Positions 1 to 64,000 of a DNA stretch of 64,000 nt are shown here, piece by piece; positions within the stretch are counted from its first letter, which is position 1; each line of letters begins with the position of its first letter. Both the position numbers and the translations under genes were made by a program. Source of the DNA: Pararoseomonas baculiformis (GTDB lineage Bacteria > Pseudomonadota > Alphaproteobacteria > Acetobacterales > Acetobacteraceae); contig NZ_JAGIZB010000003.1 of the NCBI RefSeq assembly GCF_017813395.1, forward strand, positions 186,001-250,000. Reading direction: 5' to 3'. Below the pieces are notes generated by a model. It saw only the letters and a list, made by a program, of their open reading frames with translations. It was not told the origin of the DNA and searched no databases.

Positions 1-791
1 CCGGCGCGGGGGCCGAGATCGTGTCCAACATCCATCCCTCCCCCGAGATGCTCGCCCAGGGCGCCCGGCCTTCCACCAAGGCCGTTGGGAAGGCCGGTTG
101 GTACACGGCGGACACGGCCTGCCCGGTGGGGCCCGGCACATGGCAGGCGGCCGAGGCCGCGGCGGGATGCGCCCTGGCCGCCGCCGGTATCGCCGCGAAG
201 GGCGGCACGGCCTATGCGCTCTGCCGACCACCGGGCCATCATGCCTATGCGGCGCGGGCCGGGGGCCATTGCTACGTGAACAACGCCGCGATCGCGGCAC
301 AGGCCCTGCGCGACGCCGGCGCGACCCGGGTGGCGGTGCTGGATATCGACAGCCATCACGGCAACGGCACCCAGGGGATCTTCTGGAGCCGGGGCGACGT
401 GCTCACCGTCTCCGTCCATGCCGACCCCGATTCCTACTATCCCTGGTTCGTCGGCCATGCGGCGGAAACCGGGGCCGGGGATGGCGCGGGCTTCAACCTG
501 AACCTGCCGCAGCCCATGGGGACCGAGGATGCGGGCTGGCTGGAGGCGGTGGCCGCCGGCATTGCCCGCATCCGCGCCTTCGGAGCGGATGCGCTCGTGG
601 TGTCGCTCGGCTTCGATGCGTCGGAGCACGAGCCGCTGGCGGCGCTCCGCGTCACCTCCGACGGCTTCGCCCGGGCCGGCGCGGCCGTCGCGGCGCTCGG
701 GCTGCCCACGGCCATCATCCAGGAAGGCGGCTACAATGTGGAGGTCATCGGAGGCCTCCTCGCCCGCTTCCTGGGTGAGTGGCGCGGGTGA
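1..791 (+). CDS. Histone deacetylase family protein (5' truncated by window)
   Basis: Zinc-dependent deacetylase of the HDAC/AcuC/acetylpolyamine amidohydrolase superfamily, expected to remove acetyl groups from an acetylated amine or lysine. The reading frame is open from base 3 to the stop at 789-791. An internal GTG at 21 is possible, but family members run about 340-370 residues and only about 260 are present, so the true start probably lies before the window. Visible family signatures are PPGHHA (catalytic His pair), DIDSHHGNGT (zinc-binding Asp and His), LGFDASEHEP (second zinc Asp) and the C-terminal GGYN. The stop overlaps the GTG start of the next gene by 4 nt (788-791), so the two are probably co-transcribed. 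The substrate cannot be told; acetylpolyamine and other small amides are as likely as protein. Confidence 0.9.
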   Translation, partial: GAGAEIVSNIHPSPEMLAQGARPSTKAVGKAGWYTADTACPVGPGTWQAAEAAAGCALAAAGIAAKGGTAYALCRPPGHHAYAARAGGHCYVNNAAIAAQALRDAGATRVAVLDIDSHHGNGTQGIFWSRGDVLTVSVHADPDSYYPWFVGHAAETGAGDGAGFNLNLPQPMGTEDAGWLEAVAAGIARIRAFGADALVVSLGFDASEHEPLAALRVTSDGFARAGAAVAALGLPTAIIQEGGYNVEVIGGLLARFLGEWRG

Positions 792-2299
792 GCCTCGCCC
801 GGGTCACCACCTTCTCCTTCCAGGGCGTCGAGGCGCTGCCGGTCGAGGTGCAGGTGCAGGTTTCGGCGGGGCTGCCGGCCTTCACCGTTGTCGGGCTGGC
901 GAACAAGGCCGTGGGCGAGAGCCGGGAGCGCGTGCGCGCCGTTCTCTCCGGCCTCGGTCTCTCGCTGCCGCCGAAGCGCATCCTGGTGAACCTCGCCCCG
1001 GCCGACCTTCCGAAGGAGGGCAGCCATTTCGACCTGCCCATCGCCCTCGGGCTGCTGGCGGCCATGGGGGTGATCCCGGCGGATGAGCTGGCGCATTTCG
1101 CCGCCATGGGAGAACTCGCGCTGGACGGCTCCGTCCAGCCCGTCGCAGGCGTGCTGCCGGCGGCGCTGGCCTGCGGCGAGCGGGAACTTGGGCTGGTCTG
1201 CCCGGCCAGCCAGGGCGCCGAGGCGAGCTGGGCCGGCGCGACCGAGGCCGTGGCGGCGCCCGATCTCCGCGCGCTGATCGCTCATTTCCAGGGTCGGCAG
1301 ATCCTCTCGCCGCCGACGCCGGCCGCACCCTCCGCCGATGCCGCGCGTGGCCCCTGCCTCTCGGAGGTTCGCGGACAGGAAAGCGCCAAGCGGGCCCTGG
1401 AGATCGCGGCGGCGGGCGCGCACCATCTCCTCATGATCGGTCCGCCGGGCTCGGGGAAATCCATGCTGGCCGCCCGGCTGCCGGGCCTGCTGCCTGATCT
1501 TTCCCCCGCCGAGGCGCTGGAGGTCAGCCTCATCCGCTCCGTCGCGGGCGGGTTGGAGGGCGGGCGGATCAGCCCGCGGCCGCCCTTCCGCGATCCACAT
1601 CATTCAGCATCCCAGGCGGCGCTGACGGGCGGTGGGCCGAAGGCCCGGCCGGGCGAGATCAGCCTCGCGCATCGCGGCGTGCTGTTCCTGGACGAGCTGC
1701 CCGAGTTTCCCCGCCCTGCGCTGGAGGCGCTGCGCCAGCCCCTGGAAACCGGGCGGGTGATGGTGGCGCGCGCCGCGGCGCATGTGAGCTACCCGGCCCG
1801 CGTCCAGCTCGTCGCGGCAATGAACCCCTGCCGCTGCGGCTATCTCGGGGATGGCGGCCGGGAATGCGGCACGGCGCCGCGTTGCGGCGAGACCTACCAG
1901 TCCAAGCTCTCCGGCCCGCTGCTGGACCGCATCGACCTGACCATCGAGGTGCAGCCCATCCCGCCGCGCGAGCTGGCGCGGGCGCCCACGGGAGAGCCCA
2001 GTGCCGAGGTCGCCCAGCGGATCCGGGCAGCGCGGGCGCTGCAGCGCGCCCGGTATGACGGGCTGGGCATCGGCACCAATGCCGACGCACCGGTCGAGGC
2101 GATGCGCGAGGGCTTCGCGGCGGAGGCGCTGGCCATGGCGGAGAGCGCCGCGGAGCGCCTTGCCCTTTCCAGCCGCGGCTTCACCCGCACCCTGCGCGTG
2201 GCCCGCAGCATCGCCGACCTGGCCGGCGCGGCCATGGTGGCGCGGGCCCATGTCGCGGAGGCACTGGCTTTCCGGCTGCGCAAGCCGGTGGCGGGCTGA
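788..2299 (+). CDS. comM: YifB/ComM family Mg-chelatase-like AAA+ ATPase
   Basis: Cytoplasmic AAA+ ATPase of the YifB/ComM family. In Gram-negative bacteria ComM is a hexameric helicase that promotes branch migration during natural transformation. About 503 residues, full length for the family. The N-terminal LonC-like (ChlI) domain covers roughly residues 1-165. Walker A GPPGSGKS lies near residues 217-224 and Walker B LFLDEL near 299. A C-terminal Mg-chelatase domain follows, with Cys-rich CRCGYLG and the arginine-bearing RxLRVARSIADL region. I chose GTG at 788 because it overlaps the upstream stop as GTGA and gives the family-typical MSLA start; GTG at 779 is an alternative. It ends 9 bp from the convergent CoA ligase gene. 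Confidence 0.93.
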   Translation: MSLARVTTFSFQGVEALPVEVQVQVSAGLPAFTVVGLANKAVGESRERVRAVLSGLGLSLPPKRILVNLAPADLPKEGSHFDLPIALGLLAAMGVIPADELAHFAAMGELALDGSVQPVAGVLPAALACGERELGLVCPASQGAEASWAGATEAVAAPDLRALIAHFQGRQILSPPTPAAPSADAARGPCLSEVRGQESAKRALEIAAAGAHHLLMIGPPGSGKSMLAARLPGLLPDLSPAEALEVSLIRSVAGGLEGGRISPRPPFRDPHHSASQAALTGGGPKARPGEISLAHRGVLFLDELPEFPRPALEALRQPLETGRVMVARAAAHVSYPARVQLVAAMNPCRCGYLGDGGRECGTAPRCGETYQSKLSGPLLDRIDLTIEVQPIPPRELARAPTGEPSAEVAQRIRAARALQRARYDGLGIGTNADAPVEAMREGFAAEALAMAESAAERLALSSRGFTRTLRVARSIADLAGAAMVARAHVAEALAFRLRKPVAG

Positions 2300-2308
2300 G
2301 CGGCGGGA

Positions 2309-3544
2309 TCAGGCCGGGATCGGCCGGGTATCGTCCACCACCTTGCCGTCATTCGGCAGGCTTCCCGGCGGAACCAGCGCCACCTCGCCGCGCAGGCGGG
2401 TCACGCCGTGCAGCGCGGCCAGAAGCCGCTCGCGCAGCGCGGGATCATCGGGAGCCTCGGCGCGCAGCTCCATCCGGTCACGTCCCCCATCCTCGGAGAC
2501 GACGAGGCGAAGCCGGCCCAGGCCGGGGACCTGCCGTGCCACCTCCGCGACCATCTCCGGTCGGACAAAGAGGCCGCGCACCTTGGTTGCCTGGTCCGCG
2601 CGGCCCATCCAGCCGCGGATACGCGCATTGGTCCGGCCACAGGGGCTGGCACCCGGCATGACAGCGGAAAGGTCGCCCGTGGCGAAGCGGAGCAGGGGAT
2701 AGGCATCGTCGAAGACCGTGACGACCACCTCGCCCACCTCCCCATCCGGCACCGGGTCCCCTGTGCCGGGACGGACGATCTCGACGATCACCTCCTCGTC
2801 CAGGATCAGGCCTTCGCGGGCCTCGCTCTCATAGGCGATGACGCCGCATTCGGCGGTGGCATAGGACTGCAGCACCGTCAGGCCTCGATCGGCATAGAAG
2901 GCCCGCAGCGAGGGCAGATAGGCGCCGCCGGAAACATGGCCGAGGCGGAGCGACGACACGTCCAGCCCAAGCTCATCGGCCCGCTCCAGAATGGTTTTCA
3001 GGAAGTCGGGCGTGCCGGAATAGGCCCGGGGCCGAAGATGCGCCATCGCACGGGCCTGTGCCTCGGTGTTGCCCGTTCCCGCCGGGATCACGGGGCAGCC
3101 CAGGGCACGCGCACCGCCCTCCAGCATGAAGCCCGCCGGGGTGAAGTGATAGGCGAAGCAGTTCTGCATGATGTCGCCCGGGCGCAGCCCCGTGGCGTGC
3201 AGCGCGCGGGCGAAGCGGAAGGTATCCACCCCCTCCCCCTGCGGCTCGTGAATCGGCCCGGGCGAGACGAAGATGCGCGCGAGCTGCCCGACGGGGATGC
3301 CGTTCAGCCCGGCGAAGGGCGGATCGGCCGCCTGGGCGCCGATCAGGTCGGATTTGCGCGTCACGGGGAGTTGGGCGAGCGCCGCGCGTGAGGCGATCTC
3401 AGCGGGCGGCACGCCCTGCATCACCTGCCGCGCATGGGCGGAGCCGGCCACGGCACGCGCTAGGAAGCCAGGAAGCCTGGCCATGAGCTCGGCCTCGCGC
3501 CGCTCCGGCGGGCGTGCTTCCAGCGCGTCGAAGAACCCGGTCAA
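2309..3544 (-). CDS. PaaK-like phenylacetate-CoA ligase family protein
   Basis: Adenylate-forming ligase of the phenylacetate-CoA ligase (PaaK) group, expected to activate a carboxylic acid to its CoA thioester with ATP. 411 residues, close to PaaK length (about 430). Recognisable parts are the central SYATAECGVIAYE (acyl-adenylate loop), LLRFATGDLS (ATP/ribose contact) and GRADQATKVRGLFV leading into the C-terminal PaaK-type domain. The usual Gly-rich P-loop is degenerate (FVSPGPIHEP), as is common in PaaK relatives with divergent substrates. The start ATG at 3544 overlaps the LivF stop (ATGA, 3541-3544), so it is the last gene of the transporter operon. Substrate unknown; the ABC context suggests the imported acid. 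Confidence 0.85.
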   Translation of the reverse strand: MTGFFDALEARPPERREAELMARLPGFLARAVAGSAHARQVMQGVPPAEIASRAALAQLPVTRKSDLIGAQAADPPFAGLNGIPVGQLARIFVSPGPIHEPQGEGVDTFRFARALHATGLRPGDIMQNCFAYHFTPAGFMLEGGARALGCPVIPAGTGNTEAQARAMAHLRPRAYSGTPDFLKTILERADELGLDVSSLRLGHVSGGAYLPSLRAFYADRGLTVLQSYATAECGVIAYESEAREGLILDEEVIVEIVRPGTGDPVPDGEVGEVVVTVFDDAYPLLRFATGDLSAVMPGASPCGRTNARIRGWMGRADQATKVRGLFVRPEMVAEVARQVPGLGRLRLVVSEDGGRDRMELRAEAPDDPALRERLLAALHGVTRLRGEVALVPPGSLPNDGKVVDDTRPIPA

Positions 3545-4383
3545 AGCCAGCGCTTCCGGCGCTTGTAGGATTTGAGGCCGCGGAAGGACTTCCGCTCCGC
3601 CCCGTGACCGCCGAGGTAGAACTCCTTCACGTCCTCGTTCGATGCCAGGGCATCCGCCGTTCCGTCCAGCACGACCTTGCCCTGCTCCATGACGTAGCCG
3701 TAATCGGCGACGGAGAGTGCCATCCGCGCATTCTGCTCAACCAGCAGGATCGTCACGCCCAACTCGGCATTGATCCGCCGGATGATACCGAACACCTCCT
3801 TCACCAGCAGCGGCGACAGGCCCATGGAGGGTTCGTCCATCAGGATCAGCTTCGGACGGGCCATGAGAGCACGGCCGATCGCCAGCATCTGCTGCTCCCC
3901 GCCGGAGAGATAACCGGCGAGGCCCGTGCGTTCCTTCAGGCGCGGGAAGAAGGAATAGACCATCTCGATGTCCTGCCGGATCTCCCCATCCCGGCGCGTG
4001 AAGGCGCCGAGGCGGAGATTTTCGAGGCAGGTCATGTCCGCCACGATGCGCCGGCCCTCCATCACCTGGAAGATGCCGCGCCGGACGATCTCATGCGGGT
4101 CGATGCCGTCGATCCGCTCGCCGGCGAAGCGCACCTCGCCGCGCGTCACCTCGCCCTCCTCTGTCTTGAGCAGACCGCTGATGGCCTTGAGCGTGGTGGA
4201 CTTCCCGGCGCCGTTCGCGCCAAGAAGCGCCACGATCCCACCCTGCGGCACGGCCAGGGACAAACCGCGCAGCACCAGGATGACGTCGTTGTAGACGACC
4301 TCGATGTTCGAGACCTCCAGCAGAGGCGGCGCACCCTGCGCCGCCGCCGCCCGTCCCGGTTGCTGCACGGTGTCCAACATCAC
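3541..4383 (-). CDS. livF: Branched-chain-type ABC transporter ATP-binding protein LivF
   Basis: One of the two ATPases that power a HAAT (branched-chain amino acid/amide) type importer. 280 residues, with an N-terminal extension of about 20 residues compared with typical LivF (about 235). Walker A GANGAGKST is at residues 55-63, the signature is LSGGEQQML and Walker B is LILMDEPSMGL. LivF-type features include the ARMALSVADYGYVMEQG region near the C-terminus. It overlaps the substrate-binding gene upstream by 4 nt (4380-4383) and the PaaK-like ligase downstream by 4 nt, so all three are translationally linked. The C-terminus is basic (KSYKRRKRWL), slightly unusual. Whether the cargo is an amino acid or an organic acid cannot be read from the ATPase. 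Confidence 0.93.
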   Translation of the reverse strand: MMLDTVQQPGRAAAAQGAPPLLEVSNIEVVYNDVILVLRGLSLAVPQGGIVALLGANGAGKSTTLKAISGLLKTEEGEVTRGEVRFAGERIDGIDPHEIVRRGIFQVMEGRRIVADMTCLENLRLGAFTRRDGEIRQDIEMVYSFFPRLKERTGLAGYLSGGEQQMLAIGRALMARPKLILMDEPSMGLSPLLVKEVFGIIRRINAELGVTILLVEQNARMALSVADYGYVMEQGKVVLDGTADALASNEDVKEFYLGGHGAERKSFRGLKSYKRRKRWL

Positions 4384-5663
4384 CAGCCCAGCAGCTCGCG
4401 CTTGCGCTCAAGCTCCACCGTGGCCACCGGCTCCAGGCGCATGGTTCCCGCGCGCATCAGCTCGGCGACCGAGCCCTGGGAGGTGTCGCCATTCACAACC
4501 GCCCGGTAGATGGCCACGCGCATCGTCCCACGGTGATCATCGGGGGTGAAGGTGGAGGGGGTGCAAACACCCTCGAAGCCCTTCGGCACCCAGTTCGTGC
4601 GCTCGTAGAAGCCCTTCTGGATGCGCTCGCCCGTGACCTGCCCGCCATTTGCGGCGGCACTGTCCATCGCCTCCACCATCAGCATCGCGGCGCAGGCGCC
4701 GGCAAGGTAGTGAACGGGGCGATAGGTGTTGCCCTGCGGGTCGGAGATGCGGCTGATCGCGCGGATCGCCTCCATCCCCGGCGCATCCTGGCCCCAGACG
4801 ACCTGTGTGCGAACCGGGAAGACAACGCCATTCGCCGCGGCGCCCGCGGCCTTCATGGCGTTCTCATCCATGCCCCAGACATTGCCCATGAACTGCACCT
4901 GCACCCCCGCCGTCTGGCAGGCGCGCAGCACGGAGATGTTGGATCCGGCCGTATTGCCGAGATAGGCATAGTTCGCGCCCTGCTGCTTCAGCGTGAGGCA
5001 TTGCGCGGTGTAGTCGCCGGGGGTGAGGGCGAACTGGATGGCCGGCAGGACTTCGAAGCCCAGTTCCCGCGCCATGGCCTCGCCCGCCTCCTTGGGCGAG
5101 TTCGGATAGGGGTGGTTGCCGCCCATATGGACGTATTTCGGCCGCCCCTGCCCGCCCTTCGCCTTCCAGTCATCGGCGGCCCAGCGCAGCATCCCGCGCA
5201 GGGCATCCGAGTAGGACGGGCCGAAGAAGAAGTTGTAGGGCGCCGCCTCCACGCCCTGCCGGCCGGACTTGCCGCCCGCATCGGTCAGCGCCGCGGAATA
5301 GGAGCCGGAAATGTAGGGGATACGGTCGCGGTTCACGAAGCGCACCAGCGCCTCGGTGTCCGCCGTGCCCCAGCCCTGGATCGCAACCACCCGTTCCCGC
5401 CCCGTCCAGGCCTGGTACTGGCTGACGGCGCGCGGGGCCTGGTAGCCATAGTCGAAGCCAAGCACGTTCATCTGGCGGCCGTTGATGCCGTTCCGGGTCT
5501 GGTTCACCCAGGCCAGCGTATCCGCCACGCCCTGCCCATAGGGCACGCCGACATCGGATGTGGCGCCGGAATTGTCCATCAGGTGCCCCACCGGGATGCG
5601 CTGCTGCGCCATGGCGGGAGCCGAGATGGCGAATGCCGCGGCCAGTGCGAGTGCTGCCTTCAT
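4380..5663 (-). CDS. Periplasmic substrate-binding protein, LivK/Peripla_BP_6 type
   Basis: Soluble periplasmic receptor that captures substrate for the adjacent LivHM permease. 427 residues. A Sec signal peptide is clear at the N-terminus (MKAALALAAAFAISAPAMAQ, cleavage after AMA). The mature protein reads as a type I periplasmic binding protein (PIPVGHLMDNSGATSDVG near the mature start). It is longer than classical LivK (about 370) and resembles the receptors found beside acyl-CoA ligases in proteobacteria rather than true leucine receptors. The start has a strong purine-rich ribosome site (AGGAAGGAAAA on the minus strand), fitting the high expression usual for binding proteins. A 55-nt gap separates it from livM upstream; its 3' end overlaps livF. 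Ligand unknown, possibly an aromatic or other carboxylate. Confidence 0.88.
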   Translation of the reverse strand: MKAALALAAAFAISAPAMAQQRIPVGHLMDNSGATSDVGVPYGQGVADTLAWVNQTRNGINGRQMNVLGFDYGYQAPRAVSQYQAWTGRERVVAIQGWGTADTEALVRFVNRDRIPYISGSYSAALTDAGGKSGRQGVEAAPYNFFFGPSYSDALRGMLRWAADDWKAKGGQGRPKYVHMGGNHPYPNSPKEAGEAMARELGFEVLPAIQFALTPGDYTAQCLTLKQQGANYAYLGNTAGSNISVLRACQTAGVQVQFMGNVWGMDENAMKAAGAAANGVVFPVRTQVVWGQDAPGMEAIRAISRISDPQGNTYRPVHYLAGACAAMLMVEAMDSAAANGGQVTGERIQKGFYERTNWVPKGFEGVCTPSTFTPDDHRGTMRVAIYRAVVNGDTSQGSVAELMRAGTMRLEPVATVELERKRELLGW

Positions 5664-5718
5664 CGTCCGTTTTCCTTCCTGTTCTTGCTTGGCGGCCGCT
5701 GTTGCGCGGCTCGTTTTC

Positions 5719-6786
5719 TCAATGCGAGTAGGGGTAGAGCTTCCAATACGCCTTGATCAGCCTCCATCGCCGTGCCAGCCCATCCGGCTCGAAGATGAGG
5801 AAGAGGATGATGGCGGCGCCGATGGCCATCTCCCGGAGAAAGGAGATGTTGCCGCCGATTTTCAGCATCCGGTCCAGCGCGCTGCCTGCCACCGCATCCG
5901 CGCCCGCCTGCACAACCTCCGGCAGGGCGACCATGAAGGCGGCGCCCATCAGGCTGCCCATGATGGAGCCGAGCCCGCCGATGATGACCATGCTGAGGAA
6001 CTGGATGGAGAAGAGGATGTTGAACGCCTCCACGCTTACGAACAGGAGGTGGTGCGCGTAGAGGGCGCCGCCGATGCCGGCATAGAGGCTGGCGATGCCG
6101 AAGGAGAGCGTGCGGTAGTAGGCGAGGTTAATGCCCATGATCTCGGCTGAGAGATAATGGTCCCGCACCGCGACCAGGGCACGCCCGTCTCGCGTGCGCA
6201 TCAGGTTCGCTGCGCCGACGAACATCAGGATGACGAAGCCGAGGACGAGGTAGAAATAGGTTTCCTCACGGTCCAGGGCAAAGCCGCCGATCGCGGGCGG
6301 CTCGGTCATCCGCCCGGCGACGCCGCCCGTGAACCACTGCGCACGGGCGAAAAAGTCCTCAAGGATGAACTGCGCCGCGAGGGTGGCGATGGCGAGATAC
6401 AGCCCCTTCAGCCGCGCGGCGGGCGCACCGAAGATGAGACCAACCGCCGCGGTCATCACCCCCGCGATTGGGATGCAGAGCAGCACGGGGATGTGGAAGC
6501 TTTCATGCAGCCAGGCCGAGGAGAAGGCACCGAGGCCGAAAAAGGCCGCATGGCCGATGCTGATCTGCCCGGTGAACCCGACCAGGATGTTCAGCCCCAG
6601 TGCCGCAATCCCGAGCGTGCCGACATTGATCAGCAGGCTGAGCAGGTAGCGGTCCAGCACCAGCGGCGCGCAGCAGAGAAGCGCCAGCCCAACCCAGAGT
6701 GCGATGCGGCTTCCCTGGGTGGGGAAGATCGTCGTGTCGGCCCTGTAGCTCGTGCGGAAATCGCCCGCGGGGTTCATCACCGTCAT
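5719..6786 (-). CDS. livM: Branched-chain-type ABC transporter permease LivM
   Basis: Inner-membrane permease subunit of the importer. 355 residues with about nine to ten hydrophobic segments. The diagnostic permease loop GFTGQISIGHAAFFGLGAFSSA and the later GGLGSIMGSLMGAAF helix are present, as in LivM. The first 30 residues are polar and cytoplasmic. It is separated from livH by only 4 nt (stop of livH at 6791, start here at 6786), which supports one transcript. The C-terminus (LIKAYWKLYPYSH) is typical of LivM proteins in CoA-ligase-linked clusters. Confidence 0.92.
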   Translation of the reverse strand: MTVMNPAGDFRTSYRADTTIFPTQGSRIALWVGLALLCCAPLVLDRYLLSLLINVGTLGIAALGLNILVGFTGQISIGHAAFFGLGAFSSAWLHESFHIPVLLCIPIAGVMTAAVGLIFGAPAARLKGLYLAIATLAAQFILEDFFARAQWFTGGVAGRMTEPPAIGGFALDREETYFYLVLGFVILMFVGAANLMRTRDGRALVAVRDHYLSAEIMGINLAYYRTLSFGIASLYAGIGGALYAHHLLFVSVEAFNILFSIQFLSMVIIGGLGSIMGSLMGAAFMVALPEVVQAGADAVAGSALDRMLKIGGNISFLREMAIGAAIILFLIFEPDGLARRWRLIKAYWKLYPYSH

Positions 6787-6790
6787 GGGG

Positions 6791-7684
6791 TCAGATCCGC
6801 TCGATGTTCTTCGTGCCGAAAAGCCCGTAGGGCTTCACGAGCAGGATCAGGAGCAACGCGTAGAAGGGCGCGACCTGATACATGTTCCCCCAGTTCAGCC
6901 ACTGGCTGTCGATATACTGCGCGAGGTTTTCCAGCACGCCGACGATCAGCCCGCCCAGCACCGCGCCGAGAACGGAATCCAGCCCGCCCAGGATCACCGC
7001 GGGGAACACCTTGATCCCATAGACCGAGAGCGCCGAGGACACGCCGTTGACGATGCCGACGGTCACGCCCGCCACAGCGGAAACCACGGCCGATATGGCC
7101 CAGGACATGGCAAAGACACGCGGCACGGAAATGCCGAGGGACTGCGCCACCTGCTGGTCGAAGGCCGTGGCCCGCATCGCCAGCCCGTGGCGCGAATAGC
7201 GGAAGAACCAGCCGAAGCCCGCCATGATGGCGATGGAGATGCCAAGCGAGAGCAGATAGGCCGTCTGCACCTCCAGCCCCAGCACCGCCACCCGCTCGCT
7301 GCTGAAGACCGGCGGGAAGGGCTTGGCGAACACGCCGAAGATCCACTTCATCAGGGCCTGGAAGAAGATGCCCAGGCCGATGGTGGCCATGATCACGCTG
7401 ATCACGGGCTCACCGATCAACGGACGCAGCACCACCACCTGCAGGATGATGCCGAACAGCGTCATGAAGGCCAGGGTGAAGAGAAAGCCGATGGCGAAGG
7501 GGAGCTGCCATTCCGTCAGCAGCCACCAGCACACCCAGGCGCCGACGAGAAGGAACTCGCCCTGGGCGAAGTTCACCACCTGGCTCGCCTTGTAGATCAG
7601 CACGAAGGACATCGCGACGACGCCATAGAGCGCGCCGACGATCAGCCCGTTCAGCAGGAGCTGGAAGAGGAGCGTCGCGTCCAT
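6791..7684 (-). CDS. livH: Branched-chain-type ABC transporter permease LivH
   Basis: Second membrane-spanning subunit of the importer, pairing with LivM. 297 residues, the standard LivH length, with about eight hydrophobic helices. It shows the family signatures NGLIVGALYGVVAMSFVLIY at the N-terminus, VVNFAQGEFLLVGAW, and GGLDSVLGAVLGGLIVGVLE near the C-terminus. The gene starts 2 nt after the stop of the acyl-CoA synthetase gene and is followed 4 nt later by livM. The order synthetase-livH-livM-livK-livF is a recurrent proteobacterial arrangement. Confidence 0.93.
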   Translation of the reverse strand: MDATLLFQLLLNGLIVGALYGVVAMSFVLIYKASQVVNFAQGEFLLVGAWVCWWLLTEWQLPFAIGFLFTLAFMTLFGIILQVVVLRPLIGEPVISVIMATIGLGIFFQALMKWIFGVFAKPFPPVFSSERVAVLGLEVQTAYLLSLGISIAIMAGFGWFFRYSRHGLAMRATAFDQQVAQSLGISVPRVFAMSWAISAVVSAVAGVTVGIVNGVSSALSVYGIKVFPAVILGGLDSVLGAVLGGLIVGVLENLAQYIDSQWLNWGNMYQVAPFYALLLILLVKPYGLFGTKNIERI

Positions 7685-7686
7685 GC

Positions 7687-9585
7687 TCAGGCCGCCTCTC
7701 GCTGCCGCGCCGCGCCAGCCGAGGCCACCTGCAGGACGGTGCGGATCCGCTGCTTCGTGCCATCCTGGAAGGTGATGGTGGTGTCCACCGGGATGGCCTC
7801 CTCGCCCGCATAGATGGCGTCGATGATGGTTCCGTATTTCTCGTTGATCACGCCGCGGCGCACCTTCCGCGTGCGCGTCAGCTCCTCGTCATCCGCGTCC
7901 AGCTCCTTGTAGAGGAGCACGAAATCGCGGATGCGCTGCGCCGGCGGCAGGGAGGCGTTCACCTTCTCCACCTCGCCGCGAAGCAGCTCCATCACCTGCG
8001 GGCGTGCAGACAGGTCCGAATAGGTGGTGAAGGCGATCCGGTTCCGCTCCGCCCATTTGGAGACGATGGGGAAGCGGATGCAGATCAGCGCGACAAGATG
8101 CGGCCGGTCATGGCCGAGGATCACGGCCTCTGCCACATAGGGGCTGAACTTCAGCTTGTTCTCGATGAACTGCGGGCTGAACCGCTCACCGCGCGATGTG
8201 GTGGCGATGTCCTTGATGCGGTCGATCACCACGAGATGGCCGGCCTTGTCGAAATAACCTGCGTCGCCCGTGTGCAGCCAGCCATCATGCAGATCGGTTA
8301 TGCCCTCCACGCCGTGATAGCCCTGGAACATGTTCGGGTGCCGCGTGATGATCTCGCCCACGCCATTCGTATCGGGCTCGTGCACGCGCAGCTCCACGCC
8401 CTTGAACGCGGTGCCCACCGTGTCGAAGTTCACGTCGCCCGGGCGGTGCAGCGTGTAGGCGCCGAGCAGCTCGGTCTGCCCGTAGAGCTGGCGCAACGGA
8501 ACGCCCATGGCCTGAAAGAAGCGGAAGGTGTCCGGCCCCATGGCCGCGCCGCCCGTGGCGGCCGAGGTGAGGCGCGAGAAGCCCAGGCGATCCCGCAGGG
8601 CCCGGAAGAGCAGGATGTCCGCGAGGCGCGAGCGCCGCCCCTTCGCCTGCGCCGCGAGGCCGAGCCGCATGCCCCATTCATAGGCCCGGCGCTTGAGCGG
8701 CGAGGCATCCATCACCCGCGCTCGGACATCCGCGGCGAGCGAATCCCAGACGCGCGGAGCGAAGAGGACGAAGCTCGGGCCGATCTCGCGGAAATCCGCC
8801 ATCATCGTCTCGGGCTCCTCCACGAAGGAAACCCGCATGCGCGCGACCAGGCCGAAGCCGAGCACATAGATCTGCTCCATGATCCAGGGCAGCGGCAGCA
8901 CGGAGACATACTCGTCGCGCGGCCCCTTCGGATCTGCGGCGAGGTAGGTTTCGGCGTGGCGCACCAGCGCGCGGCCACAGAGCATGGCGAGCTTCGGCCG
9001 CGCGGTCGTGCCCGAGGTGGTGCAGAGGATCGCGACGCGCTCGCCATCCGTCGCATCCACCAGCCGGTCCCAGGCAGCGGGATCGGCGGCGTGGGCCGCC
9101 TCACCCCGGGCGACGAGATCCGCCAACTGTATCAGGCGGGGATCGTCATATTTCCGCATCCCGCGCGGATCGGAATAGATGATGTGCCGCAGCCCCGGTA
9201 CCTGGTCCGCAATGTTGAGCAGCTTATCGACCTGCTCCTCATCCTCGGCGATCACGGCGGTGGCGCCGGCGAAGGCGAGGAGATAGCCGACTTCCTCCTC
9301 CAGCCCGTCCCGGTAAAGGCCGATGGAGCGGGCGCCGATCGCATGCGCCGCGATCTCGCCCATCACCCATTCCGGCCGGTTGTCGCCGATCAGCCCGACG
9401 ACATCATCCCCATCCAGGCCCAGCGCCCGCAGGCCCAGGGCGATGGCGCGGGTGCGCGCCTCGTATTCGGCCCAGGTGAAGGAACGCCAGATCCCCAGGT
9501 CCTTCTCCCGCAGCGCCACCTCCCCGCCATGGGCGCGGGCATTGCGCCGCAGCAGGCGCGGCAGCGTGTCCTCGGCGCCGCTCAT
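7687..9585 (-). CDS. AMP-dependent long-chain acyl-CoA synthetase-like protein
   Basis: Adenylate-forming enzyme of the FadD/long-chain acyl-CoA synthetase group, expected to make an acyl-CoA from a carboxylic acid, ATP and CoA. 632 residues, full length. The P-loop at residues 190-198 reads TSGTTARPK, where most relatives have Gly instead of Ala at the sixth position. The acyl-adenylate motif YGQTELLGAYT and the hinge region HTGDAGYFDKAGHLVVIDR are intact. The C-terminal lysine region (TRTRKVRRGVINEKYG) is present. It overlaps livG upstream by 4 nt (9582-9585) and abuts livH, so it sits in the middle of the transporter operon. Together with the PaaK-like ligase it suggests two activation steps or two substrates for one importer. 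Confidence 0.9.
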   Translation of the reverse strand: MSGAEDTLPRLLRRNARAHGGEVALREKDLGIWRSFTWAEYEARTRAIALGLRALGLDGDDVVGLIGDNRPEWVMGEIAAHAIGARSIGLYRDGLEEEVGYLLAFAGATAVIAEDEEQVDKLLNIADQVPGLRHIIYSDPRGMRKYDDPRLIQLADLVARGEAAHAADPAAWDRLVDATDGERVAILCTTSGTTARPKLAMLCGRALVRHAETYLAADPKGPRDEYVSVLPLPWIMEQIYVLGFGLVARMRVSFVEEPETMMADFREIGPSFVLFAPRVWDSLAADVRARVMDASPLKRRAYEWGMRLGLAAQAKGRRSRLADILLFRALRDRLGFSRLTSAATGGAAMGPDTFRFFQAMGVPLRQLYGQTELLGAYTLHRPGDVNFDTVGTAFKGVELRVHEPDTNGVGEIITRHPNMFQGYHGVEGITDLHDGWLHTGDAGYFDKAGHLVVIDRIKDIATTSRGERFSPQFIENKLKFSPYVAEAVILGHDRPHLVALICIRFPIVSKWAERNRIAFTTYSDLSARPQVMELLRGEVEKVNASLPPAQRIRDFVLLYKELDADDEELTRTRKVRRGVINEKYGTIIDAIYAGEEAIPVDTTITFQDGTKQRIRTVLQVASAGAARQREAA

Positions 9586-10391
9586 GCCGCCACCGCCTCC
9601 GCCTTCGTGGGGTCATCCTCCTCCCCCAGATAGGCCCGGCGCACATCGGGATGGGCCATGACCTCCTCGGGGCGGCCCTCCGTGAGCTTGCGCCCGAAAT
9701 CCAGCACCATCACGCGGTGGGATATGTCCATAACCACTCCCATGTCGTGCTCGATCATCAGGATGGTCATGCCCCATTCCTCGTTGAGATCGAGGATGGT
9801 GCGCGCCATGTCCTCCTTCTCCTCGAGGTTCATGCCGGCCATGGGCTCGTCCAGAAGAATAAGCTTCGGGCGCAGCGCGACCGCGCGTGCCAGTTCCACG
9901 CGCTTTCGCAGGCCGTAGGAGAGCGTGCCGGCCTGTGCCTTGCGGATATGCTGGATCTCGAGGAAATCGATGATCTCCTCCACCTCACGCCGGTGTTCCA
10001 GCTCCTCGCGCTGTGCGCCGCCCATCCAGTAGGCCATGCCGCGCAGGAAGCCCGACTTCAGCAGGTGATGGCGGCCGACCATGATGTTGTCGAGCACGCT
10101 CATATGGCCGAACAGGGCGAGGTTCTGGAAGGTCCGGCCGATACCGAGCGCGGCGCGCCGGTTGGGCCGCATTCGCGTGATGTCTTGCCCATCGAACAGG
10201 ACCCGCCCCTCGGTCGGGCGGTAGCGGCCGGAGACGCAGTTGACCATGGAGGTCTTGCCCGCGCCGTTCGGGCCGATGATCGAGAACACCTCGCCGCGGT
10301 TCACGGCGAAGGACACATCCGTCAGCGCCCTGATCCCGCCGAAGCGCAGGGACACGGATTCCGCCTGCAGGATTGGCGCATGCTCGCCCAC
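9582..10391 (-). CDS. livG: Branched-chain-type ABC transporter ATP-binding protein LivG
   Basis: First gene of the minus-strand operon and the second ATPase of the importer. 269 residues. Walker A GPNGAGKTS starts at about residue 40, the signature is LSYGLRKRVELARAV and Walker B is LILLDEPMAGM. The C-terminal extension EVMAHPDVRRAYLGEE is the BCA_ABC_TP_C motif typical of LivG. The LSYGLRKR form of the signature is the one usually seen in LivG proteins next to acyl-CoA synthetases. The operon promoter should lie in the 95 bp between this start and the GDPD stop, where an AT-rich inverted repeat is found. Confidence 0.93.
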   Translation of the reverse strand: MGEHAPILQAESVSLRFGGIRALTDVSFAVNRGEVFSIIGPNGAGKTSMVNCVSGRYRPTEGRVLFDGQDITRMRPNRRAALGIGRTFQNLALFGHMSVLDNIMVGRHHLLKSGFLRGMAYWMGGAQREELEHRREVEEIIDFLEIQHIRKAQAGTLSYGLRKRVELARAVALRPKLILLDEPMAGMNLEEKEDMARTILDLNEEWGMTILMIEHDMGVVMDISHRVMVLDFGRKLTEGRPEEVMAHPDVRRAYLGEEDDPTKAEAVAA

Positions 10392-10397
10392 CCAGAC

Positions 10398-10427
10398 GCT
10401 CCCTCAATACTTATCGTTAAAGGGAGC
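10398..10427. promoter_or_regulatory. Inverted repeat with AT-rich core upstream of livG operon
   Basis: GCTCCCT (10398-10404) and AGGGAGC (10421-10427) form a perfect 7-bp inverted repeat around a 16-nt AT-rich core, an exception in this GC-rich sequence. It begins 7 bp upstream of the livG start on the minus strand. It could be a repressor operator, a hairpin in the leader, or part of the promoter. The core contains TATC/TAAC strings that could act as a -10 element. Nothing here identifies the regulator. Confidence 0.4.
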
Positions 10428-10486
10428 ATGGGGGCCCTACATCGCCCCGGCAAGGGCCTTCTGGGCGGGCGGCAGGCTGCGTGGTC

Positions 10487-11215
10487 CTAGCCGCGCATGG
10501 AAAGCGCCAGGACCGGGTCGTCCGTGGCCACCGCGTCCGGCGCCAGCGCAAGCATCCGCGCGATGCTGGCCTCGTGGTTCACGCCCCAGGCACCCACCCG
10601 GAGACCGGCACCGCGCAGGCTGCCCAGCAGGGCCCCGTCCATCGCGGACTCATGTGTCTCCACCATCGAGACCCCGGCCCGCCGCGCAACCGCCAGCACG
10701 CCCTCCAGGCCGATATAGCGGAGCATGGGCGGGGAGAAGAGCCAAGCCACGTTGCGCAGCCCACCGGCCTGCACGGCGGCGGCGGCAATCTCCGCCTCGA
10801 AGACGATGATCTCGGTGCGGGCGCGCAGGCCGAACCGATCCAGCGCGTCGAGCACCGCGGCGAGCAGCGCGGGATCTGGCCGGCCATGCCGGTCCGCCTT
10901 TAGCTCGACCTGCAGTCCAGCCCGGCTGGGCGCGACGAGCGCGAGAAGATCTGCCAGGCGCGGCGGCGCCTCGCCGCCAGCGCCGATCAGCCTCACCCCG
11001 GCCAGTTCGGCCGCGCTCCGCTCGGCCAGGGCGCCGCGGGCGTTGGTGGTGCGGTCCAGCGTGGCATCGTGCAGGACCATCGGCTCCCCATCCGCCGAGA
11101 GATGCACGTCGCACTCCAGGGCGTCCACCCCGGCCGCGATGGCTTGGCGGAACGCCATCATGCTGTTTTCGGGCCACAAAATGGCGCCGCCACGATGAGC
11201 GATGATCTCGGTCAT
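10487..11215 (-). CDS. ugpQ: Glycerophosphodiester phosphodiesterase
   Basis: Hydrolyses glycerophosphodiesters to glycerol-3-phosphate and an alcohol, probably in the cytoplasm since no signal peptide is seen. 242 residues from ATG 11215, the usual size of UgpQ-type enzymes. The GDPD signature is complete: AHRGG at residues 6-10 (catalytic His), PENSM, ALECDVHLSADGEPMVLHD (metal-binding Glu/Asp and second His). A longer open frame to 11620 exists, but its extra N-terminus is unlike the family, and ATG 11215 gives the canonical MTEIIAHRGG start. A ugpBAEC importer is present 28 kb away and could use the same pathway. Gene symbol by function, not by linkage. Confidence 0.9.
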   Translation of the reverse strand: MTEIIAHRGGAILWPENSMMAFRQAIAAGVDALECDVHLSADGEPMVLHDATLDRTTNARGALAERSAAELAGVRLIGAGGEAPPRLADLLALVAPSRAGLQVELKADRHGRPDPALLAAVLDALDRFGLRARTEIIVFEAEIAAAAVQAGGLRNVAWLFSPPMLRYIGLEGVLAVARRAGVSMVETHESAMDGALLGSLRGAGLRVGAWGVNHEASIARMLALAPDAVATDDPVLALSMRG

Positions 11216-11342
11216 TTCGGTTTCCGCTTGATCTGCACAAGGCGCGCTGAGATTGGTAGAAGGGTGCGCGGGCACCACCGGCCTTCTACGGCCAGGGCCG
11301 GTGCCCGGGAAGCCAGCAGCCATTTCCTGACGGACCCCAGCC

Positions 11343-11630
11343 ATGACCTTATGCCTCGTCCTGCACGACCTGCCCGAGGGCGGCGCGGAGGCCATGGAGG
11401 CCTCCATCTGGGAGCTGAGCGAAAGCCACTGCATGGTGAAGGGCGCGATGCTGGTGGATACCAGCGTGTCGCCGAAATACCTGCTTTCCCATATCCGGGG
11501 CGCGCTCTCGCGGGCGGGCCTGGAGGGGAAGCTCCTGGTCACGCATGTAACGACGGACGTGCACATGTCCGGGCTCGACCGTGACATTGAAGGCTGGATC
11601 CAGGGCAGCCTGAAGGCCAATGCCGATTAG
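11343..11630 (+). CDS. Small conserved-looking hypothetical protein (95 aa)
   Basis: No function recognised. A compact soluble protein with no signal peptide or membrane segment. It has a mixed alpha/beta look: a hydrophobic first strand (MTLCLVLHDLP), an acidic middle, and a C-terminal amphipathic helix (GLDRDIEGWIQGSLKA). Coding is supported by the absence of competing frames, low-complexity-free composition and a compact fit: it is divergent from the GDPD gene (127-bp gap) and ends 9 bp from the convergent nucleoside hydrolase. The ribosome site is weak. Could be a small regulatory or binding protein. Confidence 0.6.
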   Translation: MTLCLVLHDLPEGGAEAMEASIWELSESHCMVKGAMLVDTSVSPKYLLSHIRGALSRAGLEGKLLVTHVTTDVHMSGLDRDIEGWIQGSLKANAD

Positions 11631-11639
11631 CGGTGGCCC

Positions 11640-12566
11640 TTAGGGCAGCCGCGCCAGGCGCTGCCCGAGAAGAGCGAAGAAACCATCTCCATCCAGGACC
11701 TCGGGCAGGGTCACGTCAGGGGATGTGGGCGTGCGGCTCCAGCGATCGATATGGGTCCGGCCGCGCCCGGGCCCGTCACCGCATTCCACCTCCACAGCCG
11801 CCTTCCCAGCATGGAAAAGGTCAGGCGCCACCAGCCAGCCGACGGCGCAGGGATCATGCAGTGGATGCCCCTCCCCGCCCATCCGGCGTGAGGGCGGCAC
11901 GGCGGCCAGGATATCGCAGGCGGCCCGAAGGCAGGCGCCGCCGCCAAGGCCGCGCATCGCCGCGATCCGCGCGGGCGTGACCAGCGCCTGGGCCGTCAGC
12001 TCAAGCGTGACCAGGGTCACGGGGCATCCGGAGCGAAGGAGGATGTCCAGCGCCTCGGGATCGCTCGCCGCGTTGAACTCGGCCGAGGGCGTCCAGTTCC
12101 CCTCGCCCCAGGCTCCGGACATGAGGACGATTTCCGACACCCGGTCCGACAGCGCGGGTTCCGTCGCCAGAGCCAGGGCCAGGTTGGTCGCGGGCCCGAT
12201 TCCGACCAGGGTGAAGCTTCCTGGCCGCGCCGTGCGGATCGCGTCGGCTGCCACGGCCTCCACGGGGGATGGACCCTGCGGCAGCACGATCCCTGCCAGC
12301 CCATCTGGCCCATGCACCACGCCATCACCCATGAAGCCGCCGCGCAGGGGCCGCTCAGCGCCGGGCACCACCGGCACCACCGCCCCGGCCAGCCCGACCA
12401 CAGCGCAGGCGTTCTCCAGGGTGCGTGCCAGCCCGGCATTGCCGCCCGCCACCGTCACCATGCGCAGGTCGATCTCCGGCGAGGCGAGGGCCAGCCACAG
12501 GGCGAACGCGTCATCCGTGCCGGGGTCGCAATCCAGGATCACCGGGCGCCGCAGGCTTCCGCTCAT
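11640..12566 (-). CDS. Inosine/uridine-preferring nucleoside hydrolase family protein
   Basis: Calcium-dependent N-ribohydrolase of the IunH/RihA fold, releasing a base and ribose from nucleosides. 308 residues, normal length. The defining Asp cluster DCDPGTDDA is at residues 12-20, and the catalytic HDPCAVGWL histidine/aspartate motif lies near residue 235. There is no signal peptide, so it is cytoplasmic. It is a single gene, convergent with the small hypothetical protein and followed upstream by a long gene-poor stretch. Substrate preference (purine, pyrimidine, or a queuosine-type nucleoside) cannot be decided from the motifs. Confidence 0.92.
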   Translation of the reverse strand: MSGSLRRPVILDCDPGTDDAFALWLALASPEIDLRMVTVAGGNAGLARTLENACAVVGLAGAVVPVVPGAERPLRGGFMGDGVVHGPDGLAGIVLPQGPSPVEAVAADAIRTARPGSFTLVGIGPATNLALALATEPALSDRVSEIVLMSGAWGEGNWTPSAEFNAASDPEALDILLRSGCPVTLVTLELTAQALVTPARIAAMRGLGGGACLRAACDILAAVPPSRRMGGEGHPLHDPCAVGWLVAPDLFHAGKAAVEVECGDGPGRGRTHIDRWSRTPTSPDVTLPEVLDGDGFFALLGQRLARLP

Positions 12567-13705
12567 GCCGCAAGCGCCGCCGCGGCCGGGCTGCAGAACC
12601 AGCCGGCGCCGCAGCCTGGGCGCGTCCGGCGCGCCTGCAGGCCGGGCCCGGGGTGAAGGTGCCGGTTCCCCAGCGAGGTCGGCATCCTCTCGGCCAATGG
12701 CTGCGGGGCCTGTGCGCGGGGCATGGGAAGGGCACTCCGTTGCGGGGGCGGCCGGCGAAGATGCCAGCCGCCACCCTTCTCGACCAGACGCCGCCAGGGC
12801 CGCAGACCCGCCTCATCTGCACTTGGCAGCGTAGCGGGCGCGTGGGCCGGAATTCTTGCCAAAGCGGGTCGCGGCGGCAGCCCGTTTCGTTCGCCGCAGC
12901 GGGATCCAGGCTCAACGAACGAATCAGAGTCGTCTCAATAATGGAGGCGGTTGCAGCGACTTGGGATCATGCCGTAAAGCGACACGACGGCTCTTCCCGT
13001 CCGATGCCGTCAGCTATGTTGCCGGAGCCCCCCTCAACAATGCCATCCGCCCTCGCAGGATCGTCGAAGCCTGTTTGCGGCGCGTCGAAGGGCCCGCGCC
13101 TTGATTCGAAGGCTTCCGCGCCGAGTGGAAGCCGCCGGATCTCATGAAGAACGCGGGCCAGCGGAGCCGATGGCGCATTCGGGAGGGTATTCCGGCAGCA
13201 GCGCCCGACGAGCATCTCCGGCGTGATAGGCGGAATGATCATCGCCGATCCGTTCCATGCCTGAACCAGTGTGAGGGCCTGTGGGCGGGGCGCAGAACGT
13301 TCCGGAGCCTCGGTGCCACTCTGTTACCGCCCCGCCTGCGCTCGCGCGCTCCTGCCGGGACACTCTCCTCCCCTCCGACGCGCCACCCCGCTCTCGACGG
13401 GGGCGGCCCATTGCTGAGATGCGGCTTTTTCATCGCGGTCCGCCCGGAATCTTTCGCGCATCGTCCCCCGGCGGATCGGGCATCTGGCGGCTCACGCAAT
13501 CGCGATCTAAAGCCCGTTCAGGCAGTCACCTGGATGTCTGGGGAGGTTGCCGTGTGCCGCAGCGCCCCTGGCATGCGGCACACGGGATCACCGGCTTTGC
13601 GACACGGGCCATCAGGAAGCCCGGCAGGGGAGAACAGAGAATGGCGGGGGTGAGCGGCCCTGAGGGGCAGCCCGGCGGCCGATGCGCGGGGGCACGGTCC
13701 GCGCC
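12567..13705. other. Gene-poor stretch (about 1.1 kb) between nucleoside hydrolase and MBOAT gene
   Basis: No convincing gene. Short frames on both strands have arginine/proline-rich or shuffled compositions and no recognisable domains. Structural elements seen are an 8-bp inverted repeat TTCGTTCG/CGAACGAA (12886-12893 and 12916-12923), a 7-bp repeat GGCTTCC/GGAAGCC (13111-13117 and 13127-13133) and a perfect 12-bp inverted repeat at 13550-13585. Local GC is lower around 12880-13020. It may be a regulatory region for the acetylation locus plus decayed sequence. Confidence 0.6.
13550..13585. promoter_or_regulatory. Perfect 12-bp inverted repeat upstream of MBOAT gene
   Basis: CCGTGTGCCGCA at 13550-13561 is exactly complementary to TGCGGCACACGG at 13574-13585, with a 12-nt spacer. 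It lies about 120 bp before the MBOAT start. The spacing of about two helical turns centre to centre suits an operator for a dimeric regulator; as RNA it would form a stable hairpin. No T-run follows, so a simple intrinsic terminator is less likely. Confidence 0.5.
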
Positions 13706-15127
13706 ATGATTTTCGCCTCTTTTGAGTTCCTCTGCCTGTTCCTGCCGCTGTTCTTCGCGGCGTACTTCCTCACGCCCTTCCGGCACCGGAACTGGACGAT
13801 TCTGCTCCTCTCCTGGGCCTTTTACGCCTGGTGGCGGGTGGACTTCCTGTTCCTGCTGATCTTCTGCACGGTGTTCACCTTCTACACCGTGCGCTGGATG
13901 GATCAGGTCGGGCCCAAGACTAGATTGGGAACCGGGCTCTTCATCACGGGGCTCGTCGGCAATCTCGGCGTCCTCGCTTATTTCAAGTACGCGAATTTCG
14001 GGGTCTCCGTTTTCAACGACCTCCGCTCCGCGGCCGGTCTGGCGCCGATGCCCTGGGCCGAGATCATCCTGCCCATCGGCCTCTCCTTCTACGTGCTGCA
14101 ATCGGTTTCCTACCTGACCGACATCTGGCGCGGCACCGTGCCTGTGACGCGGAAGCTGCTGGACTACGCCACCTACAAGGCGATCTTCAGCCAGCTCATC
14201 GCCGGTCCGATCGTCCGCTATGCGGAGATCAAGGACGAGCTGGTCTCCCGCCCCCACAGCCTCGCGCAGTTCGGCATGGGCGCCCGGCGCTTCATGACCG
14301 GCTTCGCCATGAAGGTCTGCCTCGCGGATACGGTGGCGCTGGTGGCGGATGCCGCCTTCGCCCTACCCAACCCAACCCTCGTCGATGCCTGGACCGGGGC
14401 GGTAGCCTACACGCTGCAGCTCTATTTCGACTTCGCGGGTTATTCCGCCATGGCGATCGGCCTGGCGCTGATGATCGGCTTCCACTTCCCCGAGAACTTC
14501 AACCATCCCTATCTGGCGGGGTCGATCCAGGGCTTCTGGCAGCGCTGGCACATGACCCTGTCGCGCTTCCTGCGCGACTATCTCTACATCTCGCTCGGCG
14601 GGAACCGGAAAGGCGCCTTCCGGACCTATCTGAACCTGTTCCTCACGATGGTGATCGGAGGCTTCTGGCACGGGGCCAACTGGACCTTCATCATCTGGGG
14701 CGCGTGGCATGGCGGCTTGCTGGCGCTGCATCGGCTCTGGCAGGGCGCCGGCAACAAGCCAATGCCCTACTGGCTGGGCAATGTGCTGACCATGCTGGCC
14801 GCCATTATCGGCTGGGTGGTGTTCCGGGCGCATGACGTCGGCAACGCCTTCACCATGTATGGCGGCATGATTGGGCTCAACGGCACGGGGCTGAGCGACG
14901 CCCTGGCCTGGCAGGTCACGCCGGACCAGTGGTGGACGATGCTCATCGCCGTGGTGATCGTGTACCTGCCGCTGCTGGGCTCCCGCCTGCCTTTCCTGCG
15001 GCCACCGGAAGCCATGGGGAGCGCGTGGCGGGTCCTGTGGGTGATCGGGCCCCTTGCGGCCTTCCTGCTCGGCGTTGTGCTGCTCTACAGCCGCGCTGCC
15101 GTGCCCTTCCTCTACTTCCAGTTCTGA
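13706..15127 (+). CDS. algI: MBOAT family O-acetyltransferase, AlgI-like
   Basis: Polytopic inner-membrane protein of the membrane-bound O-acyltransferase family. AlgI-type proteins pass acetyl groups across the membrane to periplasmic acetyltransferases that decorate alginate, cellulose or other polymers. About 473 residues with about ten or more hydrophobic segments. Family signatures include YPWAEIILPIGLSFY-like region, FSQLIAGPI and FWQRWHMTLSRFLRDYLYISLGG. The catalytic segment GGFWHGANW places one His at residue 322 and a second at 335 (WGAWHGG). I chose ATG 13706, which starts directly with the first membrane helix (MIFASFEFLCLF); ATG 13682 would add eight polar residues. The AlgJ-like gene follows after 7 nt. 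Confidence 0.92.
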   Translation: MIFASFEFLCLFLPLFFAAYFLTPFRHRNWTILLLSWAFYAWWRVDFLFLLIFCTVFTFYTVRWMDQVGPKTRLGTGLFITGLVGNLGVLAYFKYANFGVSVFNDLRSAAGLAPMPWAEIILPIGLSFYVLQSVSYLTDIWRGTVPVTRKLLDYATYKAIFSQLIAGPIVRYAEIKDELVSRPHSLAQFGMGARRFMTGFAMKVCLADTVALVADAAFALPNPTLVDAWTGAVAYTLQLYFDFAGYSAMAIGLALMIGFHFPENFNHPYLAGSIQGFWQRWHMTLSRFLRDYLYISLGGNRKGAFRTYLNLFLTMVIGGFWHGANWTFIIWGAWHGGLLALHRLWQGAGNKPMPYWLGNVLTMLAAIIGWVVFRAHDVGNAFTMYGGMIGLNGTGLSDALAWQVTPDQWWTMLIAVVIVYLPLLGSRLPFLRPPEAMGSAWRVLWVIGPLAAFLLGVVLLYSRAAVPFLYFQF

Positions 15128-15134
15128 GGCGCCC

Positions 15135-16271
15135 ATGACCGAGAGCACCTGGAAGAACGCCCATGCCGCCGCCGTCCTGCAGGGCGCGGCGGCGGTGGTC
15201 CTGCTGGGGATCGGGGCATGGCAGGGTCTGTCGGCCCTATCGAGCCCGCAGGGATGGCAGCGCCTCGAATCCAACCTGACGCCGAGTGCCTTCCTCTCGG
15301 GCCGGCTGACCGGCGCCGTGAACCAGGTGCTGGCCCACCAGTTGCCAGCCGACCCGTTGCTGCGGGGCGCGGGGGCCGCCTTCCGCTACAATCTTTTCGG
15401 ATCGGGTGGCCCGCAGGTGCGGGTGGGATGCGGCGAGACGCTGTTCCTGACCGAGGAACTGCGCCCCTGGCCCGGCGCGGAGCAGGCCATGGCGGAACGC
15501 GCCGACGGCGTCCTCCGGCTGCGCGAGGCCCTCGGCGCACGGGGCATCCAGCTCTCCGTGGCGGTGGTGCCGGACAAGGCGCGGGTCCAGGCGGCGGCGC
15601 TCTGCGGGGCGCCACGCTCCTCGCAATCCGCGGACCGGTACGACACCTTTGTCCAGCTGCTCCAGGGCCGCGGCGTGCAGCCGATCAGCCTCCTGCCGCC
15701 GCTCTCCGAGCAGGAGGCCCGTGGCAGCGCCTATTACCGGACCGACACCCACTGGAACCAGCAGGGTGCCCGCGCTGCAGCCGTCGCCATCGCGCGCTCG
15801 CTCGAAGCGGCGCCACTCAGCCGTGAAGACAGCTTCCGCACCACGGCCGCAGCGGAGCAGACCGAGGGCCCAGGCGACCTGTTGAGGCTGACGAGCCTTG
15901 ACCAGGTGCCCGCGCCGCTGCGCCCACGCCCCGACCATCAGCACCTCGAGCGGACAGAAGCCGCCGGGGAGCAGGGCGGCGGACTTCTCGACGAGGCCCG
16001 TGCCCCGGAGGTTGCGCTGATCGGGTCCTCCTACTCGGTGAACGCAAATTTCCACGGCGCCCTCCAGGAGGCGTTGCGCAGTGCTGTCCTGAATGCGGCG
16101 ACCGCTGGCGGCGGCTTCTCGGGCAGCGCGATCAGCTATTTCGCCGGGGAGTCCTTCCGCCAGTCAGCACCGCGTCTGGTCATCTGGGAAATTCCTGAGC
16201 GGGTGGTCGCCCAACCGATCACCGAGGCGGAGCGCCGTTTCATCCTGAGCCCTGGAGTGGAGGGTCGGTGA
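15135..16271 (+). CDS. AlgJ/AlgX-like SGNH O-acetyltransferase
   Basis: Periplasmic or membrane-anchored acetyltransferase expected to place acetyl groups supplied by the MBOAT partner onto a polysaccharide. About 378 residues from ATG 15135. One N-terminal hydrophobic segment (AAAVVLLGIGAWQGLSAL) can act as a signal anchor. The SGNH-like catalytic elements of AlgJ/AlgX are present: DTHW with Asp204 and His206, and GSSYS at 297-301 carrying the nucleophile. The conserved VVPDKARV strand precedes them. It begins 7 nt after the MBOAT stop, so the two are co-transcribed. A second, diverged copy of this family lies at 19939-20934 on the other strand. Confidence 0.85.
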   Translation: MTESTWKNAHAAAVLQGAAAVVLLGIGAWQGLSALSSPQGWQRLESNLTPSAFLSGRLTGAVNQVLAHQLPADPLLRGAGAAFRYNLFGSGGPQVRVGCGETLFLTEELRPWPGAEQAMAERADGVLRLREALGARGIQLSVAVVPDKARVQAAALCGAPRSSQSADRYDTFVQLLQGRGVQPISLLPPLSEQEARGSAYYRTDTHWNQQGARAAAVAIARSLEAAPLSREDSFRTTAAAEQTEGPGDLLRLTSLDQVPAPLRPRPDHQHLERTEAAGEQGGGLLDEARAPEVALIGSSYSVNANFHGALQEALRSAVLNAATAGGGFSGSAISYFAGESFRQSAPRLVIWEIPERVVAQPITEAERRFILSPGVEGR

Positions 16272-16399
16272 GCGACATGGCCCCTCCATACGGCGACAGG
16301 ATGCCCGCCCCTGCGCTCCGGAACAGGTGGACGCCGCGGCTCATTCGCTGGTCTGCTGGGCTGGCTTCTCCTATATCTGAGACATTGAAGGAGCATGGC

Positions 16400-19102
16400 A
16401 TGTCCGCTCGCAATTCTCGCCCGGCAGGGTCTTCGCGAGCCAGCGCTGCTCGGGTTTGCCTGGCATTGCGTGCCGGCCATCCAGCGCTTGCCGGGGGAGC
16501 TGCCCTCCTGCTCGGCGCCATCGGCCCCGCTCCTCTTATGGCCCAGTCCAGTCCGGCGGCGGTGACCCCCGCTCCGGCACCCGCCGCCGGGGCGGTGGTG
16601 AACACCTCCCCTAACGCGGCTGCGCCTGCGCCGCCGCCCCGTGCCTTCCTCATCCTGCTGGACCAGGCCAATTACTGGACGGCGCAGGGCCGCCCCGAAC
16701 TCGCGCAGCAGGCACTCGACAGGCTGCTGCAACTCGATCCCAACAATCCGGACGTGCTGGCCGCATCGGCGGAAGTGGCCGCGCAGAATGGCGACCGGCC
16801 GACCGCGGAAACCTACCTCGCCCGCCTCAACCAGATCGCGCCCAACACGCCTGCGGCAATGCGCGCCGCTCAGGCCCTCAGGGCGGCGACGGTTGACCAA
16901 GCCATTCTCTCGGATGCGCGCCGGCTGTCCGAGGCCGGGCAGCGCGAGGCGGCCATGCAGCGCTACCGTGAGCTGTTCCCGAACGGGGACGTGCCGGTGC
17001 TTTTCGCGGCCGAATACTACCTGACCCTCGCCGGGACCTCGGAGCGGAATTTCGAGGAGGCGCGGCAGGGCCTGGAGCGGGCCGTGCAGCTTGCGCCCGA
17101 CAATCTGGCTCTGCAGCTCTCCTACGCGCAGCTCCTCAGCTTCAACGAGGGGTACCGCATCGAGGCCGTGCGACGCCTCCGCACATTGGCCGATGCGCCT
17201 ATGGCCTCGGCTGGTGCGCGGGCCACATGGCGGCAGACCCTGCTCTGGATGGGCTCGGATCCCGACACGGCGGAGATGATCGAGATCTATCTCCGAACGA
17301 ATCCAGCCGACCCGGAGATTCAGGCCAAGTTCGAGGAGGCCAAGGCCACCCGCATTCCGCCCGGCGCCATCGAACGGCTCAACGCGTGGAACGGGCTCAG
17401 CGAACGGCGCTTCGATGATGCCGAGCGCGGCTTCGAGGCCGCGATCGCGTCCGACCCGACGGATGGCGAGGCCGTGTTCGGCCTGGCGATTATCCGAAAG
17501 ATCCAGGAACGCTTCCCGGAGGCCCGCGAGCTGCTCGCCCGGGCCATTGAGCTCTCACCCTTGCGGCGCGAGGAATTCGAACAGCAGATCGGCGATCTGA
17601 CCGCGCGGCCCGCGATTGCCACAGGCGGCGGATCGCGCGGCGGAGGCGGCCGTGGTTTCGTGGCGCCAGCGAGCGCGGCGACGCTTGCCTGGCAGAATCT
17701 CAGCCGGAACGCGCTGGACAGCGCGACGCGTCACGCGAATCAGGCCATCCGCGCCGGCGGCGCCGAACGTGCGCAGGGCGAGACGGTGCTCGGCATGGTC
17801 GCGATCCGTCAGCGCAATTACTCGGCGGCCGAGACGCGTTTCCGGAGTGCCCTCTCGATCAACCCCCGCTTTGCCGCGGCCCAGGCAGGGCTGTTCGAGG
17901 TGCTGCAGCGCCAGCGGCGCTTCGCCGAGGCGGACCGTCTCGTGTCGGAGACCGGCTACCGCCCTAACCAGGATACCCTGCTTCTGCGCGCCACCATCCT
18001 GCGCGAGGAAGCCGCGCGCACGGCGGATCCGGAGGCGAAGCTGGCCATCCTTCGCGGCGCATTGGCGGCTGATCCGAACAATGTCTGGGCCTCCTATGAT
18101 GTGGCGCGCCTCCTGCGGGCGAAGGGACAGGTCGAGGAAGCCCGGCGCATTGAGCGGAGCCTCAGCGAACGCACGGCGCCCGACGCTCTGTTCGCCGCCG
18201 CCCTGCTGTCCAATGCGGATGGCCGCGTGTCAGAGACGGTGGATCGGCTCCAGTCGATCCCGCCGCGTGCCAGGACCGAGGACCCGCAGCGGCTGCTGGC
18301 CCAGAACCAGCAGGTGTTGGAGTTGCGCCGCCTTGAAAACGCGGCGCGCGGGAATCCACGTTCCGATGCCGCGCGGCGCCTCCTTGCCCTCGCGTCCCGC
18401 CCCGATCCGACCGGAGAGGTGCAGGCCGCCGTCATTCGGGCCTTCTCGCGCCTGAGCCAGACGGCGAACCTGGACCAGGCAGTCCGCCTCGCAACCTCGG
18501 CAACGGAAGGGGCTCCCCCTTCCGCGCGGCTCGCGGTGGCAGGGGCAATGCTGGAAGCCGGACGCGCGAACCAGGCCGAGACCCTGGCGGCGAGCGCCGA
18601 GCGGGATCCGGCCCTCACGGTTGATGCGCGCCGTCAGGCTGCCGCTGTCCGGAACAACTCCACCGCTGCGGCGGCGGATCGCCTGACCTATGACGGAAAT
18701 CGTGGGGCCGCACTGCAACGGCTGGCGCCCGCACTGGAGCGTTCTCCGGAGAGCCCGGAAGTCCAGCTCTCCCTCGCGCGCATCTATGCCAGCACGGACC
18801 GGGCGGAGGAGGCGTCGCGAATCACCGATGGGCTGTTGCGGCAGAATCCGCGCGATGTCGCTGTGCGAAGCGTCGCGGGTGAGGCGGCAGTGGCGCAGGG
18901 TGCCTATGGACGTGCCGAGCAACTCCTGAGCGAGGGTCGCGCACTCGGCGCCGACCCGCTTCAGATGGCGCTGCTGGATGCGCGCATCGCGCGGGCACGC
19001 GGCGACGTGCTGCGTGCCCGACGCGCGCTGGAGGAAGCCGCGCGCCTGCGGGCAAGGCAGCTGCGGCCGGTCGAAGCCGATGTGAGCCTTTCTCAGCGCT
19101 GA
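16400..19102 (+). CDS. Large periplasmic TPR protein (BcsC/AlgK-like N-terminal part)
   Basis: About 900 residues dominated by tetratricopeptide-type helical repeats, preceded by a signal peptide (hydrophobic stretch around residues 25-45, ending PLMAQ) and a Pro/Ala linker. It resembles the periplasmic TPR superhelix of the cellulose exporter subunit BcsC but ends without the C-terminal 16-strand outer-membrane barrel, which BcsC (about 1150 residues) carries. Such TPR scaffolds (AlgK, BcsC, PgaA N-terminus) guide polysaccharide and recruit modifying enzymes. ATG 16400 is chosen for its strong site GAAGGAG at 16387-16393, 6 nt upstream. A glycine-rich break (GGGSRGGGGRG) near residue 410 divides the repeats into two blocks. 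A 128-nt gap to the AlgJ-like gene has a weak TATATC box at 16372. Confidence 0.8.
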   Translation: MSARNSRPAGSSRASAARVCLALRAGHPALAGGAALLLGAIGPAPLMAQSSPAAVTPAPAPAAGAVVNTSPNAAAPAPPPRAFLILLDQANYWTAQGRPELAQQALDRLLQLDPNNPDVLAASAEVAAQNGDRPTAETYLARLNQIAPNTPAAMRAAQALRAATVDQAILSDARRLSEAGQREAAMQRYRELFPNGDVPVLFAAEYYLTLAGTSERNFEEARQGLERAVQLAPDNLALQLSYAQLLSFNEGYRIEAVRRLRTLADAPMASAGARATWRQTLLWMGSDPDTAEMIEIYLRTNPADPEIQAKFEEAKATRIPPGAIERLNAWNGLSERRFDDAERGFEAAIASDPTDGEAVFGLAIIRKIQERFPEARELLARAIELSPLRREEFEQQIGDLTARPAIATGGGSRGGGGRGFVAPASAATLAWQNLSRNALDSATRHANQAIRAGGAERAQGETVLGMVAIRQRNYSAAETRFRSALSINPRFAAAQAGLFEVLQRQRRFAEADRLVSETGYRPNQDTLLLRATILREEAARTADPEAKLAILRGALAADPNNVWASYDVARLLRAKGQVEEARRIERSLSERTAPDALFAAALLSNADGRVSETVDRLQSIPPRARTEDPQRLLAQNQQVLELRRLENAARGNPRSDAARRLLALASRPDPTGEVQAAVIRAFSRLSQTANLDQAVRLATSATEGAPPSARLAVAGAMLEAGRANQAETLAASAERDPALTVDARRQAAAVRNNSTAAAADRLTYDGNRGAALQRLAPALERSPESPEVQLSLARIYASTDRAEEASRITDGLLRQNPRDVAVRSVAGEAAVAQGAYGRAEQLLSEGRALGADPLQMALLDARIARARGDVLRARRALEEAARLRARQLRPVEADVSLSQR

Positions 19103-19131
19103 AGAGCCCGGTCGGCTTACCGGAACGCAAA

Positions 19132-19171
19132 GGGGCTTCCGCAGCAGTACCAAGACTGCCGCGGAAGCCCC
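19132..19171. terminator. Hairpin between convergent acetylation arms, first of two
   Basis: Stem of 11 bp (GGGGCTTCCGC with GCGGAAGCCCC), one A/C mismatch, then 5 bp more, around a 6-nt loop. It starts 30 nt after the TPR gene stop. Placed between convergent genes, it probably ends transcription of the plus-strand arm and blocks read-through. The T-run is poor, as usual in this GC-rich genome. Confidence 0.7.
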
Positions 19172-19193
19172 CTTACCTTCACCGCCGTCCGTA

Positions 19194-19222
19194 GAACCTC
19201 CCCCTTATGCAGGGGGAGGTTC
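19194..19222. terminator. Perfect 12-bp hairpin, second of two between convergent arms
   Basis: GAACCTCCCCCT (19194-19205) pairs completely with AGGGGGAGGTTC (19211-19222) across a 5-nt loop. It lies 6 bp beyond the stop of the AlgF-like gene and probably terminates the minus-strand arm. The two hairpins together form a bidirectional termination zone. Confidence 0.7.
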
Positions 19223-19228
19223 AGTCGG

Positions 19229-19939
19229 TCAGCGACGCCAGGGTGTCGTGGTATCGCGCGTGACGAAGGACGTCAGCGCCTGTCCATCCGGGCGCATCAG
19301 CCAGATGCTGTACATGCCACCCGCCTCGGTGTTCTCCAGCGGAAAATTCGGCGCTGACGCCCCCTCCCCGCACCCGGCGAGGAGCTGTGCCGTCACCGGA
19401 TTGACGCTGCGGCTCTTGGCCGTGCCGAATGCCACCTGGTCGAACACGGAAGGCCCCGGTGGCGCGATCTGGAGCGAAGCCGTGCCGCAGTTAGGCGCCA
19501 GATTGTAGAAGCTGAGCTTCGCGCGGGCGCGGTTGAAGTCCGCCAGGTCCACAACGGGGGTGCCGGTGATGGATCCGTCCGGCGCACGGTGCAGCAGGAC
19601 CGTGTTGAAGCTGCCGGAGGCCGCGCGCAGGGTGATGCGCGCGTTGCGCCCCTGCGCACTGGCCTCGATCGTCAGTTCACGGGTTCCCACCTTCTCGGCC
19701 ACGCTGTAGGGCGTAACTCGATCCTGCGTGCCCGTTCCGAGGCGCAGCGGCGGCATGAAGCCGGGGCGGACCGCCACCTCCTCGCCGAGACCGTTCACGA
19801 AGCGCACATAGGCCGAGTCTGGCGGCGGCTGAGGGTCATAGACCTGCGCCTGGCTCGGAGCGTTCTGGGCGGCAGCGGGCATCGCGGTGATCGCGACGCC
19901 CGCCAGAAGCAGCCCGAGGATCGGAAGCCGGCGCCGCAT
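19229..19939 (-). CDS. AlgF-like alginate O-acetyltransferase accessory protein
   Basis: Periplasmic accessory protein resembling AlgF/WssG, which works with AlgI and AlgJ in polymer acetylation. About 236 residues from ATG 19939. A Sec signal peptide is clear (LPILGLLLAGVAITAMPAAAQ). The mature part is beta-rich with the AlgF-like order YVRFVNGLGEEVAVRPG, an early strand pair, and a later VDLADFNRARAKLSFYNL segment. Its start codon shares one base with the stop of the upstream AlgJ/AlgX-like gene (TGATG), so the pair is translationally coupled. A longer frame to 20005 would destroy the signal peptide position and is rejected. Assignment rests on pattern and context; sequence identity in this family is usually low. 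Confidence 0.75.
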   Translation of the reverse strand: MRRRLPILGLLLAGVAITAMPAAAQNAPSQAQVYDPQPPPDSAYVRFVNGLGEEVAVRPGFMPPLRLGTGTQDRVTPYSVAEKVGTRELTIEASAQGRNARITLRAASGSFNTVLLHRAPDGSITGTPVVDLADFNRARAKLSFYNLAPNCGTASLQIAPPGPSVFDQVAFGTAKSRSVNPVTAQLLAGCGEGASAPNFPLENTEAGGMYSIWLMRPDGQALTSFVTRDTTTPWRR

Positions 19940-20934
19940 CACGCGCCGACGGCCCGGCGGAGATCGGCCAGGTACTGGTCCACCGAGATGGCGTTCTGAC
20001 CCCAACCGCTGCTGGTCGGCAGGCCGGGCAGGTCGAATTCCAGCTGGACCCAGGTGATCAGCTTCGGGCGCTGCCGCTTGAAGCCCTCGCTCGCCAGATA
20101 GCTCAGGAGGATGTTGTAGGGACCGAAGTTGTTCGGCTTCCAGAAGAGCGAAACCGGCCTGTTCATCTGGTTGGAGAGCGAGGCGTGGAAGCCGTAGAGC
20201 GGCTGCGAGTAGCTGTTGCCGATCACCGCGACATCGGCGGAGTCATCAGCCACCAGCGCGGCCGCGCCGGTCGCCGCGACCGGCTCGCGGATCTGGTAGC
20301 GTTCCGGCCCGTAAGCCTGGCGCTGCGCCTCGGGCAGGTTGCGCACGAGGTCGCCGCGCCCCTGTGTCTTCACCATGGCCGGCTGCAGCTGCAGGCCGGG
20401 CCGGCTGCTGGCGGGCAGCACATTGGCCTGGGCAACAGCCTTGGCGGTTTCGGCGGCGGCCAGTTCGGCGCCCAGCGGTGTCCAGTGGGTGTCCGTCTTG
20501 AAGAAGAGCCCCTCGGCGTCGTTGGCGCGCGCGCGGAAGGCTGCGTCCAGATCGGGCACGATGGCGCCGGCCTTGCGCATTTCGGCCACGGCGGTTGCGT
20601 AGCGGCGGTCGATGTCGGCGGAGATCCGCGTGTTGTTCGGCAGGTACTGGCGGTAGGTCCGCGCCTTCGACGGCGCGAGCACATAGGCGGTCGCGATTCC
20701 CGCAGAGCGGAGGATCCCGGCGGTCTGTCCCATGACGTTCAGCGTCTGGGTCAGTTCCCGGGTATTGATCTGGTCGGTCTTGTCCCAGATCGGGAAGAGC
20801 CAGCCCTCCTTGCCGATCACCGCGGCGCCGGCGGTCTGGGCTCGCAGCCTGCCCGGAATGGCGGCGAGGCCGGCCGCACCCAAGAGGGCGCGGCGCGACA
20901 CCGGCCAAGCGTTCGAACCATTGGATCCGCTCAT
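19939..20934 (-). CDS. Second AlgJ/AlgX-like SGNH acetyltransferase
   Basis: 331-residue exported protein. The N-terminus carries a twin-arginine-type signal (SRRALLGAAGLAAIPG), unlike the signal-anchor of the first copy. The AlgX/AlgJ catalytic elements are intact: DTHW with Asp148 and His150, and GNSYS at residues 238-242. The VLAPSKARTYRQYLP strand matches the family. It lacks the C-terminal carbohydrate-binding module of AlgX, so it is AlgJ-sized. It is transcribed with the AlgF-like gene, and the probable promoter lies in the 280-bp gap upstream. Presence of two copies suggests division of labour (for example transfer from MBOAT versus final transfer to the polymer) or two acceptors. Confidence 0.85.
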   Translation of the reverse strand: MSGSNGSNAWPVSRRALLGAAGLAAIPGRLRAQTAGAAVIGKEGWLFPIWDKTDQINTRELTQTLNVMGQTAGILRSAGIATAYVLAPSKARTYRQYLPNNTRISADIDRRYATAVAEMRKAGAIVPDLDAAFRARANDAEGLFFKTDTHWTPLGAELAAAETAKAVAQANVLPASSRPGLQLQPAMVKTQGRGDLVRNLPEAQRQAYGPERYQIREPVAATGAAALVADDSADVAVIGNSYSQPLYGFHASLSNQMNRPVSLFWKPNNFGPYNILLSYLASEGFKRQRPKLITWVQLEFDLPGLPTSSGWGQNAISVDQYLADLRRAVGA

Positions 20935-21106
20935 GCGGAATGCTCCTTGGGAAGCGTCAGCGACGGGAAAGGGAACGGGGAGACGATTCGCCGAGGATCC
21001 GCGGCAACTTCGGTAAGCCCTGCGGCAGGGCCATGCGGCCCAGCATCATGGCCAACGCAACCGCGAGTATATGCCACCCCGACCCATGCCCCACCGAGAG
21101 GCTCGC

Positions 21107-21136
21107 TCTATACAAAATGGATGGACCGCCACTCAA
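21107..21136 (-). promoter_or_regulatory. Candidate promoter for AlgJ/AlgX-AlgF operon
   Basis: On the minus strand, TTGAGT (21136-21131) and TATAGA (21112-21107) are separated by 18 nt. This gives a leader of about 165 nt before the ATG at 20934. It lies in a relatively AT-rich patch inside the 280-bp gap after the GDSL hydrolase gene. No other element was recognised in this gap. Confidence 0.45.
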
Positions 21137-21214
21137 CCGGCTTCAAACGAATCCGTGATCGAAGGCGTCAATGCGCGCGCAGGTGATGCCGGAAAACATC
21201 CCATGGGCTGTGCA

Positions 21215-22054
21215 TCATGGACCCATCAGGGCGTTGATGGTCGGGGCAAGGGCCGCGGAGAGCCGTGCATATCCTTCGGCGGTCAGGTGAAGGCGATCAT
21301 GGGCGATCTGTTCGGAAAGGCGCCCCTGCTGATCGAGCAAGGCGTTCCCGACATCGACATAGAAGACCCAGCGCTGATCGGCGCAGCGGGAGACGAGTTC
21401 GTTCACCCGCTGATTGACGCGCCGCGCCGGGTCACTCGCATCCGCGCCCCGTGGCAGGATACCGATGATCAGCACCCTGGTGGCCGGGGAGCGCTGGCGA
21501 ATGAGGCGCACGGTTTCCGCGATGCCGAGCGCGGTGTTCTCCGGCGGCGCGGAATAGGCCGCGTTGTTGGTGCCGATCAGCAGCACGGCGAGCTTGGGCT
21601 TCAGCGAGGCCGGCCACTGGCCGCCCTGGTTCAGCCGCCACAGCAGCCCCTGTGTGAAATCGCCCGCAACCCCGAAATTCACGCCGCCGCGGGATCCGTA
21701 ATACTGCTCCCACACCGGCAGGTGCCAGACATGGGTGATCGAGTCCCCAAAGAAGATCATCCGCGCATAGGACATGTCGCGGCTGGCGACGCGGCTCAGC
21801 TCGGCGACGCGCGCGCGCCAGTAGGGATCCTCCAGCAATTCGGGCTTGGCCTCCCGCGGCAAGGGCTCGCGGGCCGGGATAGCCGGGCAGGCCTGCTCTC
21901 CCTGCGCCAGGGCTGGGGTCACGGCCGTGACGAGAAGCCCGCCGACGCAGAGCTTCAGAAGCGCCGAGCGCCAGCGGCGCCGATGCGCCTGCGGCCTTGG
22001 GGAACGCTGATTGGGCAGCAGGCGCGGCGGAAAAGGCATGAGGATCCCGGACAT
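21215..22054 (-). CDS. SGNH/GDSL-type hydrolase (exported acetylhydrolase-like)
   Basis: 279-residue esterase of the SGNH family, similar in motif layout to platelet-activating-factor acetylhydrolase-like proteins. Block I is FFGDSIT (Ser within 103-107), block II FGVAGDFTQG, block III GTNN at 161-164, block V DRLH with Asp253 and His256, so the catalytic set is complete. A basic N-terminus followed by LLKLCVGGLLVTAVTPALAQ is a signal peptide or lipoprotein-like leader, placing it outside the cytoplasm. An in-frame ATG at 22039 could also be the start. In this neighbourhood it may remove or transfer acetyl groups on the same polymer. Confidence 0.85.
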   Translation of the reverse strand: MSGILMPFPPRLLPNQRSPRPQAHRRRWRSALLKLCVGGLLVTAVTPALAQGEQACPAIPAREPLPREAKPELLEDPYWRARVAELSRVASRDMSYARMIFFGDSITHVWHLPVWEQYYGSRGGVNFGVAGDFTQGLLWRLNQGGQWPASLKPKLAVLLIGTNNAAYSAPPENTALGIAETVRLIRQRSPATRVLIIGILPRGADASDPARRVNQRVNELVSRCADQRWVFYVDVGNALLDQQGRLSEQIAHDRLHLTAEGYARLSAALAPTINALMGP

Positions 22055-22125
22055 CCCGTGTCATGCCCGATCTGCCTCACCGCCGCGCAAAGTCAATGGC
22101 AGAGTGGCGCCTGTCCCCCTTGCCC

Positions 22126-23391
22126 TCAGGCCGCTTGGCGGAAGGGCTGCTCCTCCGGCGCATAGATACCCCGCAGGGCATCGAGGAATTCCTCCCGCCC
22201 GATCACGTCGCGCAGGCTGGAGGACAGCCGCTCGTGGTTCTCGGGCACCGCGCCCTCGAGCATCGCGCGGGTGAGGTCGGGAACGGAACCGGCGCGGAAA
22301 TGCAGCCCGTCCACGCCGTCAAGCACCTTCTCGGCCATGCCGCCGATCCCCGACACCATCAGCGGCGTGCCCGCGCGACGGGCCTCCTGGATGACAACCG
22401 GGGAGTTCTCCCACCAGATCGAGGGCATGATCACCCAGCCGACCGAAGCCATCAGCGCGACCACATCGGCCGAGTCGTAGCGCCCGGCGAAGACGATCCG
22501 GTCGCCGGACGCCGTGATCGGGCGCTCCAGGCTCGGGAAGAAACGGAGCGTTTCCTCCTGCGTCGCGCCGTAGATCATCAGGCCCAGCTGCGGATCATCG
22601 GCCAGGGCGCCCGCAAAGGCGGGAATGAGAATGTCCAGCCCCTTGAACTCCGTGGGCTGGCCGAAGAAGGCGAAGCGCCCGGCCGTCCGCGCGCTGTCGC
22701 GCGAGCGGCGGGGCAGCGCCAGCAGGTCGTCGCCCAGATAGTTCTCCAGCACCGTCGCCTTGTCCGGGTTCAGCCCCCATGCGCGGTAGCGCTCGGCGAT
22801 GAAGTGGCTGGGATACACATAATGATCGAAGGCACGCAGGCCGGAGATCATCATCGCCTTGCGCAGCCGCAGCCGCTCGAGCGTCTGGTCCGGGAAGCAG
22901 GTCAGGCAGCGCTGCGCCGTCTCCTTGCGGCAGAGCTCGCGGGAGCGCGTGCGGATCATCTGGCCGTGGTGGCTGCAGATGGCCAGCATCTCATGCAGGG
23001 TCACCACCATGCGCGCATCCGGCCGCGCCTCGGCCAGCTCGGCGACAAGGTCGAGCCCGACGCGCCAGTAATGATGGAAATGGTAGACGTCGCAGTTCAG
23101 CCCGGCGAGCAGCTTCACCAGCGCGCGGCGCTGCTCGGCGCTGCGCCACCACAGCCGGTCATCCTCCATGCCGCCGACAGCGTAGAGGTACTCGTTCTCG
23201 CCATAGCGGGCGACCGCCTCGCCACGATCCGCGGGCGACTGCCCGCCCGGCAGCTCGATGGCGGCGACGAAGCTCGCATCCCACCCATCGCCGGCCATGG
23301 TCTGGAACTGCCGGTAGGCCGCCGTCTCGCCGCCGCCCTTCGAGAAATCGGGATGGGCATGCGAGATCAAGCAAACGGACGATTTCTTCAT
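22126..23391 (-). CDS. Glycosyltransferase family 4 protein
   Basis: 421-residue GT-B fold retaining glycosyltransferase. The N-terminal domain opens with VCLISHAHPDFSKGGGETAAYR (glycine-rich acceptor-side loop) and contains YHFHHYWRVGLDLV. The C-terminal nucleotide-sugar domain shows RFAFFGQPTEFKGLDILI, VFAGRYDSADVVALMAS and the PSIWWENSPVVIQEARRAG motif, a GT4 E-x7-E variant. A Cys-rich insert near residue 155 (CSHHGQ..CRKETAQRCLTC) is unusual and could bind zinc. Its ATG overlaps the stop of the 497-residue unknown protein by 4 nt, so the two are coupled. Probably makes a surface glycan; sugar and acceptor unknown. Confidence 0.88.
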   Translation of the reverse strand: MKKSSVCLISHAHPDFSKGGGETAAYRQFQTMAGDGWDASFVAAIELPGGQSPADRGEAVARYGENEYLYAVGGMEDDRLWWRSAEQRRALVKLLAGLNCDVYHFHHYWRVGLDLVAELAEARPDARMVVTLHEMLAICSHHGQMIRTRSRELCRKETAQRCLTCFPDQTLERLRLRKAMMISGLRAFDHYVYPSHFIAERYRAWGLNPDKATVLENYLGDDLLALPRRSRDSARTAGRFAFFGQPTEFKGLDILIPAFAGALADDPQLGLMIYGATQEETLRFFPSLERPITASGDRIVFAGRYDSADVVALMASVGWVIMPSIWWENSPVVIQEARRAGTPLMVSGIGGMAEKVLDGVDGLHFRAGSVPDLTRAMLEGAVPENHERLSSSLRDVIGREEFLDALRGIYAPEEQPFRQAA

Positions 23392-24881
23392 CGCGGCGTC
23401 CCCGAAACCGGCACCATTTCCCAGAGCCCCTGCAGATGCTCGGCCACCAGCCCGCCCACGGCATCGGGCCGCTGGGTGGGCATGGGCAGGGCGGAGGGAT
23501 CCGTGCCTCCCATCAGCGCGACCACGCGACGAAGCGTGTTCTCCATCTCACCCACTCCAGCCATGCCATGCAGCGCGACGATCATCGGCAGCCGGTCGGA
23601 AGGAAGGGCATTGGCCGTCAGCCGGGCGGGATTGCCCTCGATCGCGGCATCGACGAGCGATGCCGTGTCGATCGGGGCCACCGGGCCGGGATCGCGCGCG
23701 GCGGCTTCTAGCGCGGCGCGGGCACCGCCTTCCACCGAAACCTCCATGTGCCCCCGTCGCATCAGCCCCGCCGCGGCGCGGGAGGCCATGTCTCCGCTCA
23801 GGATTACGCGACCGAAGCGGGCCTCAAGCTGCGGGGCGATCAGGGAGATTACCCTGCTCGCGTAGTCGTCGTTGATGTCAAAGAGAAGCGCCGTTCCGCC
23901 GGGCACGGCAGGCGTGGCGGCAAGTGCCATCGCGGCCAGCTGGGCACGCAGGGTCTCCCCCCGGTCCGACAGCGCCTGGCGTACCCAGCCATGCAGCGCA
24001 CCCTGGTCGGCGGCGGGAAGATCCACCCCGGAAAGGGAAAGGGCATCCAGGAATTCGGGCAGGGTACCGGGCGCCGCCTCCGCCCGGAACCACCAGCTCT
24101 GCTCGCCCCTGCGGATCTGGATCACGGCCTCGACCACCGCATCGGCGGGTGCGTCCACCACGCCGACCAGGGCGAACCCGGCCTCCAACGGCGCGCGGCG
24201 CTCGCCGATCAGCGGCAGCACATCCAGATTTCCGCCCCGGCGCCGCACCAGGGCGCAGCCCATGGTAGCCGCCCTTTCGCCGGGTTCATGGGGCAGGTTG
24301 AAGCCGCCCGAGACGACGATCTCCCCGCCGGGCAGCCGCAGGGCCGAGACACGCCGGAACTCCATGAACCAGTCGGCGCGCCCGCTCATGCGCGGCAGGC
24401 GGTCCAGCCAGGCCCGGAAGATCCCGGGCGGGCCACCTTCGGCCTCCAGCGTCTTGACCCGTTCCGGATTTCTCGCGGATCCATGAAGTAGCTGGTAGCT
24501 CGCCCCCCATTCCCGGTTGAGCGTCACCGCCTCGACATCAACGGGCAGGTCGTAGGCGAGGAGGTCGATCGCGACCTCCTGTCCGGCCAGCATCTCGCCC
24601 GAGGCGCCGATGATCAGCAGCCGCCCCGCCGCATGCCGCGGGATGTCGTGGACGAGACTGAAGCCGGAGACGGCCATTCCCTCCGGCGCCTCCACATCCC
24701 GCCGGGGATGGATGTCGAGGAGCAGGGTTTCAACCGGCTCTCCGGGGCTTCCCTCAACGCGCAGGTCCAGCACTTCCCCGGCACGATGCCGCACCCAGCC
24801 GAACACCGCGCCCTGGTCGGGCGTGATATCGCCGGCGCAGTCCAGGCCGGCCTGCAGCGCCTGTCCGAACTCGAAATACAT
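23388..24881 (-). CDS. Unrecognised 497-aa protein with two DQGA-x-x-GWVR repeats
   Basis: No family recognised with confidence. Soluble, no signal peptide, rich in predicted beta-strands in the first 330 residues and alpha/beta afterwards. A short motif is repeated: DQGAVFGWVR near residue 22 and DQGALHGWVR near residue 295, each followed by a GE-(V/T)-L strand, suggesting two related domains. The C-terminal third (ALLFDINDDYASRVISLIAPQLEARFG onward) looks like a different domain. Start ATG 24881 was chosen because the frame upstream lies opposite a real plus-strand gene. It is translationally coupled to the GT4 gene at 22126-23391, so it may present acceptor or regulate that enzyme. Confidence 0.75.
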   Translation of the reverse strand: MYFEFGQALQAGLDCAGDITPDQGAVFGWVRHRAGEVLDLRVEGSPGEPVETLLLDIHPRRDVEAPEGMAVSGFSLVHDIPRHAAGRLLIIGASGEMLAGQEVAIDLLAYDLPVDVEAVTLNREWGASYQLLHGSARNPERVKTLEAEGGPPGIFRAWLDRLPRMSGRADWFMEFRRVSALRLPGGEIVVSGGFNLPHEPGERAATMGCALVRRRGGNLDVLPLIGERRAPLEAGFALVGVVDAPADAVVEAVIQIRRGEQSWWFRAEAAPGTLPEFLDALSLSGVDLPAADQGALHGWVRQALSDRGETLRAQLAAMALAATPAVPGGTALLFDINDDYASRVISLIAPQLEARFGRVILSGDMASRAAAGLMRRGHMEVSVEGGARAALEAAARDPGPVAPIDTASLVDAAIEGNPARLTANALPSDRLPMIVALHGMAGVGEMENTLRRVVALMGGTDPSALPMPTQRPDAVGGLVAEHLQGLWEMVPVSGTPR

Positions 24882-25079
24882 CCGTCGCCCAGGTCCCGTG
24901 GAAGCGTGATTAGAAGGGCTGGGTTGCCCCGAAGCAAGCTTGGCCGCAACCCCCGGATGCGGCGCCCGGAACGCCACGCCTTGACCACGGGGCCCCTGCC
25001 AACCGATCCTTGGGCGAGCCCCGGGGCGCCCCCGACCATCCTTCCGAACCGACGCCCAGCGGACCAGAACGCCAGACCG

Positions 25080-27407
25080 ATGCGCTGCCTCGTCATCTCT
25101 CCGACGCCCACGCATCCGCAGGATGCGGGCAACCGCCAGCGCATCCACGCCCTGCTCGCCGCCCTGCGCGGCTTCGGCCACCAAGTTGAATTCGCCTTCA
25201 TCCAGCGTGAGGCCGTGGGGCAGGACGCCATGGAGGCAATGCGCGCCGCCTGGGATGCGCTGCACCTTATTCCGTATGACCGCACGGCAGAGAGCCCGAG
25301 CCTCGGCGAGACTTATGCCCTGGACGACTGGTTCCCGCCCTCCCTCGAGGAGGCTCTCGGCACCCTCGCCGCCGCCTCCGCCTACGACCTCGTGCTGGTC
25401 GAGTATGTCTTTCTCAGCCGCGCGCTCGAGCTCTTCCCGGCCGGCACGCTGAAGGTGCTGGACACCCATGACGTCTTCGCGGACCGCCATCTGCGGCTGC
25501 AGGCGCTCGGGCTGCCGGTCGGATTTTTTCACACGACGGTCACGGAAGAGGCGCGCGGCCTCGACCGCGCTGACCTCGTCCTCGCCATCCAGGATGACGA
25601 GCGGCAGCTTTTCGAAGAGATGACCGAGGCGCCCGTCGCCACCCTCGGCTTCATGCCGGCGGCCGATGAGCTGGAGCAGGCTCCCCATTCGGCGCTGCGC
25701 ATCGGCTATTTCGGCAGCGGAAACCCGCTGAACGGGCACGCCCTCACCCGCTTCCTCGACGCGCTGGAGCCAGCAGGGCTGCCGGCGCTTGGGGCGGAGA
25801 TGCGGGTCGCGGGGGGAGCCTCCCGCTATGCCGGGCCCGCCGCGCCCGGGCTGGTCCCGCTGGGCGGAGTGGGGAAGCCGGCAGATTTCTATGCGGGCAT
25901 CGACCTGGTGGTGAACCCGCATGAGGGCGGGACGGGGCTGAAGATCAAAACGGTGGAAGCCCTGGCCTACGGGCTCCCGGTCATCGGGACGGCCGAGGCC
26001 TTCCGCGGACTGGGTGCCCGGGCCGGCTTCCATGCCGCGCCGGATGCCGCCGCCACCGCCGCGCTGGCCCGGCGCTGGGCGCTGGAGCCCCGCTTCCGCC
26101 AGGAGGTCGCCCGCGAAAGTGCCGCGCTCGCCGCGCGCTATGCGCGGGAGGTGCGGCGGCAGCTCGCACCCTTTCGCTCCCGCGCGGCGCTGGAGGCGCT
26201 GGTGCGGCGCCCGCGCGCCCTTCTGGTCACCGACATCCCGTTCTGGCGGGAAAGCCTGGGCAACCAGGCGCGCATCGCCGCCATGCTGCGTGCCGCCCGG
26301 GCGGAGATGGACCTGGACACCCTCTTCCTCGGGCCGCTGGAGGCCGAGGACGCCGATGCGGCCTCCGCCGTGCTGGGGCGCCGCGGGCGTCTTCTCGCTT
26401 CCCCGGGCAGCGGCGGGGATGACGTGCAGGCACCGCCACCGGCCGGCCTGCGCCTCACCCCTTTCGAGCGGCGCTCCTTCGACGCCGCGCATTTCACGGC
26501 GCTGGAAGGCGTGCTGGCCGCGGGGGGGCATGAGATCGTCATCCTCGAATACATCCGCCTCTCCTATCTGCGGCATGCCTCCCCCGCCCCGCCGATCCGC
26601 GTGCTGGACACCCATGACGTGATGTCCCTCCGCACCCGCAACTTCGAGCATTTCGGGCGGGAGCACTTCCTGCGCCTCTCCACCCTGGAGGAACTGGGCA
26701 TCATGGACGGGTTCGAGCAGGTGCTCGCCATCCAGGAGGCCGAGCATGCCCTGCTGCGCGGCGCGCTGCCCGGGCGCTCGCTGCTGCTCCCGCATACCAT
26801 CCCGGACCTGCCCTGCGCGGAGGCGCGCAAGGTGGTGCGGCGGATCGGGTTCCTCGGGGGCGACAGCCCCATGAACCGGGACGGCATCCGCTGGTTCATC
26901 GAGCAGGTCTGGCCGGCCATCGCCGATCTCGGTGCCGAGCTGCACGTCGCCGGGCGCGTGTGCGACGCGCTCACCACGCTGCGCGCACCCGGCCTGCGGC
27001 TGCATGGCGAGGTGGAGAGCCCGGCCGACTTCCTCGAGGACACCGATATCGGAATCAACCCCGTGTTCTATGGGGGTGGTCTGAAGATCAAGACGGTGGA
27101 GTATCTCTGCCGCGGGCTTCCCTCGGTGCTGACCGAGGAGGGCGCCTTCGGCCTCGGCGACGGGGAGGGAACCGCCTACCTCGTCGCGCGGTCCCGGGGT
27201 GAGTACGTGGCCCATCTGCGCGCCCTGATCCGGGACCCCCTGCGCCGCCGCCGCCTGGGCGAAGGCGCATTCCGCTTCGGCCGGGCGCGGTTCGGAACGC
27301 ATGCTGCGCGCGCGGCGTGCCGCACCCTTGCCAGCCTCGCCATGGCCTTCCAGGAGACCACGCCGGGCCTGCATGCCGGGCACGGGCCCGCCGCGCGCGC
27401 GGCCTGA
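25080..27407 (+). CDS. Tandem double GT4 glycosyltransferase (internal duplication)
   Basis: 775 residues made of two full GT-B glycosyltransferase copies in one chain. Copy 1 starts at residue 1 (MRCLVISPTPTHPQDAGN), copy 2 near residue 376 (ALLVTDIPFWRESLGN). Both contain LDTHDV (about residues 127 and 509), a following LxLAIQ strand, a GYFGSGNPLN/GFLGGDSPMN strand start, and GLKIKTVE (about 286 and 667); spacing between copies is about 382 residues. A 20-bp DNA word is identical at 25455-25474 and 26601-26620. Both copies keep the GLKIKTVEAL glutamate, so both may be active, perhaps adding two sugars in order. It is divergent from the 497-residue gene (198 bp) and followed after 36 nt by a small unknown gene. 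Confidence 0.85.
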   Translation: MRCLVISPTPTHPQDAGNRQRIHALLAALRGFGHQVEFAFIQREAVGQDAMEAMRAAWDALHLIPYDRTAESPSLGETYALDDWFPPSLEEALGTLAAASAYDLVLVEYVFLSRALELFPAGTLKVLDTHDVFADRHLRLQALGLPVGFFHTTVTEEARGLDRADLVLAIQDDERQLFEEMTEAPVATLGFMPAADELEQAPHSALRIGYFGSGNPLNGHALTRFLDALEPAGLPALGAEMRVAGGASRYAGPAAPGLVPLGGVGKPADFYAGIDLVVNPHEGGTGLKIKTVEALAYGLPVIGTAEAFRGLGARAGFHAAPDAAATAALARRWALEPRFRQEVARESAALAARYAREVRRQLAPFRSRAALEALVRRPRALLVTDIPFWRESLGNQARIAAMLRAARAEMDLDTLFLGPLEAEDADAASAVLGRRGRLLASPGSGGDDVQAPPPAGLRLTPFERRSFDAAHFTALEGVLAAGGHEIVILEYIRLSYLRHASPAPPIRVLDTHDVMSLRTRNFEHFGREHFLRLSTLEELGIMDGFEQVLAIQEAEHALLRGALPGRSLLLPHTIPDLPCAEARKVVRRIGFLGGDSPMNRDGIRWFIEQVWPAIADLGAELHVAGRVCDALTTLRAPGLRLHGEVESPADFLEDTDIGINPVFYGGGLKIKTVEYLCRGLPSVLTEEGAFGLGDGEGTAYLVARSRGEYVAHLRALIRDPLRRRRLGEGAFRFGRARFGTHAARAACRTLASLAMAFQETTPGLHAGHGPAARAA

Positions 27408-27443
27408 TCCTTCCCAAGAGCCGCCCAGACCACCGGAGCCGAC

Positions 27444-28187
27444 ATGCCCATCGAAATCCCCAGCGACGGCCTGGACCTGCTCGCGATGCAGGAGGCCGGC
27501 GACGCGGTGGAGGCCGCCGCCGCACGGGTGCGCGCCGACGCGATTCGTGGGCGGCTGGCCCCTTCCCTTTCCGCCCTGCCCCCTCCGCTCCGCCACGCCA
27601 TGGAGGCCATGATCGAGGAGGTCGCGCGTGCCTCGGCGGAGGCTGAGGCAGCGCGGCAGGCGGCGCTGGAGATGCGCCGCGAACGCGGGGAGTGGCTTCA
27701 GATCGACCCGCTGCGCCACATTCCGGAGGATCGCGGCGCCCAGCCGCCGGCAGCGCCCTCCGCCATCACCATCCATGCGGCGGATCCGGACTTCGTCGGC
27801 TTCGGCTGGCACAGCGCCGAGGGACGCGGGGACCAGAGCTGGCGCTGGAGCGGCGCGACCCCCGCGGCATCCGTGGTGGTGCCCGATCTGGGGCCGGGCA
27901 CGTTGAGGGTCGAGCTCGACCTTGAGTTCCCCTTCCGCCAGGCGATCACCCCGGGCGCGCTGACCGTGCTGGCGAATGGAGAGCCGCTGGAACTCGATGT
28001 GCGCCTGCTGGAGCCGCACCGGGGAGTCTTCTCCGCCCTTTGGGCCGGCTACGGGGTGCCGGGCGCAAATCTGGGCCTTGTCCTGCTCGGCCCGCGCGCG
28101 ACGGACCCGACCGGACGGGACCCGCGCGAGCTCGGCCTCGCCTTCCGCAGCGTGTCGGCCCGGCGGGTCGCCAGCAGCGCGGGCTGA
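27444..28187 (+). CDS. Unrecognised 247-aa protein, helical N-terminus plus beta-sandwich-like domain
   Basis: No family recognised. Residues 1-80 are helical and charged (possible coiled coil, AMIEEVARASAEAEAARQAALEMRRER). Residues about 105-245 look like a beta-sandwich with aromatic-rich strands (GFGWHSAEGRGDQSWRWSG), the pattern often seen in carbohydrate-binding or accessory modules attached to glycosyltransferases. The start ATG 27444 follows the tandem GT4 gene by 36 nt on the same strand, so it is probably co-expressed. It ends 6 bp from a convergent gene. A related-looking C-terminal module occurs in the GT at 43893-46313. Confidence 0.7.
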   Translation: MPIEIPSDGLDLLAMQEAGDAVEAAAARVRADAIRGRLAPSLSALPPPLRHAMEAMIEEVARASAEAEAARQAALEMRRERGEWLQIDPLRHIPEDRGAQPPAAPSAITIHAADPDFVGFGWHSAEGRGDQSWRWSGATPAASVVVPDLGPGTLRVELDLEFPFRQAITPGALTVLANGEPLELDVRLLEPHRGVFSALWAGYGVPGANLGLVLLGPRATDPTGRDPRELGLAFRSVSARRVASSAG

Positions 28188-28193
28188 GGCGGC

Positions 28194-29324
28194 TCAGGCC
28201 GGGGCGGGGCTTGCCCGGCCGGCGCGGGCGATCCCGACCTGGAAGTCGGTCGAGAGCTCGTTGAAGCCCCAGAAATTGCGGAGCGATGTGCGGAGGGCAT
28301 TGGGCGGGCGGCGGAACCGCTCCCCGTCCGGACGGGTCACGGGGACCAACGGCGCCAGGACGCGGCGCCAGAAATCCGCGTCGGCCCAGGCATCCACCAC
28401 ACTCAGATGCTGGCCTGGCACGGCCTCCACGCGGCGCGCGGGGATGTCGAAGGGCGATTCATGCAGGAAGCGGGCTTCCTGCCCGAAATAGCGCGCCTCG
28501 ATCAGCACGGAGGAGCTGACGCCCACCACCCGCCGGATGTCCTCCGACGCCATGAGCGCATAGACATTCTCATAGGTCAGCTGCATCCGCCGCAGCGAGA
28601 GCCCCGCCGAGAGCGCGCCGAAATCGGAATTGGCATAGGGGTGCGGCTTGAACACCACCGCGCCGTCGCCGGTGGCGGCATTCAGCTCCGCAGTGAAATC
28701 GGACAGGTTCACGATCCGCCCGCCCCGCACGAGGGACCGGTCGATCCGCGTCTGGCCGATCAGCAGCGTCTCGCCATTGATCCGGAGCTCGGGCCGGAAC
28801 TTGAGCGCGGACGCCGCGAGCAGCCCGGCCGCGCCGATGAAGGCGCTTTCCTCCGCATGGTCCGCCAGCATCTCGTCGAACACGGCCGCGTCGTTCGTCT
28901 GCACGGCGAAGAACACGTCCTCAAGGAAGCGGACGGGATGGATGCCGAAATCGATGAAGGGAATGCCAAGAAGGCTGAGTATCCGCTTCATGGATTCGGC
29001 CAGCTCGAAGCCGATCACCACGGCCCCGCCGAATGCGCGCTCCATCTCCGCCAGCACCCCGTCCGGCGCGAAGGCGGAATCGAAGATCCGTGCCCAGCCG
29101 CGCCAGCTCTTCTCGGCGTCCCAGAGCTCATAGAGGCGCTCCGTATCGATGCCCCTGCCCCAGGCCACGACCTCCACCGGCAATCCCGTGGCCGCGCGCG
29201 CCTGAAGGCGGACGAGGCGGTGGAACCAGAGGATGTTCTCGGTCTGCGCGGGCCGGAAGCCCGCCTCCCCGGGGCGGAGCACATCCCCGGTGAACACGAT
29301 CCGTGCGATCCCAGATGTCGCCAT
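28194..29324 (-). CDS. Capsule/Kdo-transferase-like protein with KPHP motif
   Basis: 376 residues, no signal peptide. The segment VVFKPHPYANSDF, followed about 30 residues later by RVVGVSSSVLIEARYFG, is the pattern of capsule polysaccharide proteins such as KpsS/KpsC and related Kdo- or sialyl-transferase-like enzymes (GT-B folds using CMP-sugars). The first half is less typical. It follows the GT4 gene at 29333-30394 by 8 nt and galE before that, so it belongs to a galE-GT4-KPHP operon on the minus strand. I infer a role in adding an acidic sugar to a surface glycan; the exact family is uncertain. Confidence 0.65.
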   Translation of the reverse strand: MATSGIARIVFTGDVLRPGEAGFRPAQTENILWFHRLVRLQARAATGLPVEVVAWGRGIDTERLYELWDAEKSWRGWARIFDSAFAPDGVLAEMERAFGGAVVIGFELAESMKRILSLLGIPFIDFGIHPVRFLEDVFFAVQTNDAAVFDEMLADHAEESAFIGAAGLLAASALKFRPELRINGETLLIGQTRIDRSLVRGGRIVNLSDFTAELNAATGDGAVVFKPHPYANSDFGALSAGLSLRRMQLTYENVYALMASEDIRRVVGVSSSVLIEARYFGQEARFLHESPFDIPARRVEAVPGQHLSVVDAWADADFWRRVLAPLVPVTRPDGERFRRPPNALRTSLRNFWGFNELSTDFQVGIARAGRASPAPA

Positions 29325-29332
29325 CGCCCCCC

Positions 29333-30394
29333 CTAGCCCAGCACCGGCTGCACAGGGACGGATTGCGCGAGGAAGCCGAGGAAGGCCGTTGCCGCGCGCT
29401 CCAGCGCCGGGAGGCCGTGGTTCAGCTCCGCATGCCGCCGCGCCCGGCGCCCGATGGCGCGGCGTAGCGGCTCCTCCCGCAGCAGGAGCTCAACGGCGTG
29501 GCGCAGCGTGTCGCGGCCCACCATGAAGCCATGCTGCCCCTCGGCGAAGCCGCCATGCACGGTGTCGCGATAAACGATCACGGGCAGGCCGCAGGCCATG
29601 GCCTCCACCACCGCGCGTGGGAGCCCGTCCATTTTCGACGTGTGGACCATCACGCGGCAGCGGCGGAGCAAGGCGATCACCTCCTCCTGCGGCAGGCGCC
29701 CGGTCATGGTGAGGTTCCGGGTATCCGCGACCGCCGCCTTCACCTCCGGCCGCGGCGTTCCGCCACCCACGAGCGCGACGCGCCAGGAATCGGTGAAGGG
29801 GACGACGTCCTCCTGGTTCTTCCGCTTGTCGTAGAGCCCGCCAACATTGACGATGTCATGGAGTGGCGCCTGCGCCGGCTTGGACGGCCGGCTTGCCTCC
29901 AGATCCACGTATTTCGGCATTACGAAGGCCCGGCCCGCCTCAACGAAGCGCGGGAAGTGCCGAGCCAGCTGCTCCTGGTACTCGCCGAACACGAAATCCG
30001 CCCGGTCCAGCAAGGGATCGGTGACGGAACCGCCCACGACGAAGCCGATCCGCGGCGGCGCGGCGGCGCCGGGCAGCAGCGCATCATGCAGGTCCTGGTT
30101 TACCCGGTAGCTCAGGCCTTTCAGCAGGATAGCGTCCGGGGCGAAAGCGCGCACCTCCTCCACCAGCTTCGCCGAGACCTGGCGATGGGGGATTTCCTTC
30201 GGATTGTCCGAAGGGGCGAAGCAGACGGGCACGGCCCCGTCCAGGAAGCGCTCCCGCTCCACCCCGCCGCCCGGATGCATCCGGAACACCGCGATCTCCG
30301 CCCCGCCCTCGGCGAGGAGGCGCATGAAGTGCATGTCGCGCAGCGCCCCCGCCATGGAGCGGTCGGCATGGCTCATCAGCAGCGCGACACGCAT
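29333..30394 (-). CDS. Glycosyltransferase family 4 protein
   Basis: 353-residue GT-B glycosyltransferase. It begins MRVALLMSHADRSMAGALRDMHFMRLL and continues with ILLKGLSYRVNQDLHD in the acceptor domain. The donor half has IVNVGGLYDKRKNQEDVV (nucleotide-binding strand with RKN), LTMTGRLPQEEVIALLRRC and HTSKMDGLPRAVVEAMACGLPVI, which carries the GT4 ExxxxxxxE pattern. It lies 12 nt after the galE stop and 8 nt before the KPHP protein gene, all in one operon. A UDP-galactose donor would fit the GalE neighbour, but that is only inference. Confidence 0.87.
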   Translation of the reverse strand: MRVALLMSHADRSMAGALRDMHFMRLLAEGGAEIAVFRMHPGGGVERERFLDGAVPVCFAPSDNPKEIPHRQVSAKLVEEVRAFAPDAILLKGLSYRVNQDLHDALLPGAAAPPRIGFVVGGSVTDPLLDRADFVFGEYQEQLARHFPRFVEAGRAFVMPKYVDLEASRPSKPAQAPLHDIVNVGGLYDKRKNQEDVVPFTDSWRVALVGGGTPRPEVKAAVADTRNLTMTGRLPQEEVIALLRRCRVMVHTSKMDGLPRAVVEAMACGLPVIVYRDTVHGGFAEGQHGFMVGRDTLRHAVELLLREEPLRRAIGRRARRHAELNHGLPALERAATAFLGFLAQSVPVQPVLG

Positions 30395-30406
30395 TCGCCT
30401 CCCCCT

Positions 30407-31417
30407 TCAGGCGGCGCTTTGGGCCGGCATGCCGCGATAGCCCTGGGGGTTACGCGCCCGCCAGGAATAGGCGGTGCCGACGATGTCATCCAGCGCGCCC
30501 AGCCGCGGGGTCCAGCCGGTCTCGCGGCGGAGCTTCTCGTTGGAGGCGACGAGCACCGCCGGGTCGCCCTCGCGCCGGGGGCCAAGGACATGGGGCACGG
30601 GCTTGCCCGCGGCCCGCTCCACCGCCGCGATCACCTCCAGGACGGAGGCACCGGTACCGCTGCCGACATTATAGCGGCAGGACGGGCCGTTCTTCAGCCG
30701 GTCGAGCACGCGGAGATGGGCATCGGCCAGGTCGGCCACATGCACGTAGTCGCGGATCGCCGTGCCATCCGGCGTCTTGTAATCCGTGCCGAACACGGTC
30801 AGCGGCGGCCCGAGGCCGAGCACCGCGTTGACGGCGTTCGGGATCAGGTGCGTCTCGGGATTGTGGTCCTCGCCCAGGCGCCCGCCGGGATCAGCGCCCG
30901 CGGCGTTGAAGTAGCGCAGGGCAGCGGAACGCAGCCCATGCACCCGGTCGGCCCATTCCAGCCCCTTCTCCGCCATGAGCTTGGATTCACCATAGGCGGA
31001 GACCGGAGCCTTCACCTCCTCCTCGTCGATGGGGATGCGCTCGGGTAGGCCGAACAGGGCGGCGGTGGAGGAGAGGACGAAGCGCATTACCCCCGCCCGC
31101 ACCGCCGCATCGGCGAGCCACAGGGTGTTGCCGAGGTTCTCGGCGATGTAGCGCATCGGCTCCCGCATGCTCTCGCCCACCAGGGAGAGGGCGGCGAAAT
31201 GCAGCACGCCATCGAAGCGCCATCCCGCGAAGACTTCCTCGACCGCGCGGCGGTCGGACAGCTCGCCCTCTACCAGCTCCGCCCCGGGCAGCACCGCGTT
31301 GCGATGGCCCTGGCGGAGACTGTCAAAGACCACGACCTCGTCGCCCCGGTCCAGCAGGGCCAGGACAACATGGCTGCCCACATAGCCGGCGCCGCCGGTC
31401 ACCAAATATCGTGCCAT
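30407..31417 (-). CDS. galE: UDP-glucose 4-epimerase
   Basis: Interconverts UDP-glucose and UDP-galactose through an NAD-bound short-chain dehydrogenase fold in the cytoplasm. 336 residues, standard length. The N-terminal NAD motif TGGAGYVGSH is at about residues 7-16, the catalytic YGESKLMAE (YxxxK) near residue 145, and the GALE-specific RYFNAAGADPGGRLGEDH downstream. ATG 31417 is the family start; the frame stays open further upstream but without homology. It heads the minus-strand operon with the GT4 and KPHP genes and supplies a likely sugar donor for them. Confidence 0.95.
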   Translation of the reverse strand: MARYLVTGGAGYVGSHVVLALLDRGDEVVVFDSLRQGHRNAVLPGAELVEGELSDRRAVEEVFAGWRFDGVLHFAALSLVGESMREPMRYIAENLGNTLWLADAAVRAGVMRFVLSSTAALFGLPERIPIDEEEVKAPVSAYGESKLMAEKGLEWADRVHGLRSAALRYFNAAGADPGGRLGEDHNPETHLIPNAVNAVLGLGPPLTVFGTDYKTPDGTAIRDYVHVADLADAHLRVLDRLKNGPSCRYNVGSGTGASVLEVIAAVERAAGKPVPHVLGPRREGDPAVLVASNEKLRRETGWTPRLGALDDIVGTAYSWRARNPQGYRGMPAQSAA

Positions 31418-31548
31418 CCCTCTTCCTCGGCCAGGTGGGCGCCTCCGGCGGGATGCGCGAAGAGGAACATACCTCGATCCGCGCCACCGTCGAAGCCGCT
31501 CTTCGGAACATGGCCGCGCCGCCGGGGTTTCCAGGCCAGCCCATCCAT

Positions 31549-31576
31549 GCTGCGCTGCCGAAAGGGGCAGCGCAGC
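31549..31576. promoter_or_regulatory. Perfect 11-bp inverted repeat between galE and divergent GT gene
   Basis: GCTGCGCTGCC (31549-31559) and GGCAGCGCAGC (31566-31576) flank a 6-nt spacer. It lies in the 232-bp region between divergent starts (galE at 31417, GT4 at about 31650), so it is not a terminator of either gene. An operator controlling both directions or a leader hairpin of the GT gene is possible. No clear -10/-35 pair was recognised in the same region. Confidence 0.4.
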
Positions 31577-31649
31577 GCCGTCCATCGCAAGGGCCGGGCG
31601 GGTTGCGCAAGGGTTGTCCCGGTCAATGATCCGTTGGATGAAAGGACCC

Positions 31650-32807
31650 ATGGCACGGACCACGCGGAAACGGCGCCTGCTGGTCCTCTTCCCCGGAGAG
31701 CGTTTCGGCGGCGCCGAGGCTCATAGCCTGCGCATCGCCGATGCGGCCCATGCGGCCGGGATGGCGGTCACCCTTGCGGCCGGGGCGGCGCTGCACCCGG
31801 CCCTGGAGGGGTCCGGGCGGGTGCTCCTCGACCATGCGCTCGCCTGGCGAAGGGGCCTGCCGGCCAGGGCCCGGCAGGCGCAGGCCGAGGCGGCCAGGGC
31901 TGCCATCGCCGAGGCCGCGCCCGAGTTGGCCCTGCTGCCCCTGCCCTGGCCCGACCAGGCCGGAGGGATGTTCGAGGCGCTGGCCGAGGCGCGCATTCCC
32001 ACTCTCGTCGTCTCGCATCTCGTCCCGCATGGGGAGGAGCTACCGGGCGGGCTGGATGAGGAAGCGCTGGTCGCGGCAAAGGTCATCGCCGGGGAATGGG
32101 TGGCGGTGTCCACCCCCACTGCCAGGCGTCTGGAAGCGGTGCTCGGCCTCTCCCCTGGGCGCGTGGCCACCGTGGCCAACGGCGTCGATCCGCCACCCGT
32201 CCTGGAACCGCGCCAGTGCCGCGCCAGGTTGCGGGAGGCGCTGGGCCTGCCGGGCGATGCGGCGATCGCCCTCTTCCTGGGGCGGCTGGACGCGGCAAAG
32301 GGCGCGGACCGGCTCCCTGGCCTCGCGGAAGCCTTCACGCGCCGAACGGGCGGCGTCCTCGTCGCCGCGGGAACCGGTTCGTTGGAGGGGGAACTGGCGA
32401 CGCTCGCCGGGCCGCCCCAACCGTTGCGCCTGATCGGCCATCACCCCGCGCCGGCCGAGCTCATCGCGGGCGCGGATCTTCTGGTCATGCCGTCCCGGCT
32501 CGAAGGGGCTCCCCTCGCCTTCCTTGAGGCGGCGATGCAGGGCCTCCCCGTGGTGGCCAGCCCCGAGGCGTTGGAGGCGCTCGGCCCGCGCGCCCCGGAA
32601 CTGGCCGCCCTGGCCGATGCCGAGGATGTGGGAGAGATGGCCGATGCGATGGCCGCATGCCTCGACCCGCTCGGCCAGGCGCCGGCGCGCGCCGCGTCCG
32701 CCTGGCGCCTGGCCTCCGCCTGGGACGGCGCCGCGATGGCCGGTGCCTATCTGGCTCGCCTCCGACGCCTCGCGGCCCCGGCGCTTGGCGGTCCGGGAAG
32801 CGGGTGA
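31650..32807 (+). CDS. Glycosyltransferase family 4 protein
   Basis: About 385 residues. N-terminal start LLVLFPGERFGGAEAHSLRIADAA contains the GGAE acceptor-side loop. The donor domain begins VATVANGVDPPPVL and continues ALFLGRLDAAKGADRLPGL and VMPSRLEGAPLAFLEAAMQGLPVVAS, a complete GT4 E-x7-E motif. ATG 31650 is preceded by AAAGGA but close (3 nt), so ATG 31638 or TTG 31614 remain possible. The next gene, a GT2-GT4 fusion, starts 28 nt after its stop, giving a plus-strand three-gene unit with the 835-residue protein. The first half is unusually Ala/Leu-rich. Confidence 0.85.
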   Translation: MARTTRKRRLLVLFPGERFGGAEAHSLRIADAAHAAGMAVTLAAGAALHPALEGSGRVLLDHALAWRRGLPARARQAQAEAARAAIAEAAPELALLPLPWPDQAGGMFEALAEARIPTLVVSHLVPHGEELPGGLDEEALVAAKVIAGEWVAVSTPTARRLEAVLGLSPGRVATVANGVDPPPVLEPRQCRARLREALGLPGDAAIALFLGRLDAAKGADRLPGLAEAFTRRTGGVLVAAGTGSLEGELATLAGPPQPLRLIGHHPAPAELIAGADLLVMPSRLEGAPLAFLEAAMQGLPVVASPEALEALGPRAPELAALADAEDVGEMADAMAACLDPLGQAPARAASAWRLASAWDGAAMAGAYLARLRRLAAPALGGPGSG

Positions 32808-32835
32808 GATAAGGCCGCACGGACCGGGCTTGGGG

Positions 32836-35400
32836 ATGTCAGAGGCAACGGATCATCCGACGGATAGGGGCGAGGCCGCGCCTGGAGGCGGGCCGGAGGT
32901 GGCCGTGATCATCCCGGCCTGGCGGCAGCCCGCCCTGCTGGCGGAGGCCATCCTGTCCGTCCTGGCGCAGCGCGGGAGCCGCGAGGTGGCGGCCGTGGTG
33001 GTGGATGATGGCTGCCCGATGCCGGAGACCCGGGAGGTGGCGCTGGCCCTTGCCCGGGCCCATCCAGGCCGCGTGTTTCTGCTCCGCCAGGCGAATGCGG
33101 GCCTCTCCGCGGCGCGCAATGCCGGAATCGACTTTGCACTGCGTGCCTGGCCGGGCTGCCGGGCCCTGTTCATGCTCGATGCGGACAACCGGCTCGGCCC
33201 AAGGCTGATCGACCGAGCCGCAGCACTCCTGGAGGAATCCGGGCCGGGAACGGGCTGGGTCTATCCCGATTTCGACTTCTTCGGCATTGCCGAACATGCC
33301 TCGGCGGCGGGGGAACATTCGCGCTTCCTCCACTTCCTCGAAAACACCAGCGACGCCGGAAGCCTCGTCTCACGTGCCGTTTTCGAGGCGGGTCTCCGCT
33401 TCGACGAGACCATGCGCCAGGGCTTCGAGGACTGGGATTTCTGGTTGCGGGTTGCGGCGGCCGGCTTCCGCGGGCGCCACCTGCCCATGGCGGGCTTTCG
33501 CTACCGGCGCCGCGCCGGCGGGATGCGCCTGGATGCGGAGCGCCGCCGCACCGCCATCCTGGCCGGCATGCGCGGGCGGCTGCGGCGGGAACTGGACCCG
33601 CGACGCCTCCTCGCTTTGGAGGCGGCGGAGCTTCCCCGCTTCCTGCTGTTCCGCTCGGGATACGGGATGGCGGAGTCCGTGCTGGACCCGCTCCGCCCCG
33701 CCCGTGCGCCGGTTACCCGCGATGCGGCCCGGCGCGCCGTGGTAGAGGCCAGCCGCCATCCGCAGGCCGTACATGCACCGCCCTTCCTGCTGTTCGCCTC
33801 CGGCGAGGCGCTTAAGGCGCTGGCGGCCGGCAAGCTCCTGCACAACACGCTCTGGCAGGCCGAGATCCTGCTCCGCCACGCCGACGCTGTTGGGGTGAGC
33901 CTCTGGACGGAGCAGCCCGGAAGGCTGCTGCTGGAGCGCGCCGAGGGACCGCCGCCGGCAGAGGCGGCGCTGCTGCTCTTCCGCACCGAGGCCTTCGGCG
34001 AAGCCGCCGCGCTTGGCGCGGGCTTCGAGACGATGCTTCGCCGAGCCGCCCGGCTGGACGTGACCCTGCCGATCTCCCTCCCCGCAGCGCCGCCACCTGT
34101 GCTGGATGAGGCGGCAGCGGAATTCGCCGCTTTCTCCGGATGCTTCGCCACTCGCCACCCCGAGCATGGTGAGTGGCGCGGCGACTGGCGCCGCCCCCGC
34201 GCCCACGCCCACCAGGGCTATGCCGAGCTGATCGGCGCCGGTGCCGTGCTGCCCTGGCTCTCTCCGGCGGAGGGGCGCGACATCGCCATCGCCGTGCCGA
34301 TCTTCGAGATGGGAGGGGTGGAGCGGGTGGTGACCAACTATGCCCGGATCCTGCGCGAGCGCGGCTGGCGCCCGCATCTGTTCGTCACCGGCAGCGATTC
34401 CGCCTGGCTTCCGCCCGATGCGCTGGCCGCCTTCGAGACGGTGCAGCTGCCCCAGCGGGGCGGGATCGAGGGGACTGACACCTCGCGGACCCATTCCGGC
34501 GCCGCCCTGCCCGGCGTGACGAATTCACGCGATGCCCTTGGCCAGTTCGCGCCGATGCACGCCATGCTGGCCACCCATTCCCATGGAGCCCACGCCCTGG
34601 CCGACGTACTGCGCGGGCTTGGCGCCATCACCATCGCCGGCCTGCATGTGATCGAGCGGGAACTGGCCGGCGCCCCGCTCGGAAACCCTCATGCGCTGCT
34701 GGCGCATGAGGATTCCTATGATGCCATCGCTGTCGTCTCCGACGGGCTGCGGCGCTGGTGCCTCGCCCAGGGTGTATCGGCCTCCAAGCTGATCCTCGTC
34801 CCGAACGGTCCGGGCCAGGCCGCCGCTCCGGAAGCCGCCGCTTCCATCATGGCAGAGCGCGAGACACGGCAGGGACCGCTCCGCGCCCTGTTTATTGGCC
34901 GGCTCGACCCGCAGAAGGGGATCGACCGGCTGCGGGACATCGTCGCCCTGACCCCCGGCATCGAGTGGCGCGCCGCGGGGCGCGCGGTGCTGGACCGGGC
35001 CCCCGAGCCGATTCCCGGCCTCGTGGTGGAACCGCCGGCCGGCCCTCGTGAGCTCGATGGGCTGCTGGGCTGGGCGGATGTGCTCGTCCTGCCCTCCCGC
35101 TTCGAGGGCTCGCCCCTGACCATCCCGGAGGCGCAGCGCATGGGCTGCGTGCCGATTGTCACCCGGACAGGCGCCGTCGGGGAGATGATCGAGGACGGGG
35201 TGGACGGCTTCCTGATATCCGGCCGCCATGATCCGGAGATCGTCTCGGCCTTCGCCGAGCGCCTGGGCGCCCTTCAGGCGGACCGGGCCACCCTGCGCGC
35301 CGCCTCCGCCTCGGCCTTCGCCCGCGCCGCCGCCCTTCCTGGCTGGGGCCAGCGCATGGCCCCTCTTCTCGACCGCATCGACAAGGCACCCCATCCGTGA
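32836..35400 (+). CDS. GT2-GT4 fusion glycosyltransferase
   Basis: 854 residues combining an inverting GT-A domain and a retaining GT-B domain. The GT2 part (about residues 20-270) has VAVIIPAWRQP, VVVDDG, the DxD-type metal site MLDADN and the EDWDFWLRV acceptor motif. A linker of about 220 residues of uncertain fold follows. The GT4 part (about 490-850) starts IAIAVPIFEMGGVERVVTNYARIL and has LFIGRLDPQKGIDRL and PSRFEGSPLTIPEAQRMG. ATG 32836 begins just before the first GT2 strand. The stop overlaps the GTG start of the 835-residue gene by 4 nt. Such fusions usually add two successive sugars; these are not identified here. Confidence 0.88.
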   Translation: MSEATDHPTDRGEAAPGGGPEVAVIIPAWRQPALLAEAILSVLAQRGSREVAAVVVDDGCPMPETREVALALARAHPGRVFLLRQANAGLSAARNAGIDFALRAWPGCRALFMLDADNRLGPRLIDRAAALLEESGPGTGWVYPDFDFFGIAEHASAAGEHSRFLHFLENTSDAGSLVSRAVFEAGLRFDETMRQGFEDWDFWLRVAAAGFRGRHLPMAGFRYRRRAGGMRLDAERRRTAILAGMRGRLRRELDPRRLLALEAAELPRFLLFRSGYGMAESVLDPLRPARAPVTRDAARRAVVEASRHPQAVHAPPFLLFASGEALKALAAGKLLHNTLWQAEILLRHADAVGVSLWTEQPGRLLLERAEGPPPAEAALLLFRTEAFGEAAALGAGFETMLRRAARLDVTLPISLPAAPPPVLDEAAAEFAAFSGCFATRHPEHGEWRGDWRRPRAHAHQGYAELIGAGAVLPWLSPAEGRDIAIAVPIFEMGGVERVVTNYARILRERGWRPHLFVTGSDSAWLPPDALAAFETVQLPQRGGIEGTDTSRTHSGAALPGVTNSRDALGQFAPMHAMLATHSHGAHALADVLRGLGAITIAGLHVIERELAGAPLGNPHALLAHEDSYDAIAVVSDGLRRWCLAQGVSASKLILVPNGPGQAAAPEAAASIMAERETRQGPLRALFIGRLDPQKGIDRLRDIVALTPGIEWRAAGRAVLDRAPEPIPGLVVEPPAGPRELDGLLGWADVLVLPSRFEGSPLTIPEAQRMGCVPIVTRTGAVGEMIEDGVDGFLISGRHDPEIVSAFAERLGALQADRATLRAASASAFARAAALPGWGQRMAPLLDRIDKAPHP

Positions 35401-37904
35401 CCCTGCGCGCCGATCCCGCCCACCTCCCCCGCCTCGCAGGTGGCCGCCCGCTCGTGCTGGTCGCCGAGGGCGTGATGGACCCCTCGCCGCTTGCCGCACC
35501 CGCGCTCGATGTCTGGATCGTTGCGAACCGCGGCGGCGTGAACCTCCTGCTGCCGCTCGGCACGCGCGCCGGCAGCCCGGAGGCAGCGGCCGAACTGCCC
35601 TCGCCACCGGCCGGCACCCTGGCGGTGATCGCGAGCGAGAGGCTGCGCGTGGCCCCGCTCCTGCGCTGGTGGGCCGAGGCCTCGGGCCTGCCCGCACCGC
35701 CCTTCCTGTTGGCCGCCACCGGGCAGGCCGCCCTGCCGGGGTTGCTGGCTTTGCTGGCCGAATCCCTCGCCACCTCGGCCGGCCGGGAGGCGGAGGCCCT
35801 GCGGGCCGTGGTCGCAGCCCGGCAGGAGATGGAGGAAACCCGGGAGGCCATGGCCGACACGGTGCGGATGCTGGCCCATCGTCCGCCCGCCGAGCCCCGG
35901 CTGGTCCTGTCCGGCGAGGCGGGCGATGCGGCACCCGTCACCGGTGCGGCTCGGCACAAGCTGGGCACGGGGCTGGCGGGGCTGGCCGCCCTCGCGGTTC
36001 ATATCGCCGGGCCTGCCACCGGGCCGGGGCTGCTGCGCCTGCGCCTCCTCGCGGCCGAGAGCGACAGGGTGGTCGGCGCCTGGGCTATCCCGGCGGCGGA
36101 CCTATCGCCCGGCTGGCTCACGCTCGACCTGCCCACCCCCCTCGGCCCGCTGCGGGAGACCGCGCTACTGGAGATCGTGCCTGAAGGGGACAGCCTCCCA
36201 CCCCTTTCCCGCGAGGCGCGCTGGGCCGGCGCCGAGGGCGAGCATCCGCTGGCGGTGCGGGCCTGGGCCGGCGCGCCCGGCAGTCGCTACCTCGCCCCGG
36301 CGCATTGGATGCCGGAGGAGGTCGGGCTGAGCCTCCCGCGCGCCGATATCCCACTGGCCCTTCCCGAAGCGACCTGGGAGTCGGCGCGCGCAATCGAAGG
36401 CCAGATGGACCAGGTGGCGCTCGGCGATGAGGCGCCCCGGCCGCTCCTGCGCGCGCCGGCCGGTGGCCGGGCAATCCTGCTCATCCCGTATCTGCACGCG
36501 GCGGGGCTGGACCGGGTCCGCGTTGCCTTCGCCGGGGGCGCCGCCCCGGGCGCCTCGGTCTGCCTCTGGGTACATCCGGTCGATGCCCTGCCCGAGAACC
36601 CCGCCCAGCTGGACCGGATGGCACAGGGATCGGCCACGACCGGGTGGCGGAGCCTGCCCGAGGAGGGGCTGGAGCTGGCTCTCCCGCTTTCCGCGCATCT
36701 CTCGGGCCGGGCGAGCCTTGCGGTCGGCCTGCGAGCGGGCCCGGACGGCGTTGATATAGAACTGGCCCAGGTGGCGCTCTCCGCGATTCCGATGGGGGAG
36801 GCCCTTCCGGCCCCCTCCGCCGTATCCGGCATAGCGGTGCCGGCGAGCCCGACGGCCACGGCAGCGGCCATGCCCAAAATGCCAGTACGAGAGGCGGTTC
36901 CGGCACAGCCCGCGCCCCCGACGGCCGCTGCTGTCACCGCGCCGGCTTCCGCCGTCGCTCCGGCACCCATCCCTGCCGCGGCCCCGGTGCCGGCCGCGCC
37001 GCCAGCCGAGCCGGTGCAACCGCCGAAGCTGCCGCCCGCGCCGCTGCCGATCGAGCCCGCCCCGGTCATGCGGCCCGCCCTGCCGCCCGCGCCCCAGCCG
37101 GCACCGGTCGCGCCGCCGGCTCGGCCCATTTCCATGCCGGTTTCCGTGCCGGCGCCCTTGCCTCCGGCGATGGTGCCGGCAGCCGGTGCGCCAGCGGCTC
37201 CGGAACCGCTGCGCGCCTCACCGGCGCGTGCCGTTCCAGAGGCCGCATCGTCCGCACCAGCCGCTCCGGCCGCGCCGCAGCGCGTCTACATCCCGCCCAG
37301 CTTGCCGTTGCCGCCCATGCCCCGCCCCATCGGCGCGGCGCCCCAGACCCCTGCTCCGGGCCCGGGGGCCCCAGCCCAGGCGGCGGCCCCGACTCCTTCC
37401 ACCCCGCCGCGTCCCGCCGTGCCGCCAGTGCGCGCAACGCCGACCAATGTGGCGCCCGGACGTGCGCCGGCTCGCTTTGAGGCAGTGCGGCTGCATCAGC
37501 ATCTGCCGGGCGAGTCCTATCGCCACCTGGACATCACCATCGCCAGCCTGGCGAGCGGCCCGATGCGCTGGGCTTCCGTGCGGGTGAAGCTAGCGAGCAA
37601 GGATGGCGAGGCGCGGCTGGAATTCCGCCAGGCAGCGGGCTGGCCTCACATGTTCCGGGACTGGCTGGGCCGGGCGAGCGACAAGTTCGGCCCTTTCCTG
37701 CGCATCACCCAGCCCGAACTGCGCGAGTTCCTCGATTCGATGAAGGATGAGCGCGACGCGGCGATGATGCAGGCCTTGTTCGCCGTGCTTCCCCGGGTGG
37801 CCGAAGACGCGGCGCGACAGGCCGGGCTGTCGGTGGCCGATACGGCCCAGTGGGTGGAGAGCGCCAAGGCGCTGCAGGACGAATCGCAGCGCACGCCAGC
37901 CTGA
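35397..37904 (+). CDS. Unrecognised 835-aa protein with long Pro/Ala linker
   Basis: No known function. It starts with GTG overlapping the upstream GT stop (GTGA, 35397-35400), so its synthesis is coupled to the GT2-GT4 fusion. Residues 1-160 look alpha/beta and end in a helix; about 160-470 are beta-rich and resemble two jelly-roll or galactose-binding-like domains (LLRLRLLAAESDRVVGAW; ILLIPYLHAAGLDRVRVAF). About 490-690 is a Pro/Ala-rich linker of low complexity. The last 140 residues form a compact C-terminal domain (FEAVRLHQHLPGESYRHLDI). No signal peptide. It may scaffold the glycosyltransferases or read the glycan. Convergent with the thiolase gene. Confidence 0.7.
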   Translation: MTLRADPAHLPRLAGGRPLVLVAEGVMDPSPLAAPALDVWIVANRGGVNLLLPLGTRAGSPEAAAELPSPPAGTLAVIASERLRVAPLLRWWAEASGLPAPPFLLAATGQAALPGLLALLAESLATSAGREAEALRAVVAARQEMEETREAMADTVRMLAHRPPAEPRLVLSGEAGDAAPVTGAARHKLGTGLAGLAALAVHIAGPATGPGLLRLRLLAAESDRVVGAWAIPAADLSPGWLTLDLPTPLGPLRETALLEIVPEGDSLPPLSREARWAGAEGEHPLAVRAWAGAPGSRYLAPAHWMPEEVGLSLPRADIPLALPEATWESARAIEGQMDQVALGDEAPRPLLRAPAGGRAILLIPYLHAAGLDRVRVAFAGGAAPGASVCLWVHPVDALPENPAQLDRMAQGSATTGWRSLPEEGLELALPLSAHLSGRASLAVGLRAGPDGVDIELAQVALSAIPMGEALPAPSAVSGIAVPASPTATAAAMPKMPVREAVPAQPAPPTAAAVTAPASAVAPAPIPAAAPVPAAPPAEPVQPPKLPPAPLPIEPAPVMRPALPPAPQPAPVAPPARPISMPVSVPAPLPPAMVPAAGAPAAPEPLRASPARAVPEAASSAPAAPAAPQRVYIPPSLPLPPMPRPIGAAPQTPAPGPGAPAQAAAPTPSTPPRPAVPPVRATPTNVAPGRAPARFEAVRLHQHLPGESYRHLDITIASLASGPMRWASVRVKLASKDGEARLEFRQAAGWPHMFRDWLGRASDKFGPFLRITQPELREFLDSMKDERDAAMMQALFAVLPRVAEDAARQAGLSVADTAQWVESAKALQDESQRTPA

Positions 37905-37909
37905 CCGGG

Positions 37910-37938
37910 GGGCCGGGGAGAACCGCGCTCCCCGGCCC
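37910..37938. terminator. Bidirectional hairpin between GT operon and thiolase gene
   Basis: Perfect 11-bp stem GGGCCGGGGAG/CTCCCCGGCCC with a 7-nt loop, lying in the 42-bp gap between two convergent genes. It can serve both strands. T-runs are lacking, as for other hairpins in this window. Confidence 0.7.
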
Positions 37939-37946
37939 AGCTCGGC

Positions 37947-39155
37947 TCAGACCCGCTCGATCACCATGGCGATGCCCTGCCCGACGCCGATGCACATGGT
38001 GCAGAGCGCGTAGCGCCCGCCGCGCCGGTGCAGCTCATGCATGGCGGTCTGCACCAGCCGTGCACCGCTCATCCCGAGCGGATGGCCGAGGGCGATGGCC
38101 CCGCCATTGGGGTTCACATGTTCAGCGTCATCGGGCAGGCCGAGATCGCGGGTGACGGCCAGGGCCTGGGCGGCAAAAGCCTCGTTCAGCTCAATGACAT
38201 CAATGTCGGCGAGCGTCAGGCCGGCCTTTTCCAGGACCTTGCGCGCGGCGGGCGCCGGGCCGAAGCCCATGATGCGGGGCGGCACCCCGGCCGTGGCGGA
38301 CGCCACCACCCGGGCGCGCGGGGTAAGGCCCTGGCGCTTCGCCATGGCTTCGTCGGCCAGGATGATGGCGCAGGACCCGTCATTCACGCCCGAGGCATTG
38401 CCCGCGGTCACGCTGCCGCCCTCCTTGCGGAAGGGGGTGGGCAGCTTGGCCAGCCCCTCGGCCGTGGTCTCCGGCCGCAGATGCTCGTCCTGCTCGAAGA
38501 CCACGGGGTCCCCCTTGCGGCGGGGAATGGTAACGGGAACGATTTCCTCGGCGAAGCGGCCGGCCTTTTGCGCCGCAGCGGCGCGGTGCTGGCTGCGCAG
38601 GGCGAAGGCGTCCTGGTCCGCGCGGCTGACCTGGAAATCCTGCGCGACGTTCTCGGCCGTCTCGGGCATCGAATCCACGCCGTGCCGGGCCTTCATCAAC
38701 GGGTTCACGAAACGCCAGCCGATGGTGGTGTCGTAGATCTCGGCGACGCGGCCGAAGGCCTCGGTGCTCTTGCCCTGGACGAAGGGGGCGCGGGTCATGC
38801 TCTCCACCCCGCCGGCCAGCATGAAGGACGCCTCGCCCGCCTTGATGGCGCGGGCCGCGATGCCGACGGCATCCATCCCGGAGCCGCAGAGGCGGTTCAC
38901 CGTGCTGCCGCCGATGCTGTCCGGCAGCCCGGCGAGAAGCAGCGCCATCCGGGCGACATTGCGGTTGTCCTCCCCGGCCTGGTTCGCGCAGCCATAGATC
39001 ACATCGTCCAGCGCGGCCCAGTCCACGCCGGGATGGCGCGCCATCAGTGCCTTGAGCGGCACGGCGCCCAGGTCATCCGCCCTGACCGCGGAAAGGCCGC
39101 CGGCATATCGCCCGATGGCGGTGCGCGCCGCGTCACAGATGAAGGCTTCGGCCAT
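37947..39155 (-). CDS. pcaF: 3-oxoadipyl-CoA thiolase (acetyl-CoA acyltransferase)
   Basis: Thiolase predicted to cleave 3-oxoadipyl-CoA to succinyl-CoA and acetyl-CoA, the last step of the beta-ketoadipate pathway. 402 residues from ATG 39155, which has the ribosome site GGAGGA 7 nt before it. PcaF-type features are strong: [15 protein letters not shown] at the start, [22 protein letters not shown], Cys90 in [24 protein letters not shown], the NEAFAAQ motif, HPLGMSG and the second catalytic Cys in [10 protein letters not shown]. Other pca genes are not in the window, so use in phenylacetate or other CoA-dependent degradation is equally possible. It stands alone, divergent from ugpB. Confidence 0.9.
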
Positions 39156-39581
39156 GGCGTCCTCCGTTGCTGGTCCTGTCCCATGGAGGAAGCGCATCCG
39201 GGCCGGCGGGGCAAGCGCCGGCTACGGACCTCTCTCCTCGCCGGTGCTCCCCCAGGCGGCGTGCCGGGGCAGGAGCGCGGCCTGGGCGAGCCCCCGCGCC
39301 TCAGCCTCGAAAGCCAGTTGGAGGCGGCGAACCGCCCGCTCCGGAAGCACGGGGCGGGTGGTGAGAGGGCCGGGCTCGCGCGGTGGGGCCGCTCCGGGTG
39401 CGGGGGACAGGGTGCGGTGTTCCATCGGCGCAACTTGGCGCGATGATCATGAAGGCCAAGTGAATGCCCGGCCTTCCACAGCGGGTGTGTGCCCTTCCAC
39501 GAAGCCGTCATCTTCCTGTAGTCTGTTTGCAACACGGGGCGGCTAACCCCGGCCCACTCCTCTCAGGGAAGGAATCACGTG
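39156..39581. other. 426-bp divergent region between pcaF and ugpB
   Basis: No supported gene. A minus-strand frame of 67 codons (39222-39425) has a plausible helix but no recognised similarity or ribosome site and is left out. The region should hold promoters for both pcaF and ugpBAEC. The last 100 bp before ugpB are less GC-rich (TAGTCTGTTTGCAAC near 39520), a reasonable promoter location, but no clear box pair stands out. Confidence 0.5.
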
Positions 39582-40928
39582 ATGCGGCGACGCCATCTTG
39601 CCGCCGGCGCTCTTGCGCTGGCGAGTCTCATCGGCACGGGCCCGGGCGCGCTGGCGCAGCAGCAGCCGGTCGAAATCCAGTTCTGGCACGGGTTGAACCA
39701 GCCGCTGGGCGGCATGCTCGAGCAGCTGGCCACCGATTTCAACGGTACCCAGTCCCAGTACAAGGTGGTGCCGAGCTTCCGCGGTGGCTATGCCGAGACC
39801 GTGGTGGCGGCGATCGCCGCGTTCCGCTCCAACACCGCGCCGCATATCGTCCAGATGTTCGAGGTCGGCACGGGCACGATGATGTCCGCCGGCCGGGCCA
39901 TCAAGCCTTTGCACGAGCTAATCGCCGAGACCGGCGTGGCGATCGACACGCGCGACTTCATCGGCCCCGTTGCCGGCTACTACGCCGCCGCCGACGGCAA
40001 GCTGATGGCCATGCCCTTCAACAGCAGCACGGCCATCGCCTTCTACAACAAGGACATGTTCCAGCGCGCCGGGCTGGACCCGAACAGCTTCCCCGCCACA
40101 TGGGAAGGCGTGGAGCAGGCCGCGCGCAAGCTGAAGGCCGCCGGCATCGCCTGCCCCATGACCACGGCCTGGCCGAGCTGGCTGATGGTGGAGCAGCTGC
40201 TGGCCATCCATGACGTGCCGCTAGCCACCCGCGCCAACGGGTTCGAGGGGCTGGACACGCAGCTGAACCTCACGAACCCCGTACTGACCAAGCACCTGAC
40301 GAATCTGGTGAACTGGCAGAAGGAAGGCCTGTTCCGCTACGCCGGCCGCGACACGGCGGGCGACCCGCTCTTCCCCGCCGGTGAATGCGCCATCACCTTT
40401 GCCTCCTCCGGCCTGCGCGCCCGCATCACGCGTGAGGCCCGCTTCGAATGGGGCGCGGCCATGCTGCCCTATTACGAGGGCACCTCCCCGCGTAACTCCA
40501 TCATCGGCGGCGCGGCCCTCTGGACCATGAATCGCGGCCCGAATGCCCGGCGCAGCCCGGAAGAGCTGAAGGGCGTGGCGGAGTTCTTCCGCTACATCTC
40601 CAGCCCGGCCGTGATGGCGAAGTGGCACCAGGACACCGGCTATGTCCCCGTGACCCGCTCCGCCTATGAGGCGACTAAGGCGGCCGGCTTCTACCAGCGG
40701 AACCCGGGTGCCGATGTGCCGATCGAGCAGATGCTGCGCGGCGGTGAACCCACGGCGAACAGCCGCGGCATCCGCCTGGGCGGCTTCATCGAGATCCGCA
40801 ACATCATCCAGGAGGAGATGGAGCGGGCCTTCCAGGGACAGGTGACGCCGGAGCAGGCCCTGGCCAGCGCCAATACCCGCGGCAATCAGGTGCTGCGCAA
40901 CTTCGAGCGCACAAACCGCAACAACTGA
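39582..40928 (+). CDS. ugpB: sn-glycerol-3-phosphate ABC transporter substrate-binding protein
   Basis: Periplasmic receptor of the UgpBAEC importer for glycerol-3-phosphate and its diesters. About 448 residues. A signal peptide ([25 protein letters not shown]) precedes a mature start [19 protein letters not shown]. UgpB-specific segments follow: [55 protein letters not shown] and [15 protein letters not shown] 39582 lies 7 nt after GGAAGGAA; GTG 39579 is an alternative. It is the first gene of ugpBAEC, and a stable hairpin after its stop may keep it expressed above the permeases. Confidence 0.95.
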
Positions 40929-40937
40929 TAGCGTTCC

Positions 40938-40962
40938 GCCGGGCGGGGTTGCCCCGCCCGGC
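40938..40962 (+). other. Stable intercistronic hairpin between ugpB and ugpA
   Basis: GCCGGGCGGGG and CCCCGCCCGGC form a perfect 11-bp stem with a 3-nt loop, 10 nt after the ugpB stop and 15 nt before ugpA. This is a typical mRNA-stabilising or partial-termination element after a periplasmic-binding-protein gene, giving more receptor than permease. Function inferred from position. Confidence 0.65.
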
Positions 40963-40977
40963 GCGACGAAGGGCACC

Positions 40978-41859
40978 ATGCAGAAAAAAGTCATCTTCCG
41001 CGGCCGCCTCCTGCCGCTGGCGCTGCTGGCGCCTCAGCTCGCGGTGACCTTCGTGTTCTTCTTCTGGCCGGCTGGCCAGGCGATCTACCAGTCCCTGCTG
41101 CGGGAGGATGCCTTCGGCTTCTCCCGCGAGTTCGTGGGGCTGGAGAACTTCCACGAGGTGCTGGCGGACCCGAACTGGGTGAACGCCGCCCTCAACACTC
41201 TTGTCTTCTCCTCCTGCGTGGCGGGACTGGCCCTCAGCCTCGCGCTTTTCCTCGCGGTGCAGGCGGATAAGTCGCTGCGCGGCGCCACGATGTATCGCAG
41301 CCTGCTCATCTGGCCCTATGCGGTGGCGCCCGCCGTGGCCGCGGTGCTCTGGCTCTTCCTTTTCCAGCCGCAGATCGGGCTGATCGGGAAGGGGCTGAAC
41401 GCAATCGGCATCCCCTGGGACTACAGGCTGAACGGCACCCATGCGATGATCTTGGTGATCATCGCCGCGGCCTGGAAGCAGCTGGCCTACAACTTCATCT
41501 TCTTCCTTGCAGGGCTGCAATCCATTCCCGCCAGCGTGCTGGAAGCCGCCGCCATCGATGGCGCGCGCCCGGCGCGGCGCTTCTGGACGGTGGTGTTCCC
41601 CTTGCTCTCCCCCACCACCTTCTTCCTGCTGGTGGTGAACCTGACCTACGCCTTCTTCGAAACCTTCGGCATCATCCATGCCCTCACCAATGGCGGGCCG
41701 GCGAAGGCGACGGAGACGCTGATCTACAAGGTTTATGTGGACGGGGTTGAGAACCTGAATCTCGGCCAGTCCGCCGCCCAGAGCGTGATTCTCATGATCA
41801 TCGTGATCGGGCTGACGGCAATCCAGTTCCGCGCGATCGAGAAGAAGGTGCACTACTGA
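40978..41859 (+). CDS. ugpA: sn-glycerol-3-phosphate ABC transporter permease UgpA
   Basis: Membrane subunit of UgpBAEC. 293 residues with six hydrophobic helices, starting with [21 protein letters not shown]. The permease EAA loop is [24 protein letters not shown], and [33 protein letters not shown] is the UgpA-type C-terminal region. The start ATG 40978 follows a hairpin in the 49-nt gap after ugpB. Its stop shares one base with the ugpE start (TGATG at 41857-41861). Confidence 0.95.
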
Positions 41860-42767
41860 TGGAGGGCAGCCTCGCCACCCCGGCGCCCGTGCTGCAGGAC
41901 GATGCGCTGCTGCGCGCCACGCGCCGGCGGAAGCTCGTGTCCCGTATCATCGCGCATGGTGCGCTGATCCTGGGCGTGCTGATCGTCGCCTTCCCGATCT
42001 GGATGACCCTGGTGGGTTCCACGCATGACGCCGCCACCATCGGCCGGGGCGACGTCCCCCTGCTGCCCGGCGCGCACGCGGTGGAGAACTACACCACCGC
42101 CTGGAACGAGGGCGGCGGGCGCACCCGCACCACCCCCGCCCAGGTCATGCTGCTCAACAGCCTGCTGATGGCGGTGCTGATCGCGGTCGGGAAGATCCTC
42201 ATCTCCATCCTCTCGGCCTATGCGGTGGTGTTCTTCCGGTTTCCGGGCCGGATGGCGGCCTTCTGGGCCATCTTCATCACGCTGATGCTGCCGGTGGAGG
42301 TGCGGATCATCCCGACCTTCCAGGTCATCGTGGACCTTAATCTCGGGAACACATGGACCGGCCTGATCGTCCCGCTCATCGCTTCTGCCACCGCGACGCT
42401 GCTGTTCCGCCAGTTCTTCCTGACGATCCCCGACGAGTTCGTGGAGGCGGCCAAGATGGATGGCGCGGGTCCGCTGCGCTTCCTCAAGGACGTGGTGCTG
42501 CCCCTCTCCCTGACGAATATCGCCGCGCTCTTTGTCATCCTCTTCATCTATGGGTGGAACCAGTATCTCTGGCCGCTGCTCATCATCAACGATCGTTCCA
42601 TGGAGACGATCGTCGTCGGCCTGTCCAAGATGATCGGCCGCGGCGACTCCCAGAATGACTGGAACACCATCATGGCGACCGCCGTGCTGGCCCTGCTGCC
42701 CCCCGTGCTCGTGGTGGCGCTGATGCAGCGCTGGTTCGTGCGTGGCCTGACCGAAACCGAGAAGTAA
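41859..42767 (+). CDS. ugpE: sn-glycerol-3-phosphate ABC transporter permease UgpE
   Basis: Second permease subunit of UgpBAEC. 302 residues, a little longer than Escherichia coli UgpE (281) because of about 20 polar residues at the N-terminus. Six membrane helices are seen. Signature parts are [20 protein letters not shown], the EAA loop [22 protein letters not shown] and [24 protein letters not shown]. Start codon overlaps ugpA by one base; ugpC begins 4 nt after its stop. Confidence 0.95.
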
Positions 42768-42771
42768 GCCG

Positions 42772-43839
<1,068 letters not shown>

Positions 43840-43892
43840 TCACGCGCCTTTCCCCTTCCGGCGGCGCCTGTCCCCCGCTACCCATCACCCCG

Positions 43893-46313
43893 ATGGACGC
43901 CTGGCCGAACGAGACCCCCGCCCCCTCCGCCCAGCAGGAGCAGGCTGCCCGCCTGTGGCACGCCGGTGATCACCAGGGTGCCGCGCGGTTGTTCGCCGAG
44001 GCCGCGGCGCTTTCAGCGGATCCGGCACCGCTGATGCTGTGGCAGGGCCATGCGCTGCAGGCGGCGGGGCGGACGGATGAGGCGCTGGCCGCCTATGAGC
44101 AGGCGGCGGCGGAGGCACCGGCCGATCCGGCGCCGCACCGCCATCGCGGCCATGCCCTGCGCCTGGCCTCCCGCCCCGAGGAGGCGGGCCAAGCCTATGC
44201 GCTCGCGGTGGCGCTGGAGATCGGGGCAACGGCCACGCCCGAGGCGGAAGCGGCCATCCAACGGCTCGGGGCGGAGAGTCCCGCCCCGCCAGAGCCACCC
44301 CGCCCCGAAAGCCCCGCCGGGACGCCCCCTGGCCCCGCGGACTTGCAAGCCGCCCGCGCGCCAGCCGCATCGGCGCGGACGGAAGCGCAGCCAGCACAGG
44401 GCATGGCACATCGCGGGCTGGTCCCCGCGGCGGCGGCGGCGCGCGCCACCACCCAGCTTGCGCCACCCGCCCGGCCCCGGATCGCGATGCTGCGGGTTGG
44501 CGGCAGCACGCCGCGCAGCGCGCAGCCCTCTCCCTCCGCCATGGCTGGCGGCAGCGCGGTGCCCGCGGCGGCCCGCGGGATCCAGGCAAGTCGCCTCACG
44601 GCCTTCGACGTGACGGACCTGCTGCTCCATTTCGGTCATCGCCGCACGCTCACGGGCATCCAGCGCGTCCAGGCGAGCATCCTCGGCGCCTCCCTCGCGG
44701 CGGGCTACGAGGCAAGCTATGTCAGCTTCGAACGGGAGCGCGCCGGCTGGCGTGCCGTGGACCCCGAGGCGCTGGCCCGCCTCCTGGCCGCCGCCGCCGC
44801 CGGGGCGGACACCGCGGACCCTGCCTGGATCCTTGCACGGGATGCGGTGCTGGAGCCCGGTGGAAACGCCCTGCCCTACAGCTTCCTCCCTGGCAGCACC
44901 CTCGTGAACCTGGGCAATTCCTGGGGCATCCCGGATTATTTCCGCGCGCTCCGCTTGGCGCAGCGCCAGGCCGGGCTGCGCTACGTGCCCTTCCTGCATG
45001 ACTGCGTGCCGCTCGTGATGCCCGAGCATTGCGTCCGTACGCTGGTCCAGGACTATGCGCGCTGGTTCTCCTCCATGGGGGTGCATGCCCATGCGGTGCT
45101 CTGCAACTCCGAATGCACCCGCGCGGATGGCCAGCGATTCCTCGATGCCCTGATCCCCGGCCTGAACCTTCCGATGGAGGTGGTGCGGCTGGATGCGGAT
45201 CCGCGCCCCACCGCCGCGCCCGATGCGGCCGCGCTGGAAGGCACGCGCGCCCCGCGGGCGCCCGAGCCCTATGTGCTCTTCGTGGCGACGATCGAGAGCC
45301 GCAAGGACCACCTCACCGTCTTCCGAACCTGGCTGAGCCTGCTGCGCCGGCACGGCGCGGGGCGGATCCCGCGCCTGGTCTGCGTCGGTGCCCGGGGCTG
45401 GCATGCGGAAGCGGCGATGAACTTGCTGGAGGGCAGCCCCGAGCTGGCCCGGCATGTGGTGCTTCTGCACGACATCTCGGATGGTGGGCTGGCGGTCCTG
45501 TACAGGGACTGCCTCTTCACCCTCTACAACTCGCATTACGAGGGCTGGGGCCTTCCCGTCACGGAAAGCCTGGCCTGGGGCAAGGTGCCGGTCATACCCC
45601 GACATTCCGCCCTGCTCGAATCGGGAGAGGGCGTCGCGGTCTATGTGGAGCCGCAGAGCGAGCCGCATATGGTCGCGGCGGTGGAGCGCCTTCTCTTCGA
45701 GCCGGGGGCGCTTGCGGCGGCCGAACGCGGCGTGGCGGCCAAGGGCCGGCGCCGTTCCTGGGAGGCGGTGCTGTCGCAGATCGGCACGGCGCTCGAGGCA
45801 TTCGGGCAGGAAGAGCCGCCCCCGGTCGCCGAGCGTATCGCCATCCCCCTGGGCCACCGAATTCCGCTGCGCCGCAGCGCCTCCCCGGTGCCGGACCTCT
45901 CCATCGCCCTGTCCGACCTGGTACGGGACGGGGTCGGCTGGCGGCCGCTCGAGGATTGGGGAGCCCCGATGGCGGAGGGGCGGGCACGGCTGCGCATGCC
46001 CTTGCCCCCGGGCCTTTCGGGCCTGCTGCGCCTTCATCTCGAGTTGCGTGGCGTGGGCGGGGGCCCTCTCTCCTTCGTGCTGCTGGCGGATGGGGCGCCG
46101 GCCGGGGCCGCGACGATTGCCGAGCCGCCCGAGGGCGATTTCGCCACGGCCATGCCGGTGGAGGTGGCGGAGGGTACGCGGATCCTGGACCTGGAGTGGG
46201 ACGCCGCAGACGGTATGGGGCTTCGGGGCCTCATGATCTGCCGCGAGGACGACCTGCTGGCGCGGCTCGACTTCCTGGAGGCGCAGCGCATGCCCGCCTT
46301 CCACGCCGGCTGA
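43893..46313 (+). CDS. TPR / GT4 / beta-domain three-module protein
   Basis: 806 residues. Residues 10-110 are TPR-like helical repeats (QAARLWHAGDHQGAARLFAEAA; DEALAAYEQAAAEAPADPAPHRH), similar to the substrate-recognition repeats of protein glycosylating enzymes. A Pro/Ala-rich linker follows to about residue 230. The GT4 domain (about 235-640) has HRRTLTGIQRVQASIL, YVLFVATIESRKDHLTVF and LYNSHYEGWGLPVTESLAWGKVPVI, a complete donor site. The last 150 residues are beta-rich (LLRLHLELRGVGGGPLSFVLL) and resemble the modules of the accessory proteins nearby. ATG 43893 is preceded only by a weak site. It may glycosylate a protein or a glycan; unresolved. Confidence 0.82.
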   Translation: MDAWPNETPAPSAQQEQAARLWHAGDHQGAARLFAEAAALSADPAPLMLWQGHALQAAGRTDEALAAYEQAAAEAPADPAPHRHRGHALRLASRPEEAGQAYALAVALEIGATATPEAEAAIQRLGAESPAPPEPPRPESPAGTPPGPADLQAARAPAASARTEAQPAQGMAHRGLVPAAAAARATTQLAPPARPRIAMLRVGGSTPRSAQPSPSAMAGGSAVPAAARGIQASRLTAFDVTDLLLHFGHRRTLTGIQRVQASILGASLAAGYEASYVSFERERAGWRAVDPEALARLLAAAAAGADTADPAWILARDAVLEPGGNALPYSFLPGSTLVNLGNSWGIPDYFRALRLAQRQAGLRYVPFLHDCVPLVMPEHCVRTLVQDYARWFSSMGVHAHAVLCNSECTRADGQRFLDALIPGLNLPMEVVRLDADPRPTAAPDAAALEGTRAPRAPEPYVLFVATIESRKDHLTVFRTWLSLLRRHGAGRIPRLVCVGARGWHAEAAMNLLEGSPELARHVVLLHDISDGGLAVLYRDCLFTLYNSHYEGWGLPVTESLAWGKVPVIPRHSALLESGEGVAVYVEPQSEPHMVAAVERLLFEPGALAAAERGVAAKGRRRSWEAVLSQIGTALEAFGQEEPPPVAERIAIPLGHRIPLRRSASPVPDLSIALSDLVRDGVGWRPLEDWGAPMAEGRARLRMPLPPGLSGLLRLHLELRGVGGGPLSFVLLADGAPAGAATIAEPPEGDFATAMPVEVAEGTRILDLEWDAADGMGLRGLMICREDDLLARLDFLEAQRMPAFHAG

Positions 46314-46429
46314 TCTGCCCGGAATACAGCCACCGGTTGCTGGATGGTTAACGCCTGCCGGGGCGAGGCTGCGGCATGCGCGCTGCCAGCCATTCCGCCC
46401 GATTCACCCGTGATTCACGCCTTTCCGGC

Positions 46430-46636
46430 ATGGTGCTGCGCATGATCAGCACCAACGCCCTGGCCGCCTTCACGCAGGATGTCTCCCGTGCTGCCGGTAT
46501 CCGGGAAATCCAGCCGGTGCGGGAGGCGCGCGGCGGATCGGGCCAGGCCGTTCCAGCCCAGCGGGCGCTCGAATCAGTGCCCGCCGCCCCGGCGACTCCC
46601 CTGCCCCGCGGGTCACTCCTGGACCTTCGTGTGTAG
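46430..46636 (+). CDS. Small hypothetical protein (about 68 aa)
   Basis: Unrecognised. The frame begins with ATG 46376, 46430 or 46442; the segment from MISTNALAAFTQDVSRAAGIREIQPV onward looks coding and is followed by a Pro/Ala-rich tail ending GSLLDLRV. No signal peptide or membrane helix. It sits alone between the GT gene and the Nudix gene on the same strand, 20 nt before the latter's open frame. Could be a small conserved protein of this lineage or a spurious frame. Confidence 0.45.
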   Translation: MVLRMISTNALAAFTQDVSRAAGIREIQPVREARGGSGQAVPAQRALESVPAAPATPLPRGSLLDLRV

Positions 46637-46689
46637 CACCGCCGCCAATTGGGGTTGTGACCGGGGAGGCCCGGCGCCATTCTGTGCCC

Positions 46690-47262
46690 ATGGCCGGTGC
46701 TTTCGAGAGAAAACGGCATGAGGGTGACGACCGGGACCGGCTGACCTGCCGAGACTGCGGCTTCGTCGCTTATGAGAATCCCAAGGTCGTGGTGGGCTCC
46801 GTGGTGTCCATCCCCGAGGCGGGGCCGGGTGGCGTGCTGCTCTGTCGCCGGGCGATCGAGCCCAGGCGGGGCTTCTGGACACTGCCCGCCGGCTATCTCG
46901 AAATGAACGAAACGGTCGAGGAAGGTGCGCGGCGCGAGGCCTGGGAGGAAGCATGCGCCCGGATCGCGACCGACGGCGTGCTGGCGGTCTTCTCCATCGC
47001 GCGGCTGGGGCAGGTGCAGGTGATGTTCCGGGCCCGGCTGGCCGTGCCCGGCTATGCGCCCGGCCCTGAGAGCCTGGAGGTCCGCGCCTTCGCCTGGGAT
47101 GAAATCCCATGGGCCGAGATCGCCTTCCCGAGCGTGCACTGGGCCTTGCAGGCCTGGAAGGAAGGGGCCGGGCATCCCGGCCCCGCCATGCTCAATCCGC
47201 CCGAGGATCCGCGTGGCATGCGCCCGCTGGCCGGGCCTGCCCTGGCGGGAGATGCCGGATGA
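46690..47262 (+). CDS. Nudix hydrolase with N-terminal zinc-ribbon-like segment
   Basis: Hydrolyses a nucleoside diphosphate linked to another group. About 190 residues from ATG 46690. The Nudix box is at 68-90: GYLEMNE, then REAWEE at 82-87, with Cys89 where the consensus Gly stands. The N-terminal LTCRDCGFVAYENPKVVVG matches the Nudix subgroup with a zinc-ribbon-like CxxC, and AIEPRRGFWTLPAGYLEMNETVEEGA is the classic subgroup sequence. An upstream ATG at 46657 adds 11 residues without similarity. Its stop overlaps the next gene start (ATGA, 47259-47262). Confidence 0.9.
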   Translation: MAGAFERKRHEGDDRDRLTCRDCGFVAYENPKVVVGSVVSIPEAGPGGVLLCRRAIEPRRGFWTLPAGYLEMNETVEEGARREAWEEACARIATDGVLAVFSIARLGQVQVMFRARLAVPGYAPGPESLEVRAFAWDEIPWAEIAFPSVHWALQAWKEGAGHPGPAMLNPPEDPRGMRPLAGPALAGDAG

Positions 47263-47690
47263 TCGCCACCCTTGCCCTGTCGGCCCTGCTGCTCGGCGCG
47301 GCGCCCGAAGCGCCTTCCTCCCCAGCCATCCTGCTGGTCCAGGAAACCGAGGCGCCACGGCCAGCGGCCGCCCCGGCCCGCCGCCAGCAACAGCGCCCGG
47401 CGCGCCGGCGTTCCGCGCGCCGGGCTACACCGCCCGCGATCCAGGCGCCGCCGCCTCCACCACCCACGCCCGCCCCGCGCGCGGACATCGCGCCGATGCC
47501 GGATCGCTCGATCGAGGCGCCGCGCGGACCCTTCGAGCCGGAAACCGCACGGCTGCGGCCAGACCTCATCCGGCCCCGGAACCTCCCCGATGCCCGGGTC
47601 CAGTCCGACAACGAGTACACGCGGGAGCGGGACAGCCTCTATCGAGAGCCGGCGGCCGGCGCCCGGATGAACATTCCCTTCTCCTACTAG
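47259..47690 (+). CDS. Exported Pro/Arg-rich small hypothetical protein
   Basis: 143 residues. Starts at ATG 47259, overlapping the Nudix stop by 4 nt. The N-terminus (MIATLALSALLLGAAPEAPS) is a short signal peptide. The rest is Pro/Ala/Arg-rich and low-complexity to about residue 75, then a more ordered C-terminus (RLRPDLIRPRNLPDARVQSDNEYTRERDSLYREP) ends in GARMNIPFSY. No known domain. Probably periplasmic, possibly envelope-associated. Its 3' end overlaps the convergent creatininase gene by 4 nt. Confidence 0.65.
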   Translation: MIATLALSALLLGAAPEAPSSPAILLVQETEAPRPAAAPARRQQQRPARRRSARRATPPAIQAPPPPPPTPAPRADIAPMPDRSIEAPRGPFEPETARLRPDLIRPRNLPDARVQSDNEYTRERDSLYREPAAGARMNIPFSY

Positions 47691-48487
47691 GCCGGGCGCT
47701 GGGCGCGGCCCGGAGTCCAGACATCGTCCGGGGTCGCCCAGAGCGCCTCGTCCCGCAAGCCGCGCGCGAGGGCTTCCGCGATGGCGGCGAGAATGCGCTC
47801 CCCCTTTTCGGCCGTGGCGGCGCGGGGATCGCCCCGCACGCCCGTCACCGGCGCGCGCTCGGCGAAGGACCAGAAGCGCTGGAAGGCGCTGCCGCCGACG
47901 GAAGGGCCGCCATTGGAGAGCGCACCCGCCACCTCGTCCTTCCGCACCTGGTCCGGTTCAAGCGCGAGCCAGAGGCTCGTTTCCGCCTCGCAGGCATGCT
48001 GGGTGCCGGGCTGTGTCTCCAGGATGGAGGCGATCGCGGCCGCCGCGGCCTGGTGCACGGTGGTGGTGACCACGGGAATGCCCATCTCCGCGCCGAGCTC
48101 GCGCGCGATGACCATCAGCGGCTCGATGTTCCCACCATGGGAGTTCACCAGGAACAGCTTGCGGAAGCCGCAGGCCATGATGGATTTCGCCACGCAGGCG
48201 ATCACCGCCTGCATCGTCCGGAAGTCCAGGCTGATCGTGCCGCCGAAGGGCAGGTGATGCTCGCTGATGCCCTGCCACATCGGGGGCAGGACGAGAGCGG
48301 GGGCATCTTCCGCCACCAGCTCCGCCGCGCGGATGCAGGAGGCATGCCCGATCAGGCTGTCGGTCCAGACCGGCAGATGCGGGCCATGCTGCTCCAGCGC
48401 CGCGACGGGCAGCATCACCACCGCGTCGCGCGCGGCCCATTCCTTGATCTCGGGCGCGGTCAGCCGCTCCCAGCGCACTTCGGTCAT
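47687..48487 (-). CDS. Creatininase family amidohydrolase
   Basis: Metal-dependent amidohydrolase of the creatininase/mycofactocin-protease (MftE-like) fold. 266 residues, normal length. Metal ligands are visible: the early ALEQHGPHLPVWTDSLIG (Glu/His/Asp), GISEHHLPFGGTISL and VNSHGGNIEPL, and HACEAETSLWLAL with the conserved Glu. The substrate may be creatinine-like, a formamide or a cyclic amide. The gene is the last of the minus-strand run; its start ATG shares one base with the ftsY stop (TGATG at 48485-48489). Confidence 0.88.
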   Translation of the reverse strand: MTEVRWERLTAPEIKEWAARDAVVMLPVAALEQHGPHLPVWTDSLIGHASCIRAAELVAEDAPALVLPPMWQGISEHHLPFGGTISLDFRTMQAVIACVAKSIMACGFRKLFLVNSHGGNIEPLMVIARELGAEMGIPVVTTTVHQAAAAAIASILETQPGTQHACEAETSLWLALEPDQVRKDEVAGALSNGGPSVGGSAFQRFWSFAERAPVTGVRGDPRAATAEKGERILAAIAEALARGLRDEALWATPDDVWTPGRAQRPA

Positions 48488-49869
48488 CAGGAAAGTCCCA
48501 CCAGCGAACGGGCGTAGTCGCGTGCCTCGAAGGGCCGCAGGTCAGCGGCGGTCTCGCCCACGCCCACGGCATGCACGGGAAGGCCGAATTCCTCGGCCAG
48601 CGCGACAACGACGCCGCCCTTGGCGGAACCATCGAGCTTCGTCACGACGAGCCCGGTCACGTCCACCATCTCGCGGAACACCTTGCATTGCTGCACGGCA
48701 TTCTGGCCGGTGGTGGCGTCCAGCACCAACAGGACAGCATGGGGCACGTCCGGGTCGAGCTTGCGGAGAACGCGCACGACCTTGCGCAATTCTTCCATCA
48801 GACCGGCCTTGTTGTGGAGCCGACCGGCCGTGTCGATCAGCAGGATGTCAGCGCCTGCGCCCCGGGCGCGCTGCAGCGCCTCATGGGCGAGGCCGGCGGC
48901 ATCGGCGCCCTCCTTGGCCGGAGCAATGACGGTGCTGCCGGTGCGCTCGCCCCAGATCTGCAGCTGCTCCACGGCGGCGGCGCGGAAGGTGTCGCCGGCC
49001 GCCATCATCACGCTGCGGCCCTCGGCGCGGTAGTTCTGCGCCAGCTTCGCGATCGTGGTGGTCTTTCCGGTGCCGTTCACGCCGACGACGAGGACCACAT
49101 AGGGCTTCTTTCCCCAGTCCGGCTGCAGTGGCTGGGCGACGGGGGCGAGGATGGCGGCGATCTCGTCGGCCAGTGCCGCCTTCACCTCATCGTCGCCCAC
49201 CTCCTTCCCGAAGCGCGTGCGGCGGAAGCCGGCCACGATGCGCTGGGCGGCGGGAAGGCCGAGATCGGCGGTGATGAGGGTTTCCTCCAGCTCCTCCAGC
49301 GCGGCATCGTCCAGCCGGCGCTTGCGGAACAGGCCGGTCAGGTTCTCGGTCAGCTTGGCGGTGGAGCGGGAGAGCCCTGCCTTGAGCCGCGCGAAGAAGC
49401 CGCCCGCCGCGGCCGGTTCGGGCTCCGGGATCGGCACGGGCGGCTCGGGGATCGGCTCCTCTGGCTCCGGGGTCGGTTCCTCGGGCGGCATGGTGAAAGC
49501 GGGCGGGATGCCGGCCTGGGCGCCGACGGGCTCGCCGAGCTTCGGTTCCTCCGGGATGCTCGGCATGGCAGGGCCCGGGGCCTGCGGGAAGCCGCCCTCC
49601 ATGGGCATGGGGGCGAGCTGCGGCGGGGCGAATCCCGCGATCCCGGTCACCGAGGGAAGGAGATGGTCCGGCTGACGTGCCTCGACCGGAGGAGGCGATG
49701 CGGGCGGGTCGCCCTGCCCCGGTTCCGTCCCCGGCTCCCGGACCGGCGGTGGCGCCTCGGCGGGCGGGGGCGCGACGGGCGGCGCTTCCGGCTCGGTGAC
49801 GGGGGGCGTGGGCGCTTCGGGCGTGCCCGCCCTGCCCGTCAGCCGGCTCCAGAGGTCCTTCAGCGCCAT
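48487..49869 (-). CDS. ftsY: Signal recognition particle receptor FtsY
   Basis: SRP receptor GTPase that docks ribosome-nascent-chain complexes at the inner membrane. 460 residues. The first 150 are a low-complexity Pro/Glu-rich acidic A-domain, longer than in many alphaproteobacteria. The NG domain follows: helical N domain (LDDAALEELEETLITADLG), G1 GVNGTGKT at 263-270, DTAGR and TKLDGS(AKGG) motifs. It starts 28 nt after dapF. The usual alphaproteobacterial mtaB gene between dapF and ftsY is absent here. The gene ends overlapping the creatininase start. Confidence 0.96.
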   Translation of the reverse strand: MALKDLWSRLTGRAGTPEAPTPPVTEPEAPPVAPPPAEAPPPVREPGTEPGQGDPPASPPPVEARQPDHLLPSVTGIAGFAPPQLAPMPMEGGFPQAPGPAMPSIPEEPKLGEPVGAQAGIPPAFTMPPEEPTPEPEEPIPEPPVPIPEPEPAAAGGFFARLKAGLSRSTAKLTENLTGLFRKRRLDDAALEELEETLITADLGLPAAQRIVAGFRRTRFGKEVGDDEVKAALADEIAAILAPVAQPLQPDWGKKPYVVLVVGVNGTGKTTTIAKLAQNYRAEGRSVMMAAGDTFRAAAVEQLQIWGERTGSTVIAPAKEGADAAGLAHEALQRARGAGADILLIDTAGRLHNKAGLMEELRKVVRVLRKLDPDVPHAVLLVLDATTGQNAVQQCKVFREMVDVTGLVVTKLDGSAKGGVVVALAEEFGLPVHAVGVGETAADLRPFEARDYARSLVGLS

Positions 49870-49897
49870 TTCGTCTCCTCTCCGAAGCCGCCGCGAC

Positions 49898-50728
49898 TCA
49901 GGCGGGGTAGGCGTCCAGCTCGATCATGCCCGTGAAGGCCGTGGCGGTCGGGCCGGACATGAGCACATGCCCGTCAACGCGCCATTCGATGTGCAGGTCT
50001 CCGCCGGGCAGCGACACGGTGGCGGCCCGGCCGCACAGGCCGCGCCGGGCCGTGTTCACCAGGGCCGCGCAGGCGCCGGAGCCGCAGGCGAGCGTCAGCC
50101 CCGCACCGCGCTCCCACACCACGAGGCGGATGTGGTCCGGGGCCAGGACCTGGACGAAGCCGATATTGGCCCGCTGGGGAAAGAGCGCGTCGTGCTCCAA
50201 GGCCGGGCCGATCCGGGCCGCATCGATGGCGTCCAGATCCGGCACGAAGAAGGTCGCGTGCGGATTGCCCATGGAGCAGGCGGCGGGATCGGAGACGCCA
50301 TCGGCCGAAAGGGGCAGGTGCAGCGTATCCATTTCCCGGGCCAGGGGCACATCCGCCCAGCCCAGCCGGGCCGGCCCCATATCGACGCGGATGATCCCGC
50401 CGGGCAGGGTTTCGGAGGGCAGCAGGCCCGAGATGGTGCGAATGGTGACGGCTTCCGTCCCGGCCTCGGCCATCGCCAGATCGGCGATGCAGCGCGTGGC
50501 GTTGCCGCATGCCCCGGCCTCGGAACCGTCAGGGTTCAGGATCCGCATGAACAGGTCCGCCCCTTCCCTGCCCGGCTCCATGATAATGAGCTGGTCGCAG
50601 CCGATTCCCCGGTGGCGGTCCGCGATGGCGGCGGCGCGTGCGGGCGTGACGGGCAGCGGCGCCCGGCGTGCGTCCAGCACGACGAAGTCGTTGCCAAGGC
50701 CGTGCATCTTGCGGAAGGGAATGATCAT
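49898..50728 (-). CDS. dapF: Diaminopimelate epimerase
   Basis: Converts LL- to meso-diaminopimelate for lysine and peptidoglycan synthesis. 276 residues from ATG 50728, full length. The start [19 protein letters not shown] is diagnostic. The two active-site cysteines are Cys74 in GACGNATRC and Cys215 in [10 protein letters not shown] longer frame to 50926 lacks similarity. It follows the deaminase-like gene by 47 nt and precedes ftsY by 28 nt, so it is inside the minus-strand run that starts with the metallophosphoesterase. Confidence 0.96.
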
Positions 50729-50775
50729 CGCGGAGCCGATATAGGCGCCGCAGGGCCGTGCCGGAAGCGGCAGGC

Positions 50776-51315
50776 CTATCCGGAGGGGGTCGGGGTGGGA
50801 TCGAGCGTGCTCGCCCCGCCGGCCTCGCCCGGCAGCAGCTCGGCCAGCAGAACCTCGGGCACCGCGTCGAACCGCAATCCCGCCTCGGCGAAGAGCCTGG
50901 CCGAGATATGCCCGCGGCGGTCCCATTCAGAGCGCGTGCCCAGGCGCGGCGGAGAGGCCACCACGCGCCGGATGCCGGACTGGATCGAGAGCACGGCGCA
51001 GTGGTTGCAGACGGGTTTGCCGACGACGTAGAGGGTGCATCCCCGCGCCTCCCGCCCGGCGAAGAGCAGGGCCGACTGCTCGGCATGCACCATCATGTCC
51101 AGCTTGGTCGGCTTGTCGGAAAGCCGGTCCATGTCGTCCTCGATCCGCGTGGGGAAGCCGTTGAACCCGGTGGCGACGATGCGGTTCAGCTCCGGCGCGA
51201 CGATCACGGCGCCCACCCGGCCGCGCGGGTCCTTCGACCAGTCGCGGATATGGGCGGCAAGGCGCAGGTAGCGGCGGTCCCAATGGGTCAGGGTCACGCC
51301 CTGCTCGGCGTTCAT
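50776..51315 (-). CDS. dCMP/cytidine deaminase family protein
   Basis: Zinc-dependent deaminase of the dCMP deaminase/ComEB type. 179 residues from ATG 51315. The zinc motif is HAE at 77-79 (His ligand plus catalytic Glu) and PVCNHC with Cys103 and Cys106. The N-terminal [29 protein letters not shown] is typical. Its start overlaps the kinase stop as ATGA (51312-51315). dCMP deaminase is uncommon in bacteria that make dUMP by other routes, so a different base-deamination or modification role is also possible. Cytoplasmic. Confidence 0.85.
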
Positions 51316-52724
51316 GCCGGCATCTCCCGCGCCCGGACCACGGTGACGCTGCACGGAGCGCGGGCCGCCACCTCCCCCGAAACCGATCCCAACATCGTCC
51401 GGAGCATCGAATTGGCACGCGCGCCCATCACCACGTGATCCACCCCATTCGCCTCCGCATATTCCAGCAGCGCCTCCGCCGCGCTCGAACCCTCCAGTAC
51501 ATGGAAGGTGATCTGTCCCTCCTCCAGCCCAAGCGGCGCGGCCCAATGGCGCAGCTCCGCCAGGCGCTGGACGCGGGCGGAGCGTCCGGCCGAGTCATGG
51601 GGAGCATCTCCCCGGATATAGCCGTCCAGCAGCACGTTGAGGCAGGCCACGCGCGCGCCGGGCAGGGTGCGGAGCACATTGCCCACGCTGGTCCGCAGGG
51701 CCTCGGCCAGGGGGGCGGTCTGCTCCCTCAGGTCCACGGCCACCGCGACGATCGGTGCGGCATGGGAGGTGACGGCGGGGCGCCCGGTCCGAAGGCTGCG
51801 GTCCCGGTTGAAGCGCCGTTCCAGCAGCTTGAGCCAGCTGTCGCGCCGCGTGCGCGCGGCACGCGGCCCCAGCCGCACGGCCTCGGGGTTGCGCAGATCG
51901 AAGGCCAGCTGGGCAGCGGTTGGGTGCCTTCGGGCCGGGTCCACCTCCAGGCAGCGCAGGATCACCTCCTGCATCCAGGGGCGGATCTCCGGACGCAGCC
52001 GGCGCGGCGGAACGGGATCGCGCCAGAGCCGGTGGCGCACGGCGCGCAGGTGCAGAGGCTCCCCGAAGGGCAGGAACCCCGTGGCGAGCTGGTAGAGCAG
52101 CACGCCCAGCGCGAAGAGGTCGCTCCGCGGCTCGCTTCGCTGCCCCATGGCCTGCTCCGGCGCCATGTAGGGGGCGGTGCCATAGGGGATGCGGAACTCC
52201 TCCTCGATCAGGTCGGGGAGCTTGCCGTGGTGCGAGAGCCCGAAATCCACCAGCACCGCATCGCCTCGCAGCCCGTCCGGGGTGCGGCGGAAAAGGATGT
52301 TCGCGGGCTTCACGTCCAGATGAGAGACGCGCTGGCGGTGCAGCGAGGCCAGGGCGAGCGCCACCTTGGCACCGATCGCCGCCACCTCGTCGAGCGGAAG
52401 CGGAAGTTCGCGCAGGCGGGTCAGGAGAGAGGCGCCGGGAATCCGCTCCATGACCAGATAGGGATTCGGCGCCTCGAATCCCTTTGCAGCCACGAATTCC
52501 GGCACATGCGGCCCGGTGAGGCGGGGCAGGATCATCTGCTCCATCTCGAAGGACACGATATGCGCAGGGTCCAGCCCGTCCAGATGCGGCAGCTTCATCA
52601 GCAGCGGCATGGAATGGTCGGGATGCGTCACCTCGAAGATCGAGGCCATCCCACCCTCGCGCAGCGGCGCGCCGAGGGTGAAGCCGTCGATCACCTGGCC
52701 CTGGCGGGGGCGACGATGCGGCAC
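51312..52724 (-). CDS. Serine/threonine protein kinase fused to a universal stress protein domain
   Basis: 470 residues from GTG 52724. The kinase domain covers about 12-280: Gly-rich loop PLREGGMAS, Lys44, catalytic loop HLDVKPAN (135-142), where the usual Arg before Asp137 is Leu (an RD to non-RD change), DFG at 160-162 and APE at 188-190. The second domain (about 305-470) is a UspA-type alpha/beta domain with [14 protein letters not shown] and the ATP-loop region [17 protein letters not shown]. No membrane segment, so cytoplasmic. It starts 4 nt after the metallophosphoesterase stop and overlaps the deaminase, so kinase and phosphatase-like genes are in one operon. Likely a stress-signalling kinase. 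Confidence 0.85.
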
Positions 52725-52728
52725 GGGG

Positions 52729-53466
52729 TCAGCGCCCCACCAGAAGCCGGTCGGCCAGGCTCTCCGGCAGGCCGGCGCGGCGGATCTTCTCGGCCGCCGC
52801 ATCCACGTCGTAGGGCACGCGAATCCAGCGCAGCTCCGCTGCGTCCGGGTCCAGCAGCCCGTAGCAGGCAGAGGGGTCGCCATCCCTGGGCTGGCCGACC
52901 GAGCCCATCACGGCCAGCCAGCGGCGGGGCCGCGAAAGCGGCACCGGGGCATCATGGGCCGGGCGGAAGGCGGTGCACTTGTCCGTGGCGGTAAGGCCAA
53001 AGAGCCAGGGAACATGCACATGCCCGCAGAGGGTCACCCGGGCCGGCGTGGCCTCCAGGCTCCGCCGTGCCTCCTCGGGGCTTGTGACATAGCGCCAGGC
53101 TTCCGGGTCGGAGGCATCGGCATGGACATAGAGCCGGTCCTCCTCGGCATGTTCCAGCGGCAGGCTTTTCAGGAAGGTGGCGGCGTCCGGGCTCAGCTGG
53201 GCCCGGGTCCACTCGATCGCGGCGGCGGCGCGGCCGTTCATGCGGTGGTTGCGGGAGAAGATGGCCTGGTCGTGGTTTCCCCGTATCGCCACCGCGCCAT
53301 GGGCGATCCGGTCCATCACCGTGCGCAGGCACCAGGCGGGGTCGGCGCCATAGCCGACATAGTCGCCCAGGAAGACATAGCGGGTGGCACCCGCTCGGTC
53401 GGCATGGGCCAGGCAGGCGGAAAGCGCCTCGCGGTTGCCGTGGATGTCGGAGAGGATGGCGATCAT
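52729..53466 (-). CDS. Metallophosphoesterase (calcineurin-like)
   Basis: 245-residue two-metal phosphoesterase. Motifs are complete: SDIHGN (6-11), GDYVGYG (34-40), GNHD at 63-66 and GHVHVPW at 148-154. It resembles YfcE/ApaH-like bacterial phosphoesterases that act on phosphodiesters or phosphoproteins. ATG 53466 gives the family start [10 protein letters not shown]; a longer frame to 53538 is not supported. First gene of the minus-strand run, followed 4 nt later by the kinase-USP gene, suggesting it counters or accompanies that kinase. Divergent from rpmI, with 216 bp between starts. Confidence 0.9.
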
Positions 53467-53518
53467 CACCGGGATATGTTGGTACCTGTGGCGGGCCGAT
53501 GCCAGCACCGGCATGACA

Positions 53519-53548
53519 CTTGCCCGCGCCCTGCCCATCCCCTATACC
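53519..53548 (+). promoter_or_regulatory. Promoter candidate for rpmI-rplT-pheST
   Basis: CTTGCC (53519-53524) and CTATAC (53542-53547) with 17 nt between TTGCCC and TATACC match the alphaproteobacterial CTTGAC-N17-CTATAT housekeeping pattern well. Transcription would start near 53555, giving a leader of about 125-130 nt before rpmI, room for ribosomal-protein feedback control. Sequence-based prediction only. Confidence 0.6.
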
Positions 53549-53682
53549 GCGCCCTCCACGCGCCCCGGGCTTCTCTGGGCTGCCCGGCCGTGGTCCCGGC
53601 CCCCGCCGCATGGTGCGGCCTGTCCTCGCAGGAGGGCGGCGCAAGGTGGGGCCGTCCATCCCCCGCCTATAGGAGGACCCAA

Positions 53683-53889
53683 ATGCCCAAGATGAAGACG
53701 ACGTCTTCGGCCAAGAAGCGCTTCAAGATCACGGCCACGGGCAAGGTGCTCGCTGGCCCCGGCAAGAAGCGCCACAACCTCTCCGCCCGTTCGCAGAAGG
53801 TGAAGCGCCAGAACCGCGGCAACCAGGTGCTGCGCGACCAGGACGCCAAGACCGTCATGCAGTGGCTGCCCTACGGCCTGCCCCGGTAA
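53683..53889 (+). CDS. rpmI: 50S ribosomal protein L35
   Basis: Large-subunit ribosomal protein. 68 residues starting [15 protein letters not shown], the L35 consensus, with the basic core [19 protein letters not shown] very good ribosome site AGGAGGA lies at 53671-53677. First gene of the rpmI-rplT-pheS-pheT block, 18 nt before rplT. infC, common upstream in many bacteria, is not adjacent here. Confidence 0.97.
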
Positions 53890-53907
53890 GCGAGAGGAGA
53901 CAGACAC

Positions 53908-54279
53908 ATGGCTCGTGTTAAGCGCGGCGTTACCGCCCACGCCCGTCACAAGAAGGTCCTCAAGCTCGCCAAGGGCTATGTTGGCCGTTCTTCCACCGCC
54001 TACCGCCCCGCTCTCGAGCGGGTCGAGAAGGCGCTGCAGTACGCCTATCGCGACCGCCGCAACAAGAAGCGCGATTTCCGCGGCCTGTGGATCCAGCGCA
54101 TCAACGCGGCCTGCCGCGAGAACGGGATCGTCTATTCCCGCTTCATCGCCGGGCTGAAGGCTGCCGGCATCGAGCTGGACCGCAAGGTCCTGTCCGCGAT
54201 CGCCTATGACGACGCCACCGCCTTTGCGGCCCTCGTCGAGAAGGCCAAGGCGTCCCTCCCGGCTCAGCAGACCGCCTGA
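53908..54279 (+). CDS. rplT: 50S ribosomal protein L20
   Basis: Large-subunit protein that binds 23S rRNA early in assembly and, in many bacteria, represses its own operon. 123 residues, starting [24 protein letters not shown], with [19 protein letters not shown] as expected. Ribosome site GAGGAGA just upstream. Its stop is followed by overlapping GC-rich hairpins and a long stem before pheS. Confidence 0.98.
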
Positions 54280-54280
54280 A

Positions 54281-54309
54281 GCCGGGCGCCCCGCCCGGCG
54301 CGGCGGGGC
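54281..54309 (+). other. Mutually exclusive GC-rich hairpins after rplT
   Basis: GCCGGGC (54281-54287) can pair with GCCCGGC (54293-54299); alternatively GCCCCGCC (54288-54295) can pair with GGCGGGGC (54302-54309). The two share bases and cannot coexist. The second is followed by a weak T-rich stretch (ATCCTTTCTG), like an inefficient terminator. Could reduce read-through from ribosomal-protein genes into pheST. Confidence 0.45.
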
Positions 54310-54326
54310 ATCCTTTCTGAATGAAC

Positions 54327-54373
54327 GCCAAGGGCCGCTTCCGCTGGGATTTCCCAGCGGCGCGGCCCTTGGC
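54327..54373 (+). promoter_or_regulatory. Long hairpin in the rplT-pheS intercistronic region (possible attenuator)
   Basis: An inner 8-bp stem CCGCTGGG/CCCAGCGG with a 4-nt ATTT loop is extended, after a small asymmetric bulge, by a 12-bp stem GCCAAGGGCCGC/GCGGCCCTTGGC. The total of 20 bp is far stronger than needed by chance. No T-run follows. A short frame starting at ATG 54321 reads through it and contains two Phe codons and one Trp codon within the first 11 ([11 protein letters not shown]), which would suit a leader peptide controlling pheST, but it continues far past the stem. RNA processing or transcript stabilisation is an equal possibility. Confidence 0.5.
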
Positions 54374-54424
54374 ATATCAAGCGCCCGCCGGCCCCAGGCC
54401 GGGGCCAAAGGATCAGGTTCGGGA

Positions 54425-55510
54425 ATGGCTGACGATCTCGACATGCTGCGCGCCTCGATCGAGGCCGCCATCGCGGAGGCGGCGGATCCCCGCGCGCTGG
54501 ATGCCGTGCGCGTCTCCGCGCTAGGCAAGAGCGGCGAGGTGACCGCGCTGCTCAAGAGCCTGGGCGCCCTGCCGCCCGATGAGCGCAAGGCGCGCGGCGC
54601 GCAGGTGAACGTGCTGAAGGGCGAGATCGAGCGGGCGCTGGAGAACCGGCGCGTGACGCTGGAGGCCTTCGCCCTGGATGCGCGCCTGGCCGCCGAGCGG
54701 ATGGACGTGTCCCTGCCCCCCCGCCCCTCCGCACCCACGGGCCCCGACGCCGGCAGCATCCACCCGATCTCCCGCACCATGGAGGAGCTGATCGCCCTCT
54801 TCGGCGCCATGGGCTTCGCGGTGGCCGAGGGGCCGGATATCGAGGGGGACTGGCATAACTTCTCCGCCCTTAACATCCCGGACCACCACCCGGCCCGGCA
54901 GGACCACGACACCTTCTACCTGACCGCGCCCGAGCCCGGCGCGCGGCGCCCGGTGCTGCGCACCCACACCAGCCCCGTGCAGATCCGCACCATGCTGACC
55001 CAGGAGCCGCCGATCCGCGTGATCGTGCCCGGCCGCACCTGGCGCGCCGACCATGACGCGACCCATTCCCCGATGTTCCATCAGGTCGAGGGGCTGGTGA
55101 TCGGGCGCGACATCCATATGGGCCACCTCAAGGGCACGCTGGTGGACTTCCTCCGGGCCTTCTTCGGCATTGCCGACCTGCCCGTTCGCTTCCGCAGCAG
55201 CTACTTCCCCTTCACCGAGCCCTCGATGGAGGTGGATATCGGCTGGAGCCGCAAGACCGGCGAGCTGGGCCAGGGCGGCGACTGGCTGGAGATCCTGGGC
55301 AGCGGCATGGTCCACCCGAAGGTTCTGGCCAATGTCGGGCTGGACCCGCGCGTGTGGCAGGGCTTCGCCTTCGGCATGGGGATCGAGCGCATCACCATGC
55401 TGAAGCACGGCATCCCCGATCTGCGCCCCTTCTACGAGGCCGACCTCCGCTGGCTGCGCCACTACGCCACCAGCCCGCTCTCCCCCTTCACCCTGCACGA
55501 CGCCGCCTGA
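54425..55510 (+). CDS. pheS: Phenylalanyl-tRNA synthetase alpha subunit
   Basis: Catalytic subunit of the heterotetrameric enzyme that charges tRNA-Phe. 361 residues, standard length. The N-terminal coiled-coil region (residues 1-85) leads to class II motifs: [19 protein letters not shown], motif 2 region [39 protein letters not shown], and motif 3 [21 protein letters not shown] 54425 is the family start. The next gene pheT begins 10 nt after its stop. Confidence 0.98.
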
Positions 55511-55520
55511 GGGTCGAAAG

Positions 55521-58016
55521 ATGAAGTTCACCCTGTCCTGGCTGCGCGACCACCTCGAGACCGAGGCGACGCTCGAGCAGATCCTCGCCACCCTCAACAC
55601 CATCGGCCTGGAGGTGGAGGGCGTGGAGGACCGCGCTGCCGCCCTCGCCCCTTTCCGCATCGCCCATGTGGTGGAGGCGGAGCAGCACCCGAATGCGGAC
55701 CGGCTCCGTGCGCTGAAGGTGGATGTGGGGGACGGCACCCTGCGGTCCGTTGTCTGCGGCGCGCCGAATGCGCGGGCGGGCATGAAGGGCGTGGCGGCCC
55801 TACCCGGCGCCTTCGTGCCGGGGACCGGCATCACCCTCAAGGCGGGCGAGATTCGCGGCGTGAAGAGCGAGGCGATGATGCTGTCGTCCCGCGAGATGGG
55901 GCTGGGCGACGACCACAGCGGAATCGTGGACTTGCCCGAGGATGCGCCGGTCGGCACCCCCTATGCCGAATGGGCCGGGCTGGGCGACCCGGTCATCGAG
56001 ATCAGCGTCACCCCGAATCGCGGCGATGCCCTCTCCGTGCGCGGGGTCGCGCGCGACCTCGCCGCTGCCGGCCTCGGGACGCTGAAGCCCTGGGGGGCGG
56101 AACCGGTGGCGCCGGCCTATCCCACGCCGCTGGAATGGGTGATCGAGGATCCCCGCGCCTGCATCCAGGTCTTCGGCCGGGCGGTGCGCGGCGTGACGAA
56201 TGGCCCCTCGCCCAAGTGGATGCAGGACCGGCTGACCGCGATCGGGCTGCGCCCGATCAACGTGCTGGTGGACATCACCAACTACTTCACCTTCGATCTC
56301 GGGCGGCCGTTGCACGTCTTCGACGTGGCCAAGGTAAAGGGCCGCACCCTCACCATGCGGCTGGGGCGCGAGGGCGACGAATACCTGGCGCTGAACGGCA
56401 AGACCTATCGCCCGACCCCCGAGGACATCGTCATCGCCGACGAGGCCGGGGTGGAAAGCCTGGCTGCCATCGTCGGCGGCGAAACGACGGGCTGCGACGA
56501 GACCACGCGCGAGGTCTTCATCGAGTGCGCGCTCTTCGATCCCGTGCGCATCGCCCTTACCGGGCGCCGGCACCAGGTGCATAGCGATGCCCGCGCGCGG
56601 AACGAGCGCGGGCTGGACCCGGCCGCGCAGCGCGCGATGATCGAGGCCGCCACGCGCATGGTGATGCAGCTTTGCGGCGGCGAGCCCAGCACCATCACCG
56701 AGGCCGGCGCGGAACCGGCCTGGCAGCGCCAGGCCACGCTCCGCTTCGAGCGGATCGCCGGGCTGGGCGGCTCCTCCATCCCGCCTGAGGGCGCCGTCGC
56801 CTCGCTGGAACGCCTCGGCTTCAGCGTGCTGGCCCGAGACGCCGCCCAGGTGACGGTGGCCGTCCCCTCCTGGCGCAACGACATCGCCTCCTCCGGCTCG
56901 GCCTATCGTGCCGGCGGGACGGAGCTGACGCAGGAGCCTGGAATAGACCCAGCTCGCGCCAGGGCCGCGGCCGAGGGCGCCGATGCGGTGGAGGCTGAGT
57001 GCGACCTGCTGGAGGAGGTGCTGCGGCTGGAGGGGCTGGACGCCATTCCCGCCGTTTCCCTCCCGGCGGAGGGGCGCCTGCCCCTGCCCTCCCTCACGCC
57101 GCGCCAGTCCCGCACGGTTCTTGCCCGGCGGGTGCTGGCCTCCCGCGGGCTGGCCGAAGCCGTGACCTTCGGCTTCGCCGCCCGGGGTATCGCCAGCTAT
57201 TTCGGTGAGGTTCCGGACGCGCTTCGGGTGGAGAACCCCATCGCGGCCGATCTGGACCAGATGCGCCCCACCCCTGTCGCCACGCTGCTCCAGGCGGCAG
57301 GGCGGAACGCGGCGCGCGGCTATCCGGACGTGTCGCTCTTCGAGATCGGCGCCTCCTACCTTGCGCCTTCGCCCGAGGGGCAGCTGAACACGGCGGCCGG
57401 GGTGCGGATCGGCCGCACGCCCCGCCACTGGTCCGAGCCGCAGCGCGCCGTGGATGCGCTGGACGCGAAGGGCGATGCCCTGGCCGTGCTGCTCGCGCTC
57501 GGGATCGCCCCGGCGGCGCTGACGGTCACCACGGACGCACCCGGCCACTACCATCCCGGCCGCTCCGGCATCCTTCGCAGCGGGCCGAAGCTGCCACTGG
57601 CGCGGTTCGGGGAGCTGCATCCGCGGGTGCTGTCCGCCCTGGGGATCGATGGCCCGGCTGTGGCGTTCGAGGTGTTGCTGGACTCCATCCCGGATCCGAA
57701 GCGGAAAAAGAAGTCCGCCCCGGAGCTGCCCGCATTCCAGCCTGTCCGGCGCGACCTGGCCTTCCTGGTGGATTCCACGGTCCAGGCCGATGCGCTGCTC
57801 CGCGCGGCGCGGGGGGCGGAGCGAAACCTGGTGGCCGAGGTCTCGCTCTTCGACCGCTACGCGGGCAACCGCCTGCCTGAGGGCAAGGTCTCGCTGGCGC
57901 TGGAGGTCGTGCTGCAGCCGCGCGAGCGCACGCTGACGGATGCGGAAATCGAGGCGGTGATCGCCAAGGTCGTCGCCGCGGTCACGAAAGCCACCGGGGC
58001 GAGCCTGCGGGGCTGA
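55521..58016 (+). CDS. pheT: Phenylalanyl-tRNA synthetase beta subunit
   Basis: Partner of PheS carrying the editing and tRNA-anticodon parts. 831 residues. Domains in order: start MKFTLSWLRDHLETEATLEQI, tRNA-binding EMAP-like domain (about 40-150, PNADRLRALKVDVGDG), B3/4 editing domain (about 200-400), B5 domain, a degenerate catalytic-like core, and the C-terminal ferredoxin-like anticodon domain from about 735 (FQPVRRDLAFLVDSTVQADALL). Starts 10 nt after pheS. A short hairpin at 58042-58072 follows the stop. Confidence 0.98.
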   Translation: MKFTLSWLRDHLETEATLEQILATLNTIGLEVEGVEDRAAALAPFRIAHVVEAEQHPNADRLRALKVDVGDGTLRSVVCGAPNARAGMKGVAALPGAFVPGTGITLKAGEIRGVKSEAMMLSSREMGLGDDHSGIVDLPEDAPVGTPYAEWAGLGDPVIEISVTPNRGDALSVRGVARDLAAAGLGTLKPWGAEPVAPAYPTPLEWVIEDPRACIQVFGRAVRGVTNGPSPKWMQDRLTAIGLRPINVLVDITNYFTFDLGRPLHVFDVAKVKGRTLTMRLGREGDEYLALNGKTYRPTPEDIVIADEAGVESLAAIVGGETTGCDETTREVFIECALFDPVRIALTGRRHQVHSDARARNERGLDPAAQRAMIEAATRMVMQLCGGEPSTITEAGAEPAWQRQATLRFERIAGLGGSSIPPEGAVASLERLGFSVLARDAAQVTVAVPSWRNDIASSGSAYRAGGTELTQEPGIDPARARAAAEGADAVEAECDLLEEVLRLEGLDAIPAVSLPAEGRLPLPSLTPRQSRTVLARRVLASRGLAEAVTFGFAARGIASYFGEVPDALRVENPIAADLDQMRPTPVATLLQAAGRNAARGYPDVSLFEIGASYLAPSPEGQLNTAAGVRIGRTPRHWSEPQRAVDALDAKGDALAVLLALGIAPAALTVTTDAPGHYHPGRSGILRSGPKLPLARFGELHPRVLSALGIDGPAVAFEVLLDSIPDPKRKKKSAPELPAFQPVRRDLAFLVDSTVQADALLRAARGAERNLVAEVSLFDRYAGNRLPEGKVSLALEVVLQPRERTLTDAEIEAVIAKVVAAVTKATGASLRG

Positions 58017-58041
58017 CCCCATGGCAGGGGCGGTCTAGCCT

Positions 58042-58072
58042 GGTGGCGCGCCCGCCCTGGCGGGTGCCCACC
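58042..58072 (+). terminator. Hairpin after pheT
   Basis: Outer GGTGG/CCACC with inner CCCGC/GCGGG around a 4-nt loop, with small mismatches, 25 nt after the pheT stop. Weak T-run. A likely end for the rpmI-pheT transcript, but moderate evidence. Confidence 0.4.
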
Positions 58073-58086
58073 ATACGGAAACGCCC

Positions 58087-58677
58087 ATGGCCGCCGAATC
58101 CAGCCGGGAAGCCCCCCGCCCCTTCCGCTATCCCGTGCCCGAATTGGGCTCGCTGCCCGAGGATATCCGCGCCCGGATCCTGGCCGTGCAGGAGAAGGCG
58201 GGGTTCGTTCCCAATGTCTTCCTCCTCCTCGCCCGGCGGCCTGAGGAGTTCCGCGCCTTCGTCGCCTATCACGACGCGCTGATGGAAAAGCGCGAGGGGC
58301 TGACGGCGGCGGAGCGCGAGATGATCGTGGTGGCGGTTTCGGCCGCCCATGGCTGCCAGTACTGCGTCGTCGCCCACGGGGCGATCCTGCGCGTGCGGGC
58401 CAAGGACCCCGTGGTGGCGGACCTCGTGGCCACGAATTACCGCAAGGCCGGGCTGCCGGCGCGCCAGCGGGCGATGCTGGATTACGCGCTGAAGGTCGCC
58501 ACCCAGTCGCATCTGGTCGGGGATGAGGATCACCGCGCCCTGGCGGAGGCCGGCTTCACCGAGGACGAGGCCTGGGACATTGGGGCGATCGCCGCCTTCT
58601 TCTCCATGTCCAACCGCCTGGCCAACGCCACGGATCTGCGCCCCAACGCGGAATTCCATATGCTCGGCCGGCGCTGA
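58087..58677 (+). CDS. Peroxidase-related enzyme, carboxymuconolactone decarboxylase/AhpD-like
   Basis: 196 residues of the AhpD-like fold. The redox motif is CQYCVVAHG (CxxC with the following His), as in AhpD and the uncharacterised peroxidase-related family. Expected to reduce peroxides or act in disulfide exchange with a partner. The N-terminal FRYPVPELGSLPEDIRARILAVQEKAGFVPNVF is typical of this group. No signal peptide. Single gene between pheT and the channel gene. Confidence 0.9.
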   Translation: MAAESSREAPRPFRYPVPELGSLPEDIRARILAVQEKAGFVPNVFLLLARRPEEFRAFVAYHDALMEKREGLTAAEREMIVVAVSAAHGCQYCVVAHGAILRVRAKDPVVADLVATNYRKAGLPARQRAMLDYALKVATQSHLVGDEDHRALAEAGFTEDEAWDIGAIAAFFSMSNRLANATDLRPNAEFHMLGRR

Positions 58678-58749
58678 GGCCGTACTTCCCCGCCGGGCCC
58701 TGTTCCGATATGCGAAAGGCATGACGGCGAACGCGGCCCGGTTCCACCA

Positions 58750-59562
58750 ATGAAAGTGCCGTATCACGCGCCTGGCCAGCCCATGCAGCACGCCCTCCCG
58801 GCCGACCGGAAGCTGTTCCGGGAGCTCTATTTCCGGGAAACGGCCCGGGCGGTGCGGTACCGCTACGCCCTCCTGGTCCTCGATGCGCTGACGCTGGTCT
58901 TCATCATCGCTACCTCCTTCATCGAGCGGACGACGGCGGTCGAGGTGGCGGACACCGTGCTCGGCCTGGTTCTCCTGGCGGAGTTCTACGCCCGGCTGCG
59001 CGCCAACCCCCGCCCGTGGCACGAGTTGGTCCACCCGGCCAGCCTGGCGGATGCGGTGGCGATCATCTGCTTCCTCATCCCGGCCCTGGGGGCCGCCGCG
59101 GGGTTCCTGCGCGCGCTGCGGGTGCTTCGCCTGCTCCGCTCGCCCCGGCTGCTGAACCGGCTGGCGCGCGACTTCCCCGGGTTCCGCAGCAACCAGGACA
59201 CGGTGGTGGCCGGAACCGACCTCCTGGTCTTCATCTTCATCATGACCGGGCTGGTCTATGAGACCCAGTACCGCTTCAACCCGCAGATCGCCGACTACGC
59301 CGATGCCCTGTATTTCACCATCACGGCCCTGACGACCACCGGCTTCGGCGACATCACACTGCCCGGCCGGACCGGGCGGCTGCTGAGCGTCATCATCATG
59401 TTCTGCGGGGTCACGCTGTTCCTGCGGCTGGCCCAGGCGCTGTTCCGGCCCGCCAAGGTCCGCTACCCCTGCCCCACCTGCGGGCTTCAGCGGCACGAGC
59501 CGGACGCGGTGCATTGCAAGGCCTGTGGGCAGATCCTCAACATCCCGGACGAGGATAGCTGA
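58750..59562 (+). CDS. Potassium channel protein with C-terminal zinc ribbon
   Basis: 270 residues. Four hydrophobic helices precede a pore region; helix S4-like segment FLRALRVLRLLRSPRLLNRLAR (about 119-140) carries spaced arginines as in voltage sensors, and the pore loop ITALTTTGFGDITLPG contains the selectivity filter TTGFGD (196-201), a GFG variant of the common GYG. After the last helix a short cytoplasmic tail ends in two CxxC pairs, CPTCG (241-245) and CKACG (256-260), forming a likely zinc ribbon. The GFG filter is found in some K-channel subfamilies and Trk/Ktr-like pores, so ion choice is inferred. Confidence 0.85.
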   Translation: MKVPYHAPGQPMQHALPADRKLFRELYFRETARAVRYRYALLVLDALTLVFIIATSFIERTTAVEVADTVLGLVLLAEFYARLRANPRPWHELVHPASLADAVAIICFLIPALGAAAGFLRALRVLRLLRSPRLLNRLARDFPGFRSNQDTVVAGTDLLVFIFIMTGLVYETQYRFNPQIADYADALYFTITALTTTGFGDITLPGRTGRLLSVIIMFCGVTLFLRLAQALFRPAKVRYPCPTCGLQRHEPDAVHCKACGQILNIPDEDS

Positions 59563-59581
59563 GGCGCAGGCCCGCGCCGCG

Positions 59582-59611
59582 CTTGGCCCCGGCGCCTCGC
59601 TGCCTTATCTG
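59582..59611 (+). promoter_or_regulatory. Promoter candidate for lepA
   Basis: CTTGGC (59582-59587) and TTATCT (59605-59610), with 17 nt between TTGGCC and TATCTG, resemble the alphaproteobacterial housekeeping pattern. Transcription would start about 65 bp before lepA. Sequence-based guess. Confidence 0.4.
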
Positions 59612-59681
59612 AGGGGCTGAGACGCCCCAGTTGGCCCTTTGACAAGGCTGGGGGCCCACCAGCCCCACGGCCCGGAACCCG

Positions 59682-61487
<1,806 letters not shown>

Positions 61488-61495
61488 ATGTTGCG

Positions 61496-61519
61496 CCGGG
61501 GGTGCCGTTGCGCCCCCGG
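61496..61519 (+). terminator. Hairpin after lepA
   Basis: CCGGGGG and CCCCCGG form 7 bp, extended by a G-C and a T-G pair, around a 6-nt loop, 9 nt after the lepA stop. Followed by a moderately T-rich tract further on (CTTTTCTT). Plausible terminator. Confidence 0.5.
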
Positions 61520-61581
61520 AACCCGCTTGACAGCGGAGGGCTTTTCTTGCGACCGCGAGCCATCAACGGGAGTTTACGTTC

Positions 61582-62577
61582 ATGGTGCCCATGACGCGCC
61601 GCCGCGCGCTTCTTCTCGCGACCGCCCTTGCCGCCCCGGCCCTGCTTCCCGGCCTCGCCCAGGCCCAGGCCGCCTATCCGAACCGCCCCATCACGATCAT
61701 CGTCCCCTTCGCCGCCGGCGGTCCCACGGATGTGGTCACGCGCCTCGTGGCCGAGGTGATGTCCCGCGATCTCGGCCAGCCCGTGGTGGTGGAGAATGTC
61801 GGCGGCGCCGGTGGCACGCTGGGTGCCCAGCGCGTCGCCCAGGCCCGGCCCGATGGCTACACCCTGCTGCTGCACCATATCGGCATGGGCACCACCCCAT
61901 CCCTGTACCGCCGCCTGTCCTATGACGCGGTGAACGGGTTCGAGACGATCGGCCTCGTCACCGAGGTGCCGATGACGATCATTACGAAGAAGGACTTCCC
62001 CGCGAACAACCTGGCCGAGCTGGTCAAGGTGCTGCGCGAGCGGAAGGCGGAAGTGAACCTGGCCAATGCCGGCGTGGGCGCGGCCTCCCATATCTGCGGG
62101 CTGCTGCTGCAATCCGCGATCCAGACGCAGCTCACCACCGTCCCCTATCGCGGCACCGGCCCGGCCATGACGGACCTGATCGGCGGCACGGTGGACGTGA
62201 TGTGCGACCAGACCACCAACACCACCCAGCAGATCAACTCCGGTTCGGTGAAGGCCTTCGCGGTCACCACCAGCACCCGCAACGCCGCCCTGCCGAACCT
62301 GCCGACCGCGGCCGAGGCCGGCCTGCCCGGCTTCGAGGTTTCGGTCTGGCACGGGCTGTACGCGCCGAAGGGCACGGATGCCGCCATCGTCAACCGGCTC
62401 TCCCGCGCCCTGCAGGTCGCCCTGCGCGAAGACCGGCTGGTGGCGCGCTTCGCCGAGCTGGGTACCGCCCCGGTGAGCCAGGAAATGGCGACTCCGGAAG
62501 CCCATCGCCGCTACTGGCAGGCCGACATCGCCAAGTGGCGGCCGATCATCCAGGCCGCGGGACAATACGCGGACTGA
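61582..62577 (+). CDS. Bug/TctC family tripartite tricarboxylate transporter receptor
   Basis: Periplasmic solute-binding protein of the Bug family, abundant in beta- and alphaproteobacteria and often orphan from its TctAB permease. 331 residues. Signal peptide (MTRRRALLLATALAAPALLPGLAQAQ, with RRRALL twin-arginine-like start). Mature region AYPNRPITIIVPFAAGGPTDVVTRLVA is the Bug signature; GGAGGTLGAQRVAQARPDGYTLL follows. ATG 61582 or 61591 (MTRRR) may start it. No permease genes adjacent. Ligand unknown; carboxylates are usual. Confidence 0.93.
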   Translation: MVPMTRRRALLLATALAAPALLPGLAQAQAAYPNRPITIIVPFAAGGPTDVVTRLVAEVMSRDLGQPVVVENVGGAGGTLGAQRVAQARPDGYTLLLHHIGMGTTPSLYRRLSYDAVNGFETIGLVTEVPMTIITKKDFPANNLAELVKVLRERKAEVNLANAGVGAASHICGLLLQSAIQTQLTTVPYRGTGPAMTDLIGGTVDVMCDQTTNTTQQINSGSVKAFAVTTSTRNAALPNLPTAAEAGLPGFEVSVWHGLYAPKGTDAAIVNRLSRALQVALREDRLVARFAELGTAPVSQEMATPEAHRRYWQADIAKWRPIIQAAGQYAD

Positions 62578-62602
62578 ATTGACTCGCCGGACGAAACGGT
62601 TG

Positions 62603-62631
62603 CCGGCCGCCCTTGACAGAGGGGCGGCCGG
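62603..62631 (+). terminator. Hairpin after Bug receptor gene
   Basis: CCGGCCGCCC (62603-62612) pairs with GGGCGGCCGG (62622-62631), 10 bp, with a 9-nt loop containing TTGACA. It starts 25 nt after the stop. A terminator or mRNA-end hairpin is likely; the TTGACA in the loop could also be read as a -35 box for the next gene, but no matching -10 follows. Confidence 0.5.
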
Positions 62632-62699
62632 GCGCCACCCCGTTCGGCATGAATGGAAACGGGTGTCCCAGGATGCCCGGGCGGATGGAGACGGTCTGA

Positions 62700-63062
62700 A
62701 TGGCAAGCCTCGCCGGGCGACGTGTTCTGGTGGTCGAGGACGAAACGCTGGTGGCGATGCTGGTGGAAGACACCCTGGCCGATGCCGGCGTTGTCGTGCT
62801 GGGCCCGGTGGCGACCGTTTCCGAAGCCCTCGCCATGTTGGACGCGCAGCGGCCTGATCTCGCCGTGCTCGATCTCAACCTGGCCGGGGAAACCTCGGAG
62901 CCCGTGGCCGATCGCCTGATCCAGCTGGAAGTGCCCTTCGTGGTGGCTTCGGGCTACGGCGCGGCGGGCCTGCCCCAGCGCCTGGTCGGCGTCCCCGTGC
63001 TCGCCAAGCCCTATGCGCCCGAGGATCTCACGGCCGCCCTCGCCCGCCTCCCGATGGGCTGA
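62700..63062 (+). CDS. Single-domain response regulator
   Basis: 120-residue receiver domain without an output domain, like CheY/DivK-type regulators. RVLVVEDETLVAMLVEDTLADAG opens it with acidic pair Glu13/Asp14; the phospho-acceptor is Asp58 in LAVLDLN; Ser84 takes the Thr/Ser switch position (VVASGYG) and Lys103 is in VLAKPY. The ASGYG form is typical of alphaproteobacterial receivers attached to HWE/HisKA_2 kinase systems. No kinase gene adjacent, so its partner lies elsewhere. Start ATG 62700, preceded by GGAGA. Confidence 0.93.
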   Translation: MASLAGRRVLVVEDETLVAMLVEDTLADAGVVVLGPVATVSEALAMLDAQRPDLAVLDLNLAGETSEPVADRLIQLEVPFVVASGYGAAGLPQRLVGVPVLAKPYAPEDLTAALARLPMG

Positions 63063-63129
63063 TCGTTACCCGGAGCCCCGGAGCCGTGGCGGGATGCTGG
63101 CCCGGCACGGACCCTGCTAGGCTCCCTTC

Positions 63130-64000
63130 ATGAACACATCCGGCCCCATCGCCTTCACCCTGAACGGCGCGCCGCGTTCACTGCCGGCAGCCACATCGCC
63201 GACCATGACCCTGCTTGACTGGCTGCGGGGTCCGGCGGGGCTGACCGGCACCAAGGAGGGTTGCGCGGAGGGGGATTGCGGCGCCTGCACCGTCGTGATC
63301 GAGGAGGCGGATGGGTCACGCGTTCCGGTGAATGCCTGCCTTGCCCTTCTCGGCCAGATGCATGGCCACCGGATCCGGACAGTAGAGGGCCTGCGGGGCC
63401 CGGCGGGCTCCCCCCATCCGGTCCAGCGCCTCCTTGCCGAAGCCGATGCCACCCAATGCGGCTTCTGCACCCCCGGCATCGTGATGACCGCCTGGGCCCA
63501 TGCGCGCGAAGGCGGCGATCCGCATGACGCGCTTGCCGGAAATCTCTGCCGCTGCACGGGGTACCGCCCCATCGTCGAAGCTTTCGCGGCGCTTGAGGAT
63601 GATGGGGCCGCGCCCCCGCCCGCCCCCGCCGCCACCGCAAGGCAGCTTGAGTCACCAGGGCAGGTCTTTCACCGGCCGGACAGGCTGCGGGAGCTGCTGG
63701 AGCTTCGCGCCGCGCATCCGGAAGCCTGGCTGCTGGCCGGCGGGACAGATCTGGGGCTGCGCGTCTCCGAGCGTCGGGAAGCGCCGCCCGTCGTGATCTG
63801 CCTTTCCGATGTTCCGGAGCTGAAGCAGCTGGAGGTGACGCCTGCGGGCCTCCGGGTGGGAGCCGCCGTCACCTATCGCCGGCTTCTTGCCGCTATCGCG
63901 GCGGAGCCGGGCTACATTCCGCTTGTGGCTCTTTTGCGCCGCCTCGGCTCCCGGCAGATCCGCGGAATGGGAACGCTGGGCGGCAATCTCGGCACCGCCT
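63130..64000 (+). CDS. xdhA: Xanthine dehydrogenase small subunit (3' cut by window end)
   Basis: Iron-sulfur/FAD subunit of the molybdenum hydroxylase that oxidises hypoxanthine and xanthine. 290 residues visible, open to the window end (full subunits are about 480). The first [2Fe-2S] domain shows Cys45, Cys50, Cys53 and Cys70 (CAEGDCGAC); the second has Cys110, Cys113, Cys140 and Cys142 (QCGFC, LCRCTGYRP). A Pro-rich linker (about 160-170) leads to the FAD domain beginning FHRPDRLRELLELRAAHPEAWLLAGGTDLGL, with the FAD loop GTLGGNL at the cut. ATG 63130 starts it. The large subunit xdhB is expected just beyond the window. Confidence 0.95.
   Translation, partial: MNTSGPIAFTLNGAPRSLPAATSPTMTLLDWLRGPAGLTGTKEGCAEGDCGACTVVIEEADGSRVPVNACLALLGQMHGHRIRTVEGLRGPAGSPHPVQRLLAEADATQCGFCTPGIVMTAWAHAREGGDPHDALAGNLCRCTGYRPIVEAFAALEDDGAAPPPAPAATARQLESPGQVFHRPDRLRELLELRAAHPEAWLLAGGTDLGLRVSERREAPPVVICLSDVPELKQLEVTPAGLRVGAAVTYRRLLAAIAAEPGYIPLVALLRRLGSRQIRGMGTLGGNLGTA

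Follow-up and report, generated by a model that had tools for sequence, protein, structure and literature searches.

A bimodular GT4 glycosyltransferase of Acetobacteraceae, best explained as a fusion of two old paralogs, travels with a predicted GT140 Kdo transferase

Both glycosyltransferase (GT) modules of WbdA, the enzyme of E. coli O9a and K. pneumoniae O3, belong to family GT4, and WbdA makes polymannose together with WbdD and an ABC exporter. It is one of several dual-module GTs already known, the others being WbbM, KpsC and KrkA (PMC11231755, PMC10148158, PMC12887879), and it carries one module per linkage type (PMC11231755). KpsC, a dual retaining beta-Kdo transferase, likewise has two GT-B modules per chain (PMC10148158), both of them Kdo transferases of GT107. 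The retaining beta-Kdo transferase on which GT140 was founded is KrkA of E. coli K13, which joins a GT140 to a ribosyltransferase and uses Asp193, in a QxxxD motif, as nucleophile and Glu102 as general base (PMC12887879).

Here we analyzed a gene of Pararoseomonas baculiformis, located at 25080..27407 (+) of a 64,000-nucleotide stretch of its genome (hereafter the window), that places two GT modules in one polypeptide as WbdA and KpsC do. Unlike the GT107 modules of KpsC, its modules match GT4 folds and Pfam PF13692; unlike those of WbdA, they lack the first Glu of the EX7E motif, and neither WbdA partner was seen here, no ABC2_membrane match lying on the window's contig or in the cluster genes that were run against Pfam. 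The locus resembles KrkA in having a GT140 homologue and in that two GT activities would cooperate on a Kdo glycan, but a gene of its own encodes the GT140 here, partnered by a bimodular GT4 in place of a ribosyltransferase. Our search of the literature on dual GT4 or Roseomonas exopolysaccharide enzymes returned nothing closer than WbdA and KrkA, and nowhere in the literature searched did we meet the fusion of these two GT4 subfamilies and its tie to GT140.

The gene encodes a 775-residue protein (starting MRCLVISPTPTHP) in which two full GT4-like GT-B modules lie in one chain. The N module (25080..26207, +; residues 1-376) has a GT-B fold and belongs to an N-type GT4 subfamily with the signature SPTPxHP..AGNR.RI (GTGLKIKTVEAL), and the C module (26208..27404, +; residues 377-775), also a GT-B fold, belongs to a C-type GT4 subfamily with the signature TDxxFW...G...RI (GGGLKIKTVEYL). 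An earlier note, written from the letters of the window, had described two complete GT4-like domains of about 382 residues each; the two modules stand, and their sizes are corrected to 376 and 399 residues. Aligning the halves, as that note had proposed, gave 33% identity globally (120/363), a BLASTP E value of 2e-28 and a local score ~35 SD above shuffles, which is well above background, and the motif order it had read (LDTHDV, LAIQ, GLKIKTVE) is indeed the same in both halves. Profile against profile, the halves matched at 100% probability over 345 columns, and each matched PF13692 (38.7 and 52.8 bits vs a gathering score of 27). The sole NCBIfam match of both halves was TIGR03087 (stp1, a PEP-CTERM/XrtA system glycosyltransferase), over the donor-domain region, and stp1 membership was rejected at 19 and 38.2 bits vs a cut-off of 316.65. 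A phmmer search of the 775-residue protein against sequences of solved structures found none at E up to 1, and a scan of genome contigs returned close relatives and distant GTs only. A 1,543-aa antisense ORF (23388-28019, -) covers the whole tandem gene; because codon composition favors the + strand from 25080, we treated it as a shadow frame there, and its final ~497 codons look like a genuine gene at 23388-24881.

Structure prediction placed both modules among GT4-like enzymes. The AlphaFold model of the 775-residue protein (mean pLDDT 77.6; low-confidence loops at 132-152 and 514-555) has secondary structure that fits two GT-B modules, and in this predicted structure both modules fold like solved GT4 enzymes, such that the C module (377-759) matched sucrose-phosphate synthase, TarM, MshA, BshA and PimA (Z ~24-25) and the N module (1-373) matched PimA (Z=22.3). 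The note's view that neither half has lost its key donor-site residues is right for the DxHD His (H130 in the N module, H512 in the C module), the Lys at -3 (Lys290, Lys671) and the second Glu of EX7E (E293, E674), all invariant in both modules across 11 aligned orthologs, and is wrong for the first Glu of EX7E, where the modules have Thr285 and Gly666 and which is likewise absent from aligned N-type and C-type relatives. In GnaT, the first EX7E Glu is the more critical one and its mutation nearly abolishes activity (PMC12856342), yet the GT4 enzyme WsaF naturally lacks it and is active (PMC3898925), so the absence of a full EX7E does not on its own exclude GT4. As judged from sequence, catalytic activity of both modules is plausible and, since both are complete, under purifying selection and carry module-specific conserved residues, so is a two-activity enzyme.

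We found both modules in one intact frame in at least 21 Acetobacteraceae genomes, that of the window included, and these 21 genomes represent four genera of this one family. An additional fused copy, whose annotation reads just ‘glycosyltransferase’, sits on a 389-kb Pseudoroseomonas cervicalis replicon, and one more is split by an assembly gap (genome G728). The tandem gene of genome G692 (locus L169, 8974-11513) is broken into several frames, which are possibly assembly errors since the GT140 gene there is split too. Across orthologs, both halves evolve under purifying selection (dN/dS 0.13-0.43), each module has its own invariant residues (11 aligned orthologs), and the distance matrices of the two modules are correlated (Mantel r=0.93), indicating co-divergence of the halves; the fused gene is inherited as a unit.

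Two genes downstream of the tandem gene and convergent with it lies 28194..29324 (-), for whose protein Pfam gave no hit at its usual threshold. Its structural model matches KrkA (9yfx/9yfy; Z ~34), as does its profile (E=3.8e-56), and the catalytic residues of KrkA that were mutagenized (roles from PMC12887879) are conserved in it. Across 9 homologues, the residues Q191/D195 (QxxxD), E107, R132, H228 and N30 do not vary, so that KrkA homology, the QxxxD nucleophile, the Glu general base, and the Arg and HP motifs are all present, and we predict a GT140 (KrkA-like) retaining beta-Kdo transferase from this sequence and modelled structure. Between the two genes, 27444..28187 (+) encodes a 247-aa protein with no Pfam match, whose association with both the tandem gene and standalone C-type genes is conserved; from Roseomonas to Palleronia, proteins of this kind were seen encoded next to GT140 and C-type GT4 genes. 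Further neighbors are a GT4 family glycosyltransferase at 29333..30394 (-), conserved in genus g1 and in g16; another at 22126..23391 (-), also kept in g1 and g16; and the divergent gene at 23388..24881 (-), encoding a 497-aa protein with no Pfam match that recurs in g16 loci at 28-29% identity. Elsewhere in the cluster, 32524-35400 (+) is another fused enzyme, with a GT2 domain followed by a GT4 domain in one chain, and 35397-37904 (+) encodes a DUF6212 protein that includes a long stretch rich in Ala and Pro; in genus g95, DUF6212 genes were also observed 3' of the tandem gene. Beside the GT cluster, 13682-22054 holds a likely alginate-type O-acetylation set (MBOAT, two AlgX-like proteins, a sub-threshold AlgF-like match and a GDSL protein).

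Extending from the locus to other genomes, the C family is tied genomically to GT140. Within a 397-genome sample of the family, GT140 was present in 24/24 genomes with a C-type module vs 10/373 of the others (Fisher p=7e-31, uncorrected for relatedness), and in the genus of the window it was present in 8/8 C-type carriers vs 0/7 non-carriers (p=1.6e-4). Standalone C-type genes were found in G269 (locus L099), in G773 (L167), which has a fused gene besides, and on a Palleronia plasmid (L181), each of them beside GT140 and 27444-like genes. The Palleronia locus (4058-12090 of a 125-kb plasmid) combines C-type GT4, GT140 and 27444-like genes with kdsA, kdsB (manno-octulosonate cytidylyltransferase) and kpsF. 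The GT140/27444-like pair of genus g95 is not adjacent to the tandem gene: it lies ~16 kb away or, in some assemblies, on another contig.

How the two modules came to share a chain can be asked at the DNA and the protein level. Where the earlier note placed 20 bp of identical DNA, the sequence GTGCTGGACACCCATGACGT does occur exactly, at 25455..25474 (+) in the N module and at 26601..26620 (+) in the C module, and both copies code for the VLDTHDV motif with the conserved His, a subfamily signature that occurs in standalone relatives too. With VLDTHD shared at the protein level, all six codons would coincide by chance in ~1.5% of cases; over all 120 identical N/C residues, 58 codons are identical vs 62.1 expected from the codon usage of the window's predicted genes. 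Because identical codons do not exceed this expectation, the match carries no duplication signal: it is explained by the protein motif plus codon bias, and these statistics rule it out as the trace of a recent duplication.

At the protein level, the search for single-domain relatives that the note had suggested recovered both standalone N-type and standalone C-type genes, and trees placed the N and C modules in different clades with strong support. The N modules cluster with standalone GTs and with N-type modules that have other fusion partners, and the C modules form a separate clade with standalone members of its own. An internal tandem duplication of one GT4 gene, with both copies kept and standalone relatives arising by later loss of a half, would account for halves that are homologous over their full length with equal motif order, and also for the C profile scoring the window's own N module (145.6 bits) about as high as the best outside match (141.5 bits) in a class-wide sample. 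Against this, forcing N and C into one clade was 64.5 lnL units worse and was rejected under the model used (AU test p=0.00055), so the halves are not each other's closest relatives, and there is no excess DNA identity between them. The N module is moreover ~45% identical to standalone or otherwise-fused GTs vs 33% to its own C module, and the N family includes several standalone and otherwise-fused lineages from more than one alphaproteobacterial family, which would require repeated loss of the C half. We thus consider internal duplication very improbable, and what the note took for two retained copies are better read as two modules kept under purifying selection than as duplicates of this gene. 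Fusion of two old GT4 paralogs is the best-supported origin on sequence evidence, since the N and C clades are separate, a single clade is rejected and standalone C-types exist. One tree (92/85) makes the standalone C-types sister to the tandem C modules; in a second (51/79) their placement outside the tandem C clade is not clear, and some of them could be later fission products. Other N-type combinations include species of the window's genus that have no tandem gene and in which the N-type module is preceded by another GT4 module, one that matches weakly (L080-L082), and proteins with an N-type GT4 followed by a C-terminal ~350-aa region with no Pfam family that ends in a DxGWxxIW-like motif (L088, L089-L093, L097, L098, L104); that region was rejected as a decayed C module, having no profile similarity to it (hhalign probability 5.8, 0.2).

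To summarize function, we think it probable that the gene is a fused two-paralog GT4 whose modules add two consecutive sugars and that GT140 adds Kdo to that glycan. C-type and N-type paralogs of separate, older subfamilies would have been fused into one enzyme, each module being a putative full GT-B with its own nucleotide-sugar site; most likely, a lipid-linked intermediate would receive from them two sugars in succession that differ in identity or linkage, and the neighboring GT140 may add beta-Kdo to the resulting glycan or its repeat. Module activity, sequential transfer and a Kdo-containing product are what we infer here, and because the fused gene travels with a predicted Kdo transferase, the association suggests that the bimodular GT4 and GT140 together build a Kdo-containing surface sugar. 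Should only one module be catalytic and the other serve as an acceptor-binding or scaffold domain, the missing first EX7E Glu of both modules would be less puzzling, as would the N-type proteins whose ~350-aa second region has no detectable GT family; we regard this as unlikely, given that the His, Lys and second Glu are invariant in both modules (11 orthologs), that dN/dS is similar in the two, and that each module has standalone relatives with the same motifs. Less probable still is a processive dual-GT polymerase that makes the repeat by itself like WbdA. Dual GT modules are typical of ABC-transporter-dependent polymerases (PMC11231755), and KrkA likewise makes a repeat by combining two GT activities (PMC12887879), but the GT140 partner suggests at least one further sugar in the unit, and an autonomous polymerase is made less likely by the absence of ABC2_membrane and Poly_export matches from the window's contig (matches lay on other contigs); in the cluster genes covered by Pfam scans, neither an exporter nor a polymerase turned up. 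Beyond the favored two-sugar reading, we offer more tentatively, at somewhat less than even confidence, that C-type GT4, GT140 and 27444-like genes constitute an undescribed Kdo-glycan module across Alphaproteobacteria onto which Acetobacteraceae may have grafted an N-type GT4, giving a new Kdo trisaccharide or repeat.

To our knowledge, Kdo outside LPS and enteric capsules has been little studied. The locus connects the GT140 Kdo transferases, defined only recently, with an uncharacterized bimodular GT4 in environmental bacteria, and the tempting reading of the gene as a tandem duplication is corrected to a fusion of distinct GT subfamilies, which provides a testable example of the modular assembly of glycan enzymes.
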